Source: Mesostigma viride
Lineage: Eukaryota; Streptophyta; Mesostigmatophyceae; Mesostigmatales; Mesostigmataceae
Assembly: GCA_009746045.1 (NCBI GenBank)
Contig: RPFO01000102.1
Coordinates: 690,322-754,321, forward strand
Direction: 5' to 3'
Length of the DNA: 64,000 nt
The stretch's first letter is position 1. Each line of letters starts with the position of its first letter. Shown here in pieces: positions 1 to 64,000 of this stretch. The notes beneath the pieces are model-generated. The model worked only from the letters and a program-made list of their open reading frames with translations, did no database searches and was not told the origin of the DNA. The translations under genes and the position numbers were made by a program.

Positions 1-880
1 CCGCGGTATAATTTATCATTTTCATGAATATATAATCCTTGATATATAATATTTAATTAACAATGATTGCCGGGTACGTACACAATATATTCTGTAACAA
101 TAATTGGTAAACAATGATTTTCAATCAATAAATTGAGATAAACAATTAAGGTAAACAATAATTTTCAATACAGCATTGTAACAGAAGGCCTTCCTCCTGT
201 TTGCTAACAATATAATCCAATCGTAAAATAAAAAAACTTAAATTAGCTATGCAAATAAAATGTAAGGTTGTGCTTGGACTAATACTCAAGATGGATTCGC
301 TCTCCAATGTGAAAAGTAATTAGGCAAGAAAACGGAGGTCATGGCCATCGGCTTACCCGCTGCATGGGACCACCCCACTGACGCACCCTCCGGCCTCTTG
401 CTGGACCAGGCAGCCCCGCCCCCCCGGCAACTCGAAATTCAATTGCTCCTTGGCAGCTGCATGGCCGTCCCCTCCATCCACTACGGCAGACAATGATCAA
501 CACCCGCCGGCCATCGGCCAGGCCTGCATGCAGGCTCAGCAGTGCCCTCGATCCGCCGCCTCGACCGAGGTTCTGGACATGCCGCTACCTGCATGAGTGA
601 GTAGCGCAAGCGCATGCCGTTCCGGCAAGGCCCTTGTGGCCTCAGCCGTGATTCCTCCTCTATCATTGATCAGTGGCTGCGAGTCATGTCCAACCCTGGA
701 CAATGAATTAAGGCCATTGAGCGTGCAACTGGACGGCACCGTCACTAGAATGTTCCGCCACATGGATCGGATCATAGGTGTCCGATCCATGCCAAGAGCG
801 CTGGACACCCCGGCCGTGCTGTCCGATCGAGCTCGACTGCGAGCTCCTCCCTATCACTGGCCCACACTATCCGCCAGCGC
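1..880. other. Intergenic, no gene recognised
   Basis: The first ~330 bases are AT-rich and contain several degenerate copies of a short unit built on aacaat(g/a)attttcaat. The rest is mixed composition. A perfect 11-bp inverted repeat lies at 761-771 and 781-791 around a 9-base loop. Short ORFs here show no recognisable protein features. Confidence 0.5.
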
Positions 881-904
881 CCCTAGGGGTCCCGTTTAGC
901 ATGC

Positions 905-1131
905 TTCACACGTGTGCAAACACGCGCCGCTTCCCCACTGGAGCCGGGGGGTCGTTGTCCTCTATATGACCTGAGCCCACTGGCCCCATAATCTTTTTCC
1001 AAATCACGGAGAGTCCTAGGGCCCCCCATGTCCTCAACGAGCTGCTCTTTGAGGGTGTGGGCATTGCAGCGTCTAGCCCGTGGCTGGGCCCAGCCCACGT
1101 AAGGAGGTGCCTGCCCGGCTGAGCGGGGCAC
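905..1131 (-). pseudogene. Repeat-derived coding fragment, also at 61150-61370
   Basis: The minus-strand translation contains LKEQLVEDMGG and a closely similar stretch (FKEQLVEDMGG) is read on the minus strand at 61128-61370. The DNA similarity runs over about 170 bases in the same orientation. The two copies differ by indels that change frame, so neither looks intact. I do not recognise the domain. It most likely belongs to the LINE-like family seen nearby. Confidence 0.4.
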
Positions 1132-1559
1132 AGCCCTGCGGAGGCCATGTGAGGTGTCTACCTGGTTGGTACGTGCGAGTTAAGTGCCCTACTAGATGCA
1201 GGCGCCTCTTCTTGATGGTGCTGGTGATAAGTGGCATGCGCCTAGGTACAAGTCCTCCTTGCGGACATGAGCAGCGTCAGCCATTGCAGTAGAGCCGGAC
1301 AGCTCGGATGAGGATTATATCCTCATATAGCTACTCGGCCACAAGCCCTGGCAGGCGACCCCCGCGGCCCCAGCGACTCCAGACGCCCCAGCTTAGGGGA
1401 ATACAGCAGTAGTAGTGTAGAATAGATAGACCGTGGCCATGTACATGTACGCCTCCTAGAGGCCCTATCCCAGCTAAGCCACGCGCTTTATTTAATCATG
1501 TACATGTGTGCCTATGATGAGCCACACTCCAGATGATGCCTAGCTTTATTTAGTTATGT

Positions 1560-1858
1560 TGTGCCCATGCAGGGAGTAACTCTCTGCTGAGACGCCATGC
1601 CCTAGCTTCTTTGTATAGCTATGCTGATCTTCCCCCCCATGACAGGCTCCCCCTTCGCTGGGCATAGCTTGAAGATCATGGCGGGGATGCACGTGCCCTG
1701 GTGCACCTAGAGCAAGGGTCCTTTACATCCCCACCCTTGCAGGAAGTAGCTTAGGATGTATGATAGGCCATATGCCCCCGGCCTCTCAAGGGCTGATGTG
1801 CTACATATACTCCCAACGAACTTATGTTACAATTCAATTCAATTCAATTCAATTCAAT
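1560..1858 (+). repeat. 3' end of LINE/SINE-like repeat with (CAATT)n tail
   Basis: Bases 1680-1815 are, in inverted orientation, similar to 56590-56760 (shared stretches include the ccctggtgcacctagagcaa block and the gatgtgctacat block). The unit ends in a pentanucleotide array of about six CAATT units at 1832-1858, as expected for a non-LTR element with a short-repeat 3' tail. Confidence 0.5.
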
Positions 1859-1927
1859 AGCTACTAGTTTATTGTACCCGCTATGCTTTTGCTATGTCGA
1901 AGCTTTATTGCACGTACCCACAGGGGA

Positions 1928-3300
1928 TTAATTAATTAATTCAACAAGTGCTCCCGTTGGTGAGTCACGGAGCACCGAAGTGCTTTTAATCCCTGTGTGT
2001 GCACAACAGGAGAAAGGGCAGAGACCCCCAGTCTCCTTCATGCCTAAGGCATGCCACAGCTGCATTCGGGCGCGCTAGCTAAACGGACACGCTTACGATC
2101 TGGCAATCTGTGGCGGTGCAAATAGACCCATGTGAGCATGGCATAACAGGGAGCGTGGGCAAGGAATCTGGTCATAGCCAGGACGTAGCATGGCTGTACA
2201 AGGGCTAAGCTAAGGCTATGGCTGGTTGTATACCGTGCGTTAGCGATGCACGTGACTAGGTATGTTGGCACACTGAGCTAGGCAAACATTCTAAGCATGG
2301 CTGCCTGCAGAGTGGCAGTGACTACCGCTACAAGCTAGGCCGGATACAAGCAGAGGGATACAAGCTAGGGCTATTAGCTAGTCTAGCCCGCGGGGGGCGT
2401 CTACATCTAGCTTGTGGTTGATCATCAGGTCCCCGCCCCTCCAGGACACCTTGGGCTTCTGGGGGTCCTGCTTGTGGCGGAGGCCGTATTCCGGCCACAG
2501 GTCGCCGGTCGCTGGCTGCTGCTGAGCGGGGGTCAGGTCGTCGTCCAGCGTCCAGGTGAGGTCGTGCAACCGCTTGCGACGGGAGAGGAACCGCTGCTTG
2601 TCCTCACGGGAGGGGAAGGTGAGCAGGACTGGTGGGGGAGCGGCCGCCTTGTCCCGTGAGTGGGGAAGGCGGTGACGTACACCCACGCAGTTCTACCTCA
2701 CCTACCAGGCCCATGAGGGTAAGGAGCTAGCTGGTCCTTGAGCTCGTCGGCAAGGGAGGTTGACGTCTCACCTGGCTTCTGGGGGAAACGACGCAGCACC
2801 ACTCGGCACTCGCGGCGAGCGCCGTTGGTGACCTGCCGGCGTTGCTGGGCCTGGCGGTGGTCCTCCAGCTCCTGGAGCTTCGTGGCGATGGCGTCGGTGG
2901 TGGAGGCGGTCGCTGTCCGCAGCAGGTCTGCGTAGGAGAGCGGTGGGAGGTCGCCAGCATCCTGCCGGGGTGGCTGGGATGCAATGGTGGCCGTCTGCTC
3001 CGCTATCTTTGGGACCTCTGTGGCCAGGGCCTCGGTGTGGGCGGTGATGGCTTCTAGCTTCTTCATGAGCACGCCGCACTTGCCCTCCACCTGGTTAAGG
3101 CGAGAGACAAGTGCAGCGTGCGTTTTCCGCATGTTTTCACAGGGGATGCCGGATCGTTTATTCGACGGGTCCGATTGAGCACCCTGTGGCATGCCTATGG
3201 CATACGGGAAGGGGGGGGGCTCTGCCCCCCTGCCCACTGTGCACACTCAGAGATTGAAAGCACTCTGGTGCTCTGTGAGCGCGTCAGTTAATTAACTAAT
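1928..3300 (-). mobile_element. LINE-like element remnant with 3' hairpin and AATT tail
   Basis: Read on the minus strand, the unit starts with a decayed ORF1-like region (2378-3246) and ends at 1928-1975 with a hairpin (GTGCTCC ... GGAGCAC) followed by an AATTAATTAATT tail. Similar hairpin plus TTAA-type tails occur at 56570-56615 and 60940-60985, also on the minus strand. No RT is present, so this is a defective or non-autonomous copy. The upstream limit is uncertain. Confidence 0.5.
2378..3246 (-). pseudogene. LINE ORF1-like protein, frameshifted
   Basis: Two consecutive minus-strand frames (3246-2698, then 2686-2378) read as one protein with a frame break near 2690. The first part has a coiled-coil-like stretch (SRLNQVEGKCGVLMKKLEAI), then a basic segment (RRECRVVLRRFP). 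The second part has PVLLTFPSREDKQRFLSRRK, which resembles the C-terminal nucleic-acid-binding segment of L1-type ORF1 proteins, where a V.F.S..DK...L pattern is common. That resemblance is from motif reading only. Coiled coil followed by a basic domain fits an RNA-binding trimeric ORF1p. No start is certain and the copy is broken. Confidence 0.45.
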
Positions 3301-4122
3301 TAGGGTCGTTGGGGCATTATGCAGACGATCAAGTTGTTGTTGTTAACTTTTGTGCAATTATTTTTCTAATGCAATTAGCATATAGTGCTCCGTGGCATGC
3401 CTGTGCGTATGACACACAGGAACTTACTGACTCCAAGGTGAGGAGAAGTGTGTATGTGTGTGTGGTGTGAGAAGCATCAGCATGGTATCACAACTAACGC
3501 ACAGCCAGTCAGCATATCTGGCTCAAAGATGTGACATTGATTGATCAATTATGAGATGCACATAGTAACTCTTAACAACAAGAGGTGATTCGTGTTATTT
3601 ATATCATTGTTGGAAATGAGATATTTCACAACTTTGATACAGTGGTGGGTTGCCCAAAGTGGCAAGCCAAACCACCAAGCTCCAGCCCCGGGCCCAGCTC
3701 ATGCCACAATTCTCCGTCTGCTGGGCATCGGCAAATTCTCTCAAGTACCGCACCCTGCACCCCTGATTCTATGTGGCAAATGTTCTGGAATCCAATGTAG
3801 AAGACTCGGGATGCTGAACCCAGAGGATGAAGGGGCTACACTCGTGACAAATAATCCCACATAAACATCGACGGGGCATAAAACTCACGTGGGCGAGAAA
3901 TCACGTGCATGCATCAGGACATGTAGTACTATTCGATACATAGCCCCACCTACGCAACAAATGGGCTGCATCCAGGCATGGCTACAAGTGGGCACTGGTT
4001 ACACTTGGCACATCCCTCATTACACCTTCTTACGCATAATCAACGCTACACGTGGGCATCGTTCCAAAGGGGCACATCTACTCTCCCGCACTACCCCTCC
4101 TAATCCTTTTGATTTGTCATCA
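3301..4122. other. Downstream flank of the condensin gene
   Basis: No gene recognised. The region lies 3' of the minus-strand condensin gene and should include its 3' UTR. Short TG-rich stretches occur near 3448-3470. Confidence 0.4.
3999..4024 (-). terminator. Candidate TGTAA poly(A) signals of the condensin gene
   Basis: On the minus strand TGTAA occurs at 4024-4020 and again at 4003-3999, about 100-125 bases after the stop codon at 4125-4123. TGTAA is the usual polyadenylation signal of chlorophyte green algae, so the placement supports both the gene model and the taxonomic guess. Confidence 0.45.
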
Positions 4123-7100
4123 CTAATCTTCCTCGACTTGGGTCTCCTCAAACGGCATCCGCAGCTCCGCCGCCATCGCGCCCGAGAGGCGCTTCTGACC
4201 ACTGCAAAGGCTGCGCCGCTTCTTGCTGCCGCCACAGGACGCCGGCGTAACAAACACTGCGGGCGTCCCCGCGCAGTTCTCTTTCTCATCCTCTGCCACG
4301 TCCTCCTCTCCCTCATCGTCATCGTCATCGATGATGTGCTGAGCCCGCCGCCGCGCCGCCCTTGCCTTCCCCACGCTGCGTGGCTGCGCCTTGCCACGCA
4401 TGGCCGCCTGCTTGGTGCTGGCGGAGCGCTTTGCTGCCGCCGCTGTCACCGCCGCTTCTCTGGCAGGCTCGGCTGAGGAACCCTTGGAGGACTTGTGCTG
4501 CTTCTCGTTCCTCTTCTCGTCAAGCTCCGCCTCAGCATCAAAGTCACTCCCATCATCGTCACCATCGTCCTCACTCTCATCCTCCGAAGAGCCGTCCTCG
4601 CTCTCCTCCTCCCCCTCGGTGCCGCTGCCTTCGTCTTCCTCCTCCGCCTTATCAGCCTTCAACCCTTGGCCGCGCTTGCTGCCCGGATGCCTGCTGCTGC
4701 CGCCCCTTCTCTGCTGCCCCTCCTCCTTGTCCCCCTCAGCCTCGTCTCCATGCTCCGCCTTGTCAACATCCTCGTCATCGCCGCCTTCCTCACCATCATC
4801 GTCGTCATCGTCGTCGCTCCCTGTGCCGCGACGGGTCCTGCGCGCACCCGGCGCCTTGCGTGCGCTCATCGTGATCTTCTCGATGGCGGCCACCTTGCTG
4901 CGGCGCGAGGGGCGCGCCGAAGACGCCACGCCCACGGGCGGGCCCCGGACGGGTCCCTGCGCCGGAGTGGTGGTGATGGCGAGTTCCTCCTCGTCACCCG
5001 ATGAGCTGGTCTCGGATTTGCGCCGGCGGGCCGCTGGCGATTCCGCCGCGATTTTTTTTTTTTGTGTGTGTGTGTGTGTGTGGTTTTTGTTATGATTTTT
5101 GTCGTGGATGTGGAACAAGTGGCCATCGTCGCGAGGATGGTGAAGCGACGGTCATGGTTGCAAGGCACAGATCAAGTCAGGTGGGTGTGACAAGCAGTGA
5201 GAGGGTCAGTAGCCTTAGCTATTGGCATGGCAACTGTTGGATCGTGAGGCAAAGGCCAGGAAGCAAATGGTCATCGTTGCAAGGCACAGATCGGAGCCAG
5301 GTGGAAAAGACAAGGAGCCAAAGACTGAAGTGTCTCCGCTGTCACAGTTTACGCCTCCACTTATTTGTAGTTGCTTGCAAGTGCTTGATGGTGTGGTTGC
5401 AGTGATGACGGATGACGTCACTATGGTATCATGGCTGTTGTAATACAGTGAATCGCTGATGCAGTCATCTTTAAAAATGTTCATTGCAGTTGGCAGCGTA
5501 ATGTTTTCGTCAGTGTTAATTGCATTCGATGGCATCTTGTCGGTCAGTTGGTTGCTTGCACAGGGGGGGCGGGTGGGGATAACAGACAGGACAAGGTTAA
5601 CCTGCCTGCCAAAGCTTCCCGGGCTCCTTACACTTGGTACACAATGCCAAGTATTCCTAGGCTCAAGAATGCCTAGGTGATGCATTGGCAGAATTACACA
5701 CAATGCGATGATGCACACACACAACCTGATGAAAGATACTCGCAGAATGATGGTAAACGCGGAGCCAGAAAAATGCCAACGAGCGAACGGTATGGTTATC
5801 GCAGGTTGGTCAAGTGACGCTATGCCTGTCATCCATCACGTAGGCCATGACCCGTAACCTCGCACCCTTGTGAAACAGAGCATGTTACCCGCTCCGCGGA
5901 AAGACAAAGAATCGAAGCCGACATCCTCGCTCGTTAACCGGGGGGCCCCAATTGTCTAGTGTGCATTATCTAATTATCTAATATCCTGAACGGACATGGG
6001 GTCGTGATGTACAATTACGGAAAAATCCCCAAACCTACGAGGTCCTCATGAACTGACTCTTTCCCAGAAGATACATGGGTACTACCACAAAGATTACTCA
6101 CGAAACTACACAGCTAAGCTTGCTGGGTGTAAACCGAAGCTAATCTAAGGTAAGCAAGAATGTACACGTATGCTAGTAAGTCTGCCCTGCTATGCATGTG
6201 GGGCCCTGCGACCGTTGTGAGGGAAATAGGATAAAAGGGTAGACAGGCAGTTGGGCTCGAAAGGCACAGATTACCTGCTTTCTTCCGCCCTGTGGTGGCG
6301 GTGGCAGGATCGGCCACCGAGGTGGGGGCCAAGAAGGGAAGGGTCGTTGTGTCGGTGTCACGGTTGCCACCATCAGCGCGCGCCGCCGAGGGATGCATCA
6401 GCTCCTGGTAGTGGCTCGTGAACATCTCTGCATGCTCCAGGTGGCAGCCAGGGTGGGGGTGGGTGGGGTTGTGGGAAAAGATGAGAGGGCATATATGGCA
6501 GATAGACATCGCCAGATATTTGCATGCTAGACACTTGCAGTATTAGCCCTCCAGTATTAGTCCAGCCCTACACTTACAGGTATTTGCAAGGCCAGTCAAC
6601 ATTTCCAGACACAAAACGTCAATGACAAGCTTAGCATGCATGATTGAGATTGACTATGCATGGTTGACTCCAGCTACACAGAGGCGGCGTCAGAAGCACA
6701 TAGACACTTCAAGACTACGTTTGTCACGACCTCTAGGTTAGACAGAGGCTCCCCGGGTCGGAGTGATAAAAGGACATAAAGGGCTTTAAGGTGCACTACA
6801 AAAGACTCCAGACCACAATGAACAGGAGGCGGGCGAGATGATCAACAAGGCTCTGGGGCTTACTGCAAGTACTCAGCAGCTTGGTGTACCACTAAAGGGT
6901 TCTCTCTTTAGGTGTACCACTAAAAAGGGCCATCACACTAGGCGTGCCACTCTAAGGTCCTTGCTGTAGGTGAAGCACACTAGGCTTACCTTGCAGATCT
7001 GCCAGCGCGTCCTCTCCTAGCGGCTCCTCTTTGGACGCGCACGCCGCCAGCCGCTTGTGCAGCGCCTCGAGCGACTTCTTGGTGGTGGACTCGGTGGCGA

Positions 7101-10100
7101 CTGACAGCACGCTGGAGGTGGCAGGGCCGGCGGAACGAGGGGAAAACAACAGCAGGGCACACAACAGCAGGGCAGGCAAGCAGGGCACACAACAGCAGGG
7201 CAGGCAAGCAAGGCCAGCGCAAGCAGGCCAAGGAAGCAATTAGGGCAATCAATCAATCAGGGCAGGCAAGCACGCAGGGCAAGCAAGCAAGCGGGGCAAC
7301 CAAGGGTAAAGGAAGCATGGTTGTGCCATTGCATTGTCGGATGCAACCGTTCATGTTGGGGCACCAGGGCCAGCACAACCTGGGTCATCGGAACCCAAGC
7401 AAGCATTGCCATAAGCAAATACGGAGCGATGGCCACAATAGATGTAGACAATAACTATAACTATCAACTGTCAAGGGCATGATAAAGAGACTAGATGTAT
7501 GTGAAACATGAGGTTCAGCAGCCATGTCCATAGAAAGGAAAGCAGCATGGCAGGGAGACCAGGGCCCGCGGTGTTTACGGGCCACTACAGGCTGGTGCAG
7601 TCGACCCAGCGGAAATGCTCCCCGGCCCTTTTTTATCCCCGTTACTCCCCATCAAGGACCCATAAAGGACACCGCTGCTAGCTGCCCAATGTACCAACCA
7701 CGTGTTTCCGCGGACGGCACTTTTGTAGCAAGGCACACCCAACACGGACGGCACTTTTGTAGCAAGGCACACCCAGCGCGCGCGGCACTTTGTAAGCAAG
7801 GCACACCCAACCAGTACGGAAACCAACCCCTGATGCCTTGCCAAGCCGTAGTCTGTAGCGAGGCACCCCTCGATCAAAGGCCTGCCTTAGATCTATAAAT
7901 ACCCCACGTACCGGCCGATGCACTCGACCAGCCGTGCACGGTCGGCGTGCCGCCCTCGCTCCCCTCCCTCCTCAACGCCGCTCTTGGACGCCTTGACCTG
8001 GTAGGGCAGCGACGCAAGCGCCTTGCAGAGCACCGCACAGTAGGAGGCCGACAGTGCGCTCGCCTTGCCGCTGCTGGTGCCACCGCCGGGGTTGCTGCTG
8101 CTGCCGACGTGACGGTCGCAAGCGAGCACCTCGCAGGCGACGCGCACGCCGAGCGGCTCGTGGTAGACGGGGACTGAAGGCGGGTGGGGGAGGGGGAAGG
8201 GGAACCGTATGTGTGCGGGGGCCAAGGGAAGAGAGGACGGAAATCGCAAGCAAAGAGGCAATTAGGCAGCGAGTATAGAGAGAACGAAGCGTCGCAAACA
8301 AAGGTGAGGCAGGTTGCTTGGTTGGATAATCGAGTGACATCGTGGGAGCGGCTCGTAGACGGGGACTGGAGACGGGGCCAGGGATACCGCGGAGCCGAGA
8401 TGTTTTGGGGCCAGCAAATACCTTCGGCAATAAATCGAACAGGGAAGTAGTAGAGGAACCCACCAGAGGGGGCAAGCAGGAAGAAGAGGTGGGGGTGGGG
8501 AAGAGACGGAAAGCAGGACTCGCTCCCGCCCTGCCCAGCTTCACCAACCCTCTCCCACTCCCACACCTCTGTATTACATCCGGCTCTGGCACGCCAAACT
8601 GCACCACCAGTTCGCCTACCCTTTGTCGCATTCCAATCCAAAACCATTCCTGCAAGGTCTAGTGATGGCTTACTCCACATTATACGCCTTGACTGCTCCC
8701 CATCCCAAGTATGCCCCTTGTGTCGGCTGCTCCCCCCCCCCCCTGCCCAGCTTCAACATCTGCTTCCCCGCCCACTAACCCAGTTACCCACCTATTCGTG
8801 CATTGCCTGCTTCCAAACCCGACCTGCACGATAGTGCAAAATGCTCTCCGACCCCCTCCAATGAACCTAAGGTTCTATCAGCTGTCCATCCCCATCCCCC
8901 CCCCCCCCCCCCCATCCCCATCCCATCCCCATCCCCATCCCCATCCCCATCCCCATCCCCAGGCCCAGCCCCACCCCCTCCTCTGGGTCATGCATTCTCC
9001 ACCGGCACAAGCGTGGCCCGCAACCCACCTCTCCACCTAGCACCTTGCCTTGCCTCTTGCCTACTCTCTTGCCCCACCTAGCCTCTTGACCAATCCCCCA
9101 TCCCCACCTACCCTCTTGGGTCGCCGGCTCCCCATCCCCTCTGCGCCGTGCGTTCTCCACCGGCGGTGCTGCGATCCTCACGGGCGTCTGCAGCAGCTGC
9201 ATCAAAAAGGAGGACACGCGCGCCAGCTGCCGCTTGGCGGCCGCGACTGGCAGGTGCTCGCATGCGCGACAGGTGGCGCGCAGCGTGCGCAGGTACGCAG
9301 CCGCGATCACGCGCTGGGGCAGACAGGGGGGTAGGATTGAAAGGACATAAGGTCATTGGTTAGAATGCAGTAGGGCTAGGGCGCCGCGGTCATGCACTGG
9401 CGGTGGGTTTGCAGGCATGGCACGGAGGGGGTGGCGTAAAGGATATAATACAGTGTAAAAATAAATGAAATATTATAGTGGCATACAAATAAGTGAAATA
9501 TAATATACAAGGTAACGGGCACAGGGGCAAGCTATCACCAGGGAGCTTCCGCACAAGCAGTCATTGAACCCATGAGGTTAGAAGCAGTCATTGAACAAAT
9601 GAGGTTAGAAGCAGTCATTGAACAAATGAGGTTAGAAGGCCAGTCTTCCAGAATCGAGGGGGCACCGCGCAGGGTAGTAATCGTTCACTGCACCTTCCCC
9701 TGATACACAACACTTAACAGACTGCCAGAAATCGTTGCTTATTTAGACTACCATAAACACAGTCTTATATATTGCCAGACTACCAGGAAGAAGCGCCACA
9801 TACATCAAGGAAAGATTAGAACCAGACTACCGTAAAAACAGTCTTATATATTGCCAGACTACCGTAAACACAGTCTTATATAATGCCTGACTACCAGGAA
9901 GAAGCGCCATATACATCAAGGAGACAAGTGTTTTAGGGTTTAGGGTTAAGCCACCAGATGACATAACCAGATCTACTGCCTGCCTGCAATGGCACGTACC
10001 AGCACAGGCGCTTAAGATAGAAGGTGTGGGGGTTTGTCCATGACTGTCGGGGATGGGGCGGGGCCATACCTGGTGGGCCAACGAGGACTGCGCGTAGATG

Positions 10101-13100
10101 CCGAAGAACACGGCCAGGCACTGCCGCAGCCGCAGGCACCTGTCGTTGCCCTCGTCAAAATACGCCAGCAAGAGACGAGACAGCACGCCCGCCGCGGCCT
10201 GCTCGCCATCATCCCACCCAGTCGACCCGCCGAGGGCTGAGACGGCACCATTTGACCCGCCATGACCCGCGCCATTAGGATTGGGGGCCCACTTGTGTGG
10301 TGGCTGCTGGGAAAGCGTGCCAGCATTAATGTTAGCGGGGGTGGCTGTGGAGCCCAGGGGCCCCACCCGATCGAATAGAAGCAGTTTGGCGAGCCCCTCG
10401 GCGCTGATGCTGCGGAGACCTCCCGTGCTGGGGGGCGCGCCGGACTGGCCGTCGTCGCTTGGGTCATCAGCCACCTCGTCGGCGTCGTCCGCCTGCGTGG
10501 GAAGGGAAGATTTTGAGAATGTGAGTGTGGTGTGTCCGCCTGCCTGTACCCCCCTGCCCCATCTATGAATGAACACACGCACACACGCAGAGGGAAAGAA
10601 GGCGGGAAGGAACAAGAGACAGACGATGGGGCATACCGGCAAGACCTAAACAGCGCATGGGAAAGAAAGTTAAAATTACACCACTGAAAAAAATATTACA
10701 CCAGTGATGCAAAATTGCTTAGCATCCAGAGACAGAAGACGGGGCATACATGCACTGCAGCACAGTAGAACAGATAGTGAAGGGGATAGCGAAGTGGAGT
10801 AGACAGGATAGCTGAGCAGAGCACCCACCTGCTGCAGCACATCCAAGGAGAGAGCAATAAAGCACACACTTGCTGCATACCAAGAGACAGGGCAGCAAAA
10901 GAAAGCACCCATCTGCTGCAGCAAAAGAAAGCACCCATCTGCTGCAGCAAAAGAAAGCACCCATCTGCTGCAGCACAATAGAATGGATGGTTACGTGGAC
11001 GGAGCAAGCACGCACCTGCAGCAGGCCCCTCAGCAGCAGCTGCACCAGGGGCTCCGACTTGCAGGCGGCCACCTCCACGCTCGGTGTGCCAACACCACCG
11101 CTGATGGCCTCACCTGTTTTAAGGAAAACGGCGCGGTGCAGCAATTTAGTAGCGTGACATGAAAAGAAGTGTCACTAGCCTTACAATAGCTGTGGGAAAG
11201 AAACGAAACAAGTGTGCCACTGGCGTCACCGCTGGTGGCCGTCCTTGCTGGTAGGCAACAATTCAATTGCAACAAGGCGGCACGCAGAATAACCAGCCAT
11301 TGGTACAAGAGAGTGGAGTGCAAGAGGTGAAACACACAAAACAAGGCGGCACGCAGAATAACAAGCTATTGTTACAAGAGAGCGGAGTGCAAGAGGTGAG
11401 GCATGCACAGGAGCATTGCACGCAAGGCTCATATGTACAATGCTTACGCGCACACGGACATAATAAATGGGTAAACGCCGTGCATGCCGAAGTCCACACA
11501 ACAGCCCTGACAAACACTTGGCGGGTGAGCAAGTTGACCATTCTTGGAAGGTAAAGGCAATATTGAAGTTGCCATATTGATCAGGATAATGTGGTATGTG
11601 ACTCTGAGCAATTATCCGTGCCGGTAACCACAGAACCCTAACCCATAACATAACGCTTGCAAAATACCCGACAAGCTCCTAACTCAAAATGAGAAAGCAC
11701 AAGTTGACAAAGTCACCTACCGGCACCCTCGCCCCCATCCTCCTCCCCCACCCCGGGCCGCGGCAGCAGCAAACGCGCGTCTAGCTTGGCCGGGTGGTGC
11801 ACGAGGGCCAAGTCCAGGAGCGCCTGCGCGGCCTCGCGCCGCACATCCGGCGCATCCGAGGTGAGTGCCGCGCGCAGCAGGGTGACGTGCGCCAGCGCGG
11901 TGGCCTCGTCGGCCAGACAGAGAAGGCCCAGGCAGCGTACGCCCGCCTTGCGGATGTGGGGAATCACGTGCTGCACCTGCAGGGGGGAAGGACGTGGGGC
12001 GGCGGTGGTGGGAGGACGGCCGGGCAGGGGGGGAAGGATGGGGTTCATAACATAGGGATAGAGGGGAGAAAGGAGTTTAAAGGAAGGGCGAAGTGGGCGG
12101 AAAACTGAGGGGCAGTCGGGTTGCATTGGGGTGTTGGGGGGGGGAGTGGGGGAGCAAGGTTGGCTGAGGGCGACACATGTGACCGATGGGTGGTTTCCTT
12201 GGTACGTAGTCCGCGGGTGGGCGGTCCAATGACATGGTCCTTCTCCTTACCGTTGGCAGCTCTTGGGTGCAGTGGGTGGATTGGTACGTTGCTAAATATC
12301 CATCACCATGGTCACATTCATCATAAATAGCAGTAGATATAATCATCATTTATATAACATCCATGTAACAACGGCTTAATTTCCTCACCCCCTACTCGCA
12401 CTCACCGCGGGCAGGATCACCGAGTTGAGCGCCTCCCCTTGCGACATGGCGGGTGTCGAGATCGCTTGCCGGGGCGACCGCTTGCCCCCTTCCAGCAGCT
12501 GCGCGACCAGCCGCACGCACTGCGAGCGCAGCCGGGCCTCCCGCTGGGCGGCGCCGCTCTCGGGTGTCGCCCTGGAAGAGCCTGTGCCCCCCCAGATCGC
12601 CTCCGGGGCGGTCATCTGCACGCACACGTGAACAACGGCAGCGGAAAACAGCTGAGGAGCACGTCTCACAATTGAGAGAAAGCTGTTATAATTACTATAA
12701 ATACCATGCAGCGTGGCCACACGCTGGCTTGTGTGTGCAGTGGCCACACGAGTACCAAGTCCATCTAACTACACCCGCAATGTTGATAGCAGCATCGTGC
12801 AGCAGCAGTAATACTTGCATCCACGGACAGACGGACACATCTCTCAGCGTGGCACCCACTTGCATGTGGCCAGCGGGAATAGAAGCAGATTAACATTTAG
12901 CTATAGTACCATGCTAATGGTAATATCTTCATAAAATTATGATGAACGATATCATTCATAAAATATCAATTATTATTACTGTTAGCAGTCAGCAGCAGCA
13001 GCACTCACGTCCTCGCAGGCATCCCTCAGCGCGGCCACCACGCCCATCACCTCCTGCGCCGCCAGCTGTCCGCTGCCATGAACGCAGTGGCACAGCTTGA

Positions 13101-16100
13101 CCAGAGCCGCCACCCACTTGTCGGCGGCGGGTTCGGGCATCTCCGCCGCAATATCGGCATCCTCCATCAGGCGGCGCACGAGCGCGGCCGTGTGCCGGCG
13201 GCCAGTGGCGTCCGTGAAGTCGAGCGTGCGGCCCAGCAGCAGCAGCTGCCGCGCCGCAAACAGGCTGTCGCTGCCTGCAGCGGTGGGAAGGGTGACATGG
13301 GAAAGAGTGAATGGATGTAAAAGGTTAGGCTAAAGGCTGTCGCTGCCTGCGGCGGTGGCGAGAGTGGCAGGGGAAAGAATTAAATGGATTAATGGATTTA
13401 CCAGGTTAGGTTACAGGCTTTCGCTGCCTGCAGTATTGTGCGATATGTGGGGGTGATGTGCACATCGGAGTCACTAGGGAACCGTGCGCCTGCTAAGGTG
13501 GGGGGGAACCCAGACCGTTGGCAGATGCGATGGTACTTGAGAGCAGTTGTAATGTATTATGGGAGCATGTCAAATGGCCTTCATGACAGGTATGGCTATA
13601 GGGCTTCGCTGCCTTCAAGTGGGGGGACGTGCACCGTGACATAGGGACTAGTTACTTGCTTTGACAGGATAAATACAGGCTGCCTGCATATGTGTGGCCG
13701 CCACGTGGGAAGAATCAAACAGCTTCTGTACTACTCTCCTCCAGCTTTTCTACTAGGTCAAGGTACAGGCTTTCACTGCCTGCAGTTGTGGGAACAGAGT
13801 TGGTGACGTGCGCAGTGGCCTAGGGACAAGTCAGCGGCCTTGACAGGGTATAATATAGGGTATAGTACAAGCCGTGACTGCCTGCAGAGGTGTGCATCCA
13901 CGTGGAAAGAACGTGGCCACTGGCTAGTAGAGGTCAGGGGTAGAGAGTGCACCATCTCGACCTCGTCCTGCTCCCGCACTCAAATAGGCATCGGCAGCAC
14001 GATCATCTCACAGACACGTTTCTGACCTCGTGAGCTCACCAACCTGCGCTCGCGTTGGCTGCCACCAACTCCACATAGTCCTGCCCAATCACTCCGCTAG
14101 AGTTATTTTGCACTAGCCACAGAACTCCGTGTCTGGCATGCCACAACCCCACCCACCTGCGCGCGCATGCGCGGCCACCAACTCCACATAGTCCTGCGCA
14201 CACTCTGGCAGCAGCGCCTCCAGGTCCCCCCCCCGCTCGCGCGCCACCGCGACCGCCACCAGCGCTGCGGGGCCGTAGCTCCTCGCCGCCGCGTCGCCGC
14301 CGGCGACCGCTGCCTCCTCGGACAGCCGCTCGATGAGCACGCGCCACGTCAGCGCCGCCTCGCCAGACATGACGCGGCAGCTGCTGGCACACGGGACACA
14401 GTCCAACGTCCATGGGAACATGAGGCGAGCGAGATCGTCGTCAGTTGCTGGGATGCAGAAACGGCCAGTTGCTGAGATTCCTTCATTTGCTAAGATCCAC
14501 AGGGAATACGGACTTTACCCTTGCCTTAACAGACTTAACTTAGTGGGAAAACTTAACCGGCGGCTAGGTCGACATCATCCTATGGATAGTATAGACATTG
14601 GTCCGGAACGTTGGAGCCAAACGGCAAAAGGATTCCAGCCAATAGTTATGGTAACTCCCACCCATGGGGAACAGGGACTACTAAACAATCACGGCAGCCA
14701 GCTGTGCCATGCCATCACGGAAGCCAGCTGTGCCATGCCATCATGGTAGCCAGCTGTCCCATGCCATCATGGTAGCCAGCTGGTCCCATGCCATCAAGGT
14801 AGAAGGCGGTCTAGACCTGCAGTTCCATTGCAAACACTCCTCCGCATGGCCAAGGGAGAGACACCATTCAGCTCACTTCCTTTCAGTTCGGTTACTTATT
14901 CTTTTGTTGCTCTGGCGAGCATCTACCCTCACGGAGAGTGAATCCCCCGGGGCTTCCCAACGCCAACCCTAAACGGGACCGCGTGTTAAATTAATTGATG
15001 AATTAGTCACCTACGGAATGATATTAATCGCGGACCCTTGGGCTTGGCTGCACCACACACGCATCCCCACCTACCGTTCGCCCTGGCTGCCGTCACCACC
15101 CTCCTCCGCAGGAGTGATAAACTGTCGCAAGCCTAGTCGTGGCTCGCCTCCCTCCTCCTCCCCTCCTGCCCCAACTCCCTCGGCTCCCCCCTCCCCCTTG
15201 CCCCACGGCTGCGCGTGGTCCAGCCAACCCTGCACTCGCGCCTCAACGAGCAGCGACTCCGCGACGCTCTCGTGGGCCTCTGCGTCGATGGCAGCTAGAA
15301 GCCGGCACGGGTCGCCCCCGCAGCAGCGCGTGAGCCACCCCTGGAGCAGCTTGGCGGTGAACGCGGCGCGCACGGAGGGGTCCCGCTCTGCCAGGCCACG
15401 CCGCAGGACCAGGCAGCGCTGGGCGACGCTGCAGGTACCGTGTGGGGTCGGTGGGTCGGGGGGGGGAGGGGGTTTGAAGGGAGTTGGCTTATTGTTTAAG
15501 ACATGTGCACTTGAAGGACTGGGAAAGAAAACCCAGCCAGCACAGGGTACAAACCATGGAGTCGGTAGTACTGTACCCTCATACACAACGAGGCAGGGAG
15601 GATCAAGTGGGGGGGGGGGGTTAAGCATGTTGAAGGAAGTTGGGGGGGGTTAAGCATGTTGAAGGGAGTGTGTGTGTGGGGTAAGCATGTTGAAGGGAGT
15701 GTGTGGGGGGTAAGCATGTTGAAGGGAGTGTGTGTGGGGATACGCATGTTGAAGGGAGTGTGTGGGGGGGGTAAGCATGTTGAAGGGAGTGTGTGGGGGG
15801 GGTAAGCATGTTGAAGGGAGTGTGTGTGGGGGGTAAGCATGTTGAAGGGAGTGTGTGTGTGGGTAAGCATGTTGAAGGGAGTGTGTGTGTGGGTAAGCAT
15901 GTTGAAGGGAGTGTGGGGGGGGGTAAGCATGTTGAAGGGAGTTGGGGGGGGTTGAGCATGTGGAAGGGAGTGTGTGTGTGGGGTAAGCATGTTGAAGGGA
16001 GTGTGTGTGTGGGTAAGCATGTTGAAGGGAGTGTGTGTGTGGGTAAGCATGTTGAAGGGAGTGTGTGTGTGGGTAAGCATGTTGAAGGGAGTTGGGGGGG

Positions 16101-19100
16101 TAAGCATGTTGAAGGGAGTGTGTGTGTGGGTAAGCATGTTGAAGGGAGTGTGTGTGTGGGTTAAGCATGTTGGAGGGAGTGTGTGTGTGGGTAAGCATGT
16201 TGAAGGGAGTGTGTGTGGGGGTAAGCATGTTGAAGGGAGTGTGTGGGGGGCTAAGCATGTTGAGGGGAGAGGGGGGTAACAGCTGTCTGCACGTGTTGGG
16301 TTGTACGAGAAAGTACTACTTAGCATAATTGCTATTTTGGCGTACGTATGGGCTGCAGATATGTTGGGTTGAAGATACCTGGGGTTGCGGATAGGAAGTA
16401 GCAGACGGGGGCTCATGTGTTGGGGACAGGAAGTAGCAGACGGGGGCTCATGTGTTGGGGACAGGAAGTAGCAGACGGGGGCTCATGTGTTGGGGACAGG
16501 AAGTAGCAGACGGGGGCTCATGTGTTGGGGACAGGAAGTAGCAGACGGGGGCTCATGTGTTGGGGACAGGAAGTAGCAGACGGGGGCTCATGTGTTGGGG
16601 ACAGGAAGTAGCAGACGGGGGCTCATGTGTTGGGGACAGGAAGTAGCAGATGGGGGCTCATGTGTTGGGGACAGGAAGTAGCAGACGGGGGCTCATGTGT
16701 TGGGGACAGGAAGTAGCAGACGGGGGCTCATGTGTTGGGGACAGGAAGTAGCAGACGGGGGCTCATGTGTTGGGGACAGGAAGTAGCAGACGGGGGCTCA
16801 TGTGTTGCTGTGGGCGCCACCCACCTGAGGTCGCTAAAGCCCCAGAGATCATGTGCTTCTGAGGAAGCAGGGCGCAAGTGACTACAGGCCCCTTTCCTGA
16901 GGTTGCGCATGTGCCAGCATGGCCGCTTACCTGAGGTTGCGCATGCGCGCCTTCTCGGCGAGGAAGAGGTAGGCCACCTTGCGGACCTGCTCGCTGACGT
17001 CACGCGTGCGCTCGATGACCACGTGCAGGGACGCCGCGTTGGCCTCCAGGGACGCGATCACGTTCTTGCGCACGTCCTGCGGGGCGGATGGCACAAGGTG
17101 GTGGGTGGACAAGAGCCGGGCCTTGTCATGTACCATGAGTGGGTGGTACAGTGACGGACAAAAGCAGTACTGGCCGGATGCCATCACAAGCTGTTGCACT
17201 CGTCCTGCGTGGCAGCGGGCTGTCGTACAAGCTGGTGGTGGATGGGACAAGGTATCCACATGGAGTGGGGACGCATAGGAGCCATGCTGGGCACACGATA
17301 TTTTGCAGGGGATTCGTCCCTCACTTGACCATTCGACCAGGGGTTGGGGGGGAATGGCGAAGGAACAATACTTGTTCTTATGTATTTTGTTTTCAAGGAA
17401 ACAGCAATCGGCATGTGTACTTTATTAGCTAATTCATGGGGCAATGAGCAGTGGATGGGCAGCGTACTACCTGTTTTTGCCACTGGGGGTGGGCCAGGTT
17501 TGGTGAGGCGGGGTGGGGTAGGGTGGGGTGGGTCTGGGAGGCTGGAAACCTCCATACATAGCGTACCCATCAGCGCACCTTGCACATTCTATTGGGTGCC
17601 AATGAGCAGCGTACAACCAGGTTTTTTCTAGTGAGGTGGGTGGATGTGGGGGGGGCGCGGGCATGAAAAAGTGGTTGGGGTGGGATGGGACAGAGGGGGA
17701 AGAAGAAGAAGAAGAAGAAGAAGAAGAAGAAGAAGAAGAAGAAGAAGAAGAAGAAGAAGAAGAAGAAGAAGAAGAAGAAGAAGAAGAAGAAGAAGAAGAA
17801 GAAGAAGAAGAAGAAGAAGAAGAAGAAGAAGAAGAAGAAGAAGAAGAAGAAGAAGAAGAAGAAGAAGAAGAAGAAGAAGAAGAAGAAGAAGAAGAAGAAG
17901 AAGAAGAAAACCGTGACGCATGGACGTATGCATGCTTGATACTTCTCCAAAATTACTGGCATCAAGCTAATGAGTCAATGACCAGCTGATGCTGATGGTG
18001 GCAGCAGTGACAACGATTGATGAAGGATTCGGCAACATTGTTGTCTAAACAACAACGCCACAGCGAAACCACAACAAGCCACCACGAGGTGGAAAGGAGG
18101 CGGTGCAACCAGGCCACCTGACATTAGCAAACGTTCTGCATTGGATATTAAGGTATGAGGAGGTGCAACAAGGCCACATGATATCAGGCAACACCCTGCA
18201 GTGGTCGTTATGCCCACATGGTCAGCCCAGCAAAAATAAAAGGCACCAGGAAAAAAGGGGGCGCAGGGGGGCAAGTGCAGGTGCAAGGGAGCCAAGAGGA
18301 GATGCGGCAGACATGGTATCTTTTATCCACCCGGCAGGAAAGCAAGAGCTTTTACTCATCAGGATCTTTCTAGAAAAGCGGAATCCAACCATTTCTGTAT
18401 CAAGTAACGTGCGTTCTAACTGGCCCGTTAAGACCACAGTGGCGGAGCACAATTTGCAGGCCACCCTTATGCTTGCGAACATGCGCAAATTATTTGGAGG
18501 GATGAATGGGTTACAGTTTGACTTGCGGTTTCCCCGACATCCTTCAGCCCTGTTTTTGTCGTACCATCCTAGCCGCAGAGTCAGGTATTTTGCGCCAAGA
18601 TCCACCGTCCAACTAGTAGACGCCAATCAAAATGCTCAAAATGCGTCACATCTTCACACGCTGTCAAATTCTTCTTCGCAAATTCTTCGAAATGTGCTCC
18701 GCCAGATTAAAAAAACCTTGCCTTGTGATGCGGTAGTTCCAGGGCGTACTACTAAGAAACATGGCCTGGCTAAGCAGGTGCTCATTGATGGATGTTGATG
18801 TGAATCCTGGTTGGAGGGTGCGGAATATGTGGCATGCCTCTCACGTCCCTGAGGACAGGGCGATGAATACAAGGGCCTAGTGCAACTTACCTTGGCCATA
18901 AGAATCGCGAGCCTATGAAGTCACGGACCTGTTCATGGCATCTTATTACATATACGACGTATGCCCACTGTTGTTTACAGCATGTTGCGAGCAAGGCAAA
19001 ACATAATTAAGAAGGCAAGAGGTAAAACTATCCCTTGCCAGTTGCCACCGAACAGACTTTGCAGGTTGCTGCGTTGCGATTTTCCTTATATGTGATGGGA

Positions 19101-19880
19101 GAAAGTAAAACAGTGTCGTTTGCAGCGGTAATCGCAGCCGGGGCTGGTGGGGCATTGCAGGCTGCGTACAGCTCTCCTTATTACTCCCTATTCTTCAGTG
19201 GTTCCATGGCTCTTGCCATCCTAACTCCATCCTAACTCTACCTCACGCACTTCACAACCGCAACACTGCCGATCAACGTGGCCCCTCCTGACTTTATCGC
19301 GTACCTTGTTACGGTCGGCTTGGAGCAGCTGCATGAATGCTGTGGCAATTGGGTCCTTTCCGGCTGCTGCCGCATCCGCATCTTGCAATCGAGACAGTGC
19401 TCGCGCTGCCTGGGCCCGAACCACTGGCAGCTTGTCACGCAATCGGGACTGCATCGTCTTCATCAATGTGCTGTATACCTCTTCGCTAAGGTCTGCTTCC
19501 TCGTCTAAGCCCATCAGAATTTCTGCAATTAGCTGACACGAGCGAAATCGAACACCGCGGTCCTTGGCCGTAGACATATCGGCGAGGAAGGTCAGGATCA
19601 ACTCCACAAATCCATCATCCATCTCGCTTGAATTTTCCTCCCTCGCAACGGCCATCTGGGCTATGAATTTAATAAGGCGTTCGACGGACGGCTCGCGTTT
19701 AAACACGGGAAGGATGTGCTGCAAGTATTTGCAGATGTCTATTAAGAACGCGTCTGAATCGTCTCGGCGCAAAGCTACCATAGCACGTGCGCAACGCTTG
19801 TGCGCCGCTAGGGAGCGCTGGCATTCGTTCAGCAGCTTTGGGACGTCTTCCCGGCTAGGCCGGGTCTGCGTCCTTCCCAT
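4123..19880 (-). CDS. Condensin complex subunit 3 (CAP-G/NCAPG type), 14 exons
   Basis: HEAT-repeat subunit of condensin, which compacts mitotic chromosomes. Exons (transcript order): 19305-19880, 16931-17076, 15075-15428, 14157-14380, 13009-13274, 12406-12615, 11721-11976, 11016-11113, 10070-10492, 9182-9313, 7912-8156, 6990-7111, 6275-6427, 4123-5033. All joins keep phase and total 4,116 nt (about 1,371 aa). Family hallmarks: exon 1 FKREPSVERLIKFIAQMA; exons 2-3 DVSEQVRKVAYLFLAEK, then LLQGWL; exon 7 GVRCLGLLCL; exon 9 SAEGLAKLLLFDRV and LRQCLAVFFGIYA. The last exon encodes a ~300-residue acidic, Ser- and Lys-rich tail, longer than in animal or plant CAP-G. The start chosen is the ATG at 19880; an in-frame ATG at 19958 gives a less family-like extension. 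The exon 11 acceptor is uncertain: 8156 keeps phase, while the better-looking TTCAG site at 8173 does not. Exon 14 lacks a pyrimidine tract. GT-AG introns range from about 130 bases to 2.2 kb. Confidence 0.88.
5053..5083. repeat. T-run plus (TG)n at the last intron acceptor
   Basis: A run of T followed by a TG dinucleotide array. On the gene strand this is (CA)n followed by an A-run, immediately upstream of the exon 14 acceptor where a pyrimidine tract is normally expected. Confidence 0.85.
7140..7315. repeat. Degenerate GGCAGGCAAGCA-type minisatellite in intron 11
   Basis: Alternating units around aacagcagggca and ggcaggcaagca repeat from just upstream of the exon 12 acceptor. Units are irregular and give false ORFs rich in Cys, Leu and Pro on the gene strand. 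Confidence 0.7.
7711..7811. repeat. ~34-bp tandem repeat, three copies, intron 11
   Basis: Three copies of a unit containing cggcacttttgtagcaag followed by gcacacccaac. The third copy has diverged. Confidence 0.8.
8346..8375 (-). repeat. Intronic copy of the exon 11 5' edge
   Basis: The sequence ggagcggctcgtagacgggg followed by actgga closely matches the exon 11 acceptor region at 8150-8175. It lies in the intron upstream of that exon in transcript order and lacks the rest of the exon. Confidence 0.55.
8887..8960. repeat. (CCCCAT)n tract, intron 10
   Basis: C-run followed by about ten CCCCAT hexamers; on the gene strand this is (ATGGGG)n, a G-rich tract able in principle to form G-quadruplexes. 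Confidence 0.9.
9556..9640. repeat. 27-bp tandem repeat, three copies, intron 9
   Basis: The unit contains agaagcagtcattgaacaaa followed by tgaggtt. Copies are near identical. Confidence 0.85.
9720..9920. repeat. Interspersed two-unit tandem repeat, intron 9
   Basis: Units with cagtcttatatattgccaga and with accaggaagaagcgcca alternate three to four times. Confidence 0.8.
10905..10980. repeat. 26-bp tandem repeat, about three copies, intron 8
   Basis: The unit contains gcaaaagaaagcacccatct followed by gctgca. It lies about 35 bases from exon 8, downstream of its donor in transcript order. Confidence 0.85.
11266..11400. repeat. ~67-bp tandem duplication, intron 7
   Basis: Two copies of a unit starting caaggcggcacgcagaataa and ending gtgcaagaggtga. 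Confidence 0.85.
13332..13890 (-). repeat. Five decayed copies of the exon 5 acceptor edge in intron 4
   Basis: The exon 5 boundary (aggctgtcgctgcctgcag on the plus strand, at 13262-13280) recurs in diverged form at about 13335, 13413, 13600, 13767 and 13872, each time with the CTGC(C/A)TGCAG core that carries the acceptor AG on the gene strand. Spacing is irregular (80-190 bases). These are candidate decoy or cryptic 3' splice sites. Confidence 0.6.
14044..14086 (-). repeat. Duplicate of the exon 4 3' end, with donor
   Basis: This copy encodes DYVELVAANASAG, against DYVELVAAHARAG at the 3' end of exon 4 (14157-14198). It keeps an AG just upstream and a GT just downstream, so it could be used as a 37-nt micro-exon, but that reading would shift frame relative to the original. 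I treat it as a decayed duplicate. Confidence 0.6.
14690..14802. repeat. ~26-bp tandem repeat, four copies, intron 3
   Basis: The unit contains agccagctgtgccatgccat, with later copies reading tcccatgccat. Confidence 0.8.
15615..16270. repeat. Minisatellite of ~31-bp units, about 20 copies, intron 2
   Basis: The unit contains gtaagcatgttgaagggagt followed by a variable TG/G run. Length differences between units are mostly in the TG run. It produces long false ORFs on both strands. Confidence 0.95.
16391..16806. repeat. Minisatellite of 35-bp units, about 12 copies, intron 2
   Basis: The unit contains caggaagtagcagacggggg followed by ctcatgtgttgggga. Copies are nearly identical, so the array is recently homogenised. 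No unique spacers occur between units. Confidence 0.95.
16822..16911 (-). repeat. Copies of the exon 2 3' edge in intron 2
   Basis: The exon 2 end (cctgaggttgcgcatg on the plus strand at 16930-16945) recurs at 16896-16911. A shorter copy (cacctgaggtcgc) at 16822-16834 keeps a GT donor on the gene strand. Both lie just downstream of the true donor in transcript order. Confidence 0.55.
17699..17908. repeat. (GAA)70 trinucleotide tract, intron 1
   Basis: A perfect GAA array of about 210 bases on the plus strand, hence a TTC array in the condensin pre-mRNA. It lies about 620 bases upstream of the exon 2 acceptor in transcript order. Homopurine-homopyrimidine mirror repeats of this kind can form triplex DNA. 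Confidence 0.97.
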
Positions 19881-20217
19881 GCTTGGGGTGCAGCGGGTAA
19901 AACCTTGCGAAAACTGCAACTCGACCCGCCTTGGAATGCTTTGCAATATTACCCGCAAGCCCTCGCCTATCGCATCAAAACATGGAACCTTTCCACTCCT
20001 TCATCGTCGCGTTACGCGAGCGTTAAGGAAATACACATGATTTCCCCACCATATTCGTTTGTTCGTTTGGACTATGGACTTCGGAGTTCTGGCGCGGTTT
20101 CCAGTTTCCACGTTGTATTGACCCTGTTTCAAAAGGCCAACGGTCGCGCTTGCTCGCAATGCCGGGACCGCTTCCCCACCTGGGCGCATACTACAGTACT
20201 GTTTTTCGTATTGTATA
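19881..20217 (-). promoter_or_regulatory. Presumed 5' UTR and promoter region of the condensin gene
   Basis: Upstream of the chosen ATG. No TATA box or other motif is convincing. The region ends at a MITE, so the native proximal promoter may be within these ~340 bases or lie beyond the insertion. Confidence 0.3.
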
Positions 20218-20474
20218 CCGTAGTGGTCCCAATATCTGTACGCGTAATTATGTACGAATCGACCTCGTACAGGCCCAAAAAAACCCTCTTCCGGGCCTCG
20301 TACACCTCAAAATTAGGTACCACCAGCGCAGCGCGGCGCAGACCTTAAAGCCTAGCTACCCGTGGCGCGGCGCCGTACAGTAAAAATAATTCCCAAAAGT
20401 TCTCGTACACGTAACAAAAATTCCTAAAAGTATTCGTACGATAATTACGCGTACAGATATTGGGGCCACTACGG
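20218..20474. mobile_element. MITE with long terminal inverted repeats and TA flanks
   Basis: The ends at 20218-20258 and 20434-20474 are near-perfect inverted repeats of about 40 bases (outer part ccgtagtgg(t/c)cccaatatc). The element is flanked by TA on both sides (20216-20217 and 20475-20476), which suggests a Tc1/mariner-type TA target. No coding capacity in 257 bases. Confidence 0.7.
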
Positions 20475-21515
20475 TAGTGTCCAGTCGTTCCGGGTAAATG
20501 GGTATTTTTTTTTAACCAATGGGAAGTTTTTTTTTTTTGAGACTAGCCTAACGTGGCACCTCGCCTTGTCATGCTTCAGCATTCCTGATGGTTTTTTTTG
20601 AGACTATATCGATGTGCACATGTCAGTTGGCTAAGCTTAGCCGCCTAGCGGCTAAGCTTAGGTAAGGTTTACGAAAAATTTCAAACTTTTCATTAAAATT
20701 ATATTAAAATATTTAAGCGCGACGCACAGCGTCTCCACAGACATTTTCCTACCTACAAAAGTCATACAATGTTAATCATGATTCTGGCGCTGTCACAAGG
20801 TCCGGCCGGCGACTTGCGCCGGAAATGCGCGGACTACACAAAGTAATTTGGCACACGGCCACGTCCAGGCTGTTTGGGATCATAAAAAGACTTTCCTCAC
20901 GTGACTTAGTGTTTTCCTGTTGACATCATGCCCATTTAATATTAATGCTGCTGTTACCCTGCTCATGATGACCATGCCCTGAATTCCATTCTTTGGTGAC
21001 TTAGTGTTTTCTTGTTTAGGGGCTGGCATGCATGCGTTGCCGTTGACATGCCATGGATGAAAAACAAGAAGAGTATATATACAAGAAGAGTATATGGCCC
21101 CGCTGCCACCAAAAAGCACCTGGTTGATCAACCAAGGGGATAGCCTGCACAGTGAGACACAAACACAGCAGACCCAGCAAAGCAAAATTCAGGTTGTAAG
21201 CGAGTGGATATTACTTTTGACATGCTTGATGAAGAAATATATAACACACCTTCTATTGTCACACCTTCTATAAACAAATAGTTGATTGATCACCTTATAC
21301 ACCACGTAAACATGCTAGCAGACGCGCTCTTCAGTCCAGTGAAAATCCACGTGCGAAGCAAGTCAGCTTACGCAGAAAGCACCATGAATGTAAATGACGC
21401 CCCAAACCCGTGACCAGGCAAGCATCCAGAGGGGCTTTCCAAGCCCAGTATATTCCAGAAAAAGCATCACAGATCCTTGGGCAACCGAACGGACGTTAAC
21501 GGACATTCGAAGGAC
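20475..21515. other. Intergenic region between the MITE and the chromovirus
   Basis: AT-rich with T-runs. A motif of T-run plus gagactatatcg at 20592-20610 recurs at 46531-46564, and a variant (T-run plus gagactagcc) is at 20527-20548. A near-perfect palindrome built on ggctaagcttagccg lies at 20629-20661. The phrase gtgacttagtgttttc occurs twice, at about 20900 and 20996. No gene recognised. Confidence 0.5.
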
Positions 21516-21520
21516 CATGA

Positions 21521-22091
21521 TGTTACGCCGCAAGCCTCGGCCGCCACCTCTACCTCTACCTGTCCTGATACTACCTAAACTAGTGAGGCCGCTTCTATTT
21601 ACACCCCTAGCGAAAGACGAACGAGACGAACCAGATCTCAATGCATTTACATATGTACTACTGTAATATGCCATAGGCCATTTAACCGAAACCCGTTTAC
21701 TCCAGGAAAAGAGGAAGGAAACACAACTACACTGCCGTGACCCAAGCCTAAATGTGTTAATTCATTTAACACACGCCGAGTGCACGCACAAGGGGTAGAA
21801 TGCGCATAAATGGTCACCAACGGTCCAACACGCTCGGGCCGACATGGCCCTCGCCTACAGATGCACGCTGGTCCACTACATCTACTGATGCACGCTGGTC
21901 CACTACATTCTACCAAGGATCAGGACCACTAGTAAAGTACGCGGCGCGGCGCCCAACGGCACCCAATGTACCACAGTACTGTTACGAGGACAATAATGTC
22001 CCGGTAGGAGCTACACGTAAACCTAGGGACAACCGAGGCAAAAGACCTAATTTACGTCCGTAACTACAACGAATTGTTACGCGACGTAACA
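21521..22091 (-). repeat. Chromovirus 3' LTR
   Basis: 571 bases, starts tgttacgccgc and ends cgcgacgtaaca on the plus strand. It matches 45097-45669 with at least seven small differences seen by eye. Confidence 0.93.
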
Positions 22092-22104
22092 CCTCCCCCC
22101 CCAC
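22092..22104 (-). other. Polypurine tract of the chromovirus
   Basis: Read on the minus strand, GTGGGGGGGGAGG abuts the 3' LTR, as expected for the plus-strand primer of LTR elements. Confidence 0.7.
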
Positions 22105-22462
22105 AAAGGTAGGGAGCCCTCTCCCTACGCACAGGGAGGAAACAAAGGGTAGGAAACCTAATGCACCCAGCACACACCAACACAATCGGCAGGCCATCCA
22201 AGATACAAAGCACCAATAGTTCACACGGTCTCCACCACCACGCCGGGAGGTGTAGGGTTAGCCAGCACCAAGCCTGGTGGTAGGTTCCCCTAACTGCCTG
22301 GAACAAAGTCCTTGCCGGGGGGAACGGCACTGGGCAGGACACACAGAGTAAACAAATCAGCACCAAGGACCAAGAACGACCAGTCAACTGGCCAGAACGT
22401 GAGGGCGACTCTATATACCGGAGGGACAACACCCTCAGGTCGGGCCTAAGGCCCTCTATCTA

Positions 22463-24779
22463 ATGGCCATCCGTCTGGTAGGTACCACGGGAGGCCAGCA
22501 GGACATCCAGGTACGCCTGGTAGTGAGACACATCCTCAGCATTGTCGTGCCTATCTACAGTGAGGAAAACATCGGCCCACACGCCGTCAGGAAAAAGACC
22601 CAGGAAGGCCCAGTAATACCTATGCTGCGTAAGAACGACCTGGCCCCGGGCCCAGTCCAGGAAACCACAGGCAAAGAGGCGTAGGAAAGGCTCTACCGCG
22701 ATCAGGCAGAGAGCCCGCAGGAGCAGGCGATGGTACCGGATCCGAGGGCGCATACCCGTCGGGAAAAACAGATCTACCAGGGGCTCCACGTTGGACGGCC
22801 ACAACCGGATATGCCGAATCTCACGGGAGCGCCACCGACGGGCACACTGTCGCGACCCGAACGTCTCGAGGTAGTCGCTAGCCCGGGGAGGAGGATGACC
22901 CGAGAGTCCAAACCCTGGCCCGGGATGGGCGCTGGACGACGGGCATCCCACTCTAGGATGGGCTGAAGGACCGTGCTGTACGTGGCACCCGGCACCGCAG
23001 GAAACTCTACCGTAAGGGCATCTGAGGCCATAATGCCCAGAGGCGGAGGGTAAGCCCACTGGAACCCGCCGTAGGTGTCCAAGTCATTGTGGCGCCTAGC
23101 CCAGCGATACAGGACGCGCCGAACCAGGATCTCACCCTGGAACACCGGATCAGCTAAAATAACCATGTCGAAAGGAGGCCGATCAGTCTCAACTGGTAGG
23201 CCACGGTCCCGCGGCGCCCGACACACCTGGGAGAAACCGTAGGACATGGGCGAAATGGCAAGCTCGGCGGAGGCGCGCGGCAGGTCACACTGGCGGCAGG
23301 CGAGCGCAGACATACCGTACCCAAAGACAGGCGTGTCGCGCGACTCCGGAGTCGCATGCACCACAGAAGGGGCCCGATCCCGATCGCCCTCTGACAACTC
23401 CCGAAGGGAATCGGCAGCGCGGGTGGCGCGCGGGTCAGAGCCACTGGACCGAACAACCGCAGCCAAAGACCGCGGGGCCGAAGGGACAGGGGCCGACGAA
23501 GGGGTAGGAACCGGCACAGACGCAGACGGCGCCGGTACAACAGGGGGCCGCGTCGGACCCGATGCCGCAGGGGGTCGCGACGGACCCGCCTCCGCAACTG
23601 GCGCGCCGGTCTCTGGGGGCGGAGCACCACCAGGCCACATGTTGAAAATAGGGCCCGTGGGGACAGGCAATCCGGCATACGACTGGTTACCGTCCAAGCT
23701 CCAGTCAGGCACCGGGATCCTCTGCGGAGGACCGCCCTCCCAAAGCCTGGGAAGACCGCCCGGGTCGCTGAAGAAACCCCGCGAGGGCGGCGCTGACGTG
23801 GTGGGCGGCTCGGACGCGGCGGCGACGGGCGCGGCCGCTGGGACGGCGGACTCGCGCCGAGGCGCAGGTACGTCAGTAGCAGGCGCAGAGGTAGCCGAAG
23901 GCGTAGGAGCCGCAGCAACAGAGGGAACCGCAGCCGCCGAGGGCTCGCGCGACACAGACGGACCCGTAGACGTCGAGGCGACCGAAGGGGAAGGGGGCAC
24001 AGCTGCGGCAGACACCCCACCTGGCGTGGCTGGAGCGTGCGCCTGGGCCGCCATGAAGGCCCCGAAGGCCGCCGTCAGGGACTGGATCTGCGCCTGCATC
24101 GCAGAAACTGTCGCCGAAAGAGGATCAGGCTCACGACCAGAGCCCAAAGGGGTAGGCTCCACCGATGCGCACAGGACCGACCTCGGTGAAGACGGGACAG
24201 GGGAAGGCGCCGACACTGAAGAGGAGGACGCCGCAGGGGAGGCCGAATACTCAGGAGAATACTGTGCCTCTACCGGCGCGTCCGTAGGAGTAGGGTCGCC
24301 CAATCCTACGCCCGCTGTCTGGTCTGCTATCTCCATGAACTCTACTGCCCGTAGAAGGTCGCAGGGGTTCTCATCTATTTCCGCATCACCCTCGGCCGGA
24401 AGCCAGGGGAACACATCCCGTAGGCAGGAGCGGCCCACAGGGGTAGAAAGGTAGGAAAACACCCTGGGGCACTGGAGAACCGCAGCTATCTGTCCCAAGG
24501 CTGGACAGCTGGAGCCACATTCTAACAAACAGTGCCCGGCATCGTCGAACCCGTGCAAAACAAGCTGGTGCGGTTCAGCAGGGGAGGGACCGTACCACGT
24601 GACCCCGAAGAGAGCAGCCCTGACTAAACCGCATGTTGGGCCTGGAGGGCCGGCTGCACGACGCCACCCGGAAACTGGACCGTGACACCCAGCGGCCCGG
24701 AAGGGCCTCGAAGTACAGCTCAGGGTCCGGTAGGGGCAGGGACGGCAGCGGGCTCTCAGCCGGAGGGGTAGGCTCTGAC
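22463..24779 (-). CDS. Chromovirus ORF3 (3' of integrase), unknown function, frameshifted
   Basis: A long sense-strand ORF lies between the integrase and the 3' LTR. Start is probably the ATG at 24779. A frame change is needed near 24640-24680, then about 580 residues read openly, and a second change near 22910 leads to a C-terminal part ending at 22463. Total about 770 residues. Layout: an N-terminal Cys-containing region (LLECGSSCPALGQIAAVLQC), a long Pro/Ala/Ser/Thr-rich linker with one short helical stretch (ATVSAMQAQIQSLTAAFGAF), then an ordered-looking C-terminal region (ILVRRVLYRWARRHNDLDTY and a Trp/Arg-rich segment). I see no signal peptide, furin-like site or clear membrane anchor, so an envelope is not supported despite the env-like position. 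Function unknown. Confidence 0.6.
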
Positions 24780-24856
24780 ATGACGGCTGCGGAGGGGGGG
24801 GACAACCAACCACCCGTCGACAGCAGACATAACATAAGAGAGGAGAAAGCCTACAA

Positions 24857-26388
24857 CTAGAGCTTGTGCAGGGTTTTATATTCCTGCAGCAGGCGACTAC
24901 ACCCATCTAGCTCACTCTCCGTATACCAGACCTTATCTACAGTACTTCACTACGAGCATACATCCACTTCACTTTATACTGACGCTGGGTACCGCGGCCC
25001 TTTTTGATATCTCTATGGGCCACGATGCTTTCTACTTCGTCTTCTACTTCCCCAGTGTCAGGGTTATGCTCTAAAGGGGCAGGCGCTAGCTCCCTGCCAG
25101 CGAACGTACTAGGGTGGTACAGTTTAAGCTGGCTTCTATGGAAGGTGTTTGAATGCGTTTGCCAAGAGGTAGGGATATCGACTTTATATAAGAAATTTCC
25201 TACTCTAGACAACACATGGAAGGGTCCTAAGAAGGCGGGCCTAAGTTTGACCTTAAGTTCTGCTTCAAACTTATGAGCAAAACGGCCAACACGGGGGCCT
25301 TCTACTAATACTAGATCTCCTATTTCTATCTCAGGTGCTCTTCTATCTAAGGAGGCACGCAACCTAGCAAGGTACTTAGACTGAGCTTTTTGGTACCCTG
25401 AGATCGCGTGGTCATGAGCAGTTTTCATTCTATCTAGTAAGGACTGTACACCTTCTACAGTATCTCGGGACACATCATCCTTGTCCCGTAGAGGACTAGC
25501 TAAGAGAGAGGTAGGGGTAAGAGGCTGTCTACCAGTATCTAGGAAGAAGGGCGTATATCCATGCGCAGCCTGGGGGCAATTGTTGAGGGAGAATTCTACT
25601 AAACATAAATAATCCTCCCAATCACTTCCCGAGCCATTCACATAGTGCCTAAGCGCTTCTTCCACTACCCTATTAAGACGCTCTACTAAATGAGAGGAGG
25701 AGGAGTGGTAGGCAGTACCGTAGGTAACCTTGGTACCGATGGCAGCGAAAAACTGCTGCCAAAAATCTGAGGTAAATAACTTATCCTTATCACTAATAAA
25801 CTGCCTACTCAAACCATGATATCTGTATACATTATTGAGGTATAGGCGTGCGCAATCACGTGCTGTGAGTTCTAAAGGACACGGCACGAGATGGCACATA
25901 CGAGTAAAACGATCTATGAACACAAGGATTTGGGCATTGCCCCTATCATTCTTTCTAAAAGGTCCTACAAAATCCATCATGATAGAATCCCACGGCATGA
26001 TGGGGTCAGGCAAGGTCCTAGGTTCTGCTATCTGTCCTACGTTATTGGGTTTCATCTCCTGGCAAGATTGACAAGTTCTAACATACTCATCTACATCCTT
26101 ATAAAGGGAAGGCCAGTAATAAGAGCGGGCTACTAGGTCCCGTACCCGTTTACCACCCTGATGAGCAGCTAAGTCATGCAACTCAAAGAGCAAGGAGGAG
26201 CGACAGATAGGAGGGACATACAGGCGCCATTGAGGGGGAGAATCTGCTATCTGCACATATAAAAACCCACCTACAAATTTACAAGGGTGCTTGCCTAATT
26301 GTTGGGGATGTGCAGCAATGGCAGCTAATGCTTCCGGCTCAGTGGCCGTAAATCTACTAATAAGGCGTTCAAGATCAGAGGTAGGCAT
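24857..26388 (-). CDS. Chromovirus integrase with C-terminal chromodomain, one frameshift
   Basis: Integrates the cDNA copy into host chromatin. The zinc-binding HHCC is seen in FELHDLAAHQGGKRVRDLVA and TCQSCQEMK. The catalytic core has D in MDFVGPFRKN, D in ISDKDKLF and E in SHLVERLNRVVEE. The GPF/Y-type module is RPAFLGPFHVL. A chromodomain begins EDEVESIVAHRDIKKGRG, continues YKVKWMY, and after a single-base frame break near 24937 resumes as VWYTESELDG and LLQEY, matching the usual WEPEENL...LLxEY end. The chromodomain normally targets integration to modified histones. It is translated as the end of the pol polyprotein. Confidence 0.9.
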
Positions 26389-26498
26389 CGCTACAGAGGT
26401 ATCCAGAACAGGTTTAAAGAGATCTCCTACCGCCTTGCCAAAGAGAAGGGGAGGTCCTAGAGGGACTACGTTTTCATAAGACTTTCCTGACCTAGTCG

Positions 26499-27890
26499 CT
26501 ATATGGCTAAGCGGTATAGAAATTTTATTTTTCCCCTCCCCCCCACCGAGGCCACGGGAAGGGCCTCACACGGGAGAGAGAGTCCTACGTGAGAAAGGAG
26601 ATCAGGCATGCGAACAGCTGTATGAAAGAGGTAGGCATAGGATTCATCATCAGGTAGTTCACCATAAGGGGTTACACCCATAGTAGTAGGAACTAGAGTA
26701 GTATTGAGAACATCAAGGTCCTCGAAAAAGGAGTAATCTGCACGACGAGAGAGTGCATCTGGTACTATGTTATCTACACCCTTAACATACTGAAGTTTAA
26801 AAGGGGAAAACTGTGCTAAAAATTCCATCCAGCGCGCTTGCCGAGGGGTAAGGTTGGGTTGGGAGAGAAGATGGGTAAGGGGACGGTGATCCGTTTGGAT
26901 AACTAACCTATAAGGATCTAGCTCACAGGGTTCATTCAGGCAGACATCAAATTGAGCACCTTTAAGAAAGTGCTGCCACGCGTGGCAACAATACACCACT
27001 GCTAAGAGTTCCTGCTGGTGTACGGGATAGTTACGCTCCGCAGGGAGCATTGTCCTAGAGATATACTCAATTGGCTGTAAGCCCTGACCCTGATCCTGGA
27101 GAAGGACGCCACCTATAGCTACCTTACTAGCATCTGTAGCCACAACAAAGGGTTTAGTAGTATCCGGTAGGATGAGTACAGGAGGGGAAAGGAGTAGGGA
27201 TTTTAGGCACTGAAAAGCCGACTGACATTCACTACTCCAAACAAAGGGGATATCCTTCTTTAATAAATGATTAATAGGGGCTGCTATAGTTGCGAAACGC
27301 GGGATAAAACGCCTATAGTAAGAAGCAATTCCTAGGAAACTACGTACACCTTTAACGTCGGTAGGAGTAGGCCATTCCTGAATTGACTTAGTTTTATCCG
27401 GGTCGGTAGCGACCCCGGCATCTGACAGAACGTGCCCTAAAAATGGGACACTCCTACCCGAACGAACTTTAGCACGGCGCGCCCACAAAGAATTTTCAGC
27501 CATTATTTCTAATACTTTCTTTAAATCACGTAGGTGCGTTTCAAAATCAGGAGAGTAAATAAGAATATCATCTAAGTAAGCTTGAGCACAAGAACGGTCA
27601 TGCTCAGATAAAGAAACAGAGGAGAAGGAAGGATCCTTTAGATCAGAGGACACCTGAGGAAGGTGAGAATTTCCCATAACAGGTCTAAGCACTTCATTCA
27701 TTAACATTTGAAAAGAGGCAGGCGAGTTACAGAGTCCCATGGCCGCTACTCTAAACTGGTAATGACCAAAAGGGGTAGCAAAGGCGGTTTTATGGCAATC
27801 CTCAGGAGCTATCCGCAACTGCCAAAAACCATCCGCACAATCCAGTACTGTGAAACAAGTGGAACCTTTAACCTTATTAAATATATCATC
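26499..27890 (-). CDS. Chromovirus RT (fingers/palm 3' part) and RNase H
   Basis: This is the downstream half of the pol gene; the upstream half is at 40215-40956. The exact break is at the codons for [16 protein letters not shown], where the LINE target duplication sits. RT motifs: LDCADGFWQLRI, then YLDDILIYS (catalytic YxDD). RNase H begins FVVATDASKVAIGGVLLQDQ, with later TDHRPL and PDALSRR. The frame closes at 26499 after a run of Gs near 26535, while the integrase continues in another frame, so either a homopolymer frameshift or a real break separates them. Confidence 0.9.
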   Translation of the reverse strand, partial: DDIFNKVKGSTCFTVLDCADGFWQLRIAPEDCHKTAFATPFGHYQFRVAAMGLCNSPASFQMLMNEVLRPVMGNSHLPQVSSDLKDPSFSSVSLSEHDRSCAQAYLDDILIYSPDFETHLRDLKKVLEIMAENSLWARRAKVRSGRSVPFLGHVLSDAGVATDPDKTKSIQEWPTPTDVKGVRSFLGIASYYRRFIPRFATIAAPINHLLKKDIPFVWSSECQSAFQCLKSLLLSPPVLILPDTTKPFVVATDASKVAIGGVLLQDQGQGLQPIEYISRTMLPAERNYPVHQQELLAVVYCCHAWQHFLKGAQFDVCLNEPCELDPYRLVIQTDHRPLTHLLSQPNLTPRQARWMEFLAQFSPFKLQYVKGVDNIVPDALSRRADYSFFEDLDVLNTTLVPTTMGVTPYGELPDDESYAYLFHTAVRMPDLLSHVGLSLPCEALPVASVGGRGKIKFLYRLAI

Positions 27891-27918
27891 CCCCTTTAAC
27901 CTTATTAAATATATCCTA

Positions 27919-28170
27919 TCTTGGGCCGGGACGAGCGCCTCCATGGGTTGGATGTCCTCGGCATTCCGGTTGGCGACCCCGCGTTTGTCATCGATGCTCT
28001 GCGGGCCGCCCTCGAGGCACGCACTGAGGTACTGCCCTTGATTGCGCGCCTTCATGATTCGCAGACCAAGGGTCTGCTTCTGTGGTTTTGCGCTCACCCT
28101 CGCGTCGTTCACTGGCTCCGGGGCGCTCTTCCGGCTCAGGTCCGGCTGGCCGCCGAGGGCCACGACGAAC
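27919..28170 (+). pseudogene. LINE copy a, RT C-terminal fragment
   Basis: Encodes LGRDERLHGLDVLGIPVGDP and onward to QVRLAAEGHDEQ, matching the minus-strand copy at 62800-63060. The ORF is cut by the Copia-like LTR at 28171 and resumes at 38414. The part upstream of the LGRD region is missing because of 5' truncation, which is typical of incomplete target-primed reverse transcription. Confidence 0.85.
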
Positions 28171-28562
28171 AGTTAGATGAGATGCTTAGGCTGACACACG
28201 GATTTCCGGCCTGCGCGCCGCGTATTGCCTACCGCGGCTGAGCGGGACACCTCAGTACAGTACGGCAGGGTGTACGGTACTGAGGTGTCATGTGGACCGA
28301 TGTGCGGTTAGTGCCAGACTGTTCCTAGGTGCTAGCTCGACCCGCCAGGTCCGGTGTAGCCGGGCCTGACGGGCCGAGTCTTAGCTGGATGCTAGTGACG
28401 TGGTCGCATGGCATTGCAGTGTACACTTGTCCACTGGTCGTGTGCTGCAGGTAGCACCGCCATAGGCATATAGGCGTAGCACTGGGGAGTGCCACAGCAC
28501 CCGAGTCTGCCCAGTTCCATTCTGAGCCCTCAGCTTTCATCTCTCTCTCATTGTATTATTGT

Positions 28563-30328
28563 CCAAAAACCAAATGTCCTCATTTGAGGACATAGTCCTC
28601 GTTTGAGACGGGGGGGGTCAGGGGGGCGGTTTTGGCGCCAAAGTTGGTCCTCAGGATCCCTGGTGGGTTTTGGCACGAAACTGGGATAGGTACTGAGCGC
28701 GCCAAGCCCCCGGGGTCGACAGGGGCCGACCGTACCTGGAAAATATGAGGCGAGGAAAAGTACCTACTACAGCAAGAACATCGCAATGCAATCGAGTGTT
28801 TTGTCGAGTGACGGCTATGGGGTCGTTCCAGTTCTGAGGCTTGCCTGAACGTTATAGGCCATTATTTTGCCCCGAATGAAGACAGAACTTTAGATCATCA
28901 TCTAGTCATTTCGAAGATGCTGCTTTTGACGTGCAGGTGCTTTGTATATGTCGAAAATATTGTTCATGAACGGATTTTGGCACCGTTGAAGAAAATCTGG
29001 AAGCTACGTAGATGGCATGATAGGTCAGTATGCAGTTCGGTTTTACAATTTCTTTTTCCGCCCAGTAGCTGCGGATATCGCGAGTATGGGTTATGGTACG
29101 CTTCTGGGTTAATGGGCGACCCGGGCAACAGAGGGACCTGGGCAGTTAGATGGGTCAAAGAGTCTCCATTTTTTCGTCGTGATATCGCAGTCACGTCTGG
29201 CGAAAACCACGGCGAGCGCGAGCCATATTTTACTTTTGCCGCAAGGCTGGGTGCTTCCCGGGCGTCACCGTCCTTTAATATATATTTCTTGAGCTGTCCC
29301 GCGCAGCTGGCGGCCTGGGCGCACGTCAAGAACAAGGTTCCGGATGTCATCCGCAACCGCATCGTTCTAAATAAGCGTGTCAAGAGTATCGTAGCTTATA
29401 ACCCCCGCAGACTTAATGATTCCGGTTCTTTTCAATGCCCAACGTCGTGGTTGTGATTACGCCTATGTCCGGGGAACTTAAAGGAAGTTTGCTGGGTAAT
29501 GCTTTCTTTTCCCGTGGTGTCACTGAAAAGGTAAACGGCCTTGCGTCGTCAAAACAGCAGCAAGTAGAAGTCACTGTGCTTAGTTGCAATGTGGTAGTTT
29601 GATTTAACACATATACTGCCTTGTTGCTGAAAACTTTTTCAAGGTTTGCTGGGATGTTGCCCATATGTTTCTAACGCTTAACCTCATGTCCAAGTGAGCT
29701 AGACTGGCTTGGAAACTTGAGCTTGTCATGCTTACATTGTGCTTGTATTGCTATTTGTGCCTCTTTGCAGTATCTGCTTCATATATGATTGAAGGCTTCA
29801 GCATCATTGTCGAGCACTGTGGTGGCATCCAAGCCTCCAATAACGATCACGGACCTAACCTTGGCAAGTATTTGCTTCTTATTTCATTCTTTGGACTGAG
29901 CTAGCTTTGAGCTAGCTTTACACCTGCTATTTGGCCTGCACCATGGTCCCTGGCTGCCAGTTACATTTTGTGCCCCCCCCGGCAGGCTGCAGGATCTAGG
30001 ATAGCGAGGGTGTAATGTAGACATGTTGTGGGCACCTTGGGTGCATTTTCAGGACCAGCCATGACCTGGCCCTGCCTTCTTTCTGGGCATATTGTTGACT
30101 TGAGTGCTTGTTGGTCACTCGCGTAGCGACCCCCCTGCATTCATAAATCGTAAACCATCATACCATGAGCATATTTCATGGATGTTAAGCATTGCTACTC
30201 TTGAACATATCATAAATGAACATGGTTCCATGCCGTACCCATGGATATGTTGAAATGTGTGAGTTATTACAAATGGTATCCATGCTTAAAAATGTCCTCA
30301 TATGAGGACATTTTCTTGGTGATTAGAC
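28563..30328. mobile_element. DNA transposon with 8-bp target duplication
   Basis: Flanked by ATTATTGT at 28555-28562 and 30329-30336, shown to be a target duplication by comparison with the intact right LTR. Subterminal inverted motifs occur at both ends: TGTCCTCATTTGAGGACA at 28575-28592 and the perfect palindrome TGTCCTCATATGAGGACA at 30293-30310. An 8-bp duplication fits hAT, P, Merlin-like or Zisupton-like elements; the ends do not identify the family. No complete transposase seen. Confidence 0.8.
28917..29456 (+). CDS. Hypothetical protein inside the DNA transposon
   Basis: A 179-residue ORF with no motif I recognise. It includes basic stretches (KKIWKLRRWHD, RNRIVLNKRVK) and several Trp residues, which would suit a nucleic-acid-binding protein, but no DDE or BED/zinc motif is visible. 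It may be an exon of a larger transposase gene or chance. Confidence 0.3.
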   Translation: MLLLTCRCFVYVENIVHERILAPLKKIWKLRRWHDRSVCSSVLQFLFPPSSCGYREYGLWYASGLMGDPGNRGTWAVRWVKESPFFRRDIAVTSGENHGEREPYFTFAARLGASRASPSFNIYFLSCPAQLAAWAHVKNKVPDVIRNRIVLNKRVKSIVAYNPRRLNDSGSFQCPTSWL

Positions 30329-30399
30329 ATTATTGTAATACAATCCTCATTCGCTCTCAGCTTTCGCAGTTGTTCGTCGTCCCTAGTCTCCATCCAACT

Positions 30400-30416
30400 T
30401 GGACTGAAAAGTTCGA
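30400..30416 (+). other. Primer-binding site of Copia-like 1
   Basis: tggactgaaaagttcga directly follows the LTR. TGG at the start pairs with the CCA end of a tRNA; the tRNA species is not identified. Confidence 0.55.
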
Positions 30417-30443
30417 TATTTTTTTTACAATCAAAAAAAAGAT

Positions 30444-32094
30444 ATGGCTTCCAACAACGGCAACAACGGCAACAACAAGGGGAAGGCGCCTGCCAGGCGC
30501 ACCTCACCCCGCCTTTCGCCGGAGGGCACGCCCTCCACCAACGATGCGAGGGTGACGCCCAACGTCACCTTCCGCACGGTGGTCGCTGACCAACCCAGGC
30601 GTCGGGGCCCGCAGGTGGGGCCCGGCGCCCGGGGATGGCGAGCGGTCGGCCGTTTGCCACTGGCGGTTCGTCCGCCATGGCACCTGGGGGGCAGGTCCCC
30701 CGGGCACGAATCCCCCGTCGCAGGTGACGGGGGTCGTGAGCGGAGTGATTCCTCGAGGAGGATGGCGAGGTGCCGCCTGCGAGGCCTCGGCCTTCGCTTG
30801 AGCTTTCGTCGCAGACACCTGCGACGTCTGGCAACCTTTCCGTGGGCCGACAGATGGCCACCATGGACATTGACCGGTATGGGGAACATGTTCCGCCCCC
30901 GGTCGCATTCGGGCGCCCACCCCATTTTCTCCCCTTGGGGAGGACGACATCCCGGCGTTCATTTCGGTGAACGGCCGGATCTTACGTCAACGTTTTCAGT
31001 TGCTTCCAGATGAGGAGATGCACGCGATAGAGGTTCATCGGGTGCACGCTGATCGAGGGGCGTCTTAGGATGCAGTCTCTGGTTCAGGTGGCGGTTTGGC
31101 TGTACTGTTTCGCCAATCGGCCGAGGCACAACCCCGGCACTGTTGATCAGTGGGCGTCCAGGCAGCGCCAGAGAGAGGCGCTGCGCGTGGTCGCCAGACC
31201 AGAGATCGCGCTGACTCCGTTGGGGCCGTGGCCCCAAGTCACGCCAGTTGGCTGGGGCCCGGATAGGCGTGAGGCGGCTGCGATGCCGCCTGCGACGGGC
31301 GCGGGGCGGCAGACGCCCCCAACACGCCCATGGGTGGTGAAGCCACCCAGGACCCTCTGGCAGGTCAGAGGGTCCAACCTCAGCCGCAGGCTCCCCCGCC
31401 CAGCGTGGGGGGCCAGGTGGCTGAGGAGGCCACCGGGGTCGCAGGGACCCCGGCGGCGACACAAGCGCCCGGGGTCGCAGGGACCCCGGCAGCGACGCCG
31501 GCGCCTCCGGCGCTGGCGGGGGATGCAGCCCCCATGGAGGGTGTCACGGGCACCTCCAGCGGCTCTGGGGGGCAGGCCCCCTCTAGCCGCACAAGGACAA
31601 GTCCCTGGCAGGGCCGGAGGGGCCCAGGGTCCCACCGCAGCTGGGCAGCAACCAGCACTGCTGGAGGGCGACCTGCAAGGTCGCGACTTCATCACCCTGG
31701 TGATGAGGCCGTGTGGCGTGCCATACAGACAGCCACAGCCTCCTTCCGTGGGCTGGCCGACAGGAGCCAGCAGATGCACGTCGCGGAGGCGGGCAGCCTG
31801 GTGTGTGCAATCATCACGCACATCCTGGGCCTGCCCAACCTCCAAGAGGGCACACGCAGGGTGTGCGACGACCTGCTGCCTGCCCTGCAGGCTCTCCTCT
31901 CAGGGAGGAGGGTGCAGGGCAGCAGGGTGCGTCTGGTGCGTCTGGAGCTCCTGCACAACGCCATCCTGAAGGGGCGGGTAGGTGGCTGCCTACCTGGTTG
32001 CATCATGATCTTACTAACCCTACTGACGATGAAGTGTCCCTCTCTCCCACCTTCCATGATTGGGAGGAGGCCCGCAGCAGGAGGCGGGAAGTGA
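30444..32094 (+). pseudogene. Copia-like 1 upstream ORF region, frameshifted
   Basis: Sense-strand coding stretches before gag in several frames: one begins with the ATG at 30444 (Asn/Gly then Pro/Arg-rich), another carries FISVNGRILRQRFQLLPDEE at about 30957-31016, another a helical region (VCAIITHILGLPNL, then VRLVRLELLHNAILKGR) at about 31700-31980. These could be one protein of about 500 residues with frame breaks, possibly the N-terminal part of gag. The function is not recognised. Confidence 0.4.
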
Positions 32095-32797
32095 CACACA
32101 CTCACACCCCCACCCAGCCCACCCCTATGTTGTCTAACCCTCCTACACAGCCCATGTTTGCCCATCCTGCTCAGCTCACTCAAGTAGCACTTCCCTCTCA
32201 GCAGGTCTCTCCTGTGAATGCTGCAGCAGCAACACCATCTTCTCCCTCTCCCCCTGCATCCCCCTCTAGGTTGCCCACTTACAATGAAAACCGTCCTGTG
32301 GATAGGATTAATGTCAGGGGGCTGCCTGAGGGGTATACTAGGGAGCAGGGGAATCATGCACTTCTCTCTCTGCAGCTGGCTAGGGAGGAACTGAATGTCA
32401 AGAATTGGTTTGGATCTCTCATGCAGGGGGATTTTACCATCAGTCCTCTTCTCAGATTCAGAATCTCATTCTTGTCTTCCAGCGTAGGTATCCCAAGTGG
32501 CAGGACACGCAGGCTAGGGCAGTTTGGGAGGCTTTCATGAAGGAGCTAACTGACCTCCTCTCCACCCCCTCATCTGTGGACATCTATGGGGCATTCAGGT
32601 GGGTAGAGGAATACAGGGTCACATCAGTGGACTATGTGGCTGAGACAAAGAAATATGAGCTAGCCATCAAAGCACGTCCTGATGTCCAGCAGCTAGATCA
32701 CAAGTTCTTGCTGCGTTCCTTCCTTGAGAAACTCAAACTTGACAAAAACACCTACGCATGCTTGCAACAGGAATGGCAAAGTACTGGGAGGACATGA
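32095..32797 (+). CDS. Copia-like 1 gag core, frameshifted
   Basis: Capsid-like protein. A Pro/Thr-rich leader precedes a helical core (LILVFQRRYPKWQDTQARAV, then LDHKFLLRSFLEKLKLDK) that continues into the zinc knuckles of the next ORF. Frame changes near 32430 and 32775 are needed to read it through. Confidence 0.6.
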
Positions 32798-33093
32798 AGG
32801 AGGCATTGGATTATATCAAGCTGGCCTTGGCTCCCCTTAGCCAGGGGGCCATGGGCACCTCTGTAAAGAGGGTCAGGGGGGAAGAGAGGGAGGAGGAGGA
32901 TAGGGAGAGGGAAGACAGGAGCAAGAGACCTGTCACTATGGCAGAAGTCAAGTCCCTGCTGGGACAAATGTTTAAGGGCAAGGGCAAGGGCAAGGGCAAG
33001 GGCAAGGGCAAGGGCAGGGGCTGGGGCAAGGGCAAGGGTAAGGGGCAGTCTCCCTCCAAGGGGGGCAGCTCCAGCAACAACAACAACAACAGT

Positions 33094-33132
<39 letters not shown>

Positions 33133-35475
33133 AACAACAACAACAACAAGAAGCAGGACAAGGAGGACAAGTCTTCTCAGCGGTGCACCCGCTGTGGCAT
33201 GAAGTACCACCTGCGGCCCACCTGCCGCAAGAACGTGGACGAGCTGGGGCATTTGGACGTCCTGTGCCACAAGTGCCACGGGCCGCCCCACGGTGACCCC
33301 AAGGACTGCAAGCGGCCTCCTTACGGCAAGAAGTGTGAGTCTCCCTCTCATGCTGGCTTGAGTGTGCCTGCTTCACCTTCTTCTTCTGCATGCCCCACTG
33401 TCAGAGCAGTGAGCAGTTCTGGAAAGGTGCTACAGCTGGTTTCAGAAGATTATGTCTCTAAACCAACCTTCACATCTATGGTTCCCAAGGTGTGCAGAGT
33501 GTCCCCAGCAGAGGATGCTCAGATCAGTTTTCAGGAGCTTGCTTTGCAGTTGCATTTCCTTTATGGGCATGAAGTGAGTGCAGAGGTGGTGGCAGCAGCA
33601 ATAGGGGGGGCAGCACTCAGACGTGCATGCCAGGTGGTCAGATCCCACTGCCAGCATTGTCAGTTCAATGCACCCAAACCCCCTAAGTGGCATGTAGCTA
33701 CCCCACCTAAGAGCAAGGGCAGGGTGGTAGGAGATGTCTTTCATATCAAAGGACAATCTTACTTGGCACTTAAAGATGCATGGTCAAGGTACACAACCAT
33801 TGAACCATTACCTGGAATGGACAAGACACAGTTGCTCAGGGCTCTCTTGATTGCTCAGGCCAGGTACTACCCTGTGGAGGCATTGTTACTGGATCAGCAG
33901 TTCACATGTCTTGCCAATGAACCAGGGTGTGAGGCTATTGATCTGGCTGGGCTAGAAGATCATGAGAGGCAAGGCATTATTGAAAGGGCCATCAGGTCCA
34001 TTAAAACCCTTGTAGCCAAAGAAGATGGCAATCTGCTGGCTGACAGTGGGTCCTATGCTGACAGAGCTCTGTGGTCCACCAGGTTGTGCCAAGTCCTCAA
34101 CAGGAGGCCACTCATGAAAACCCCACAAGGGGTGGTCATTACACCAGATGGATTGCATGCAGGCATTTATCCACCTGAGGTACTAGCCCTCTACAACGCA
34201 CAGCGAGCACAGACAGCTAGCAGGTTAGCTGTCAAGGATGCAAAGCATCCACGTCCCACCTTCAGAGAAGGGGATCAGGTCCTATTCTACAAGGAGTCGG
34301 GACTAGGCAAGGTGGGTACCTGGCATGGGCCAGCCACCATCCTAAAGTTTAACACCACTGGCAGGACAGTGTTAGTTAAACACAATGACACGGGAAAAAT
34401 TCACAGGTGTTCACCTCACAGGATGAAATTGTATTTTCCAACTGTGTCAGACGTGGCAGAGGAGGAAGAGCTGTTGGCCGACAGCCCTGTACAGTTGCCT
34501 GGCATCCCAGCGTTGCCCAGTGAGTGGTTGTTTGGAACACCCACTGGTGAGTGTGAGAGCCACACCCACTGTGACACCCAGGTCACCCTTGATGATTGCA
34601 GGCAGTCACTGCAGGATTGGCCCCCTGCAGCAGAGGGTCACATTGGCAAAACAGGTGATCAGCAACCTATCACCTCTACAAGTGTGAACATAGCTCAGCC
34701 ACTAGCTGCACCTTCCAAACGCAGCCTAGCAGACGCTGTTCGCATTTTACAAGCAGCTCATAGAGCCAAAGCTCAAACTGCTGCAGGATCAGCTAAGGTG
34801 GGGAAGGTTGGGCAGAATGACAATAGCCCATTTATGGTTGCAGTGGACACACAAGCCCAGGTCAGCATTATCAGTGCCCTGGCTGTGCCCCATTTGCCTT
34901 TGGAACCTTCACCCTGGCACCATGTGGCTGATTTCTCAGGGCAGTCATCCCTCAAGGTATTAGGTCAGGTCATGTTGACTATACTCGGTATCCCCACTCC
35001 TTTTCAGGTATTGGAAGGTTATAAAGGGAATGCTTTGTTGGGGGATCCTTTTCTCTGTTACCCTGGTGTCCTCATATCCAGTGATAGACTATCCATCCAG
35101 GACATGGGTGGTGTTGATCTGAATCATTTCAAAATTTCTCTTGAAAAACTTCTTAACACCAACATTGCTTCTGTAAAATTTGCTACACCCAAGTATGCCC
35201 CAGGGCAAGAACCCTGTGTGGCAGACCTGGTTCACAACCAAAAACTTCATCCCAACTCATTTGGATTGGGCAAGCATGATGTGGCTAAAATGTCTCCTCT
35301 TTCTTATGAACAGATAGAGCAAGACTGTCGCACACACATAGGATTCCTAAAATGGGTGGAGGCCTTTAACAAGGCCAGGGAAGAATGGGTAGTGCCAGAT
35401 CCTCTTAGTCCTTCTCATACTCCCCTGTCACACCTATTGACAAAAAGCCTGCAGGGTGCAAGCACTTGCGCCTGA
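32758..35475 (+). CDS. Copia-like 1 gag C-terminus, integrase and protease-like domain
   Basis: 905 residues. Order: acidic/basic linker, a KG-dipeptide array, CCHC knuckle CTRCGMKYHLRPTC and a second knuckle CHKCHGPPHGDPKDC, with a long Asn homopolymer before them. The integrase follows: HHCC in LHFLYGHEVS ... SHCQHC, then catalytic D in GDVFHIKG, D in ALLLDQQF and E in QGIIERAIRSIK (30-residue D-E spacing). After it comes a retropepsin-like region: VDTQAQVSIISA, where DTG is expected, and NALLGDPFL matching the usual LLG.D.L end. Canonical Copia has protease before integrase; here it is after. RT follows in another frame with a 10-base overlap. Confidence 0.85.
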
Positions 35476-36893
35476 AGTTTGTGTGTAAACATAAGCCAGC
35501 AGCAGATGGGTCAGTCATCTTTCATGCTAGACCTTGTGTGACAGAGTTCAAGGGCACCACTGATCTGACAGAGGCAGAGTTGTACACGCCAGGCATTCAG
35601 CAAACATCCCTAAAAATCTTGCTGTCTGTCTTTGTGGGTCATCTCAATGATGGGGATGACTATATCTGTAAGGCTACAGACATTAAAAGGGCTTTCCTGA
35701 AAGGCTCACCTGAGATAGCACAACAAGTGTGGCATGGTCAGGTGTACGTAGTCTCCACTCCCAGAGTTTGGGCAAAACACATCCCTCAGCAGTACCTGAA
35801 AGCTAACATAGGTGTTGAAGGGCTGCAATCAGCTCCTCGCATTTTCAGGATGTCAGCTCAGGCTGTGTTTGAAAAGTTAGGGGCTAGATATGATGACATA
35901 GACCCTTGCTTCTTTGTGGTCCCACACCCTCATGGCATTCTCACCTTTGTGTGGCATGGGGATGATCAGCTGATTGCTGGGCCAAGGCGTGCTGTGGATG
36001 ATTTTATTCAACAAGTGTCACAGCATTTTGAGATTGGCAAGCAAGTAGAGCTGGGCACCACTGCCATAAAATTTTGTGGCACAATGTTACAACTCCAGCA
36101 GCATCAAAACCAGTGGGTGTGTGCACTCTACTCTCCCAATGATTACATGCACAGCTGCTTGGAGGTTTTGCAAACAAAAATCAAACCTGGAGCCTGTCCT
36201 ACCATTAGAGGCAAGCTGGGGTGGTTGTGCTCAACGTGTGCACCTCACCTGGCTGTGGTTAGCAGAGTTGATGATGATGTCTTGATGCAAGTAGGTCACA
36301 AAGCCATCACCAAAACTCTCCAGGAGGGCCCTCCCCTTATCTTGCACTCCTTGGATCTCCACAAAACCATTCACATCCAAGCTATGATGGATAGTTCCAT
36401 GGAGTCCAGGCAGATTACCAAGATGCAGGCAAGGGAGTCAGGCTTGTATTTTGTGCAGAATGATGATGCACCCTTGTCTCTCATTTCATGGTACAGCCGG
36501 TTGCATAGACGCAAGGCTGTCAGCAGCAATGCTGCTGAGTGCAGGGCAGTGGTGTCAGCAGTGCTTCATGCCAGGTACTTGAATCATGTGCTGGTTTGGT
36601 TGCAGATGCAAGCAGGCAGCAATGCTGGGGTGGTGGCACACTTGCTCACTGACAGTCAGTCAGTCCTCAGTTTCCTTGCTAACCCCTATGCTGTCCACAC
36701 TGATCTTGACTGGGTGGTCCTGAAACAGGAGTCCACCTACTGGGAGTCCACCCGTCACGTGGAGGACAAACACAACGCTGCTGATGCACTCACTAAAGTG
36801 CCTCAGCAGGCAGCTGAACAATATCAGCTGTTGTACCACTTGATGAACCCCTATGGCAAGCAGGCAACCCTGCCCCATAGGGGGGACGCCTAG
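35466..36893 (+). CDS. Copia-like 1 reverse transcriptase and RNase H
   Basis: 475 residues. RT motifs: ATDIKRAFLKG (Copia QxDVKxAFLxG), GLQSAPRIF (GLKQxPR), and FVWHGDDQLIAG, where Copia elements have YVDD followed by LIxG; both catalytic Asp are kept. RNase H has D in MMDSSMESRQ, E in NAAECRAV, D in LLTDSQSVL and the HNAADALTK end. This is Copia-type architecture without a connection to integrase. The ATG at 35466 overlaps the end of the previous ORF, so expression by frameshift or from a fusion is likely. The ORF looks intact. Confidence 0.9.
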   Translation: MRLKFVCKHKPAADGSVIFHARPCVTEFKGTTDLTEAELYTPGIQQTSLKILLSVFVGHLNDGDDYICKATDIKRAFLKGSPEIAQQVWHGQVYVVSTPRVWAKHIPQQYLKANIGVEGLQSAPRIFRMSAQAVFEKLGARYDDIDPCFFVVPHPHGILTFVWHGDDQLIAGPRRAVDDFIQQVSQHFEIGKQVELGTTAIKFCGTMLQLQQHQNQWVCALYSPNDYMHSCLEVLQTKIKPGACPTIRGKLGWLCSTCAPHLAVVSRVDDDVLMQVGHKAITKTLQEGPPLILHSLDLHKTIHIQAMMDSSMESRQITKMQARESGLYFVQNDDAPLSLISWYSRLHRRKAVSSNAAECRAVVSAVLHARYLNHVLVWLQMQAGSNAGVVAHLLTDSQSVLSFLANPYAVHTDLDWVVLKQESTYWESTRHVEDKHNAADALTKVPQQAAEQYQLLYHLMNPYGKQATLPHRGDA

Positions 36894-37958
36894 CAGGGTC
36901 CTGTTCACCAGGGCCGCCTAGGTCACCCAGTACCCCTTGGGCAGGTCCAAGGGGTAGGTTGTGGCTTCCAGCAGGGGGGTTGGTTGGAGTCTGTTTTTCA
37001 TACATCTGCGTGCCCTATGCCCAATAAAATCTGTTTTGATTTTCTCAACACCATGGAATTTCGTTATGCACACCTTCATAGGTGGGCATGGGATGTATCT
37101 CACACCTTTATTCCCTAGGGCGTATGCCTTGGTGGAATGGCCTTGAGCTCAGTGGCTCAGGTGCCCCCATTCAAGTGGAGGGTCAAAGCTCCCTTGACAG
37201 GTGGTTACCCAGGACCCCAGTTCACTGTGGATATCCTGGGCCACCTGGCCTTACTGTTCAGTGGCAGTAAAGGCATGGGTGCTGTCATGTTGTCTAGTAC
37301 AACGTGCTCAGCACAGGTGCAGGATGAAATATTCCTGTCACCTGTCACCAGGACTTCAGTCACCCATGTGCAGGGCAGGGGTGGCTGGTCTCCCACGTTG
37401 TGCAGGTGCAATGTGGCCAGGTCCAGGATGTCATAGTCCTGTCACCTGTCACTCGGACTTCAGCCCCCTCTGTGCAGGGCAGGGGTGGCTGGTCCTCACA
37501 TGTTGTGCAGGTACAACATGGACAGTGCAGGGTGCAATAAACCTGTCCACTGTCACTCCTCAGGTTGCAGGTAACCTGAGCTCAGTTGACCCAGCCTGGC
37601 TGGGTATTTTCTCTCTGAGTGGGCGATGATGATGGAACAACATGGAACCTCTTAAACGGTTACCTTGGCATTTTTTTACAAGGCTCTCTTGGCTGGTGGT
37701 GCACTCCCTGGATAGGCAGACAGGCATAGCTATCTCCCTTGTGAGCTCGCGAGGAGGAGGAACTCCCCGGGCATGTTGAGCTAAACGTGATGCCATCACA
37801 AGTATTGCACGAGTTCTGGGGCCCATCTTTTTCAGTCCAGATGTTGCAGTATGGGTGTCAGTTGCTCAGCACCTCAGTCAGCTTGGAGTCAGTCTCCTAG
37901 CTGGGCAGGGTCAGGCTTGAAGTCGCTAGCCTTCAACCTGAAAGGAAAACATAATGGG
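36894..37958 (+). other. Copia-like 1 3' noncoding region with 104-bp direct repeat
   Basis: No ORF recognised. Two adjacent copies of a ~104-base unit (starting cctgtcacctgtcac) are at 37335-37437 and 37438-37541. A purine-rich tract (gaaaggaaaacataatggg) ends at the right LTR. Confidence 0.7.
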
Positions 37959-38413
37959 AGTTAGATGAGATGCTTAGGCTGACACACGGATTTCCGGCCT
38001 GCGCGCCGCGTATTGCCTACCGCGGCTGAGCGGGACACCTCAGTACAGTACGGCAGGGTGTACGGTACTGAGGTGTCATGTGGACCGATGTGCGGTTAGT
38101 GCCAGACTGTTCCTAGGTGCTAGCTCGACCCGCCAGGTCCGGTGTAGCCGGGCCTGACGGGCCGAGTCTTAGCTGGATGCTAGTGACGTGGTCGCATGGC
38201 ATTGCAGTGTACACTTGTCCACTGGTCGTGTGCTGCAGGTAGCACCGCCATAGGCATATAGGCGTAGCACTGGGGAGTGCCACAGCACCCGAGTCTGCCC
38301 AGTTCCATTCTGAGCCCTCAGCTTTCATCTCTCTCTCATTGTATTATTGTAATACAATCCTCATTCGCTCTCAGCTTTCGCAGTTGTTCGTCGTCCCTAG
38401 TCTCCATCCAACT
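37959..38413 (+). repeat. Copia-like 1 right LTR
   Basis: 455 bases with ends agttagatga and ccatccaact, followed by the CGAAC target duplicate at 38414-38418. Confidence 0.93.
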
Positions 38414-39662
38414 CGAACGCATCCAGTCGGCCTTGGCGCAGCTGGTCCCGGGCCCCGACCTCCCGCCACATGCTATTCGCATTGCCTCCCTGCCTGCACG
38501 GATGGGTGGCTGCGGTCTGACTCGTGCCGCCCGGCTGGCCCCAGCAGCATTTTTGGGCTCCGTCGCTCAGTCGTGGGCGGAAAGCTGCCGGCTCCTGCCC
38601 CTTTTGGCAACAGCAGCGCCTGACCTCCTGGACCCCAGCAGCCCTTTGCCCTTCGTCACCGCCATCCAGGAGGCCTATGCTGAGATCCAGCAGGCCTGTT
38701 CTCCCGTCCGTGCCGCTCAGGCGGTACAGCGCCACCTCCCTCGCGGCACTCCCTCGGTCGCCTCCGTTCAATCTCCCGCCGCATTCCCTGCTCGCGTCAT
38801 CGATAAACACCAGAAAACCTACGCGGGTATTCTGCACACGGCTGATTGGATTGCTCTTTTCGCGGACCTCAACGCCCAGGGACGTGCGTGGCTGTTCTCG
38901 CTTTCCTTGCGGAGTGTGGGCTCGGCGTACCTTCGTGCTCTTCCCATGGCCCCCCCATTCGCCTTGGCTCCCAGCCACTACTCGGTGGCGCTCCGGCACC
39001 AGCTATTTGCCCCGCAGCCTCTTGTTCCGGCCGGGCGGCCTTGTGGTAGCTGTGGGCAGCCGCTGGATCCCACGGGGACTCCCTACCTTGCCTGCATGGG
39101 GGGCCAACAGAATCAGAATTGGTATTTGTATTTGCACACTGTCCTCCTGACGGTGGTGCTCGCCATGATCCGGTCGGTTTTCCCCCACGCGAACATCCGG
39201 TCCGAGGATGCGGATGGCGCTGCCTTCTATTCCCCCAACCACCGGCCTGACATCGTGGTGCTGGACTTTGAGGGGGGTGGCCGGCATCTGCTTATTGACG
39301 TTTCGGTGGCGCGGCCCTTGGCTCTTAGCCACGTGGCTGGGGCCTCCCTCACGGCAGGTTACACGGCGGACCGGGCGGAGCGGGCCAAGCTCCTGGCCTA
39401 CGGCGACGTCGGGCACCATCGTGTGGTGCCCTTTGTCCTGGAGGAGTTTGGGGCCATGGGGCCCCTGACCTCCGCCTTCTTCAAGGAGTGTTGCCGGCTC
39501 CGGGAGGACCGGCTGGACCTGGAGGGCCAGCGGGCCCCATGGTCGGCGCGGACCTGGACGTCATATTGGCGTCAGCGCTTGTCGGTGGCGCTGACTCGGG
39601 CCATGGCTGACATCATGCTCCGCCGTACGCGGGCTGATTTTGCGGTGCAGCAGGGCTATTAG
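38414..39662 (+). CDS. LINE copy a C-terminal region with restriction-like endonuclease
   Basis: Encodes the end of a non-LTR retrotransposon protein. After a linker it has a zinc-finger-like segment CGSCGQPLDPTGTPYLAC and then a PD-(D/E)XK-like nuclease signature: HRPDIVVLDFEG with LLIDVSVARP. RLE nucleases of the R2/NeSL/Dualen groups nick the target to prime reverse transcription. In this copy the expected His of the CCHC finger is Pro; the second copy at 62120 has His there. The stop is at 39660-39662. The N-terminal part is truncated. Confidence 0.85.
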
Positions 39663-39807
39663 GTTCCTCCCGTTAGGCGTTTCCATTGGTCTTATCGTAG
39701 TATAGAGCTTTGACATGGCTCTGTATATAGGTTCATAGCTGGGCGTTTGCTTTGGTTTGAGTGATTTCACTCTGCTGTAAGTAATTATATTTTTAAAATA
39801 TATCCTA

Positions 39808-40202
39808 CGGCGACGTCGGGCACCATCGTGTGGTGCCCTTTGTCCTGGAGGAGTTTGGGGCCATGGGGCCCCTGACCTCCGCCTTCTTCAAGGAGTGTTG
39901 CCGGCTCCGGGAGGACCGGCTGGACCTGGAGGGCCAGCGGGCCCCATGGTCGGCGCGGACCTGGACGTCATATTGGCGTCAGCGCTTGTCGGTGGCGCTG
40001 ACTCGGGCCATGGCTGACATCATGCTCCGCCGTACGCGGGCTGATTTTGCGGTGCAGCAGGGCTATTAGGTTCCTCCCGTTAGGCGTTTCCATTGGTCTT
40101 ATCGTAGTATAGAGCTTTGACATGGCTCTGTATATAGGTTCATAGCTGGGCGTTTGCTTTGGTTTGAGTGATTTCACTCTGCTGTAAGTAATTATATTTT
40201 TA
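39808..40202 (+). mobile_element. 5'-truncated LINE copy b (395 bp)
   Basis: A duplicate of the last ~395 bases of the LINE. It was the first LINE to enter the chromovirus RT: the 12-bp target duplication AAATATATCATC is at 27879-27890 and 40203-40214. Copy a then inserted at the 5' junction of copy b. A 23-bp filler at 27893-27915 copies the adjacent target (27865-27887). Confidence 0.85.
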
Positions 40203-40214
40203 AAATATATCATC

Positions 40215-42295
40215 AATACGAGGTAGAGGGTATTTAGACTTCACAGTAATATCATTCAACTTCCTATAATCAGTAACTAGGCGAAACTTGCCATTTGGCT
40301 TAGGAACTAACAGGACACCAGCTGAGTAGGGGGAGTTACTAGGCTCTATCAATCCTGCTTCTAATAACGACACTAAAATCTGTTTTAGTTCCTTTAATTC
40401 GGTAGGGCCCATTCTATACATCGGAGAGTGCGTAGGAACTGCACCGTCCTTGATAATTACACGGTGTAAAACAGAACGAGGAGGAGGATAAGAAGGAGTC
40501 TTTTCTTCAAATACTTTTGAGGAATCTATCACAGCCATATATCTTACTATTTCATTTTCAGTAAATCCCACTCCTATTGTATCCACGGTATTTACATCTA
40601 TATCCACACTGTTATTCGTGATAGGTATCTCTTGTACTTCTAACTGAAGGAACATACATAATAGGTATCCATATTCCTTTAGTTCAGATCGCAGTTCGTC
40701 ATTGGACATTAATACTTCAGGTATAGGTCTCACAGGAGGATCAACAGGTGTAGGAGGAGTAATATCTACCAAGGATAAATTTTCTAGTCTATAATGACGT
40801 TCCGGTACCCAGTAAGAGCTATCTGGAAACCAAATAACCATAGTATCATAATTAATAGTAATCTTATTATCCTGGTGCCAATCTAATCCTAGTAATACAT
40901 CAGCTGTAGTGATAGGGCCTATAGTGGCCGTCAGGTTGACCGTACGTCCTTGTATGACCAGAGTTATTATAAATAGTGACGGAACCTTTTTGCCACTTGG
41001 GCAATTAGGTCCGTCACTATTTATCCGGCGAAAACCACTCGCCGGTATCTATTCCGCGTTAAGTTCACGTGAACGTGGCGCGGAATTGATACCGGCGAGT
41101 GGTTTTCGCCGGATAAATAGTGACGGACCTAATTGCCCAAGTGGCAAAAAGGTTCCGTCACTATTTATAATAACTAAAACGTCGTAGTGTGGGGGCCGAT
41201 ATCTATCGTACCGCTGATGCCTACTGCAGTACCGAATCTCGCCTTAACGATATTCCAACCGGGCATATTTTCCCTTCTGGCACTTTCGTTTGGCCTTCTG
41301 GTATCAATTCCTTCCGGTATTCGGAAATACCCGTGTCACCACAGGGATTCGAACCCCCGACTTACGAGGTCTTAGTTATTATAAATAGTGACGGAACCTT
41401 TTTGCCACTTGGCAATTAGGTCCGTCACTATTTATCCGGCGAAAACCACTCGCCGGCATCTATTCCGCGTTAAGTTCACGTGAACTTGGCGCGGAATTGA
41501 TGCCGGCGAGTGGTTTTCGCCGGATAAATAGTGACGGACCTAATTGCCAAGTGGCAAAAAGGTTCCGTCACTATTTATAATAACTAAGACCTCGTAAGTC
41601 GGGGGTTCGAATCCCTGTGGTGACACGGGTATTTCCGAATACCGGAAGGGATTGATACCAGAAGGCCAAACGAAAGTGCCAGAAGGGAAAATATGCCCGG
41701 TTGGAATATCGTTAAGGCGAGATTCGGTACTGCAGTAGGCATCAGCGGTACGATAGATATCGGCCCCCACACTACGACGTTTTAGTTATTATAAATAGTG
41801 ACGGAACCTTTTTGCCACTTGGCAATTAGGTCCGTCACTATTTATCCGGCGAAAACCACTCGCCGGCATCAATTCCGCGCCAAGTTCACGTGAACTTAAC
41901 GCGGAATAGATGCCGGCGAGTGGTTTTCGCCGGATAAATAGTGACGGACCTAATTGCCCAAGTGGCAAAAAGGTTCCGTCACTATTTATAATAACTACCA
42001 GGGGAAGGGACACCGTACCCGGGGAATGACTGGTGCGACCGTCAGCATAATGGACAGTGACCGTTTTTGTGTGAGGGGTAGGGACTAGTCCTAAACGCCT
42101 AACTAGGGCTTCGCTCACAAAGGAGCTAGCCGCACCGCTATCCACTAACACAGAGACATTCAAGAGTTCATCAGCATGCAAAAAGGGGTCTACAACAGTA
42201 TGAGGGACGGTTAAGCCACCATTCAAGAACATAAGAGGACGCACACGTAGTGGTAGGGATGATTCAGCTCCTACAGAGGTTATAAAAACAGGCAA
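40215..42295 (-). CDS. Chromovirus protease and RT N-terminal part, split by the palindromic element
   Basis: Protease: [20 protein letters not shown] (catalytic DSG) read at 42295-42002, then, beyond the 1,035-base insertion at 40962-41996, [14 protein letters not shown] (the LLGxDW end). RT starts further on with [20 protein letters not shown] and PLPRIDDIF, where the LINE insertion cuts it. With both insertions removed the frame is continuous to 27890 and on. Gag precedes it on the minus strand. Confidence 0.88.
41345..41407 (-). promoter_or_regulatory. Candidate Pol III A/B boxes, leftward
   Basis: On the minus strand TGGCAAAAAGG (41407-41397) matches the A-box consensus TRGYNNARNNG, and GGTTCGAATCC (41355-41345) matches the B box, 41 bases apart. 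The A box is in the central palindrome and the B box in spacer S. Confidence 0.5.
41552..41614 (+). promoter_or_regulatory. Candidate Pol III A/B boxes, rightward
   Basis: Mirror of the leftward set: A box TGGCAAAAAGG at 41552-41562 and B box GGTTCGAATCC at 41604-41614, 41 bases apart. The two sets diverge from the central palindrome. Confidence 0.5.
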
Positions 42296-42338
42296 GCAAA
42301 AATTATTATCTGGGGTACTATCTAAGGACCTGTCCAGG

Positions 42339-44084
42339 TTACCCCCGGCTGACAGGCCTACTGTTCCCCCTCCCCCCCAAATCCATAGGAACTAACCCCG
42401 AAGAAGACCCTGGCGGAAAAGCCACTGCTGGAGGGTCACGAGGGATTGAAGAGGGTGCGGGAGCCTGATTATCATAGGGGAACCCTGGGGATCCTGTCTG
42501 CACAACATTCAGCCTACTAGGGGTAGCTGAAGGAATGCGTCCTGAAGTGGGACGAATAGGAGCACGCTGAGGGGTACGAGGAGGGCGAGCGTCGGGATGA
42601 GGGGGAGCACCCGAAAGGAACTTGGGGCACTCACGTTTAAGATGACCTACTTCCTTACAATGATAGCAGGTGATATGAGAGACATCCAGAGCTGAAAGGT
42701 CAGTCACACAAATATCTAATTCTTCTACATAGGAGTTCTCCTCCTCAGGGGTAAGGCTAATATTATTAATACGGGAACGGGTAGGGAGAGAAGGCGTGGA
42801 GAAGAAATCTGCTACTCGTAAAAGATGCTGGCGCACATGCTTGAGGGGCAGGTCAGTAAAACGGTAGGCAGAGAACTGGCGCTTGACTTCACGCAATAAG
42901 GGTCTACTGAGGCCCTGAAGGAAGCGGGCACGCACTTCTGCGCCCGACAAATCCCTAATGCGTACCATCTGGGCATCAAACTCTTTCATATATTCTTTGA
43001 AGGATTTGGTACCCTGCTGCAAGGTACCAAAGGATAATCTATCCTGCCAATCTGCATCGGGAGGGACCAAATGGTTCTCTAAACGCTTGAACAATTCTGC
43101 TACAGAGTTTGGGTAGGCATGAGAGGCAAGAGACTCACACTGGATGAGGTTAGCAAGCTCAGGGGTAATGCAGGTAGTAAGATAATGAGGAACTAGTACA
43201 GCATCAGAGAGGCGCCACCTATTGTGGTTCTGCCAGGACTCTGTGTTCTGGGTGAGCAACATAATGAAGGTGAAAAACTGTTGAGGGGTAGACTTGACAT
43301 CCAGCTTGGGAAGGTTAGCAAAGAGGGGAAGAGCAGGAGGCTTAGGGGGATTAGAAGAGTCAGTTTTTCCCATAGGGCCACTATCTTCCACTGCTATATA
43401 AGCGGGATAGAAGGAAGGAAGAGGAAAAGTCTTGGGTAGGGGTCTAGAGGGAGCCACCGTTTCAGGATGGTGCCCATAGGAGAAGGGAACAGTATATTGC
43501 TCACGAAGAGAGGAGTAGGCAAAATGATCATAATTTCTATCATCTAGGGGCATGGTGCTGAAATCACTGTTAACTTCTAATTCAGCCACACGGGTAGGGA
43601 CCTGGGCTGCCTCATAGGCCGTCTCAGGGTAGGACCAGGAAGCAGGTGGGTAAAAGGGAACTGCACTAGGGCGCCCAGAAGGGCCTACAGGGGCAGAGGC
43701 ACGACCCGTGTTAAAAGCAGGCATGGAAGGCACAGGGTGGGAAGGAGGCCTAGCAACATTGTTGGTTAGTGAGGACCTGCTGGGGGGTTGAGCCAAGGGT
43801 GCAGGAGGGGCAGGGGCCTGGTTCAGGGTGAGGGAAGGGTCTTCACTAAATCTGACATGCATACGTTGTTCATAGGTAGGAGGGGTAAGTGAGGGACGAC
43901 GGCGACCACCAGCAACAGGAGAAGGAGGTGAGGTACGCAGAATACCTTGAGGGGTGAGATGGTGTACCGTTTCCAAGGAGTCCCGTCGGTTACCACGAGT
44001 AGTGTTATTGTTATTATTATTAGTAGTAGTATTATTATTATTATTGGTAGGTATAGGCGACATATCTCCACCCACTGGATCCAT
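42339..44084 (-). CDS. Chromovirus gag
   Basis: 581 residues, start at the ATG at 44084 (MDPVGGDMS). An Asn/Thr-rich N-terminus and a Pro-rich region are followed by the capsid-like helical domain (DRLSFGTLQQGTKSFKEYMK, ARFLQGLSRPLLREVK, typical retrotransposon-gag signature), then one CCHC zinc knuckle CYHCKEVGHLKREC near residue 475, and a Pro-rich C-terminus. The frame closes near a C/G-run at 42371-42379. It packages the element RNA into particles. The protease follows on the same strand. Confidence 0.92.
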   Translation of the reverse strand: MDPVGGDMSPIPTNNNNNTTTNNNNNNTTRGNRRDSLETVHHLTPQGILRTSPPSPVAGGRRRPSLTPPTYEQRMHVRFSEDPSLTLNQAPAPPAPLAQPPSRSSLTNNVARPPSHPVPSMPAFNTGRASAPVGPSGRPSAVPFYPPASWSYPETAYEAAQVPTRVAELEVNSDFSTMPLDDRNYDHFAYSSLREQYTVPFSYGHHPETVAPSRPLPKTFPLPSFYPAYIAVEDSGPMGKTDSSNPPKPPALPLFANLPKLDVKSTPQQFFTFIMLLTQNTESWQNHNRWRLSDAVLVPHYLTTCITPELANLIQCESLASHAYPNSVAELFKRLENHLVPPDADWQDRLSFGTLQQGTKSFKEYMKEFDAQMVRIRDLSGAEVRARFLQGLSRPLLREVKRQFSAYRFTDLPLKHVRQHLLRVADFFSTPSLPTRSRINNISLTPEEENSYVEELDICVTDLSALDVSHITCYHCKEVGHLKRECPKFLSGAPPHPDARPPRTPQRAPIRPTSGRIPSATPSRLNVVQTGSPGFPYDNQAPAPSSIPRDPPAVAFPPGSSSGLVPMDLGGRGNSRPVSRG

Positions 44085-44175
44085 CTTTAATTACGTAAAG
44101 GAATAGGAATCTAGAAGAAAGCAACAAAGGAAAAAGGAAAAACCTTGAAGGTCTGAAGCAAGAACAAGATTAAAA

Positions 44176-44568
44176 TCAATCCTTTTCGACAACAGTAATG
44201 GATAGGGAACCAAACTCCAAAGTGAGAGGAGTATCTGAAGCAGATGCAGATGCAGCCCGTTTAGGGGGAGAAGAAGGAGGGGTAGCAAAGACTAGAGCTT
44301 CTACTGGAGGACGACCATGAGGAATAGGGCGTACATGCAGGCCTAAATCTGTTTGGCTATGATCTATAAGGAACTGCTGAGCTTCTTCGAAGGACATAAA
44401 TTTCTTATACCTAATTACGTTGTATACACGATTCTGAACGATCTTCCTAGCGTCGGACCAAGAAAGGAAAATGGAGGACCATTGAGGCGTAATCACTACG
44501 TAATATTTAGCTAGACTATTATCGCTAGAAGAATGGGAAGGAGCAGTAAAAGATCGCCGCTGGCTCAT
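44176..44568 (-). CDS. RNase H1 N-terminal (viroplasmin-like) domain protein upstream of gag
   Basis: 130 residues, start at the ATG at 44568. Residues ~21-70 (YYVVITPQWSSIFLSW..., then KKFMSFEEAQQFLIDH) match the RNA:DNA hybrid-binding fold of eukaryotic RNase H1 N-termini and caulimovirus viroplasmins: YY.V..G...G-I/F..W..c...V.......YK.F.s.eEA..fl. The rest is Ser/Pro-rich with an acidic end, probably disordered. It lies alone 91 bases before the gag start, inside the element, and is transcribed with it. In RNase H1 this domain increases affinity for hybrids and processivity, so a role with the cDNA hybrid or in shielding element RNA is an inference. The element's own RNase H is elsewhere in pol. 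The domain match is from pattern recognition. Confidence 0.72.
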   Translation of the reverse strand: MSQRRSFTAPSHSSSDNSLAKYYVVITPQWSSIFLSWSDARKIVQNRVYNVIRYKKFMSFEEAQQFLIDHSQTDLGLHVRPIPHGRPPVEALVFATPPSSPPKRAASASASDTPLTLEFGSLSITVVEKD

Positions 44569-45080
44569 GTTAACGCACCTGGTAGGTCTTGAGGAGTCAA
44601 ATGAGGAGAACGAGGAGAAGGCGACTTATCTCGAGTGTCTGAAACCGAACCAGATTGACGACGCACGCAGGGACGAGGTTTCCAGCGCCAGGTGGTCGTA
44701 AGTATCCGGTTTCAAGAATTCTGCGTCCGGCGATGGGTCGTCTAAATGCAAAGCAGGCAAGATGCAGAAAAAGTGTAATCTACGAGACGCTAGCCGTCTC
44801 TCTATCGTCGAACCAAAACCAGCAACTGTCTACGGCAGTAAACCACCTTTCTAAGGAAAACAAGACGAGGAAAAGGAGCTATCTACGAAAGGATTTTCCG
44901 CTTCGAGCAGGTCTATCTTCTAGGCAGGGCGTGTCCTGAATCAGGCAGCACTACCCCCCCAGCTCGCAGGCGACCCGCCCATTACCTGTCAAGTAGGTGT
45001 CGTCTTCATTTTCCCAGCCGCGGAAGGGTTGATTCAATGACGTATGTTGCAAAGGATCGTCGTCTCGCTCTCTATCTAAA

Positions 45081-45095
45081 CTTCCTCCGAGTCCA
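45081..45095 (-). other. Primer-binding site of the chromovirus
   Basis: On the minus strand TGGACTCGGAGGAAG begins one base after the 5' LTR, consistent with priming by a tRNA 3' end. The tRNA is not identified. Confidence 0.6.
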
Positions 45096-45096
45096 T

Positions 45097-45669
45097 TGTT
45101 ACGCCGCAAGCCTCGGCCGCCACCTCTACCTCTACCTGTCCTGATACTACCTAAACTAGTGAGGCCGCTTCTATTTACACCCCTAGCGAAAGACGAACGA
45201 GACGAACCAGATCTCAATGCATTTACATATGTACTACTGTAATATGCCATAGGCCATTTAACCGAAACCCGTTTACTCCAGGAAAAGAGGAAGGAAACAC
45301 AACTACACTGCCGTGACCCAAGCCTAAATGTGTTAATTCATTTAACACACGCCGAGTGCACGCACAAGGGGTAGAATGCGCATAAATGGTCACCAACGGT
45401 CCAACACGCTCGGGCCGACATGGCCCTCGCCTACGGATGCACGCTGGTCCACTACATCTACTGATGCACGCTGGTCCACTACATTCTACCACAGGATCAG
45501 GACCACTAGTAAAGTACGCGGCGCGGCGCCCAACGGCACCCAATGTTCCACTGTACTGTTACGAGGACAATAATGTCCCTGTAGGAGCCTAAACGTAAAC
45601 CTAGGGACAACCGAGGCAAAAGACCTAATTTACGTCCGTAACTACAACGAATTGTTACGCGACGTAACA
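45097..45669 (-). repeat. Chromovirus 5' LTR
   Basis: 573 bases with ends TGTTACG...CGTAACA, followed on the plus strand by the CATGA target duplicate (45670-45674). Confidence 0.93.
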
Positions 45670-45674
45670 CATGA

Positions 45675-47012
45675 AGATGGCGTCCTGCACGGCTAAGAAA
45701 ATAAAACGCAACGCTACGCTATGTCTTTGCTGCGACTAGGTGGATTCGGTGAAAAGGAAAGAACGCAACCATGAAAATGCATCAGAAAGAGAGCAGGTAG
45801 TACCCCGGTAGGTAGTACGCCTCACCATCGGCATCGCCAGTTACGTCCCGTGGCAAAAAATCCAGCGTTCTTTCCAATATGATGACACCAGAAACTCGTC
45901 GGCCCCACCCCACGCCTTCCACGAACAGCAAACTGATTTTACTAGGCACCCAGTACGTAAAGCAATTAAGCATGATACTACAATACCTAAATCTACAACG
46001 ACATTCCATTTCCAGGTCGCCATAGCGACGCGGACCTCTCCCACGCAGGTATCACTCCGTTGACGCACCTCCAGCTCAGAAAATTTCGTACTTGCTCTTC
46101 AAACATAAAATTTTGACGTATAAAACCATGGCTGCGCATTCCCCATCCCAATTTTCTAGCGTACGTTTCCTGCCATCGCCAGCCAGCAAATTGCTCGCGG
46201 AGCACGTCACTTTGTTTTTCGTCCGGCGGCGTGGCCTGCGGCTGCGTCGTTTCGGTGGTCTTATCGATTTCGGGTCGTTTCCGTTGGATTTGTGACCGTT
46301 AGGGCCGAAGGCCGTTTGTTTTCCGTAGTTTGCTTGTTTTGTATTGGTTGTTTGGTGATTTAGTATTTGTACGGACGACCCGAGCCGCTAACTTAGCGGG
46401 TTTATCGCGTCCGTTGGATCCATCATCGGACGCTCCAGATTGTCGGCGGCTAACGTTTTAACTTTTTTCATTTTGCCTTCGTATACAGTTTGCCTAAGGC
46501 TTGCTAGAGTATGTAACTATGTATGATTGATGACAGTTTTTTTTTTTTTTTTGAGACTATATCGTTAGGTAAAGGTGTACCACGTAGCGACGAGCTGGTT
46601 ACCCAAGTTGGTTACCCAATCCAGTCATTCACTCTTCAGCTGTTGAGTGTTGGGTGACTCGGGTCGCATGCAGTAGGATTTCGGCATTCTACGTTCAACG
46701 TTGTTCATGTTATGTTTGATTATCTTTACTTCTCCAGTTACTATGCCAAGCCCCCCCCCCAAGCTGACGCGGACGCGTCAGCTTTTCCCCCACCGCCGAT
46801 TCTCCGCACCCCGCACCCCCCCACCCACCTAGATTAACGGACCCCCACACACCCCGGCAGCCCGCAGTTCCCCCGCGCCACTTCCCCTGCGTTTGCCACC
46901 GGAACTACCCTCGCCCAGGCAGTTTCCCTTTCCTTCTATTCGCTGCTACTCTCATCCTCCCCCAAGCCCGAGGAGTCTTCCCGTCTCTTCGAACAGCTCA
47001 GCTCCGGGCACC
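45675..47012. other. Host spacer between the chromovirus and Copia-like 2
   Basis: No gene recognised. Contains a T-run plus gagactatatcg (46531-46564) also seen at 20592, and a strong hairpin aagctgacgc-ggac-gcgtcagctt at 46761-46784 next to a C-run. The phrase cgcgccacttcccctgcgtt at 46875 recurs twice at 56065-56120, on the other side of Copia-like 2. Confidence 0.5.
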
Positions 47013-47017
47013 CCACG

Positions 47018-47633
47018 AGTTAACGTAAAGGATTTACGTTAGATGGATAGAGATTGTTACGCTCTTTCCAACGGCACCTTGAACGCCTCATTTGGTTAAG
47101 GAACGTAAAAGTTATGACGTTTCCTAGGCTGTGCCGACAGTACCCGGCGCGCCACTGTGGGCGCGTACGGACACAGGATGTACAAGTGTCACTTTGATAG
47201 TCCGCAGGACGTTGACAGGACTTGTACAGGACTTGATGGTCAATTGATAGGTAGGCGTGCTGTAGCGCGCCAGGACCTATGAGACAATTGATGCTGAGTA
47301 GTGTACGGATAGGTCCACAGGACTAGCCGTATGGACAATTGATAGATCTGCGCGCCAAAGGCGTGCCAGAGTCTGTGTAATCAATTGATTGACAGTTCAG
47401 CTGTGACAGTACAGCTGAATACTTGGACGCGTCCCTAACAACCTATATGTGTGACTTGGTCGCACCGGGACGCTAGTTCTTGCGTGCACGTTCTCTTGGC
47501 ACTGCGACCCTGTCGTCTGTGCTGCGTGCAGTCTTGGAAGTGACGTGACTTACGTCTGTGTTTCCTGTTATTAATAAAGGCAACTTCCTGCAAGAACCAT
47601 GGCGGAATTCGTGGCATCCTCACTCTTACAACT
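47018..47633 (+). repeat. Copia-like 2 left LTR
   Basis: 616 bases. Contains four CAATTGAT motifs at 47241, 47285, 47336 and 47382 and an AATAAA at 47574-47579 near the 3' end. Identical by eye to 55270-55885. Confidence 0.95.
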
Positions 47634-47657
47634 CGTATTACACGCCTCGTTAAAAAG

Positions 47658-48374
47658 ATGCCAAATTCTGAAGAATTCCGGATTCCCACCGATGAGGAAA
47701 TAGCCGCTCCGCCGGCTGGTCCTCCATCAAGACCGACTGCGCCGTCGTGGCAGCAATTGCTCGACGAAGTCACGATCTCGCTCGACGAACTTCATCGTCG
47801 GCAACGCGCAGTTCTTCCGTTGCTCGGGGATAACCCCGAGGACCCCGATTTGCCACAGCTGGTGCCGGCTATCCGCACGCCGTTGGACACCATTCGCAAC
47901 ATTTTGTCGCAATTTACGGTCCAGGTGCGGGGAGGTTTGCGGTCGGTGAACGAGGTCACCACCGCCATCGAGGAGCTGGACAACGCCATCTCTTCACTCA
48001 CCGGTTACCAGAGAAACTTACAAAACTGGGCATCGCTACGCACGGGGGGCGCACCGGCGGTGTCGACAAATTTATTTCAAGATCTCGCGTTGCTGTCGCT
48101 GCTCACACGCGGCGTACGCAGTCGCGAACGCCAGGTTCTTATTAACCTGGTGGCTTTTCTCGCATCTCTGCGAGAGTGGATTCCCGCAGGGTGGGAATTG
48201 TTATCCATTTTTACTCATCCTCTGCGCCTCGTCGCGCGTCGGGCGCGCGCAACTTTCGCGACGGGAAGCACACCGGTTTTAATACATACCGGTGCAGGTC
48301 CGGCACACACGCCGGATATGGAGGATCCTGAGTATACCTACGAGTACTGTGATTTCCGGGGCCTTGACTACTAG
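47658..48374 (+). CDS. Copia-like 2 ORF0, unknown helical protein before gag
   Basis: 238 residues starting 25 bases after the left LTR (ATG at 47658). An acidic, Pro-rich N-terminus is followed by a predicted all-helical region (SWQQLLDEVTISLDELHRRQ, TAIEELDNAISSLTGYQRNL) and a moderately hydrophobic stretch (ERQVLINLVAFLASLREWIP) followed by a basic patch (LRLVARRARATF). It ends acidic and Tyr-rich. No recognised domain. It is separate from gag, which starts at 48541. It is intact, unlike the gag and pol frames. Possible roles such as membrane or nucleocapsid association are inference only. Confidence 0.6.
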   Translation: MPNSEEFRIPTDEEIAAPPAGPPSRPTAPSWQQLLDEVTISLDELHRRQRAVLPLLGDNPEDPDLPQLVPAIRTPLDTIRNILSQFTVQVRGGLRSVNEVTTAIEELDNAISSLTGYQRNLQNWASLRTGGAPAVSTNLFQDLALLSLLTRGVRSRERQVLINLVAFLASLREWIPAGWELLSIFTHPLRLVARRARATFATGSTPVLIHTGAGPAHTPDMEDPEYTYEYCDFRGLDY

Positions 48375-48540
48375 GTCGGCCAATTTTCTTTTCCAGTACT
48401 CGTCGACAATTTTGTCGATTTTTCAACGGCAATTCGCGGGGGCGGAGGCGACACCGGCGCAGGCGGCAGTGGCGACAATTTTGTACATACTCTGTTCTGC
48501 TGCTGTGCTGAGGTGTTTTTTGAATAGCTTGTAGTGCAGA

Positions 48541-50696
48541 ATGGCAGACGGGCGCCGGAGCAAAGGTGCCCCAGCCAGTGGGAATAATGGTGGTGCTGGT
48601 AGTGGGACCGCTCACGTAGATGACGTGGGGGTAGTTATTATAAATAGTGACGGAACCTTTTTGCCACTTGGGCAATTAGGTCCGTCACTATTTATCCGGC
48701 GAAAACCACTCGCCGGCATCTATCCCGCGTTAAGTTCACGTGAACTGCACGCGGAATTGATGCCGGCGAGTGGTTTTCGCCGGATAAATAGTGACGGACC
48801 TAATTGCCCAAGTGGCAAAAAGGTTCCGTCACTATTTATAATAACTAAAACGTCGTAGTGTGGGGGCCGATATCTATCGTACCGCTAATGCCTACTGCAG
48901 TACCGAATCTCGCCTTAACGATATTCCAACCGGGCATTTTTCCCTTCTGGCACTTTCGTTTGGCCTTCTGGTATCAATTCCTTCCGGTATTCGGAAATAC
49001 CCGTGTCACCACAGGGATTCGAACCCCCGACTTACGAGGTCTTAGTTATTATAAATAGTGACGGAACCTTTTTGCCACTTGGGCAATTAGGTCCGTCACT
49101 ATTTATCCGGCGAAAACCACTCGCCGGCATCAATTCCGCGTTAAGTTCACGTGAACTTGGCGCGGAATTGATGCCGGCGAGTGGTTTTCGCCGGATAAAT
49201 AGTGACGGACCTAATTGCCCAAGTGGCAAAAAGGTTCCGTCACTATTTATAATAACTAAGACCTCGTAAGTCGGGGGTTCGAATCCCTGTGGTGACACGG
49301 GTATTTCCGGATACCGGAAGGAATTGATACCAGAAGGCCAAACGAAAGTGCCAGAAGGGAAAATATGCCCGGTTGGAATATCGTTAAGGCGAGATTCGGT
49401 ACTGCAGTAGGCATCAGCGGTACGATAGATATCGGCCCCCACACTACGACGTTTTAGTTATTATAAATAGTGACGGAACCTTTTTGCCACTTGGGCAATT
49501 AGGTCCGTCACTATTTATCCGGCGAAAACCACTCGCCGGCATCAATTCCGCGTGCAGTTCACGTGAACTTAACGCGGAATAGATGCCGGCGAGTGGTTTT
49601 CGCCGGATAAATAGTGACGGACCTAATTGCCCAAGTGGCAAAAAGGTTCCGTCACTATTTATAATAACTGGGGTTACCGGAGAGATTACCAACATTCATC
49701 ACAATAATAATAATGCACAAGCTGTTCATGGTTTTGACCTTACCACTCAGGGATTATTAATTGTAAATCAGCTGCAACCTGTGACATCTGACTCTAAGCC
49801 TAAGCAGGCTGAAGAGTTTGTAGAAGGGCTGGAAGGGTTTCCTAGTTTGTACGGGGGTACCAACTACTATCAGATCTGGATAGGCAGCAGCACGTTTGGC
49901 AAGTGCACTGATCAGATCAAGGACCTAACCAGGGAATGTAAGAAGGCCAACAAGGCCTGGGCAGTGTATGTAGCTGAGCTGAAGGAGTTGCTTGAAGACC
50001 AGCGAAAGAAGGTCGGCATCCATTGGCAAGACAAGTATCAAGGGTGGGAGGTCAAGGGGGATCTCATCCAGAATTTCCTTAGCTATTGCAAAATGGTTGA
50101 GGAAGGCAGGGCCCACGGTTTCAACGTGGCAGATAACATAGCCCTGACCAACTGGTTGAAGGTCTCTGGGCTGGATAAGGCTACACGTGGCTCTTTAAAG
50201 GTCATGTGTGCCCCACACTCAACCCTCAAGGCCTACAAGGTCATAATCAAACAAGCACTCGAGGCAGAGGAGCTGTTTGAGGGTGGAGTGCCAGCAGTGA
50301 AGGCTACCCAGGCAGGTGGGCGTACCCAGGGGGCTCCAAGACGTCTGAGGCTGACAGAAGCCAAGGAGGACGAGGGGCAACCATAACAAGCGCAAGGGCG
50401 ATCATTCACCCGACTCTGACAGGAGGTCACACTCCAAGTCGGTGTTCAGGCGGGTGGGTGGTAAGCCCAAGCAGGGCAACGCGCCTGACAACGGGGGAGG
50501 AGGCCAGGGCAAGTCAAAGATACAATGCTACCTGTGCAAGGGGTGGGGGCACATCAAGAAGGAGTGTCCCAGCTTCAAGAAGTCCCAGGGCCAGGGCAGC
50601 AACAAGAATAACAACAACAACAAGAAGAAGAACAACAACAAGTCCCAGGGCCAGCCTTCAAAGGGCAGTCAGCAAGAAGACAACAAGGAGCAGTGA
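48541..50696 (+). CDS. Copia-like 2 gag, split by the palindromic element and frameshifted
   Basis: It begins MADGRRSKGAPASGNNG at 48541, is interrupted at 48632, resumes at 49675 (TGEITNIHHNNNNAQ) and runs to 50386. A frame change near 50380 leads to the zinc-knuckle part (50400-50696) with CYLCKGWGHIKKEC and a Lys/Asn/Gln-rich basic tail. The core has gag-like helices (LKELLEDQRKKVGIHWQDKY, NWLKVSGLDKATRGSLK). Confidence 0.75.
49015..49077 (-). promoter_or_regulatory. Candidate Pol III A/B boxes, leftward (copy 2)
   Basis: Minus-strand A box TGGCAAAAAGG (49077-49067) and B box GGTTCGAATCC (49025-49015), same spacing as in copy 1. Confidence 0.5.
49224..49286 (+). promoter_or_regulatory. 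Candidate Pol III A/B boxes, rightward (copy 2)
   Basis: A box TGGCAAAAAGG at 49224-49234 and B box GGTTCGAATCC at 49276-49286, mirroring the leftward set around the central P block. Confidence 0.5.
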
Positions 50697-50837
50697 CTGT
50701 CTGAGGCAACCCCTACACACCTTAATTCACCCAGGGGGGAGGCCAGGTGCTCCAATGCAGATTTTATATCTGGGCAACAAGAGGGTGATCTCCAGGTTCA
50801 GGGTGGCCCCAGGTCACCTGGAGAGGTACAGGTTCCT

Positions 50838-52559
50838 ATGAAGACGTCCTTGACAGCTGATGCAGCTGTAAGTATGTCTGACCCTATGCATCCTCGTGCT
50901 GGGCACGAGGGTGGACCTCTCATTTTGAGAGAAACCAATGTACAACCACAGAGGGGTGTGAAGGCCTCTGGTGGTATGCATGTGGTCCCTGCTGGCGGTC
51001 CAGGTGTTGGGCATGAGCAGGGTGACTCAGGCTCTGAGTCAGAACAGGATGGAAGTCAGCATGGTGATGCTGGACAACCTGACAGCACAGTCCTGACTGT
51101 GCCAGGGACTGCTTCCTCTGTGTACCAGGAGTTGGGTGCCCGAATCCACAACATGTTTGGGCATGCCACTTCTCTGTCAAACAACTTTGCCTTCCGTATG
51201 GGCAGGGCACCCCTTCTTAAGGCGTGTCAGCAAGCTGCCTCACGGTGTAAGTGCCAGTTGTCCTCCAACAAGCCCAGGAAATCACATGCCAAAGCTCTAC
51301 CTCAGAGCATTGGTGATCTGCAGTGTGATATCCAACACATCAGGGGCATGCAACTGTTGGTGTGCGTGGACAGGTACACGAAATACAAGGTGCTAGAGCA
51401 TTTACCTTCTATGAAGAACAGGTACTTGCTGGCTGCCCTGCAGAATGTAAGAGCCAAGTTTCCTACCACAAGGATCCAGGTGGACATGCAGTTTCAGCAT
51501 CTCAAGGGTGATCCTACCCTTCCTGAGTTGCTGGTTACACCTAGGGAGGCTCATGGGCAGCAGGGTGCTATCGAGAGGGCAATCCAGGAGGTCAAGAAAT
51601 TGATCATCTCTGAAGACTGGGTACCCTTGTCTGCACCTGCACTTGTCAGGAGTGCATGGCTGAGGAACGTGGAGCAGCAGCTGAACAGCAGGGTTAACTT
51701 CTACTATGATGGAGTTGCTGTCAGCCCAATGGGTCTATATCATGGCCTGTGCCCACCACATGTGCTGGAGGGCTGGAAACATGCTGCACATGTCACCTTT
51801 GCCAAGCTGAGGGAGAAGGACCGGGGTTGGAAGATGCTGGAGCCACAAGTGGGTCAGAAGGTCCTAGCTTGGAAGGAACCTAGCCTTTATGGCAAACGTG
51901 GTAGCTGGAGTCCTGGGGTGGTTACCCAGGTTGATGAAGCTAGCCACGCATGCTTGGTCAGCATGGAGGACGAACCAAAGCATGTGCACCGGCTGAGTTG
52001 GTCATATGTCAAGCCTAACCTGATGAATGAGGGCAGTCAGGCACAAGGCTCACAGGATCTGCAGGATTTTCAGGTCCCAAGTGACATCACTGACGCAACG
52101 ACCACATCTGTTGCAGGGGAATCTGTCAGCCCTGGCCAGGTTGCAGAGGTACTTGTTGAACAGGCTGCAAGGTCAACAGCTGGGGAGTCAACTGTCAAGC
52201 CCAAGGCACTAACCAAGCCCAGGGGGACAAGTTTGGCTGGATTGATTGGGGCTCTACAAAGAGCCAAGAAGCAGCCCAAGGTAGCCAAGCTCAGGTGGCA
52301 TGGCAATCTGGGGCTGGACACTGCCTTAGAGGTAGACACTAATTCTCAGGTTTCCATCATTGGGACCAGGGCTGCAGCAGGGTACAGCATGTCTGAACCC
52401 AGCTATCAGTTTGTGTCTGACTTCAGTGGCGGGGTACACGTGAAGGTACTGGGTGAGGTATTCATTCCTATCCTTGGACAGGACACTGCTTTTTGTGTCT
52501 TGGAGGGCTATCAAGGACCTGCTCTTCTGGGGCAGAATTTCCTATGCCAGGATGGGTAG
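50838..52559 (+). CDS. Copia-like 2 integrase and protease-like domain
   Basis: 573 residues. HHCC-like zinc site: IHNMFGHATS ... ACQQAASRCKC (the last pair is CxC). Catalytic D in LQCDIQHIRG, D in IQVDMQFQHL and E in QGAIERAIQEVK, 30 residues after the second D, as in Copia-like 1. A C-terminal DNA-binding-like segment follows. The protease-like part reads EVDTNSQVSIIG (DTN in place of DTG) and ends PALLGQNFL. The frame ends at 52559 within the protease, and the expected continuation (VVITSSLLTK) is in the next frame, so there is a frame break or a frameshift site at ~52555. Confidence 0.85.
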   Translation: MKTSLTADAAVSMSDPMHPRAGHEGGPLILRETNVQPQRGVKASGGMHVVPAGGPGVGHEQGDSGSESEQDGSQHGDAGQPDSTVLTVPGTASSVYQELGARIHNMFGHATSLSNNFAFRMGRAPLLKACQQAASRCKCQLSSNKPRKSHAKALPQSIGDLQCDIQHIRGMQLLVCVDRYTKYKVLEHLPSMKNRYLLAALQNVRAKFPTTRIQVDMQFQHLKGDPTLPELLVTPREAHGQQGAIERAIQEVKKLIISEDWVPLSAPALVRSAWLRNVEQQLNSRVNFYYDGVAVSPMGLYHGLCPPHVLEGWKHAAHVTFAKLREKDRGWKMLEPQVGQKVLAWKEPSLYGKRGSWSPGVVTQVDEASHACLVSMEDEPKHVHRLSWSYVKPNLMNEGSQAQGSQDLQDFQVPSDITDATTTSVAGESVSPGQVAEVLVEQAARSTAGESTVKPKALTKPRGTSLAGLIGALQRAKKQPKVAKLRWHGNLGLDTALEVDTNSQVSIIGTRAAAGYSMSEPSYQFVSDFSGGVHVKVLGEVFIPILGQDTAFCVLEGYQGPALLGQNFLCQDG

Positions 52560-54319
52560 TGATCACGTCCTCTCTCCTGACTAAGGAAGGGGCTGGTCAG
52601 GTCCCACTGATTAATTTCAGGACCACTCACCTATCACGTGCAGTAACCAGGTCGGTTAAGCGTGTGCAAGTGTGCCAGGGGCAGGAGCCCTTGGTTGATG
52701 ACCTCATACTGCCAGCTGCTAGTCATCCAAGCAGTTTGGGCATTGGTCCTCACTCACTTGCTGGACACAGCCCTATCAACTACCAAGGCCTGGTGAAGCT
52801 CATGTCCTCTCCCATTATGTGTCCCCAGGTCACACTGGGTCTGATTAAATCTGGGGAGGACTGGATCTCCAAGAAATGCGTGGAACCTGTCAATGACCTG
52901 CCTCCTGCACGACGTCTACTCAAGCTCAAGTTTGTCATCAAGATGAAGGAGGTGGACGGGGTCAAGGTACCACATGTCAGGCCAGTGCTGAATGAGTTCA
53001 AGGGTACTGGTGAGTGCACTGCTGAGGAGTTGTATACCCCTGGCATGCTGCATGACACTTGGAGGCTGCTGCTGTGTGTATTTCTAGGCCTTCTCAACAA
53101 GGGCTTGGACTATGGCTCAGTGGTGGTAGACTTCAAGAGGGCATTTCTGGAGGGGATGCAGATGTGGCACAGGAAAAGTGGGAGGGCAAGACGCCTTTCT
53201 ATGTTAGGGTGCCTGCTGTATGGAAAAGGGACATCCACACGGAGTTCCTTAAAATCCTCAAGGGCCTGGAGGGCCTGAGGTCAAGTCCAATAATCTGGAG
53301 GGAGACTCTCAACCGTTTCCTGAAGGAGCATTGCAACTTGAAGGTCTCTCCTGTAGACCCCTGTCTGTTTCTGGGGCAATGGGAAGGCCTGCCAGTGTAT
53401 GCTTCGCTGCACGGGGATGACCTACATCTGATAGCTCCCACGTCGTGGCTTAAGGAGCTGATCTCCATCATTAAGTCCAAGTTTCCTCTGGGTAGGGAGC
53501 AATGGCAGGTGGAGAATGAGCCTCTGCTGTTTGTGGGCATGGAGGCCACACTGGTGAAGAAGGGGGGAGTGGCGTATGCTGCTGGTGGGGGGCAATGATT
53601 ATCAAGAGACCCTCATTAGCAAGCTTCCTCCAACCATCACACAGGCACTGTGTCCCATGGTGAGGGGCATGGTTGCTTGGGTGGCAGGCATTTCCAGGCC
53701 AGACCTTATGGTCATAGCCAGGTTGCCTGATGACATGCTGGTGGAGCTAGGGTCTGCCAAGGTGGCTGATCAGGTCAGGGCTTCATCTGGCATTCTGTTG
53801 TCTGCAGTGGATTTATCACAACCCATTTGCATGGAGCTGTATGTGGATAGCTCAATGGACAGCAGGCAGGTCTCCAAGGTCAGGGGCAGGGCTGCAGGGC
53901 TCTTTGTGCTCAGACAGGAAGGCCTGGGGAGTTTGGTGAGCTGGTTTAGTCGCCTGCACAAACGGGTGGCTGTCAGCAGTGATGTGGCAGAATGCAGGGC
54001 TATTTGTGAAGGCATTCACACAAGCCTTTATCTGAAGGAGTTGCTTCATCAGATGACTTCTAACACTCCTTGGCCACTTCAGGTTACCACTCTTCTAAAA
54101 ACAGACTCCATGGGGATGGTGCAGTTTGTGCACAGGCAGATGGCCAGAAGTAGGGACTTGGATTATCTCCTTCTTAAGGAGTTGTCCTCCTTGGCCAATA
54201 TTGAGCATATCCCTGGGGTTGACAATCCTGCTGATGCTTTGACCAAGCTAGTGCAGAAGGCAGCAGTGCAATACAAGGTTCTTCAGTCTCTGATGGACCC
54301 ATCTCAGCAAGCTGTCTAA
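52560..54319 (+). pseudogene. Copia-like 2 reverse transcriptase and RNase H, frameshifted
   Basis: Three frames in series. Frame one (to ~53165) has LKLKFVIKMKEV and VVDFKRAFLEG. Frame two (~53165-53585) has GLRSSPIIW and YASLHGDDLHLIAP, the catalytic motif being HGDD. Frame three (53585-54319) has the RNase H: D in LYVDSSMDSRQ, E in DVAECRAIC, D in LKTDSMGMV and the NPADALTKL end. The matched domains and the same odd HGDD motif show common descent with Copia-like 1. Confidence 0.85.
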
Positions 54320-55269
54320 GCTGGTGCATGGTTATAGGGCATTGGAGAGCAGATTGTGTGGTAGTGTCAGCATTGTGACTGGCATAATACCTGTATTTTA
54401 GTCTGTACTAAGGCTCATGGACCATGGTACACTCACTCTGATTTTAATCAGGATACAGCCAGGTTTTGGCTGGGGTTCATGCTGTTGACTACACAAGGTT
54501 GACAGGTCCATTACAGACCATGTATTCTATTTTAAAAGAAATGTATATTTGTACATACTTCTCACAATGGTCTGGGAACCTTTATTCTGGGGTTTATAGG
54601 GCGGGGTTCGATTCCCTGGTATTATGTTTCTACAAGCTGGCCTGTTCAGGTGTTTGCCTGTTCAGACTTCCCTAGTTCCCCAGGGCAGGATTTAATTGTT
54701 GCCTATGTGTTTCATTTTGTCATTTGTTTGCTGTGGCAGTTTACCATCTGGCAAGTAGACGGGCGCCGTAAGACGGGCGCCAATAGACCCCTGTTGAGAG
54801 AATGACAGGCAAACTATTGTAATACGCCTTACTTTGTCAAGTGGTATTTTAATTGTCATGGATTTATTGTACTTATATTGAATATGTACTGGGTTTTATG
54901 GGATTAGTATCTGGGATTAATGTAACTCACCGCCAGAAGGTCATTGTACTGGAGGCTCTACCGAGGTGATGGGATTAATTCCTGGAGAAGACCTCATAGA
55001 ATTAACCTGTATGTATTTAATTTTGTGTGCTTCTAATATCTGGTGGTACTCTGTAATGCCACTTCCATAGGTTTTTATCCATTTCTCATGGAATGGTTTT
55101 CCCTGTGGCAGATCTGTTTCTTTTCCAGTTCCTTAAAAGAAAAGGCTGGGGGAATGGCAATGGCCATTAAAGACATCTGTTCAAGCTTCAAGCTGGAGTG
55201 AAGGACATTTCAAGCTACTTCAAGGGTCCCTGGCAGGGGATGTGATCCCTAAAGAAAAGAAGGGATTGG
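54320..55269 (+). other. Copia-like 2 3' noncoding region
   Basis: About 950 bases before the right LTR with no recognised ORF. A lone B-box-like ggttcgattcc is at 54605-54615. The region ends in a purine-rich tract. Confidence 0.6.
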
Positions 55270-55885
55270 AGTTAACGTAAAGGATTTACGTTAGATGGAT
55301 AGAGATTGTTACGCTCTTTCCAACGGCACCTTGAACGCCTCATTTGGTTAAGGAACGTAAAAGTTATGACGTTTCCTAGGCTGTGCCGACAGTACCCGGC
55401 GCGCCACTGTGGGCGCGTACGGACACAGGATGTACAAGTGTCACTTTGATAGTCCGCAGGACGTTGACAGGACTTGTACAGGACTTGATGGTCAATTGAT
55501 AGGTAGGCGTGCTGTAGCGCGCCAGGACCTATGAGACAATTGATGCTGAGTAGTGTACGGATAGGTCCACAGGACTAGCCGTATGGACAATTGATAGATC
55601 TGCGCGCCAAAGGCGTGCCAGAGTCTGTGTAATCAATTGATTGACAGTTCAGCTGTGACAGTACAGCTGAATACTTGGACGCGTCCCTAACAACCTATAT
55701 GTGTGACTTGGTCGCACCGGGACGCTAGTTCTTGCGTGCACGTTCTCTTGGCACTGCGACCCTGTCGTCTGTGCTGCGTGCAGTCTTGGAAGTGACGTGA
55801 CTTACGTCTGTGTTTCCTGTTATTAATAAAGGCAACTTCCTGCAAGAACCATGGCGGAATTCGTGGCATCCTCACTCTTACAACT
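55270..55885 (+). repeat. Copia-like 2 right LTR
   Basis: 616 bases, identical by eye to the left LTR, followed by the CCACG target duplicate. Confidence 0.95.
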
Positions 55886-56560
55886 CCACGACCCATTTTC
55901 GTCTCCAGTTCACTCGATTCGTCGCTACTCCTTTCCCTCCCCTAGCCCTTCTTCCCCTCATTCGCGGTAACTCAGTACGATTCAGTTCAGTCTCTCTTTG
56001 TGCCCCTACGTGGCATTTTCGCTTAGTATTCCTTACTTCTCAGAGGCCGCTCCCCCCCCCCGCGCCACTTCCCCTGCGTTTGCCACCGGAACTATCCCCG
56101 CGCCACTTCCCCTGCGTTTTGCCACCGGAACTCCAAGCAGAGAGTTGTTTTTTACTACTAAAGGATATTATCGCTTACTAAGAGCTTCTACTAAGAGATG
56201 CTACAAAAAGTGCCACGTGTCGTACAACCAACGTAGCTCATAGCACACTCCCAAAGTTGCCGTTTTCGATCCGGCGCAGCCTTTTGGCTGACAGAGCGCA
56301 CTCGGCCATTTTTCACTTTGGCTGGCGCCGGGCGGTGCGGTAGGCCAAACCAGGGAGTGCACTCTTGTACGATTTTAGGGGGGGATGTCCCCCCCCCTAC
56401 AACTACCCTAGTCCTTCCACGGCGTTGAGTCGCCATGCGTCCAGGCATAGTTTTCTCGCTTAATACAAAGGACAGAGTTGGGATGAATTAAACAAATACA
56501 ACAAACTTTTTATTAGCATTGGTGACAGACCAGATAAAAAATCCATGCTGTTAAACAGAA
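55886..56560. other. Host flank right of Copia-like 2
   Basis: Contains two tandem copies of cgcgccacttcccctgcgtt followed by tgccaccgga at 56062-56135. No gene recognised. Confidence 0.45.
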
Positions 56561-56569
56561 AATTTAATT

Positions 56570-56900
56570 AATTAGGAACATCACTCCGTTGGGAGTCAAT
56601 GTAGCACATATCCCTGAGAAGGGGCATATGGCTTTTAATACATCCTAGGCTACTTCATGCAAGGGTGGGAATGTAAGCTACCCTTGCTCTAGGTGCACCA
56701 GGGCACCGGCACCACCATGCTGTCTCAGGTTCAAGCCGCCTAAGGGGGGGATCCTGGCACGGGGGAGGAAGATCATCATGGCTATACAAGGGCTAGGGCA
56801 TGGCTTCTCGGCAGAGAGCATCTCTCTGCATAGGCATAGCATGGCTAAATTCTTAATGCAACATCCATGGGGGCCGGTCCCATTATAGACAAAGCATGGC
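56570..56900 (-). repeat. LINE/SINE-like 3' end, minus orientation
   Basis: Inverted match to 1680-1815. On the minus strand the unit ends in a degenerate hairpin (TGCT...GACTCCCAACGGAGTGA) and a taattaattaaat tail at 56570-56580. Confidence 0.5.
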
Positions 56901-58327
56901 TAAATGTTGAAGGCATCATCCATGGGGGCCATTAATTAACCCGGGGACTCGGCGCGGCGAATATTTTCCGCGCCAAAAAAATTCCGCGGTACCCTCCGTA
57001 CCGTGAAAAGTGGGTGCACGGTGCGCGCACCCCTTGCGGAAGTGGCCATATGGCGACTGCTTTTAGATGAAACGTGACAAATCTGGCTCGCGGAAAGCAG
57101 AAAAAATGCTCGATTGTTGGAGAAAATCAGCTACTGATTCTAATTTATGGTGGGATGGTTGCGATCTATAATGTCGCGGGCTTTTTTTCTTTGCCATCGG
57201 CAGGGGGGGTCCGGCCTGAATTTCTGTCGGGATGAATAAAGTATAATGGATGCCTGCCGGTGTGATTGTCGATTGTTGCCAGTTTTGATGGTCGTAAGGA
57301 AAGCTAGTTTAATGATGTTTCTAAGGCCGTAAAAATTCCCGCTGCTTTCTTTACCTTTCCCGTCATTTTGCGGTAAGATAACATTAGGCCTGCGCGATGT
57401 GTGCCCAACCTCTCCATGAAAGGGTGGCCTTTCTTGCGCGCCTGGGCACGAATAAATGCCCGTTATGGTACGTTCTTGTATTAAACGTCTTAATCTAGCG
57501 TTTTCTTGCTTTCTTAGCTCGTTGAGCGTAAGCTTTTTGCCTTCTTTCCGGCCAGATGCTGCCAGTAAGTTGCGGGTCCTGGCGCTGCATCGCTGGATTC
57601 CTGGATGTCTTTTAGCAAGTTCGTCTGTGACATGGCTGGCTTTCTGCAGCGCGTGGCACACAACCTGTCGGGAAGGTGTAATGCTTTTATTTCCATGCTT
57701 CTCTGAAATTTCTTTTGCTTTATAGACAGTTGTGTTCGAGGAAATTCACGCGGTCTTCCTAAGCAGCGGCATCATTTTCCCCAGACACTGACGAGCTGGC
57801 ACCTGTCTCCTGAAGAAAGTGGCTCGTGCTTGTTAGAAAGGAGGCAGTGTGCATTTTGTGGGACACAATGCTTTGGTGGCACATGCGTCAGGTAGGTTGT
57901 TCCAATGGTCTCTTCACCTTTCCCACTGAGTAAATGATAGCCTTTGTCATGCTAACCAGAGCAGCTAGCCACAGGTTGGCTGGATAAAAGGCAGCTTATT
58001 TTCTCTTTATATACTGCGTGTGTGGTCCTCCACGTGTCCGGCTTGTTGGGCATTTTGGAAGAGGGTTTTTAATGTGTTGTTGGGTGAAACAACTTGGTTG
58101 TTGGCACAAAATCACACATTATTAGCCTGAGATAGGCATTACATATGCTGCTCAGGCGTGTCGTCCTACCAGCCTTGTTGTTAAGGGTAGACTCACAAGG
58201 CTGGCTGTGCCGATGGAGGGGTGGGGCGTATGAGGCTCCGGACATCCTCCTCACACTCCGTGATCAATGTGGGCATGTTTTTGGGTGTCTAGGGTAGCAA
58301 AACAGATGTCATTTTGGCTCAGCACTA
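56901..58327. other. Mixed region with one unrecognised ORF
   Basis: Apart from the minus-strand ORF at 57140-57745 nothing is recognised. GC-rich start with cgcg motifs, then AT-rich. Confidence 0.4.
57140..57745 (-). CDS. Hypothetical ORF, possible DNA-binding fragment
   Basis: Open on the minus strand from about 57745 (no ATG at that end; first ATG at 57661) to 57140. The N-terminal part (AKEISEKHGNKSITPSRQVV) has the spacing of a helix-turn-helix and the next part (LTLNELRKQENARLRRLIQE) is a likely long helix. The C-terminal part is low in recognisable pattern. It could be an exon or a transposase fragment. I do not recognise the family. Confidence 0.3.
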   Translation of the reverse strand: MSSNTTVYKAKEISEKHGNKSITPSRQVVCHALQKASHVTDELAKRHPGIQRCSARTRNLLAASGRKEGKKLTLNELRKQENARLRRLIQERTITGIYSCPGAQERPPFHGEVGHTSRRPNVILPQNDGKGKESSGNFYGLRNIIKLAFLTTIKTGNNRQSHRQASIILYSSRQKFRPDPPCRWQRKKARDIIDRNHPTIN

Positions 58328-60411
58328 TCGGATTTCTCTGAAAATAGTTTCTTATAATGGGCGAGAACGAACGCCGCAATCGAAGTGTTCCTGACGGCGG
58401 CAAAGATTACGTGGCACGCTCTTGGGGTTCCAGTTTCGCTGGCATGGCCGGCGACTAGGGCCGTTTTTAGCGGATGATAATCAGTTTGGATTTTGTAACT
58501 GGGTGATTAGTTACGGGCAGTTTTCGTTGTTGTTCAGGCGGTTAAAAAGGTCGTATTTATAAGGCCTTTTAATTTTGTATGCTGGCCTGAAACTGCCTTT
58601 GATTGGCGACTAGTGTAGTTAAAAGTTCTGACTCGAATCATTTTGCTGACATTTCGTAGTTGCCGGTCTGACATTAGTTGTGTCAGTAAGGCTGGGATTT
58701 TTTTAGGGGCGTTGCCATGTAGCGTGTTGTGTCGTCTTTTTAGGGACCTTGCGAGGAAGGGGAAGGTCTTTTTTCTTGCATGACGCTGGGCACGCGTTGG
58801 CCGAGGCTATGGTGGTGCAAGGAATGCCGACGCCTCCCCGGCCTTGTGCCCGCTCGGGCGCAGGGCTTAATTAAATTAACAGACGGGCGGCAGCCCCTGA
58901 GCTTCCGGTTTCACGGAAGTCACAGCGGCTGCCAAGTGTCCGGACTGATTCTCACTTTGGTACTGGGTCCGGATGGTCGGGAATCTGCGCAGGAGGTTGG
59001 GCTGCGCTAGTGCAATATTCAGATCGAATATGAAGGGGAAGATCTGCTTGTCGAAACGGAAGGGCTGGCCTGCGTGGCAGCCTTGTACCTGAGGATGCTT
59101 GCGCTTCGGGTTAAGGTTCTGTGACGTTGGCTGGCCTGCCTTGGGCTGGTTCGTACCTGGGGATGCTTGCGCTCCGGGTTGGACTAGTTGAGGTCGTGGC
59201 GATAATTTTAATAAATTTAAAAATATTTTCACTCACACCGTTGTTTGGCGCGCGGTCTCGGCGCTGGGGGTGAGGGCTGATATGCGGCCTTGATTATATG
59301 CCTAACGGTAAATCTGTTAGCATGGTAGGTGCGGGGGTGTGCCCCCTGTCAAGGACGATGCTCTCCTAAAGGGGTCGTGGCGAAATATAGTGAGAAACGA
59401 AACTTGGGGTTTCGGTAATTGCTTGATCGCTGTGTCTTCTGCTGTGTCTTCGCAACAACAACAACTCCTGTTGCCGATCAGAGGGGAGGCCTTCTTTGGG
59501 GTCGGTGGCGGGCCCTGCAAAGGGTCAATTCGCGGGAATGTGGTTACCTATAACAGTGCATCAATGCATCCACAGCTGCTGGTGTTAAAACGGGGTCCAT
59601 TGCGGCAGGGCATTCTCGATGGACACGCGGTCCTGGGAGAGAGGGGAGCGGCTTTGAGTCAGCCAGGCGTGGGGGAGTTGGGGATTCGCAAACTTTGCTC
59701 GGAGAACTGCAAATGGCAGGGGACGCCATTTTGCTGTCCATTTTAAGCGACCACTTAATGTTTTCAATAAGAAGTTGGTGGAGTGGGAGCAATGGATACA
59801 CGAATCGGATTTCTCTGAAAATAGTTTCTTATAATGGGCGAGAACGAACGCCGCAATCGAAGTGTTCCTGACGGCGGCAAAGATTACGTGGCACGCTCTT
59901 GGGGTTCCAGTTTCGCTGGCATGGCCGGCGACTAGGGCCGTTTTTAGCGGATGATAATCAGTTTGGATTTTGTAACTGGGTGATTAGTTACGGGCAGTTT
60001 TCGTTGTTGTTCAGGCGGTTAAAAAGGTCGTATTTATAAGGCCTTTTAATTTTGTATGCTGGCCTGAAACTGCCTTTGATTGGCGACTAGTGTAGTTAAA
60101 AGTTCTGACTCGAATCATTTTGCTGACATTTCGTAGTTGCCGGTCTGACATTAGTTGTGTCAGTAAGGCTGGGATTTTTTTAGGGGCGTTGCCATGTAGC
60201 GTGTTGTGTCGTCTTTTTAGGGACCTTGCGAGGAAGGGGAAGGTCTTTTTTCTTGCCCACCCACCCTCCCTGTGTTTTGTTGTCTTGGGGATTCGCAAAC
60301 TTTGCTCGGAGAACTGCAAATGGCAGGGGACGCCATTTTGCTGTCCATTTTAAGCGACCACTTAATGTTTTCAATAAGAAGTTGGTGGAGTGGGAGCAAT
60401 GGATACACGAA
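58328..60411. repeat. Tandem duplication A-B-C / A-X-C
   Basis: Block A (58328-58777) recurs at 59804-60256 and block C (59678-59804) at 60285-60411, nearly identical. Between A and C the first copy has about 900 bases (B) and the second only 28 (X, ccacccaccctccctgtgtt plus ttgttgtc). The junction between copies shares atcggatttct. No gene is recognised in A, B or C. Confidence 0.88.
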
Positions 60412-60934
60412 GCTCAATTCTCTTTTAGCGTCTACCCAGGTGGCATCACAGGAAAGTCAATAACTTGAGCTAGGGGTGTCAGATTGAGCTCAAATTTTGG
60501 CAGTGTGTTTCCCCTTACTCAGTGGAATTTTGTATGTATGGATGACCCAATCTGATGTGTTAATGATTTGATTTATTTTTTTTGGCTAAAAAAAGTACCC
60601 ATTTCGCGGGAAAATTAATAACTCAAACAAATGTGACCATTTTGGCCATGTAAATAGCCCAGCTTTTAAAAAAGTGGGGGAACTTTGCAGGTATGTATGG
60701 GCAAGTCATTTAGACAACTTAGTGGTTTGTCTTGGGCAAAATATCCCATAAATAGCGTCTTTTTCTATTTTTAGCTCGCCACCGGTGCGTGGTTGGGGGT
60801 AGTACCCCCAACAAGTGGTGGTATGGATGTCCAAACATCATATTTATGGTACCCAATCATCACTCGATTTTTCCCATGTGCATTGCAACTGATACTCACT
60901 AAAGTCTGTTTTTCAGGCTTTTGGACGTGCGAGT
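60412..60934. other. Spacer, no gene seen
   Basis: AT-rich sequence with short homopolymer runs. Nothing recognised. Confidence 0.4.
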
Positions 60935-61380
60935 CCCCTTAATTAATTAATAGACTCGTGCTCCCGTTGGGGAGTCACGGAGCATTAACCCCGATGGATG
61001 GATGGATGGGTGCAAACAGTCCTACCGGTCTAATCTATCTACATCGGCTACATACTACATCTATCTAACTGAGCATTCTAACTACAACATCTATCTAGCT
61101 AGGCAGCCGCACGCTGCCCTAGGGGAGCTATCTGGCGTGCCTCCCGCGGGATTGCACACGCGGGCGCTTCCCCACTGGGGGGGGCTCGTTGTCCTCTATG
61201 ACCTGGGCCCACTTGGCCTCGTCCATCATCTTCTTCCAAATCACAGAGAGGCCTAGGCCCCCCATGTCCTCTACTAGCTGTTCTTTGAAGGTGCGGGCCT
61301 TGCGGCGTCTAACATCACTGTTGATGATGGGGGCCATTATGGGCGCACATGCGCGGGGGCCCGGCCACATGCTAGGCTAA
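60935..61380 (-). mobile_element. LINE-like fragment with 3' hairpin and AATT tail
   Basis: On the minus strand the unit contains the FKEQLVEDMGG coding segment (61370-61128) and ends near 60945-60985 with a hairpin (TGCTCC...GGAGCA) and a TTAATTAATTAAG tail. It shares the coding segment with 905-1131 and the hairpin/tail with 1928-1975. Confidence 0.5.
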
Positions 61381-61545
61381 GCCTTACTAATCTACACTAC
61401 TAGTATATATATTAAAAATATAATTACTTACAGCAGAGTGAAATCACTCAAACCAAAGCAAACGCCCAGCTATGAACCTATATACAGAGCCATGTCAAAG
61501 CTCTATACTACGATAAGACCAATGGAAACGCCTAACGGGAGGAAC

Positions 61546-62935
61546 CTAATAGCCCTGCTGCACCGCAAAATCAGCCCGCGTACGGCGGAGCATGATGTCA
61601 GCCATGGCCCGAGTCAGCGCCACCGACAAGCGCTGACGCCAATATGACGTCCAGGTCCGCGCCGACCATGGGGCCCGCTGGCCCTCCAGGTCCAGCCGGT
61701 CCTCCCGGAGCCGGCAACACTCCTTGAAGAAGGCGGAGGTCAGGGGCCCCATGGCCCCAAACTCCTCCAGGACAAAGGGCACCACACGATGGTGCCCGAC
61801 GTCGCCGTAGGCCAGGAGCTTGGCCCGCTCCGCCCGGTCCGCCGTGTAACCTGCCGTGAGGGAGGCCCCAGCCACGTGGCTAAGAGCCAAGGGCCGCGCC
61901 ACCGAAACGTCAATAAGCAGATGCCGGCCACCCCCTCAAAGTCCAGCACCACGATGTCAGGCCGGTGGTTGGGGGAATAGAAGGCAGCGCCATCCGCATC
62001 CTCGGACCGGATGTTCGCGTGGGGGAAAACCGACCGGATCATGGCGAGCACCACCGTCAGGAGGACAGTGTGCAAATACAAATACCAATTCTGATTCTGT
62101 TGGCCCCCCATGCAGGCAAGGTACATAGTGAGTCCCCGTGGGATCCAGCGGCTGCCCACAGCTACCACAAGGCCGCCCGGCCGGAACAAGAGGCTGCGGG
62201 GCAAATAGCTGGTGCCGGAGCGCCACCGAGTAGTGGCTGGGAGCCAAGGCGAATGGGGGGGCCATGGGAAGAGCACGAAGGTACGCCGAGCCCACACTCC
62301 GCAAGGAAAGCGAGAACAGCCACGCACGTCCCTGGGCGTTGAGGTCCGCGAAAAGAGCAATCCAATCAGCCGTGTGCAGAATACCCGCGTAGGTTTTCTG
62401 GTGTTTATCGATGACGCGAGCAGGGAATGCGGCGGGAGATTGAACGGAGGCGACCGAGGGAGTGCCGCGAGGGAGGTGGCGCTGTACCGCCTGAGCGGCA
62501 CGGACGGGAGAACAGGCCTGCTGGATCTCAGCATAGGCCTCCTGGATGGCGGTGACGAAGGGCAAAGGGCTGCTGGGGTCCAGGAGGTCAGGCGCTGCTG
62601 TTGCCAAAAGGGGCAGGAGCCGGCAGCTTTCCGCCCACGACTGAGCGACGGAGCCCAAAAATGCTGCTGGGGCCAGCCGGGCGGCACGAGTCAGACCGCA
62701 GCCACCCATCCGTGCAGGCAGGGAGGCAATGCGAATAGCATGTGGCGGGAGGTCGGGGCCCGGGACCAGCTGCGCCAAGGCCGACTGGATGCATGCGTTC
62801 GTCGTGGCCCTCGGCGGCCAGCCGGACCTGAGCCGGAAGAGCGCCCCGGAGCCAGTGAACGACGCGAGGGTGAGCGCAAAACCACAGAAGCAGACCCTTG
62901 GTCTGCGAATCATGAAGGCGCGCAATCAAGGGCAG
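61546..62935 (-). pseudogene. LINE copy 2 linker, zinc finger and endonuclease, frameshifted
   Basis: Same protein as 38414-39662, read in at least three frames. The zinc finger is CGSCGQPLDPTGTHYVPC, keeping the His of the C-x2-C-x9-H-x4-C pattern; a four-base insertion right there throws the rest out of frame. The nuclease HRPDIVVLDFEG and the C-terminal LRRTRADFAVQQGY are readable in other frames. Confidence 0.85.
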
Positions 62936-62939
62936 TACC

Positions 62940-64000
62940 TCATGCAGTGCGTGCCTCGAGGGCGGCCCGCAGAGCATCGATGACAAACGCGGGGTCGCCA
63001 ACCGGAATGCCGAGGACATCCAACCCATGGAGGCGCTCGTCCCGGCCCAAGAGCTGGGGCGGAAAGCCGGAGCAATCACCTTGGGGCGAGTACACCGCGC
63101 ACTTGGCCAGGGTCAACTGGAGGTTGATGTCGGCCACCGCGGTCTGCAGTGCCAGCAGAGCCGCGGTGGTGTCCGGCACAGGGCCCAGAAGGTAGATATC
63201 ATCCAAGTAGGCCTGAATAGCGACCGCCGGGTGGGCAGCATGGACCGCTTGGAGGCAACCCTGGAGGGGGGCGGCAAAGTACAGGGGTCCCAGGGGGTCC
63301 CCTTGCTGGGTGCCCGACCGCGACAGCAGGCCGCCGCGAGTGCCGTCCTCCATGATGTGAACCAGTTGGCCGGGCTGGCCGTAGCACACGGCTGTCCAAG
63401 CGTACAAGTCCTCGAAGGACTCCATGACGGCCGCAAACATGCTGGCGCGGGACAGACTGTTGAACGCGTTGTGGCAGTCGACCTTGACGACAGCGTGGGT
63501 GGGGTGGGCCTCGAGGTAGGCCTGCACCGAATGGATGAGGATATCCGCCCCGCCTGGAGTCGTCACCCCCAGCTGGGCCGCCACCGAGGTCTCACCCGCT
63601 GCGAGGGGCGGGCAGAAAAAGGCACGGAGCTCGGGCGCCTTTTGGCGGCAGATCACTTTGCCCACGAGCTTGCGGAGCACCTCACCGCAGGCGATCGGGC
63701 GCACCTTGCCCTCGGGGGGGGGCAAGACACCCTTGAGCAGAGCGAGGAGGCGAGCGCCCGCTAACCACTCGCGCGCAGCGGGAGGAACGCGACCAGCCGC
63801 CAGGTCAATGAGGGTGTCAAAGAGAATGTCCTCGCCCCCATGCCCCACCAGGACCTCCAAGTGCTCGTAGCGCCAGCCCGACGGCCCGGTAGAGGAAGCC
63901 CGCGGGACCGCACGCATCACCTCCAGGAAGCAGTCGCGGTCCAGCCGGAGGGGGGCCGGCAGGGGGTCCGGCACGGGCAGCTGGAATCCGGGCTCCGCAG
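62940..64000 (-). CDS. LINE copy 2 reverse transcriptase (partial at window edge)
   Basis: RT of a non-LTR element. Motifs on the minus strand: STGPSGWRYEHL, GKVRPIACGEVLRKLVGKVI, VVKVDCHNAFNSLSR (first catalytic Asp), SGTQQGDPLGPLYFA, AYLDDIYLLG (catalytic YLDD) and LGIPVGDP (thumb). The N-terminus lies beyond the window. The frame stops at 62940 because of a four-base insertion absent from copy a. Confidence 0.92.
   Translation of the reverse strand, partial: AEPGFQLPVPDPLPAPLRLDRDCFLEVMRAVPRASSTGPSGWRYEHLEVLVGHGGEDILFDTLIDLAAGRVPPAAREWLAGARLLALLKGVLPPPEGKVRPIACGEVLRKLVGKVICRQKAPELRAFFCPPLAAGETSVAAQLGVTTPGGADILIHSVQAYLEAHPTHAVVKVDCHNAFNSLSRASMFAAVMESFEDLYAWTAVCYGQPGQLVHIMEDGTRGGLLSRSGTQQGDPLGPLYFAAPLQGCLQAVHAAHPAVAIQAYLDDIYLLGPVPDTTAALLALQTAVADINLQLTLAKCAVYSPQGDCSGFPPQLLGRDERLHGLDVLGIPVGDPAFVIDALRAALEARTA

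Follow-up and report, generated by a model that had tools for sequence, protein, structure and literature searches.

The P family of the streptophyte alga Mesostigma viride is probably a non-autonomous, DNA-type fold-back (MITE-like) transposable element with palindromic terminal inverted repeats. Within the fold-back elements it seems to be a new variety, and it is apparently not LTR-like. Two copies, E1 and E2, are present in the window (a stretch of 64,000 nucleotides on contig RPFO01000102.1).

Two palindromic copies and their host elements

E1 (40962-41996, 1035 bp) and E2 (48633-49669, 1037 bp) both have the five-block structure P-S-P-S'-P, in which P is a palindrome, S a spacer and S' the inverted spacer. 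When each copy was compared with its own reverse complement, a full-length match was observed (98.5 % identity for E1 and 98.8 % for E2), which confirms the original prediction of a 1-kb palindrome; both copies are near-perfect ones. The two copies share 98.3 % identity. A scan that scored each position of the window for palindromic arms of 100 bases gave 0.77-0.98 at the six P centres and 0.47 or less elsewhere (mean 0.25, sd 0.05). The element ends are AGTTA...TAACT (inverted ends AGTTATTATA...). Exact 5-bp target duplications, also predicted, flank both copies. When the flanks were joined at the E1 and E2 sites, the reading frame was open across the junction only with one copy of the duplication omitted. 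The features are as follows.

40957..40961, unstranded: left target duplication of E1, ACCAG (5 bp)
40962..41175, + strand: P1 of E1, 214-bp palindrome, left terminal inverted repeat
41176..41373, + strand: spacer S of E1, 198 bp
41374..41585, unstranded: P2 of E1, 212-bp central palindrome, tip of the 1-kb hairpin
41586..41783, - strand: spacer S' of E1, inverted S
41784..41996, - strand: P3 of E1, 213-bp right terminal inverted repeat
41997..42001, unstranded: right target duplication of E1, ACCAG (5 bp)
48628..48632, unstranded: left target duplication of E2, GGGGT (5 bp)
48633..48846, + strand: P1 of E2, 214 bp
48847..49043, + strand: spacer S of E2, 197 bp
49044..49257, unstranded: P2 of E2, 214 bp
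49258..49455, - strand: spacer S' of E2, 198 bp
49456..49669, - strand: P3 of E2, 214 bp
49670..49674, unstranded: right target duplication of E2, GGGGT (5 bp)
28171..38413, + strand: Copia-type element B, LTR termini AGTTA...AACT, target duplication CGAAC
40200..44084, - strand: part of an LTR retroelement with Retrotrans_gag and zf-CCHC matches; E1 interrupts it within a protease-like part
47018..55885, + strand: Copia-type element A, host of E2, termini AGTTA...AACT, target duplication CCACG

The insertion site of E2 is close to the beginning of the gag-like ORF of Copia A, whose 616-bp LTRs (47018-47633 and 55270-55885) are identical. We infer that the retroelement interrupted by E1 is Ty3-type. 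Purine-rich tracts were found 5' of the 3' LTRs in both Copia A and Copia B.

The first 40 or so bases of S' in E1 resemble, by eye, the 3' part of a tRNA with a T-arm-like motif (GGGTTCGAATCCC). No tRNA match was obtained in Rfam (best 13.6 bits, E-value 3.2, mascRNA-menRNA) and no tRNA gene was called by ARAGORN. A poly-A tail, such as the retroposed tail of a SINE, was not visible by eye in the sequence of E1 or E2.

Copy number, layouts and target duplications

The P terminus occurs 906 times in the 440-Mb assembly which, counted at six ends per dimer, corresponds to some 150 dimer equivalents (906/6). The fetched copies form a size ladder of solo P (about 214 bp), P-S-P monomers (about 626 bp), P-S-P-S'-P dimers (about 1037 bp) and four-P forms (about 1450 bp), of which the dimer is the commonest. 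A tally of 38 end pairs, put together from a list of 161 outer ends and lacking the A- and T-flanked classes of the 906, gave 22 of dimer size, 5 of monomer size, 4 of solo-P size and 7 of other sizes. The copies are 96-99 % alike to E1 and, on this sequence likeness, the family is young.

The layout P-S+-P-S--P was observed at 47 of 78 loci (L010-L087), a sample of 40 loci picked by likeness to E1 and 38 found via P-end lists, so that the fraction is not a genome-wide frequency. The recurrence of the layout excludes chance as its origin, and an assembly artefact becomes very unlikely. The polarity of the dimer is S+ and then S- at all 41 loci of one set and at all 47 loci with this layout. 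Long-read sequencing is known to produce inverted duplications as artefacts, and palindromic reads from missed adapters might in principle have produced the structure. The likelihood of an assembly or sequencing artefact is nevertheless negligible, because the P-S-P-S'-P unit recurs at dozens of loci, each time between other flanks and with an exact 5-bp duplication, copies are distinguished by private mutations, and frames are open across both empty sites. A published M. viride assembly is based on 113x PacBio reads (N50 11.2 kb) with 2363 scaffolds (PMC6947507); the present assembly, with 2243 contigs, may differ from it.

Most copies with both ends intact are flanked by a 5-bp duplication. 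In the first set, which consists of the 40 best-scoring E1 matches and E2 and is thus biased to full copies, the duplication was found at all 41 copies, representing 32 or 33 independent insertions. A script called 39 of these, and two copies with a damaged first P were resolved separately (L018, AGGGG; L043, CTACA, by eye). It was also present at 11/11 loci of a later set, chosen since both ends were known, and was called by script at 12/18 and 13/20 further loci (L064 doubtful; CCCCC at L055). Of the loci without a call, 11 (L050, L051, L059, L060, L065, L066, L077, L078, L081, L082 and L087) have an end P that is damaged, missing or interrupted, or lie at a contig border. A 5-bp duplication was not found at the nearly complete solo P copies L073 and L079 or at the old solo P L099, and was present at L100. 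The mobile element consists mostly of palindromes and its 1-kb unit moves as one, as had been proposed. P-S-P and solo P have also inserted on their own with 5-bp duplications, which the original prediction had suggested looking for.

The solo P copies L088 and L089 are each made up of two outer halves, the product expected if the whole stretch from the core of P1 to that of P3 had been lost. L070, at 5.08 kb, proved to be a monomer that carries an insert of 4.45 kb; the insert has CACTA-type ends and lacks an ORF of 120 aa. L081 was considered as an autonomous relative and rejected, as only half a P is present and the DNA next to it has no ORF of 80 aa.

Orientation of the outer palindromes and class of the element

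P had been described as an LTR-like block, which did not hold. In all six intact P-S-P monomers compared, the two P blocks differed at 0, 0, 2, 1, 6 and 1 positions in inverted and 8, 8, 8, 9, 8 and 9 positions in direct orientation. Two outer P, each at least 205 bp long, are present at 47 loci, and at 44 of these they were closer when inverted; there were two ties, L017 (symmetric) and L064 (poor P match), and one reverse case, L033. As the outer P are inverted and not direct, also in P-S-P, P is not an LTR. The inverted outer P also give a broad fit to the fold-back/MITE class, contrary to the earlier view that fold-back descriptions do not match.

FB, Galileo and hairpin MITEs likewise have long terminal inverted repeats that make up most of the element, modular blocks and target duplications, and lack coding capacity. 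Compared with these elements, the P family differs in that the terminal inverted repeat is itself palindromic, in its ladder of P, P-S-P, P-S-P-S'-P and four-P forms with a shared central P, and in the length of the duplication, which is 5 bp in the P family and 7-9 bp in FB and Galileo.

The orientation data make it very improbable that the element is a miniature LTR retrotransposon (TRIM) with palindromic LTRs (P), arrayed in tandem and partly inverted by recombination, since reverse transcription regenerates direct LTRs. This reading was first kept for the AGTT/AACT ends, which are those of the local Copia elements, and was dropped once the monomers showed inverted P. Inversion within a direct tandem array would fit the dimer polarity but fails on these monomers. 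Neither a TGG-type primer binding site (PBS) adjoining P nor a polypurine tract before P was seen by eye in E1 and E2, although a normal PBS is absent from some TRIMs and Copia elements (PMC6934838, PMC5445492). Sizes, solo blocks and multi-block arrays do resemble those of tandemly arrayed TRIMs (PMC4717578, PMC6934838). Zma-SMART and Cassandra, for example, occur as solo, two-, three- and four-block forms sharing blocks, with similar block and spacer lengths and duplications of 4-6 bp, a range that includes the 5 bp seen here (PMC4717578). In the P family, however, the terminal blocks and the second spacer of the dimer are inverted.

Under the fold-back reading, a trans-acting DDE-type recombinase would work on AGTTA.../...TAACT with a 5-bp stagger. 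A single, ill-framed pattern search retrieved P relatives only, and neither a transposase nor an autonomous relative with the same ends was found. The termini AGTTA...AACT argue against this reading, as they are common to the P ends, Copia A and Copia B; moreover, 5-bp duplications are uncommon among DNA transposons and usual for Copia. A live, if rather unlikely, rival is therefore a parasite of Copia integrase, in which P would mimic the local LTR ends and a linear DNA copy, hairpin-replicated or self-primed, would be integrated with a 5-bp stagger. The element would then be a DNA hitchhiker on retrotransposons and not a transposase-dependent MITE.

Each of the two full Copia-type elements combines these termini with a 5-bp duplication. 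The Ty3-type LTRs in the window have TG...CA ends (by eye). The RVT_2 match is above the curated cut-off in Copia B (E-value 2.2 × 10−8) and below it in Copia A (0.00099), and Copia A is an abundant element, with 1175 matches to its LTR start when the base ten positions ahead is other than T. However, the shared terminal sequence covers only the last 4-5 bases, no significant similarity was detected between P or S and either Copia LTR (best E-value 0.57), and the linear donor DNA that this route needs is hypothetical here. The P family has a weak, symmetric target preference, with G as the third base before the duplication and C as the third base after it. G at -3 is similarly frequent in Copia A (28/46 left flanks) and in the P family (35/60 flanks), but this comparison comprises Copia A only and the preference may be common to many families. 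T at -2 was found in 6/46 Copia A flanks vs. 27/60 P-family flanks (Fisher p 0.0006, uncorrected for several positions), and the centre of the duplication also differs. The target-site data support the use of Copia integrase in part only.

Likeness of the arms and origin of the dimer

When the two arms of 27 non-duplicate dimers were compared, own arms differed at a mean of 4.2 positions vs. 9.1 when arms were exchanged between copies at random (none of 5000 shuffles reached so low a value), and eight dimers had identical arms. In eight copies, changes private to the copy were found on both of its arms; these occupy 17 alignment columns and represent about 12 separate events. Since own arms are closer than those of other copies and some mutations are mirrored, one arm must have served to copy or correct the other, although not in every case. 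Six dimers (L032, L034-L037 and L040) have unlike arms with 10-16 differences, and 53 private changes are confined to one arm, so homogenisation is not automatic. E2 has four arm differences despite the identical LTRs of its host Copia A, which argues against a perfect re-making of the arms at each insertion. It had also been proposed that hairpin-capable RNA from the arms might both aid and silence the element.

In the fold-back reading, P-S-P would have arisen from two P flanking a 198-bp segment. A palindromic P end might then fold back and prime the copying of S and the far P, which would leave S and S' on either side of a single central P that they share. The arms would be kept alike by heteroduplex repair in a hairpin or cruciform, and recombination or slippage between palindromes may give rise to solo P, monomers, four-P forms and central-P deletions. 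As snap-back at either end of P-S-P would be expected to produce both dimer polarities, the single S+/S- polarity points either to one founder dimer or to one-sided snap-back.

Alternatively, the dimer palindrome could be re-formed from P-S-P monomers at many insertions, rolling-hairpin style, instead of being inherited and homogenised. By arm sequence, monomers do fall among the dimers: L072 has one difference from both arms of L085, L068 two from the arms of L011, L012, L013 and L077, and L069 two from both arms of L010. The dimers with identical arms are also in keeping with re-formation. We consider it unlikely in view of the single polarity and the dimers with clearly unlike arms; the monomers can also be explained as deletion products of dimers.

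Self-complementary parvovirus dimers and Tetrahymena rDNA offer an analogy, since a palindromic end folds back there and primes copying to give an inverted dimer with a shared central palindrome. It is an analogy only: the P family inserts with duplications, and neither a replication protein nor an extrachromosomal form was seen. It is rather improbable that the P family is a purely DNA, hairpin-copied parasite which uses the integrase of an abundant Copia lineage via mimicked LTR ends and multiplies in the form of self-primed palindromic dimers. If true, the nucleus of this streptophyte alga would harbour an element that combines a parvovirus-like rolling-hairpin lifestyle with a retrotransposon integrase.

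No relatives of E1 were found in phages or plasmids, and translated P gave no protein relatives. Short exact patterns of P and of the tRNA-like motif had no match in genome_contigs or viral_contigs, and neither the short exact S pattern nor the reverse transcriptase of Copia B had one in viral_contigs. One viral match (L001) covered 19 bases with no further likeness and was taken as chance. In the literature searched, mostly outside subscription journals and at the level of abstracts, neither a palindromic-TIR ladder element nor AGTT-ended Mesostigma repeats were found, which is a weak negative.

Repeat finders that assume direct LTRs or simple terminal inverted repeats may split or misclassify such elements. 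Most copies of the P family are duplicated in inverted order, and their two halves tend to stay matched. The family offers a test of whether a retrotransposon integrase can be used by short non-coding DNA, and of hairpin repair vs. hairpin-primed synthesis as the copying route. It is a natural system for the formation, maintenance and correction of palindromes in a plant-lineage nucleus.

Structure and insertion sites of the two window copies

The original prediction described a unit of about 1 kb, seen twice, in which a palindromic block (P) alternates with a spacer (S, inverted as S'). The coordinates of the two copies (E1 and E2) confirmed this, as did their identity to their own reverse complements (98.5 % in E1 and 98.8 % in E2).

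40962-41996: E1, P-S-P-S'-P
48633-49669: E2, P-S-P-S'-P

In both copies P is a near-perfect palindrome of 212-214 bp, the spacer of about 198 bp is inverted at its second occurrence, and the copies are 98.3 % identical to each other. When palindromic arms of 100 bases were scored, the six P centres reached 0.77-0.98 and the best value elsewhere in the 64 kb was 0.47. Smaller stem-loops are possible within either half of P. The two termini of S match each other imperfectly in inverted orientation, at 14 of 20 bases, which is equalled by 0.0065 % of random 20-mer pairs. By eye, the start of S' (41586-41625 and 49258-49297) resembles the T-arm and acceptor-like 3' portion of a tRNA, without support from either ARAGORN or Rfam.

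E1 is inserted into a gag-bearing LTR retroelement, inferred to be of the Ty3 type, and E2 lies close to the start of a gag-like ORF in a Copia-type element (Copia A, 47018-55885). When the flanks were joined minus one 5-bp copy, the reading frame was open across both junctions, and it was broken when both copies were kept. Thus, the predicted target duplications ACCAG (E1) and GGGGT (E2) are real and the element termini lie exactly at AGTT...AACT. At E ≤ 0.001, two relatives of the gag-like ORF next to E2 were present in the database, each named as a protein of Mesostigma viride: P0005 with 87 % identity across 36 % of the query, and P0006 with 76 % across 22 %. Other features of the window are as follows.

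15606-16279, 16384-16807 and 17699-17908: three tandem-repeat arrays
19221-19958: condensin subunit 3-like stretch (sole named database match, condensin complex subunit 3)
38419-39807 and 61401-62792: inverted 1.39-kb repeats, 99.4 % identical
39397-40211: 408-bp tandem duplication
62940-63974: RVT_1 ORF, adjoining the second 1.39-kb repeat

Genome-wide copies and size forms

A published M. viride genome, assembled with PacBio reads plus optical mapping, is rich in LTR elements (PMC6947507). The 440-Mb assembly searched here (2243 contigs) contains the window, and a search of it for the 25-base P terminus, allowing two mismatches, gave 906 occurrences. A search with E1 gave 316 candidates, of which 40 were scored; the 39 scored copies other than E1 were retrieved and, together with E2 (L049) and E1, made up 41 copies, a set picked by likeness to E1 and thus skewed toward full copies. 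S+ and then S- surround the central P in all 41, and L039 and L044 carry an additional P and S-. A 5-bp duplication was detected by script in 39; the two copies that it missed have a damaged first P and carry AGGGG (L018) and CTACA (L043, by eye) as duplications. The set represents 32 or 33 independent insertions, and the remaining copies have common flanks, having been duplicated as part of larger segments or of a minisatellite. L021-L023 and L034-L036 lie within a minisatellite and were amplified along with it, flanks included.

A sample less biased by form was taken from all P ends with C or G as the base before them (78 and 83 exact matches). Its 38 close end pairs were dimer-sized (P-S-P-S'-P, 22), monomer-sized (P-S-P, 5), solo-P-sized (4) or other (7); 85 of the 161 ends were unpaired, as expected in part, since partners next to A or T fall outside the list. 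A 5-bp duplication flanks monomers (L068, L069, L072, L084, L090 and L091), solo P (L067, L088 and L089, with L055, CCCCC, as a weak case) and four-P forms (L039, L044 with a truncated first P, and L061). The P-S-P and solo-P insertions that the original prediction pointed to were thus found, together with forms beyond the solo P. L100 is a 94-bp mini-palindrome of P end sequence with the duplication TAACT.

Among further loci, the script detected the duplication in 12 of 18 and 13 of 20; in 11 of the 13 misses the end P was damaged, missing or interrupted, or the locus was at a contig border. The script found no 5-bp duplication at the nearly complete solo P L073 and L079, and none was found at L099, an old solo P (82 % alike). 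We conclude that the family is real and, judged by sequence likeness, young.

Several loci showed further arrangements. L083 has two dimers in tandem with a common P and a further P 13 bp on, and an inverted pair of P ends spanning 69 bp (G000:C2045:1151245-1151313) is known from the pattern match only. In L070, the first P of a monomer holds a 4.45-kb insert (2387-6836) that is CACTA-type by its ends (CACTAGGAACTCGGGAGTGG...CCACTCCCGAGTTCCTAGTG) and has an apparent duplication of 3 bp. At G000:C114:363754 and G000:C667:2510652, the initial 19 bases of P run straight into the start of the Ty3-type LTR (TGTTACGTCG), an apparent retroelement insertion into P in each case.

Arms and outer P blocks

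Outside the core of the central P, all mismatches between the two halves (arms) of E1 and of E2 are private to a single arm of a single copy, and four positions distinguishing E1 from E2 are mirrored on both arms. The two arms of one copy differed at 4.2 positions in a set of 27 non-duplicate dimers, versus 9.1 when arms were shuffled among copies (0 of 5000 shuffles as low), and eight of these dimers had identical arms. Copy-unique changes were on both arms at 17 columns (about 12 events, 8 copies) and on one arm only at 53 (27 dimers). The nearest arm was the own sister in 35 of 66 cases including ties and 21 strictly (33 dimers, duplicates included). In the inspected part of the arm tree, many left and right arms of the same copy cluster and others separate. 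Based on the shuffle test, the mirrored and one-arm changes and the mixed grouping, arm homogenisation is real but incomplete. E2 has four arm differences while the LTRs of its host Copia element are identical over 616 bp, which argues against a perfect remake of the arms at every insertion.

The P core is slightly asymmetric (TTAA in one half, usually CCAC or CCAA in the other), which gives P a direction. The two P of six intact monomers showed 0, 0, 2, 1, 6 and 1 differences when inverted versus 8, 8, 8, 9, 8 and 9 when direct. Where both outer P measured at least 205 bp (47 loci, 8 duplicate loci dropped), the means were 3.7 and 10.8, respectively; the inverted comparison was closer in 44, L017 (symmetric P) and L064 (poor match) were ties, and the direct one was closer in L033. 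Of the 47, 22 showed zero differences in the inverted comparison. The closer inverted fit in all six monomers and 44 loci identifies P as a terminal inverted repeat and excludes canonical LTR copying as the last step for nearly all loci and monomers compared. The P blocks are therefore not the LTR-like blocks that the original prediction proposed.

Mobilization and relation to known elements

The main rival explanation is that the family uses a Copia integrase. Its terminal bases and 5-bp duplication are common to Copia A and Copia B (28171-38413), which start with AGTTA, end with AACT and have the duplications CCACG and CGAAC. The target sites were compared with those of Copia A alone (flanks from the first 100 listed places, minus PPT-flanked ones, T at the tenth base upstream disallowed), and G three bases before the duplication was favoured in both (35 of 60 in the family, 28 of 46 in Copia A). 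However, T at the next base was found in 27 of 60 versus 6 of 46 (p 0.0006, uncorrected), and the preference at the duplication centre differs. The favoured reading is instead a non-autonomous fold-back DNA element that would be moved by a putative DDE recombinase with a 5-bp stagger.

In both Copia-type elements, the AGTTA...AACT LTR termini take the place of TG...CA. The LTR start of Copia A with flank has 1175 genome matches. The RVT_2 match is above the curated cut-off in Copia B and below it in Copia A, and their integrase-containing ORFs share 32 % identity. An aspartic-protease-like motif (VDTQAQVSII, VDTNSQVSII) follows the integrase-like region in both (32758-35475, 50838-52559); the usual Copia order is protease before integrase. 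The 5' LTR of Copia B holds an insert of about 1.77 kb (28563-30336) with the 8-bp duplication ATTATTGT; minus the insert and one duplication copy, it is identical to the 3' LTR.

Direct terminal repeats are part of the definition of TRIMs. The TRIM reading was rejected: TRIM arrays with several LTRs are comparable, but the outer P are inverted. Such arrays are described in PMC4717578 and PMC6934838, and the absence of a normal PBS from some Copia elements and TRIMs in PMC5445492 and PMC6934838. The original prediction also held that fold-back descriptions do not match; with P as terminal inverted repeat, the family is best filed as a novel variety of fold-back/MITE elements. Fold-back elements have long inverted repeats, whereas those of this family are themselves palindromic. 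We know of no fold-back element whose inverted repeats are palindromes and whose copies form a P, P-S-P, P-S-P-S'-P ladder, and none was found in the literature searched.

Snap-back at the palindromic P would best account for the dimer, because it yields exactly one common central P between inverted spacers. Repair of hairpins or cruciforms may then hold the arms alike, and recombination or slippage between palindromes could give solo P, monomers, four-P forms and central-P deletions. The solo P L088 and L089 are two outer halves joined, and L063, L071 and L075 have deletions within or beside the central P. Since the S+ S- polarity is fixed, the family may descend, as this suggests, from a single founder dimer.
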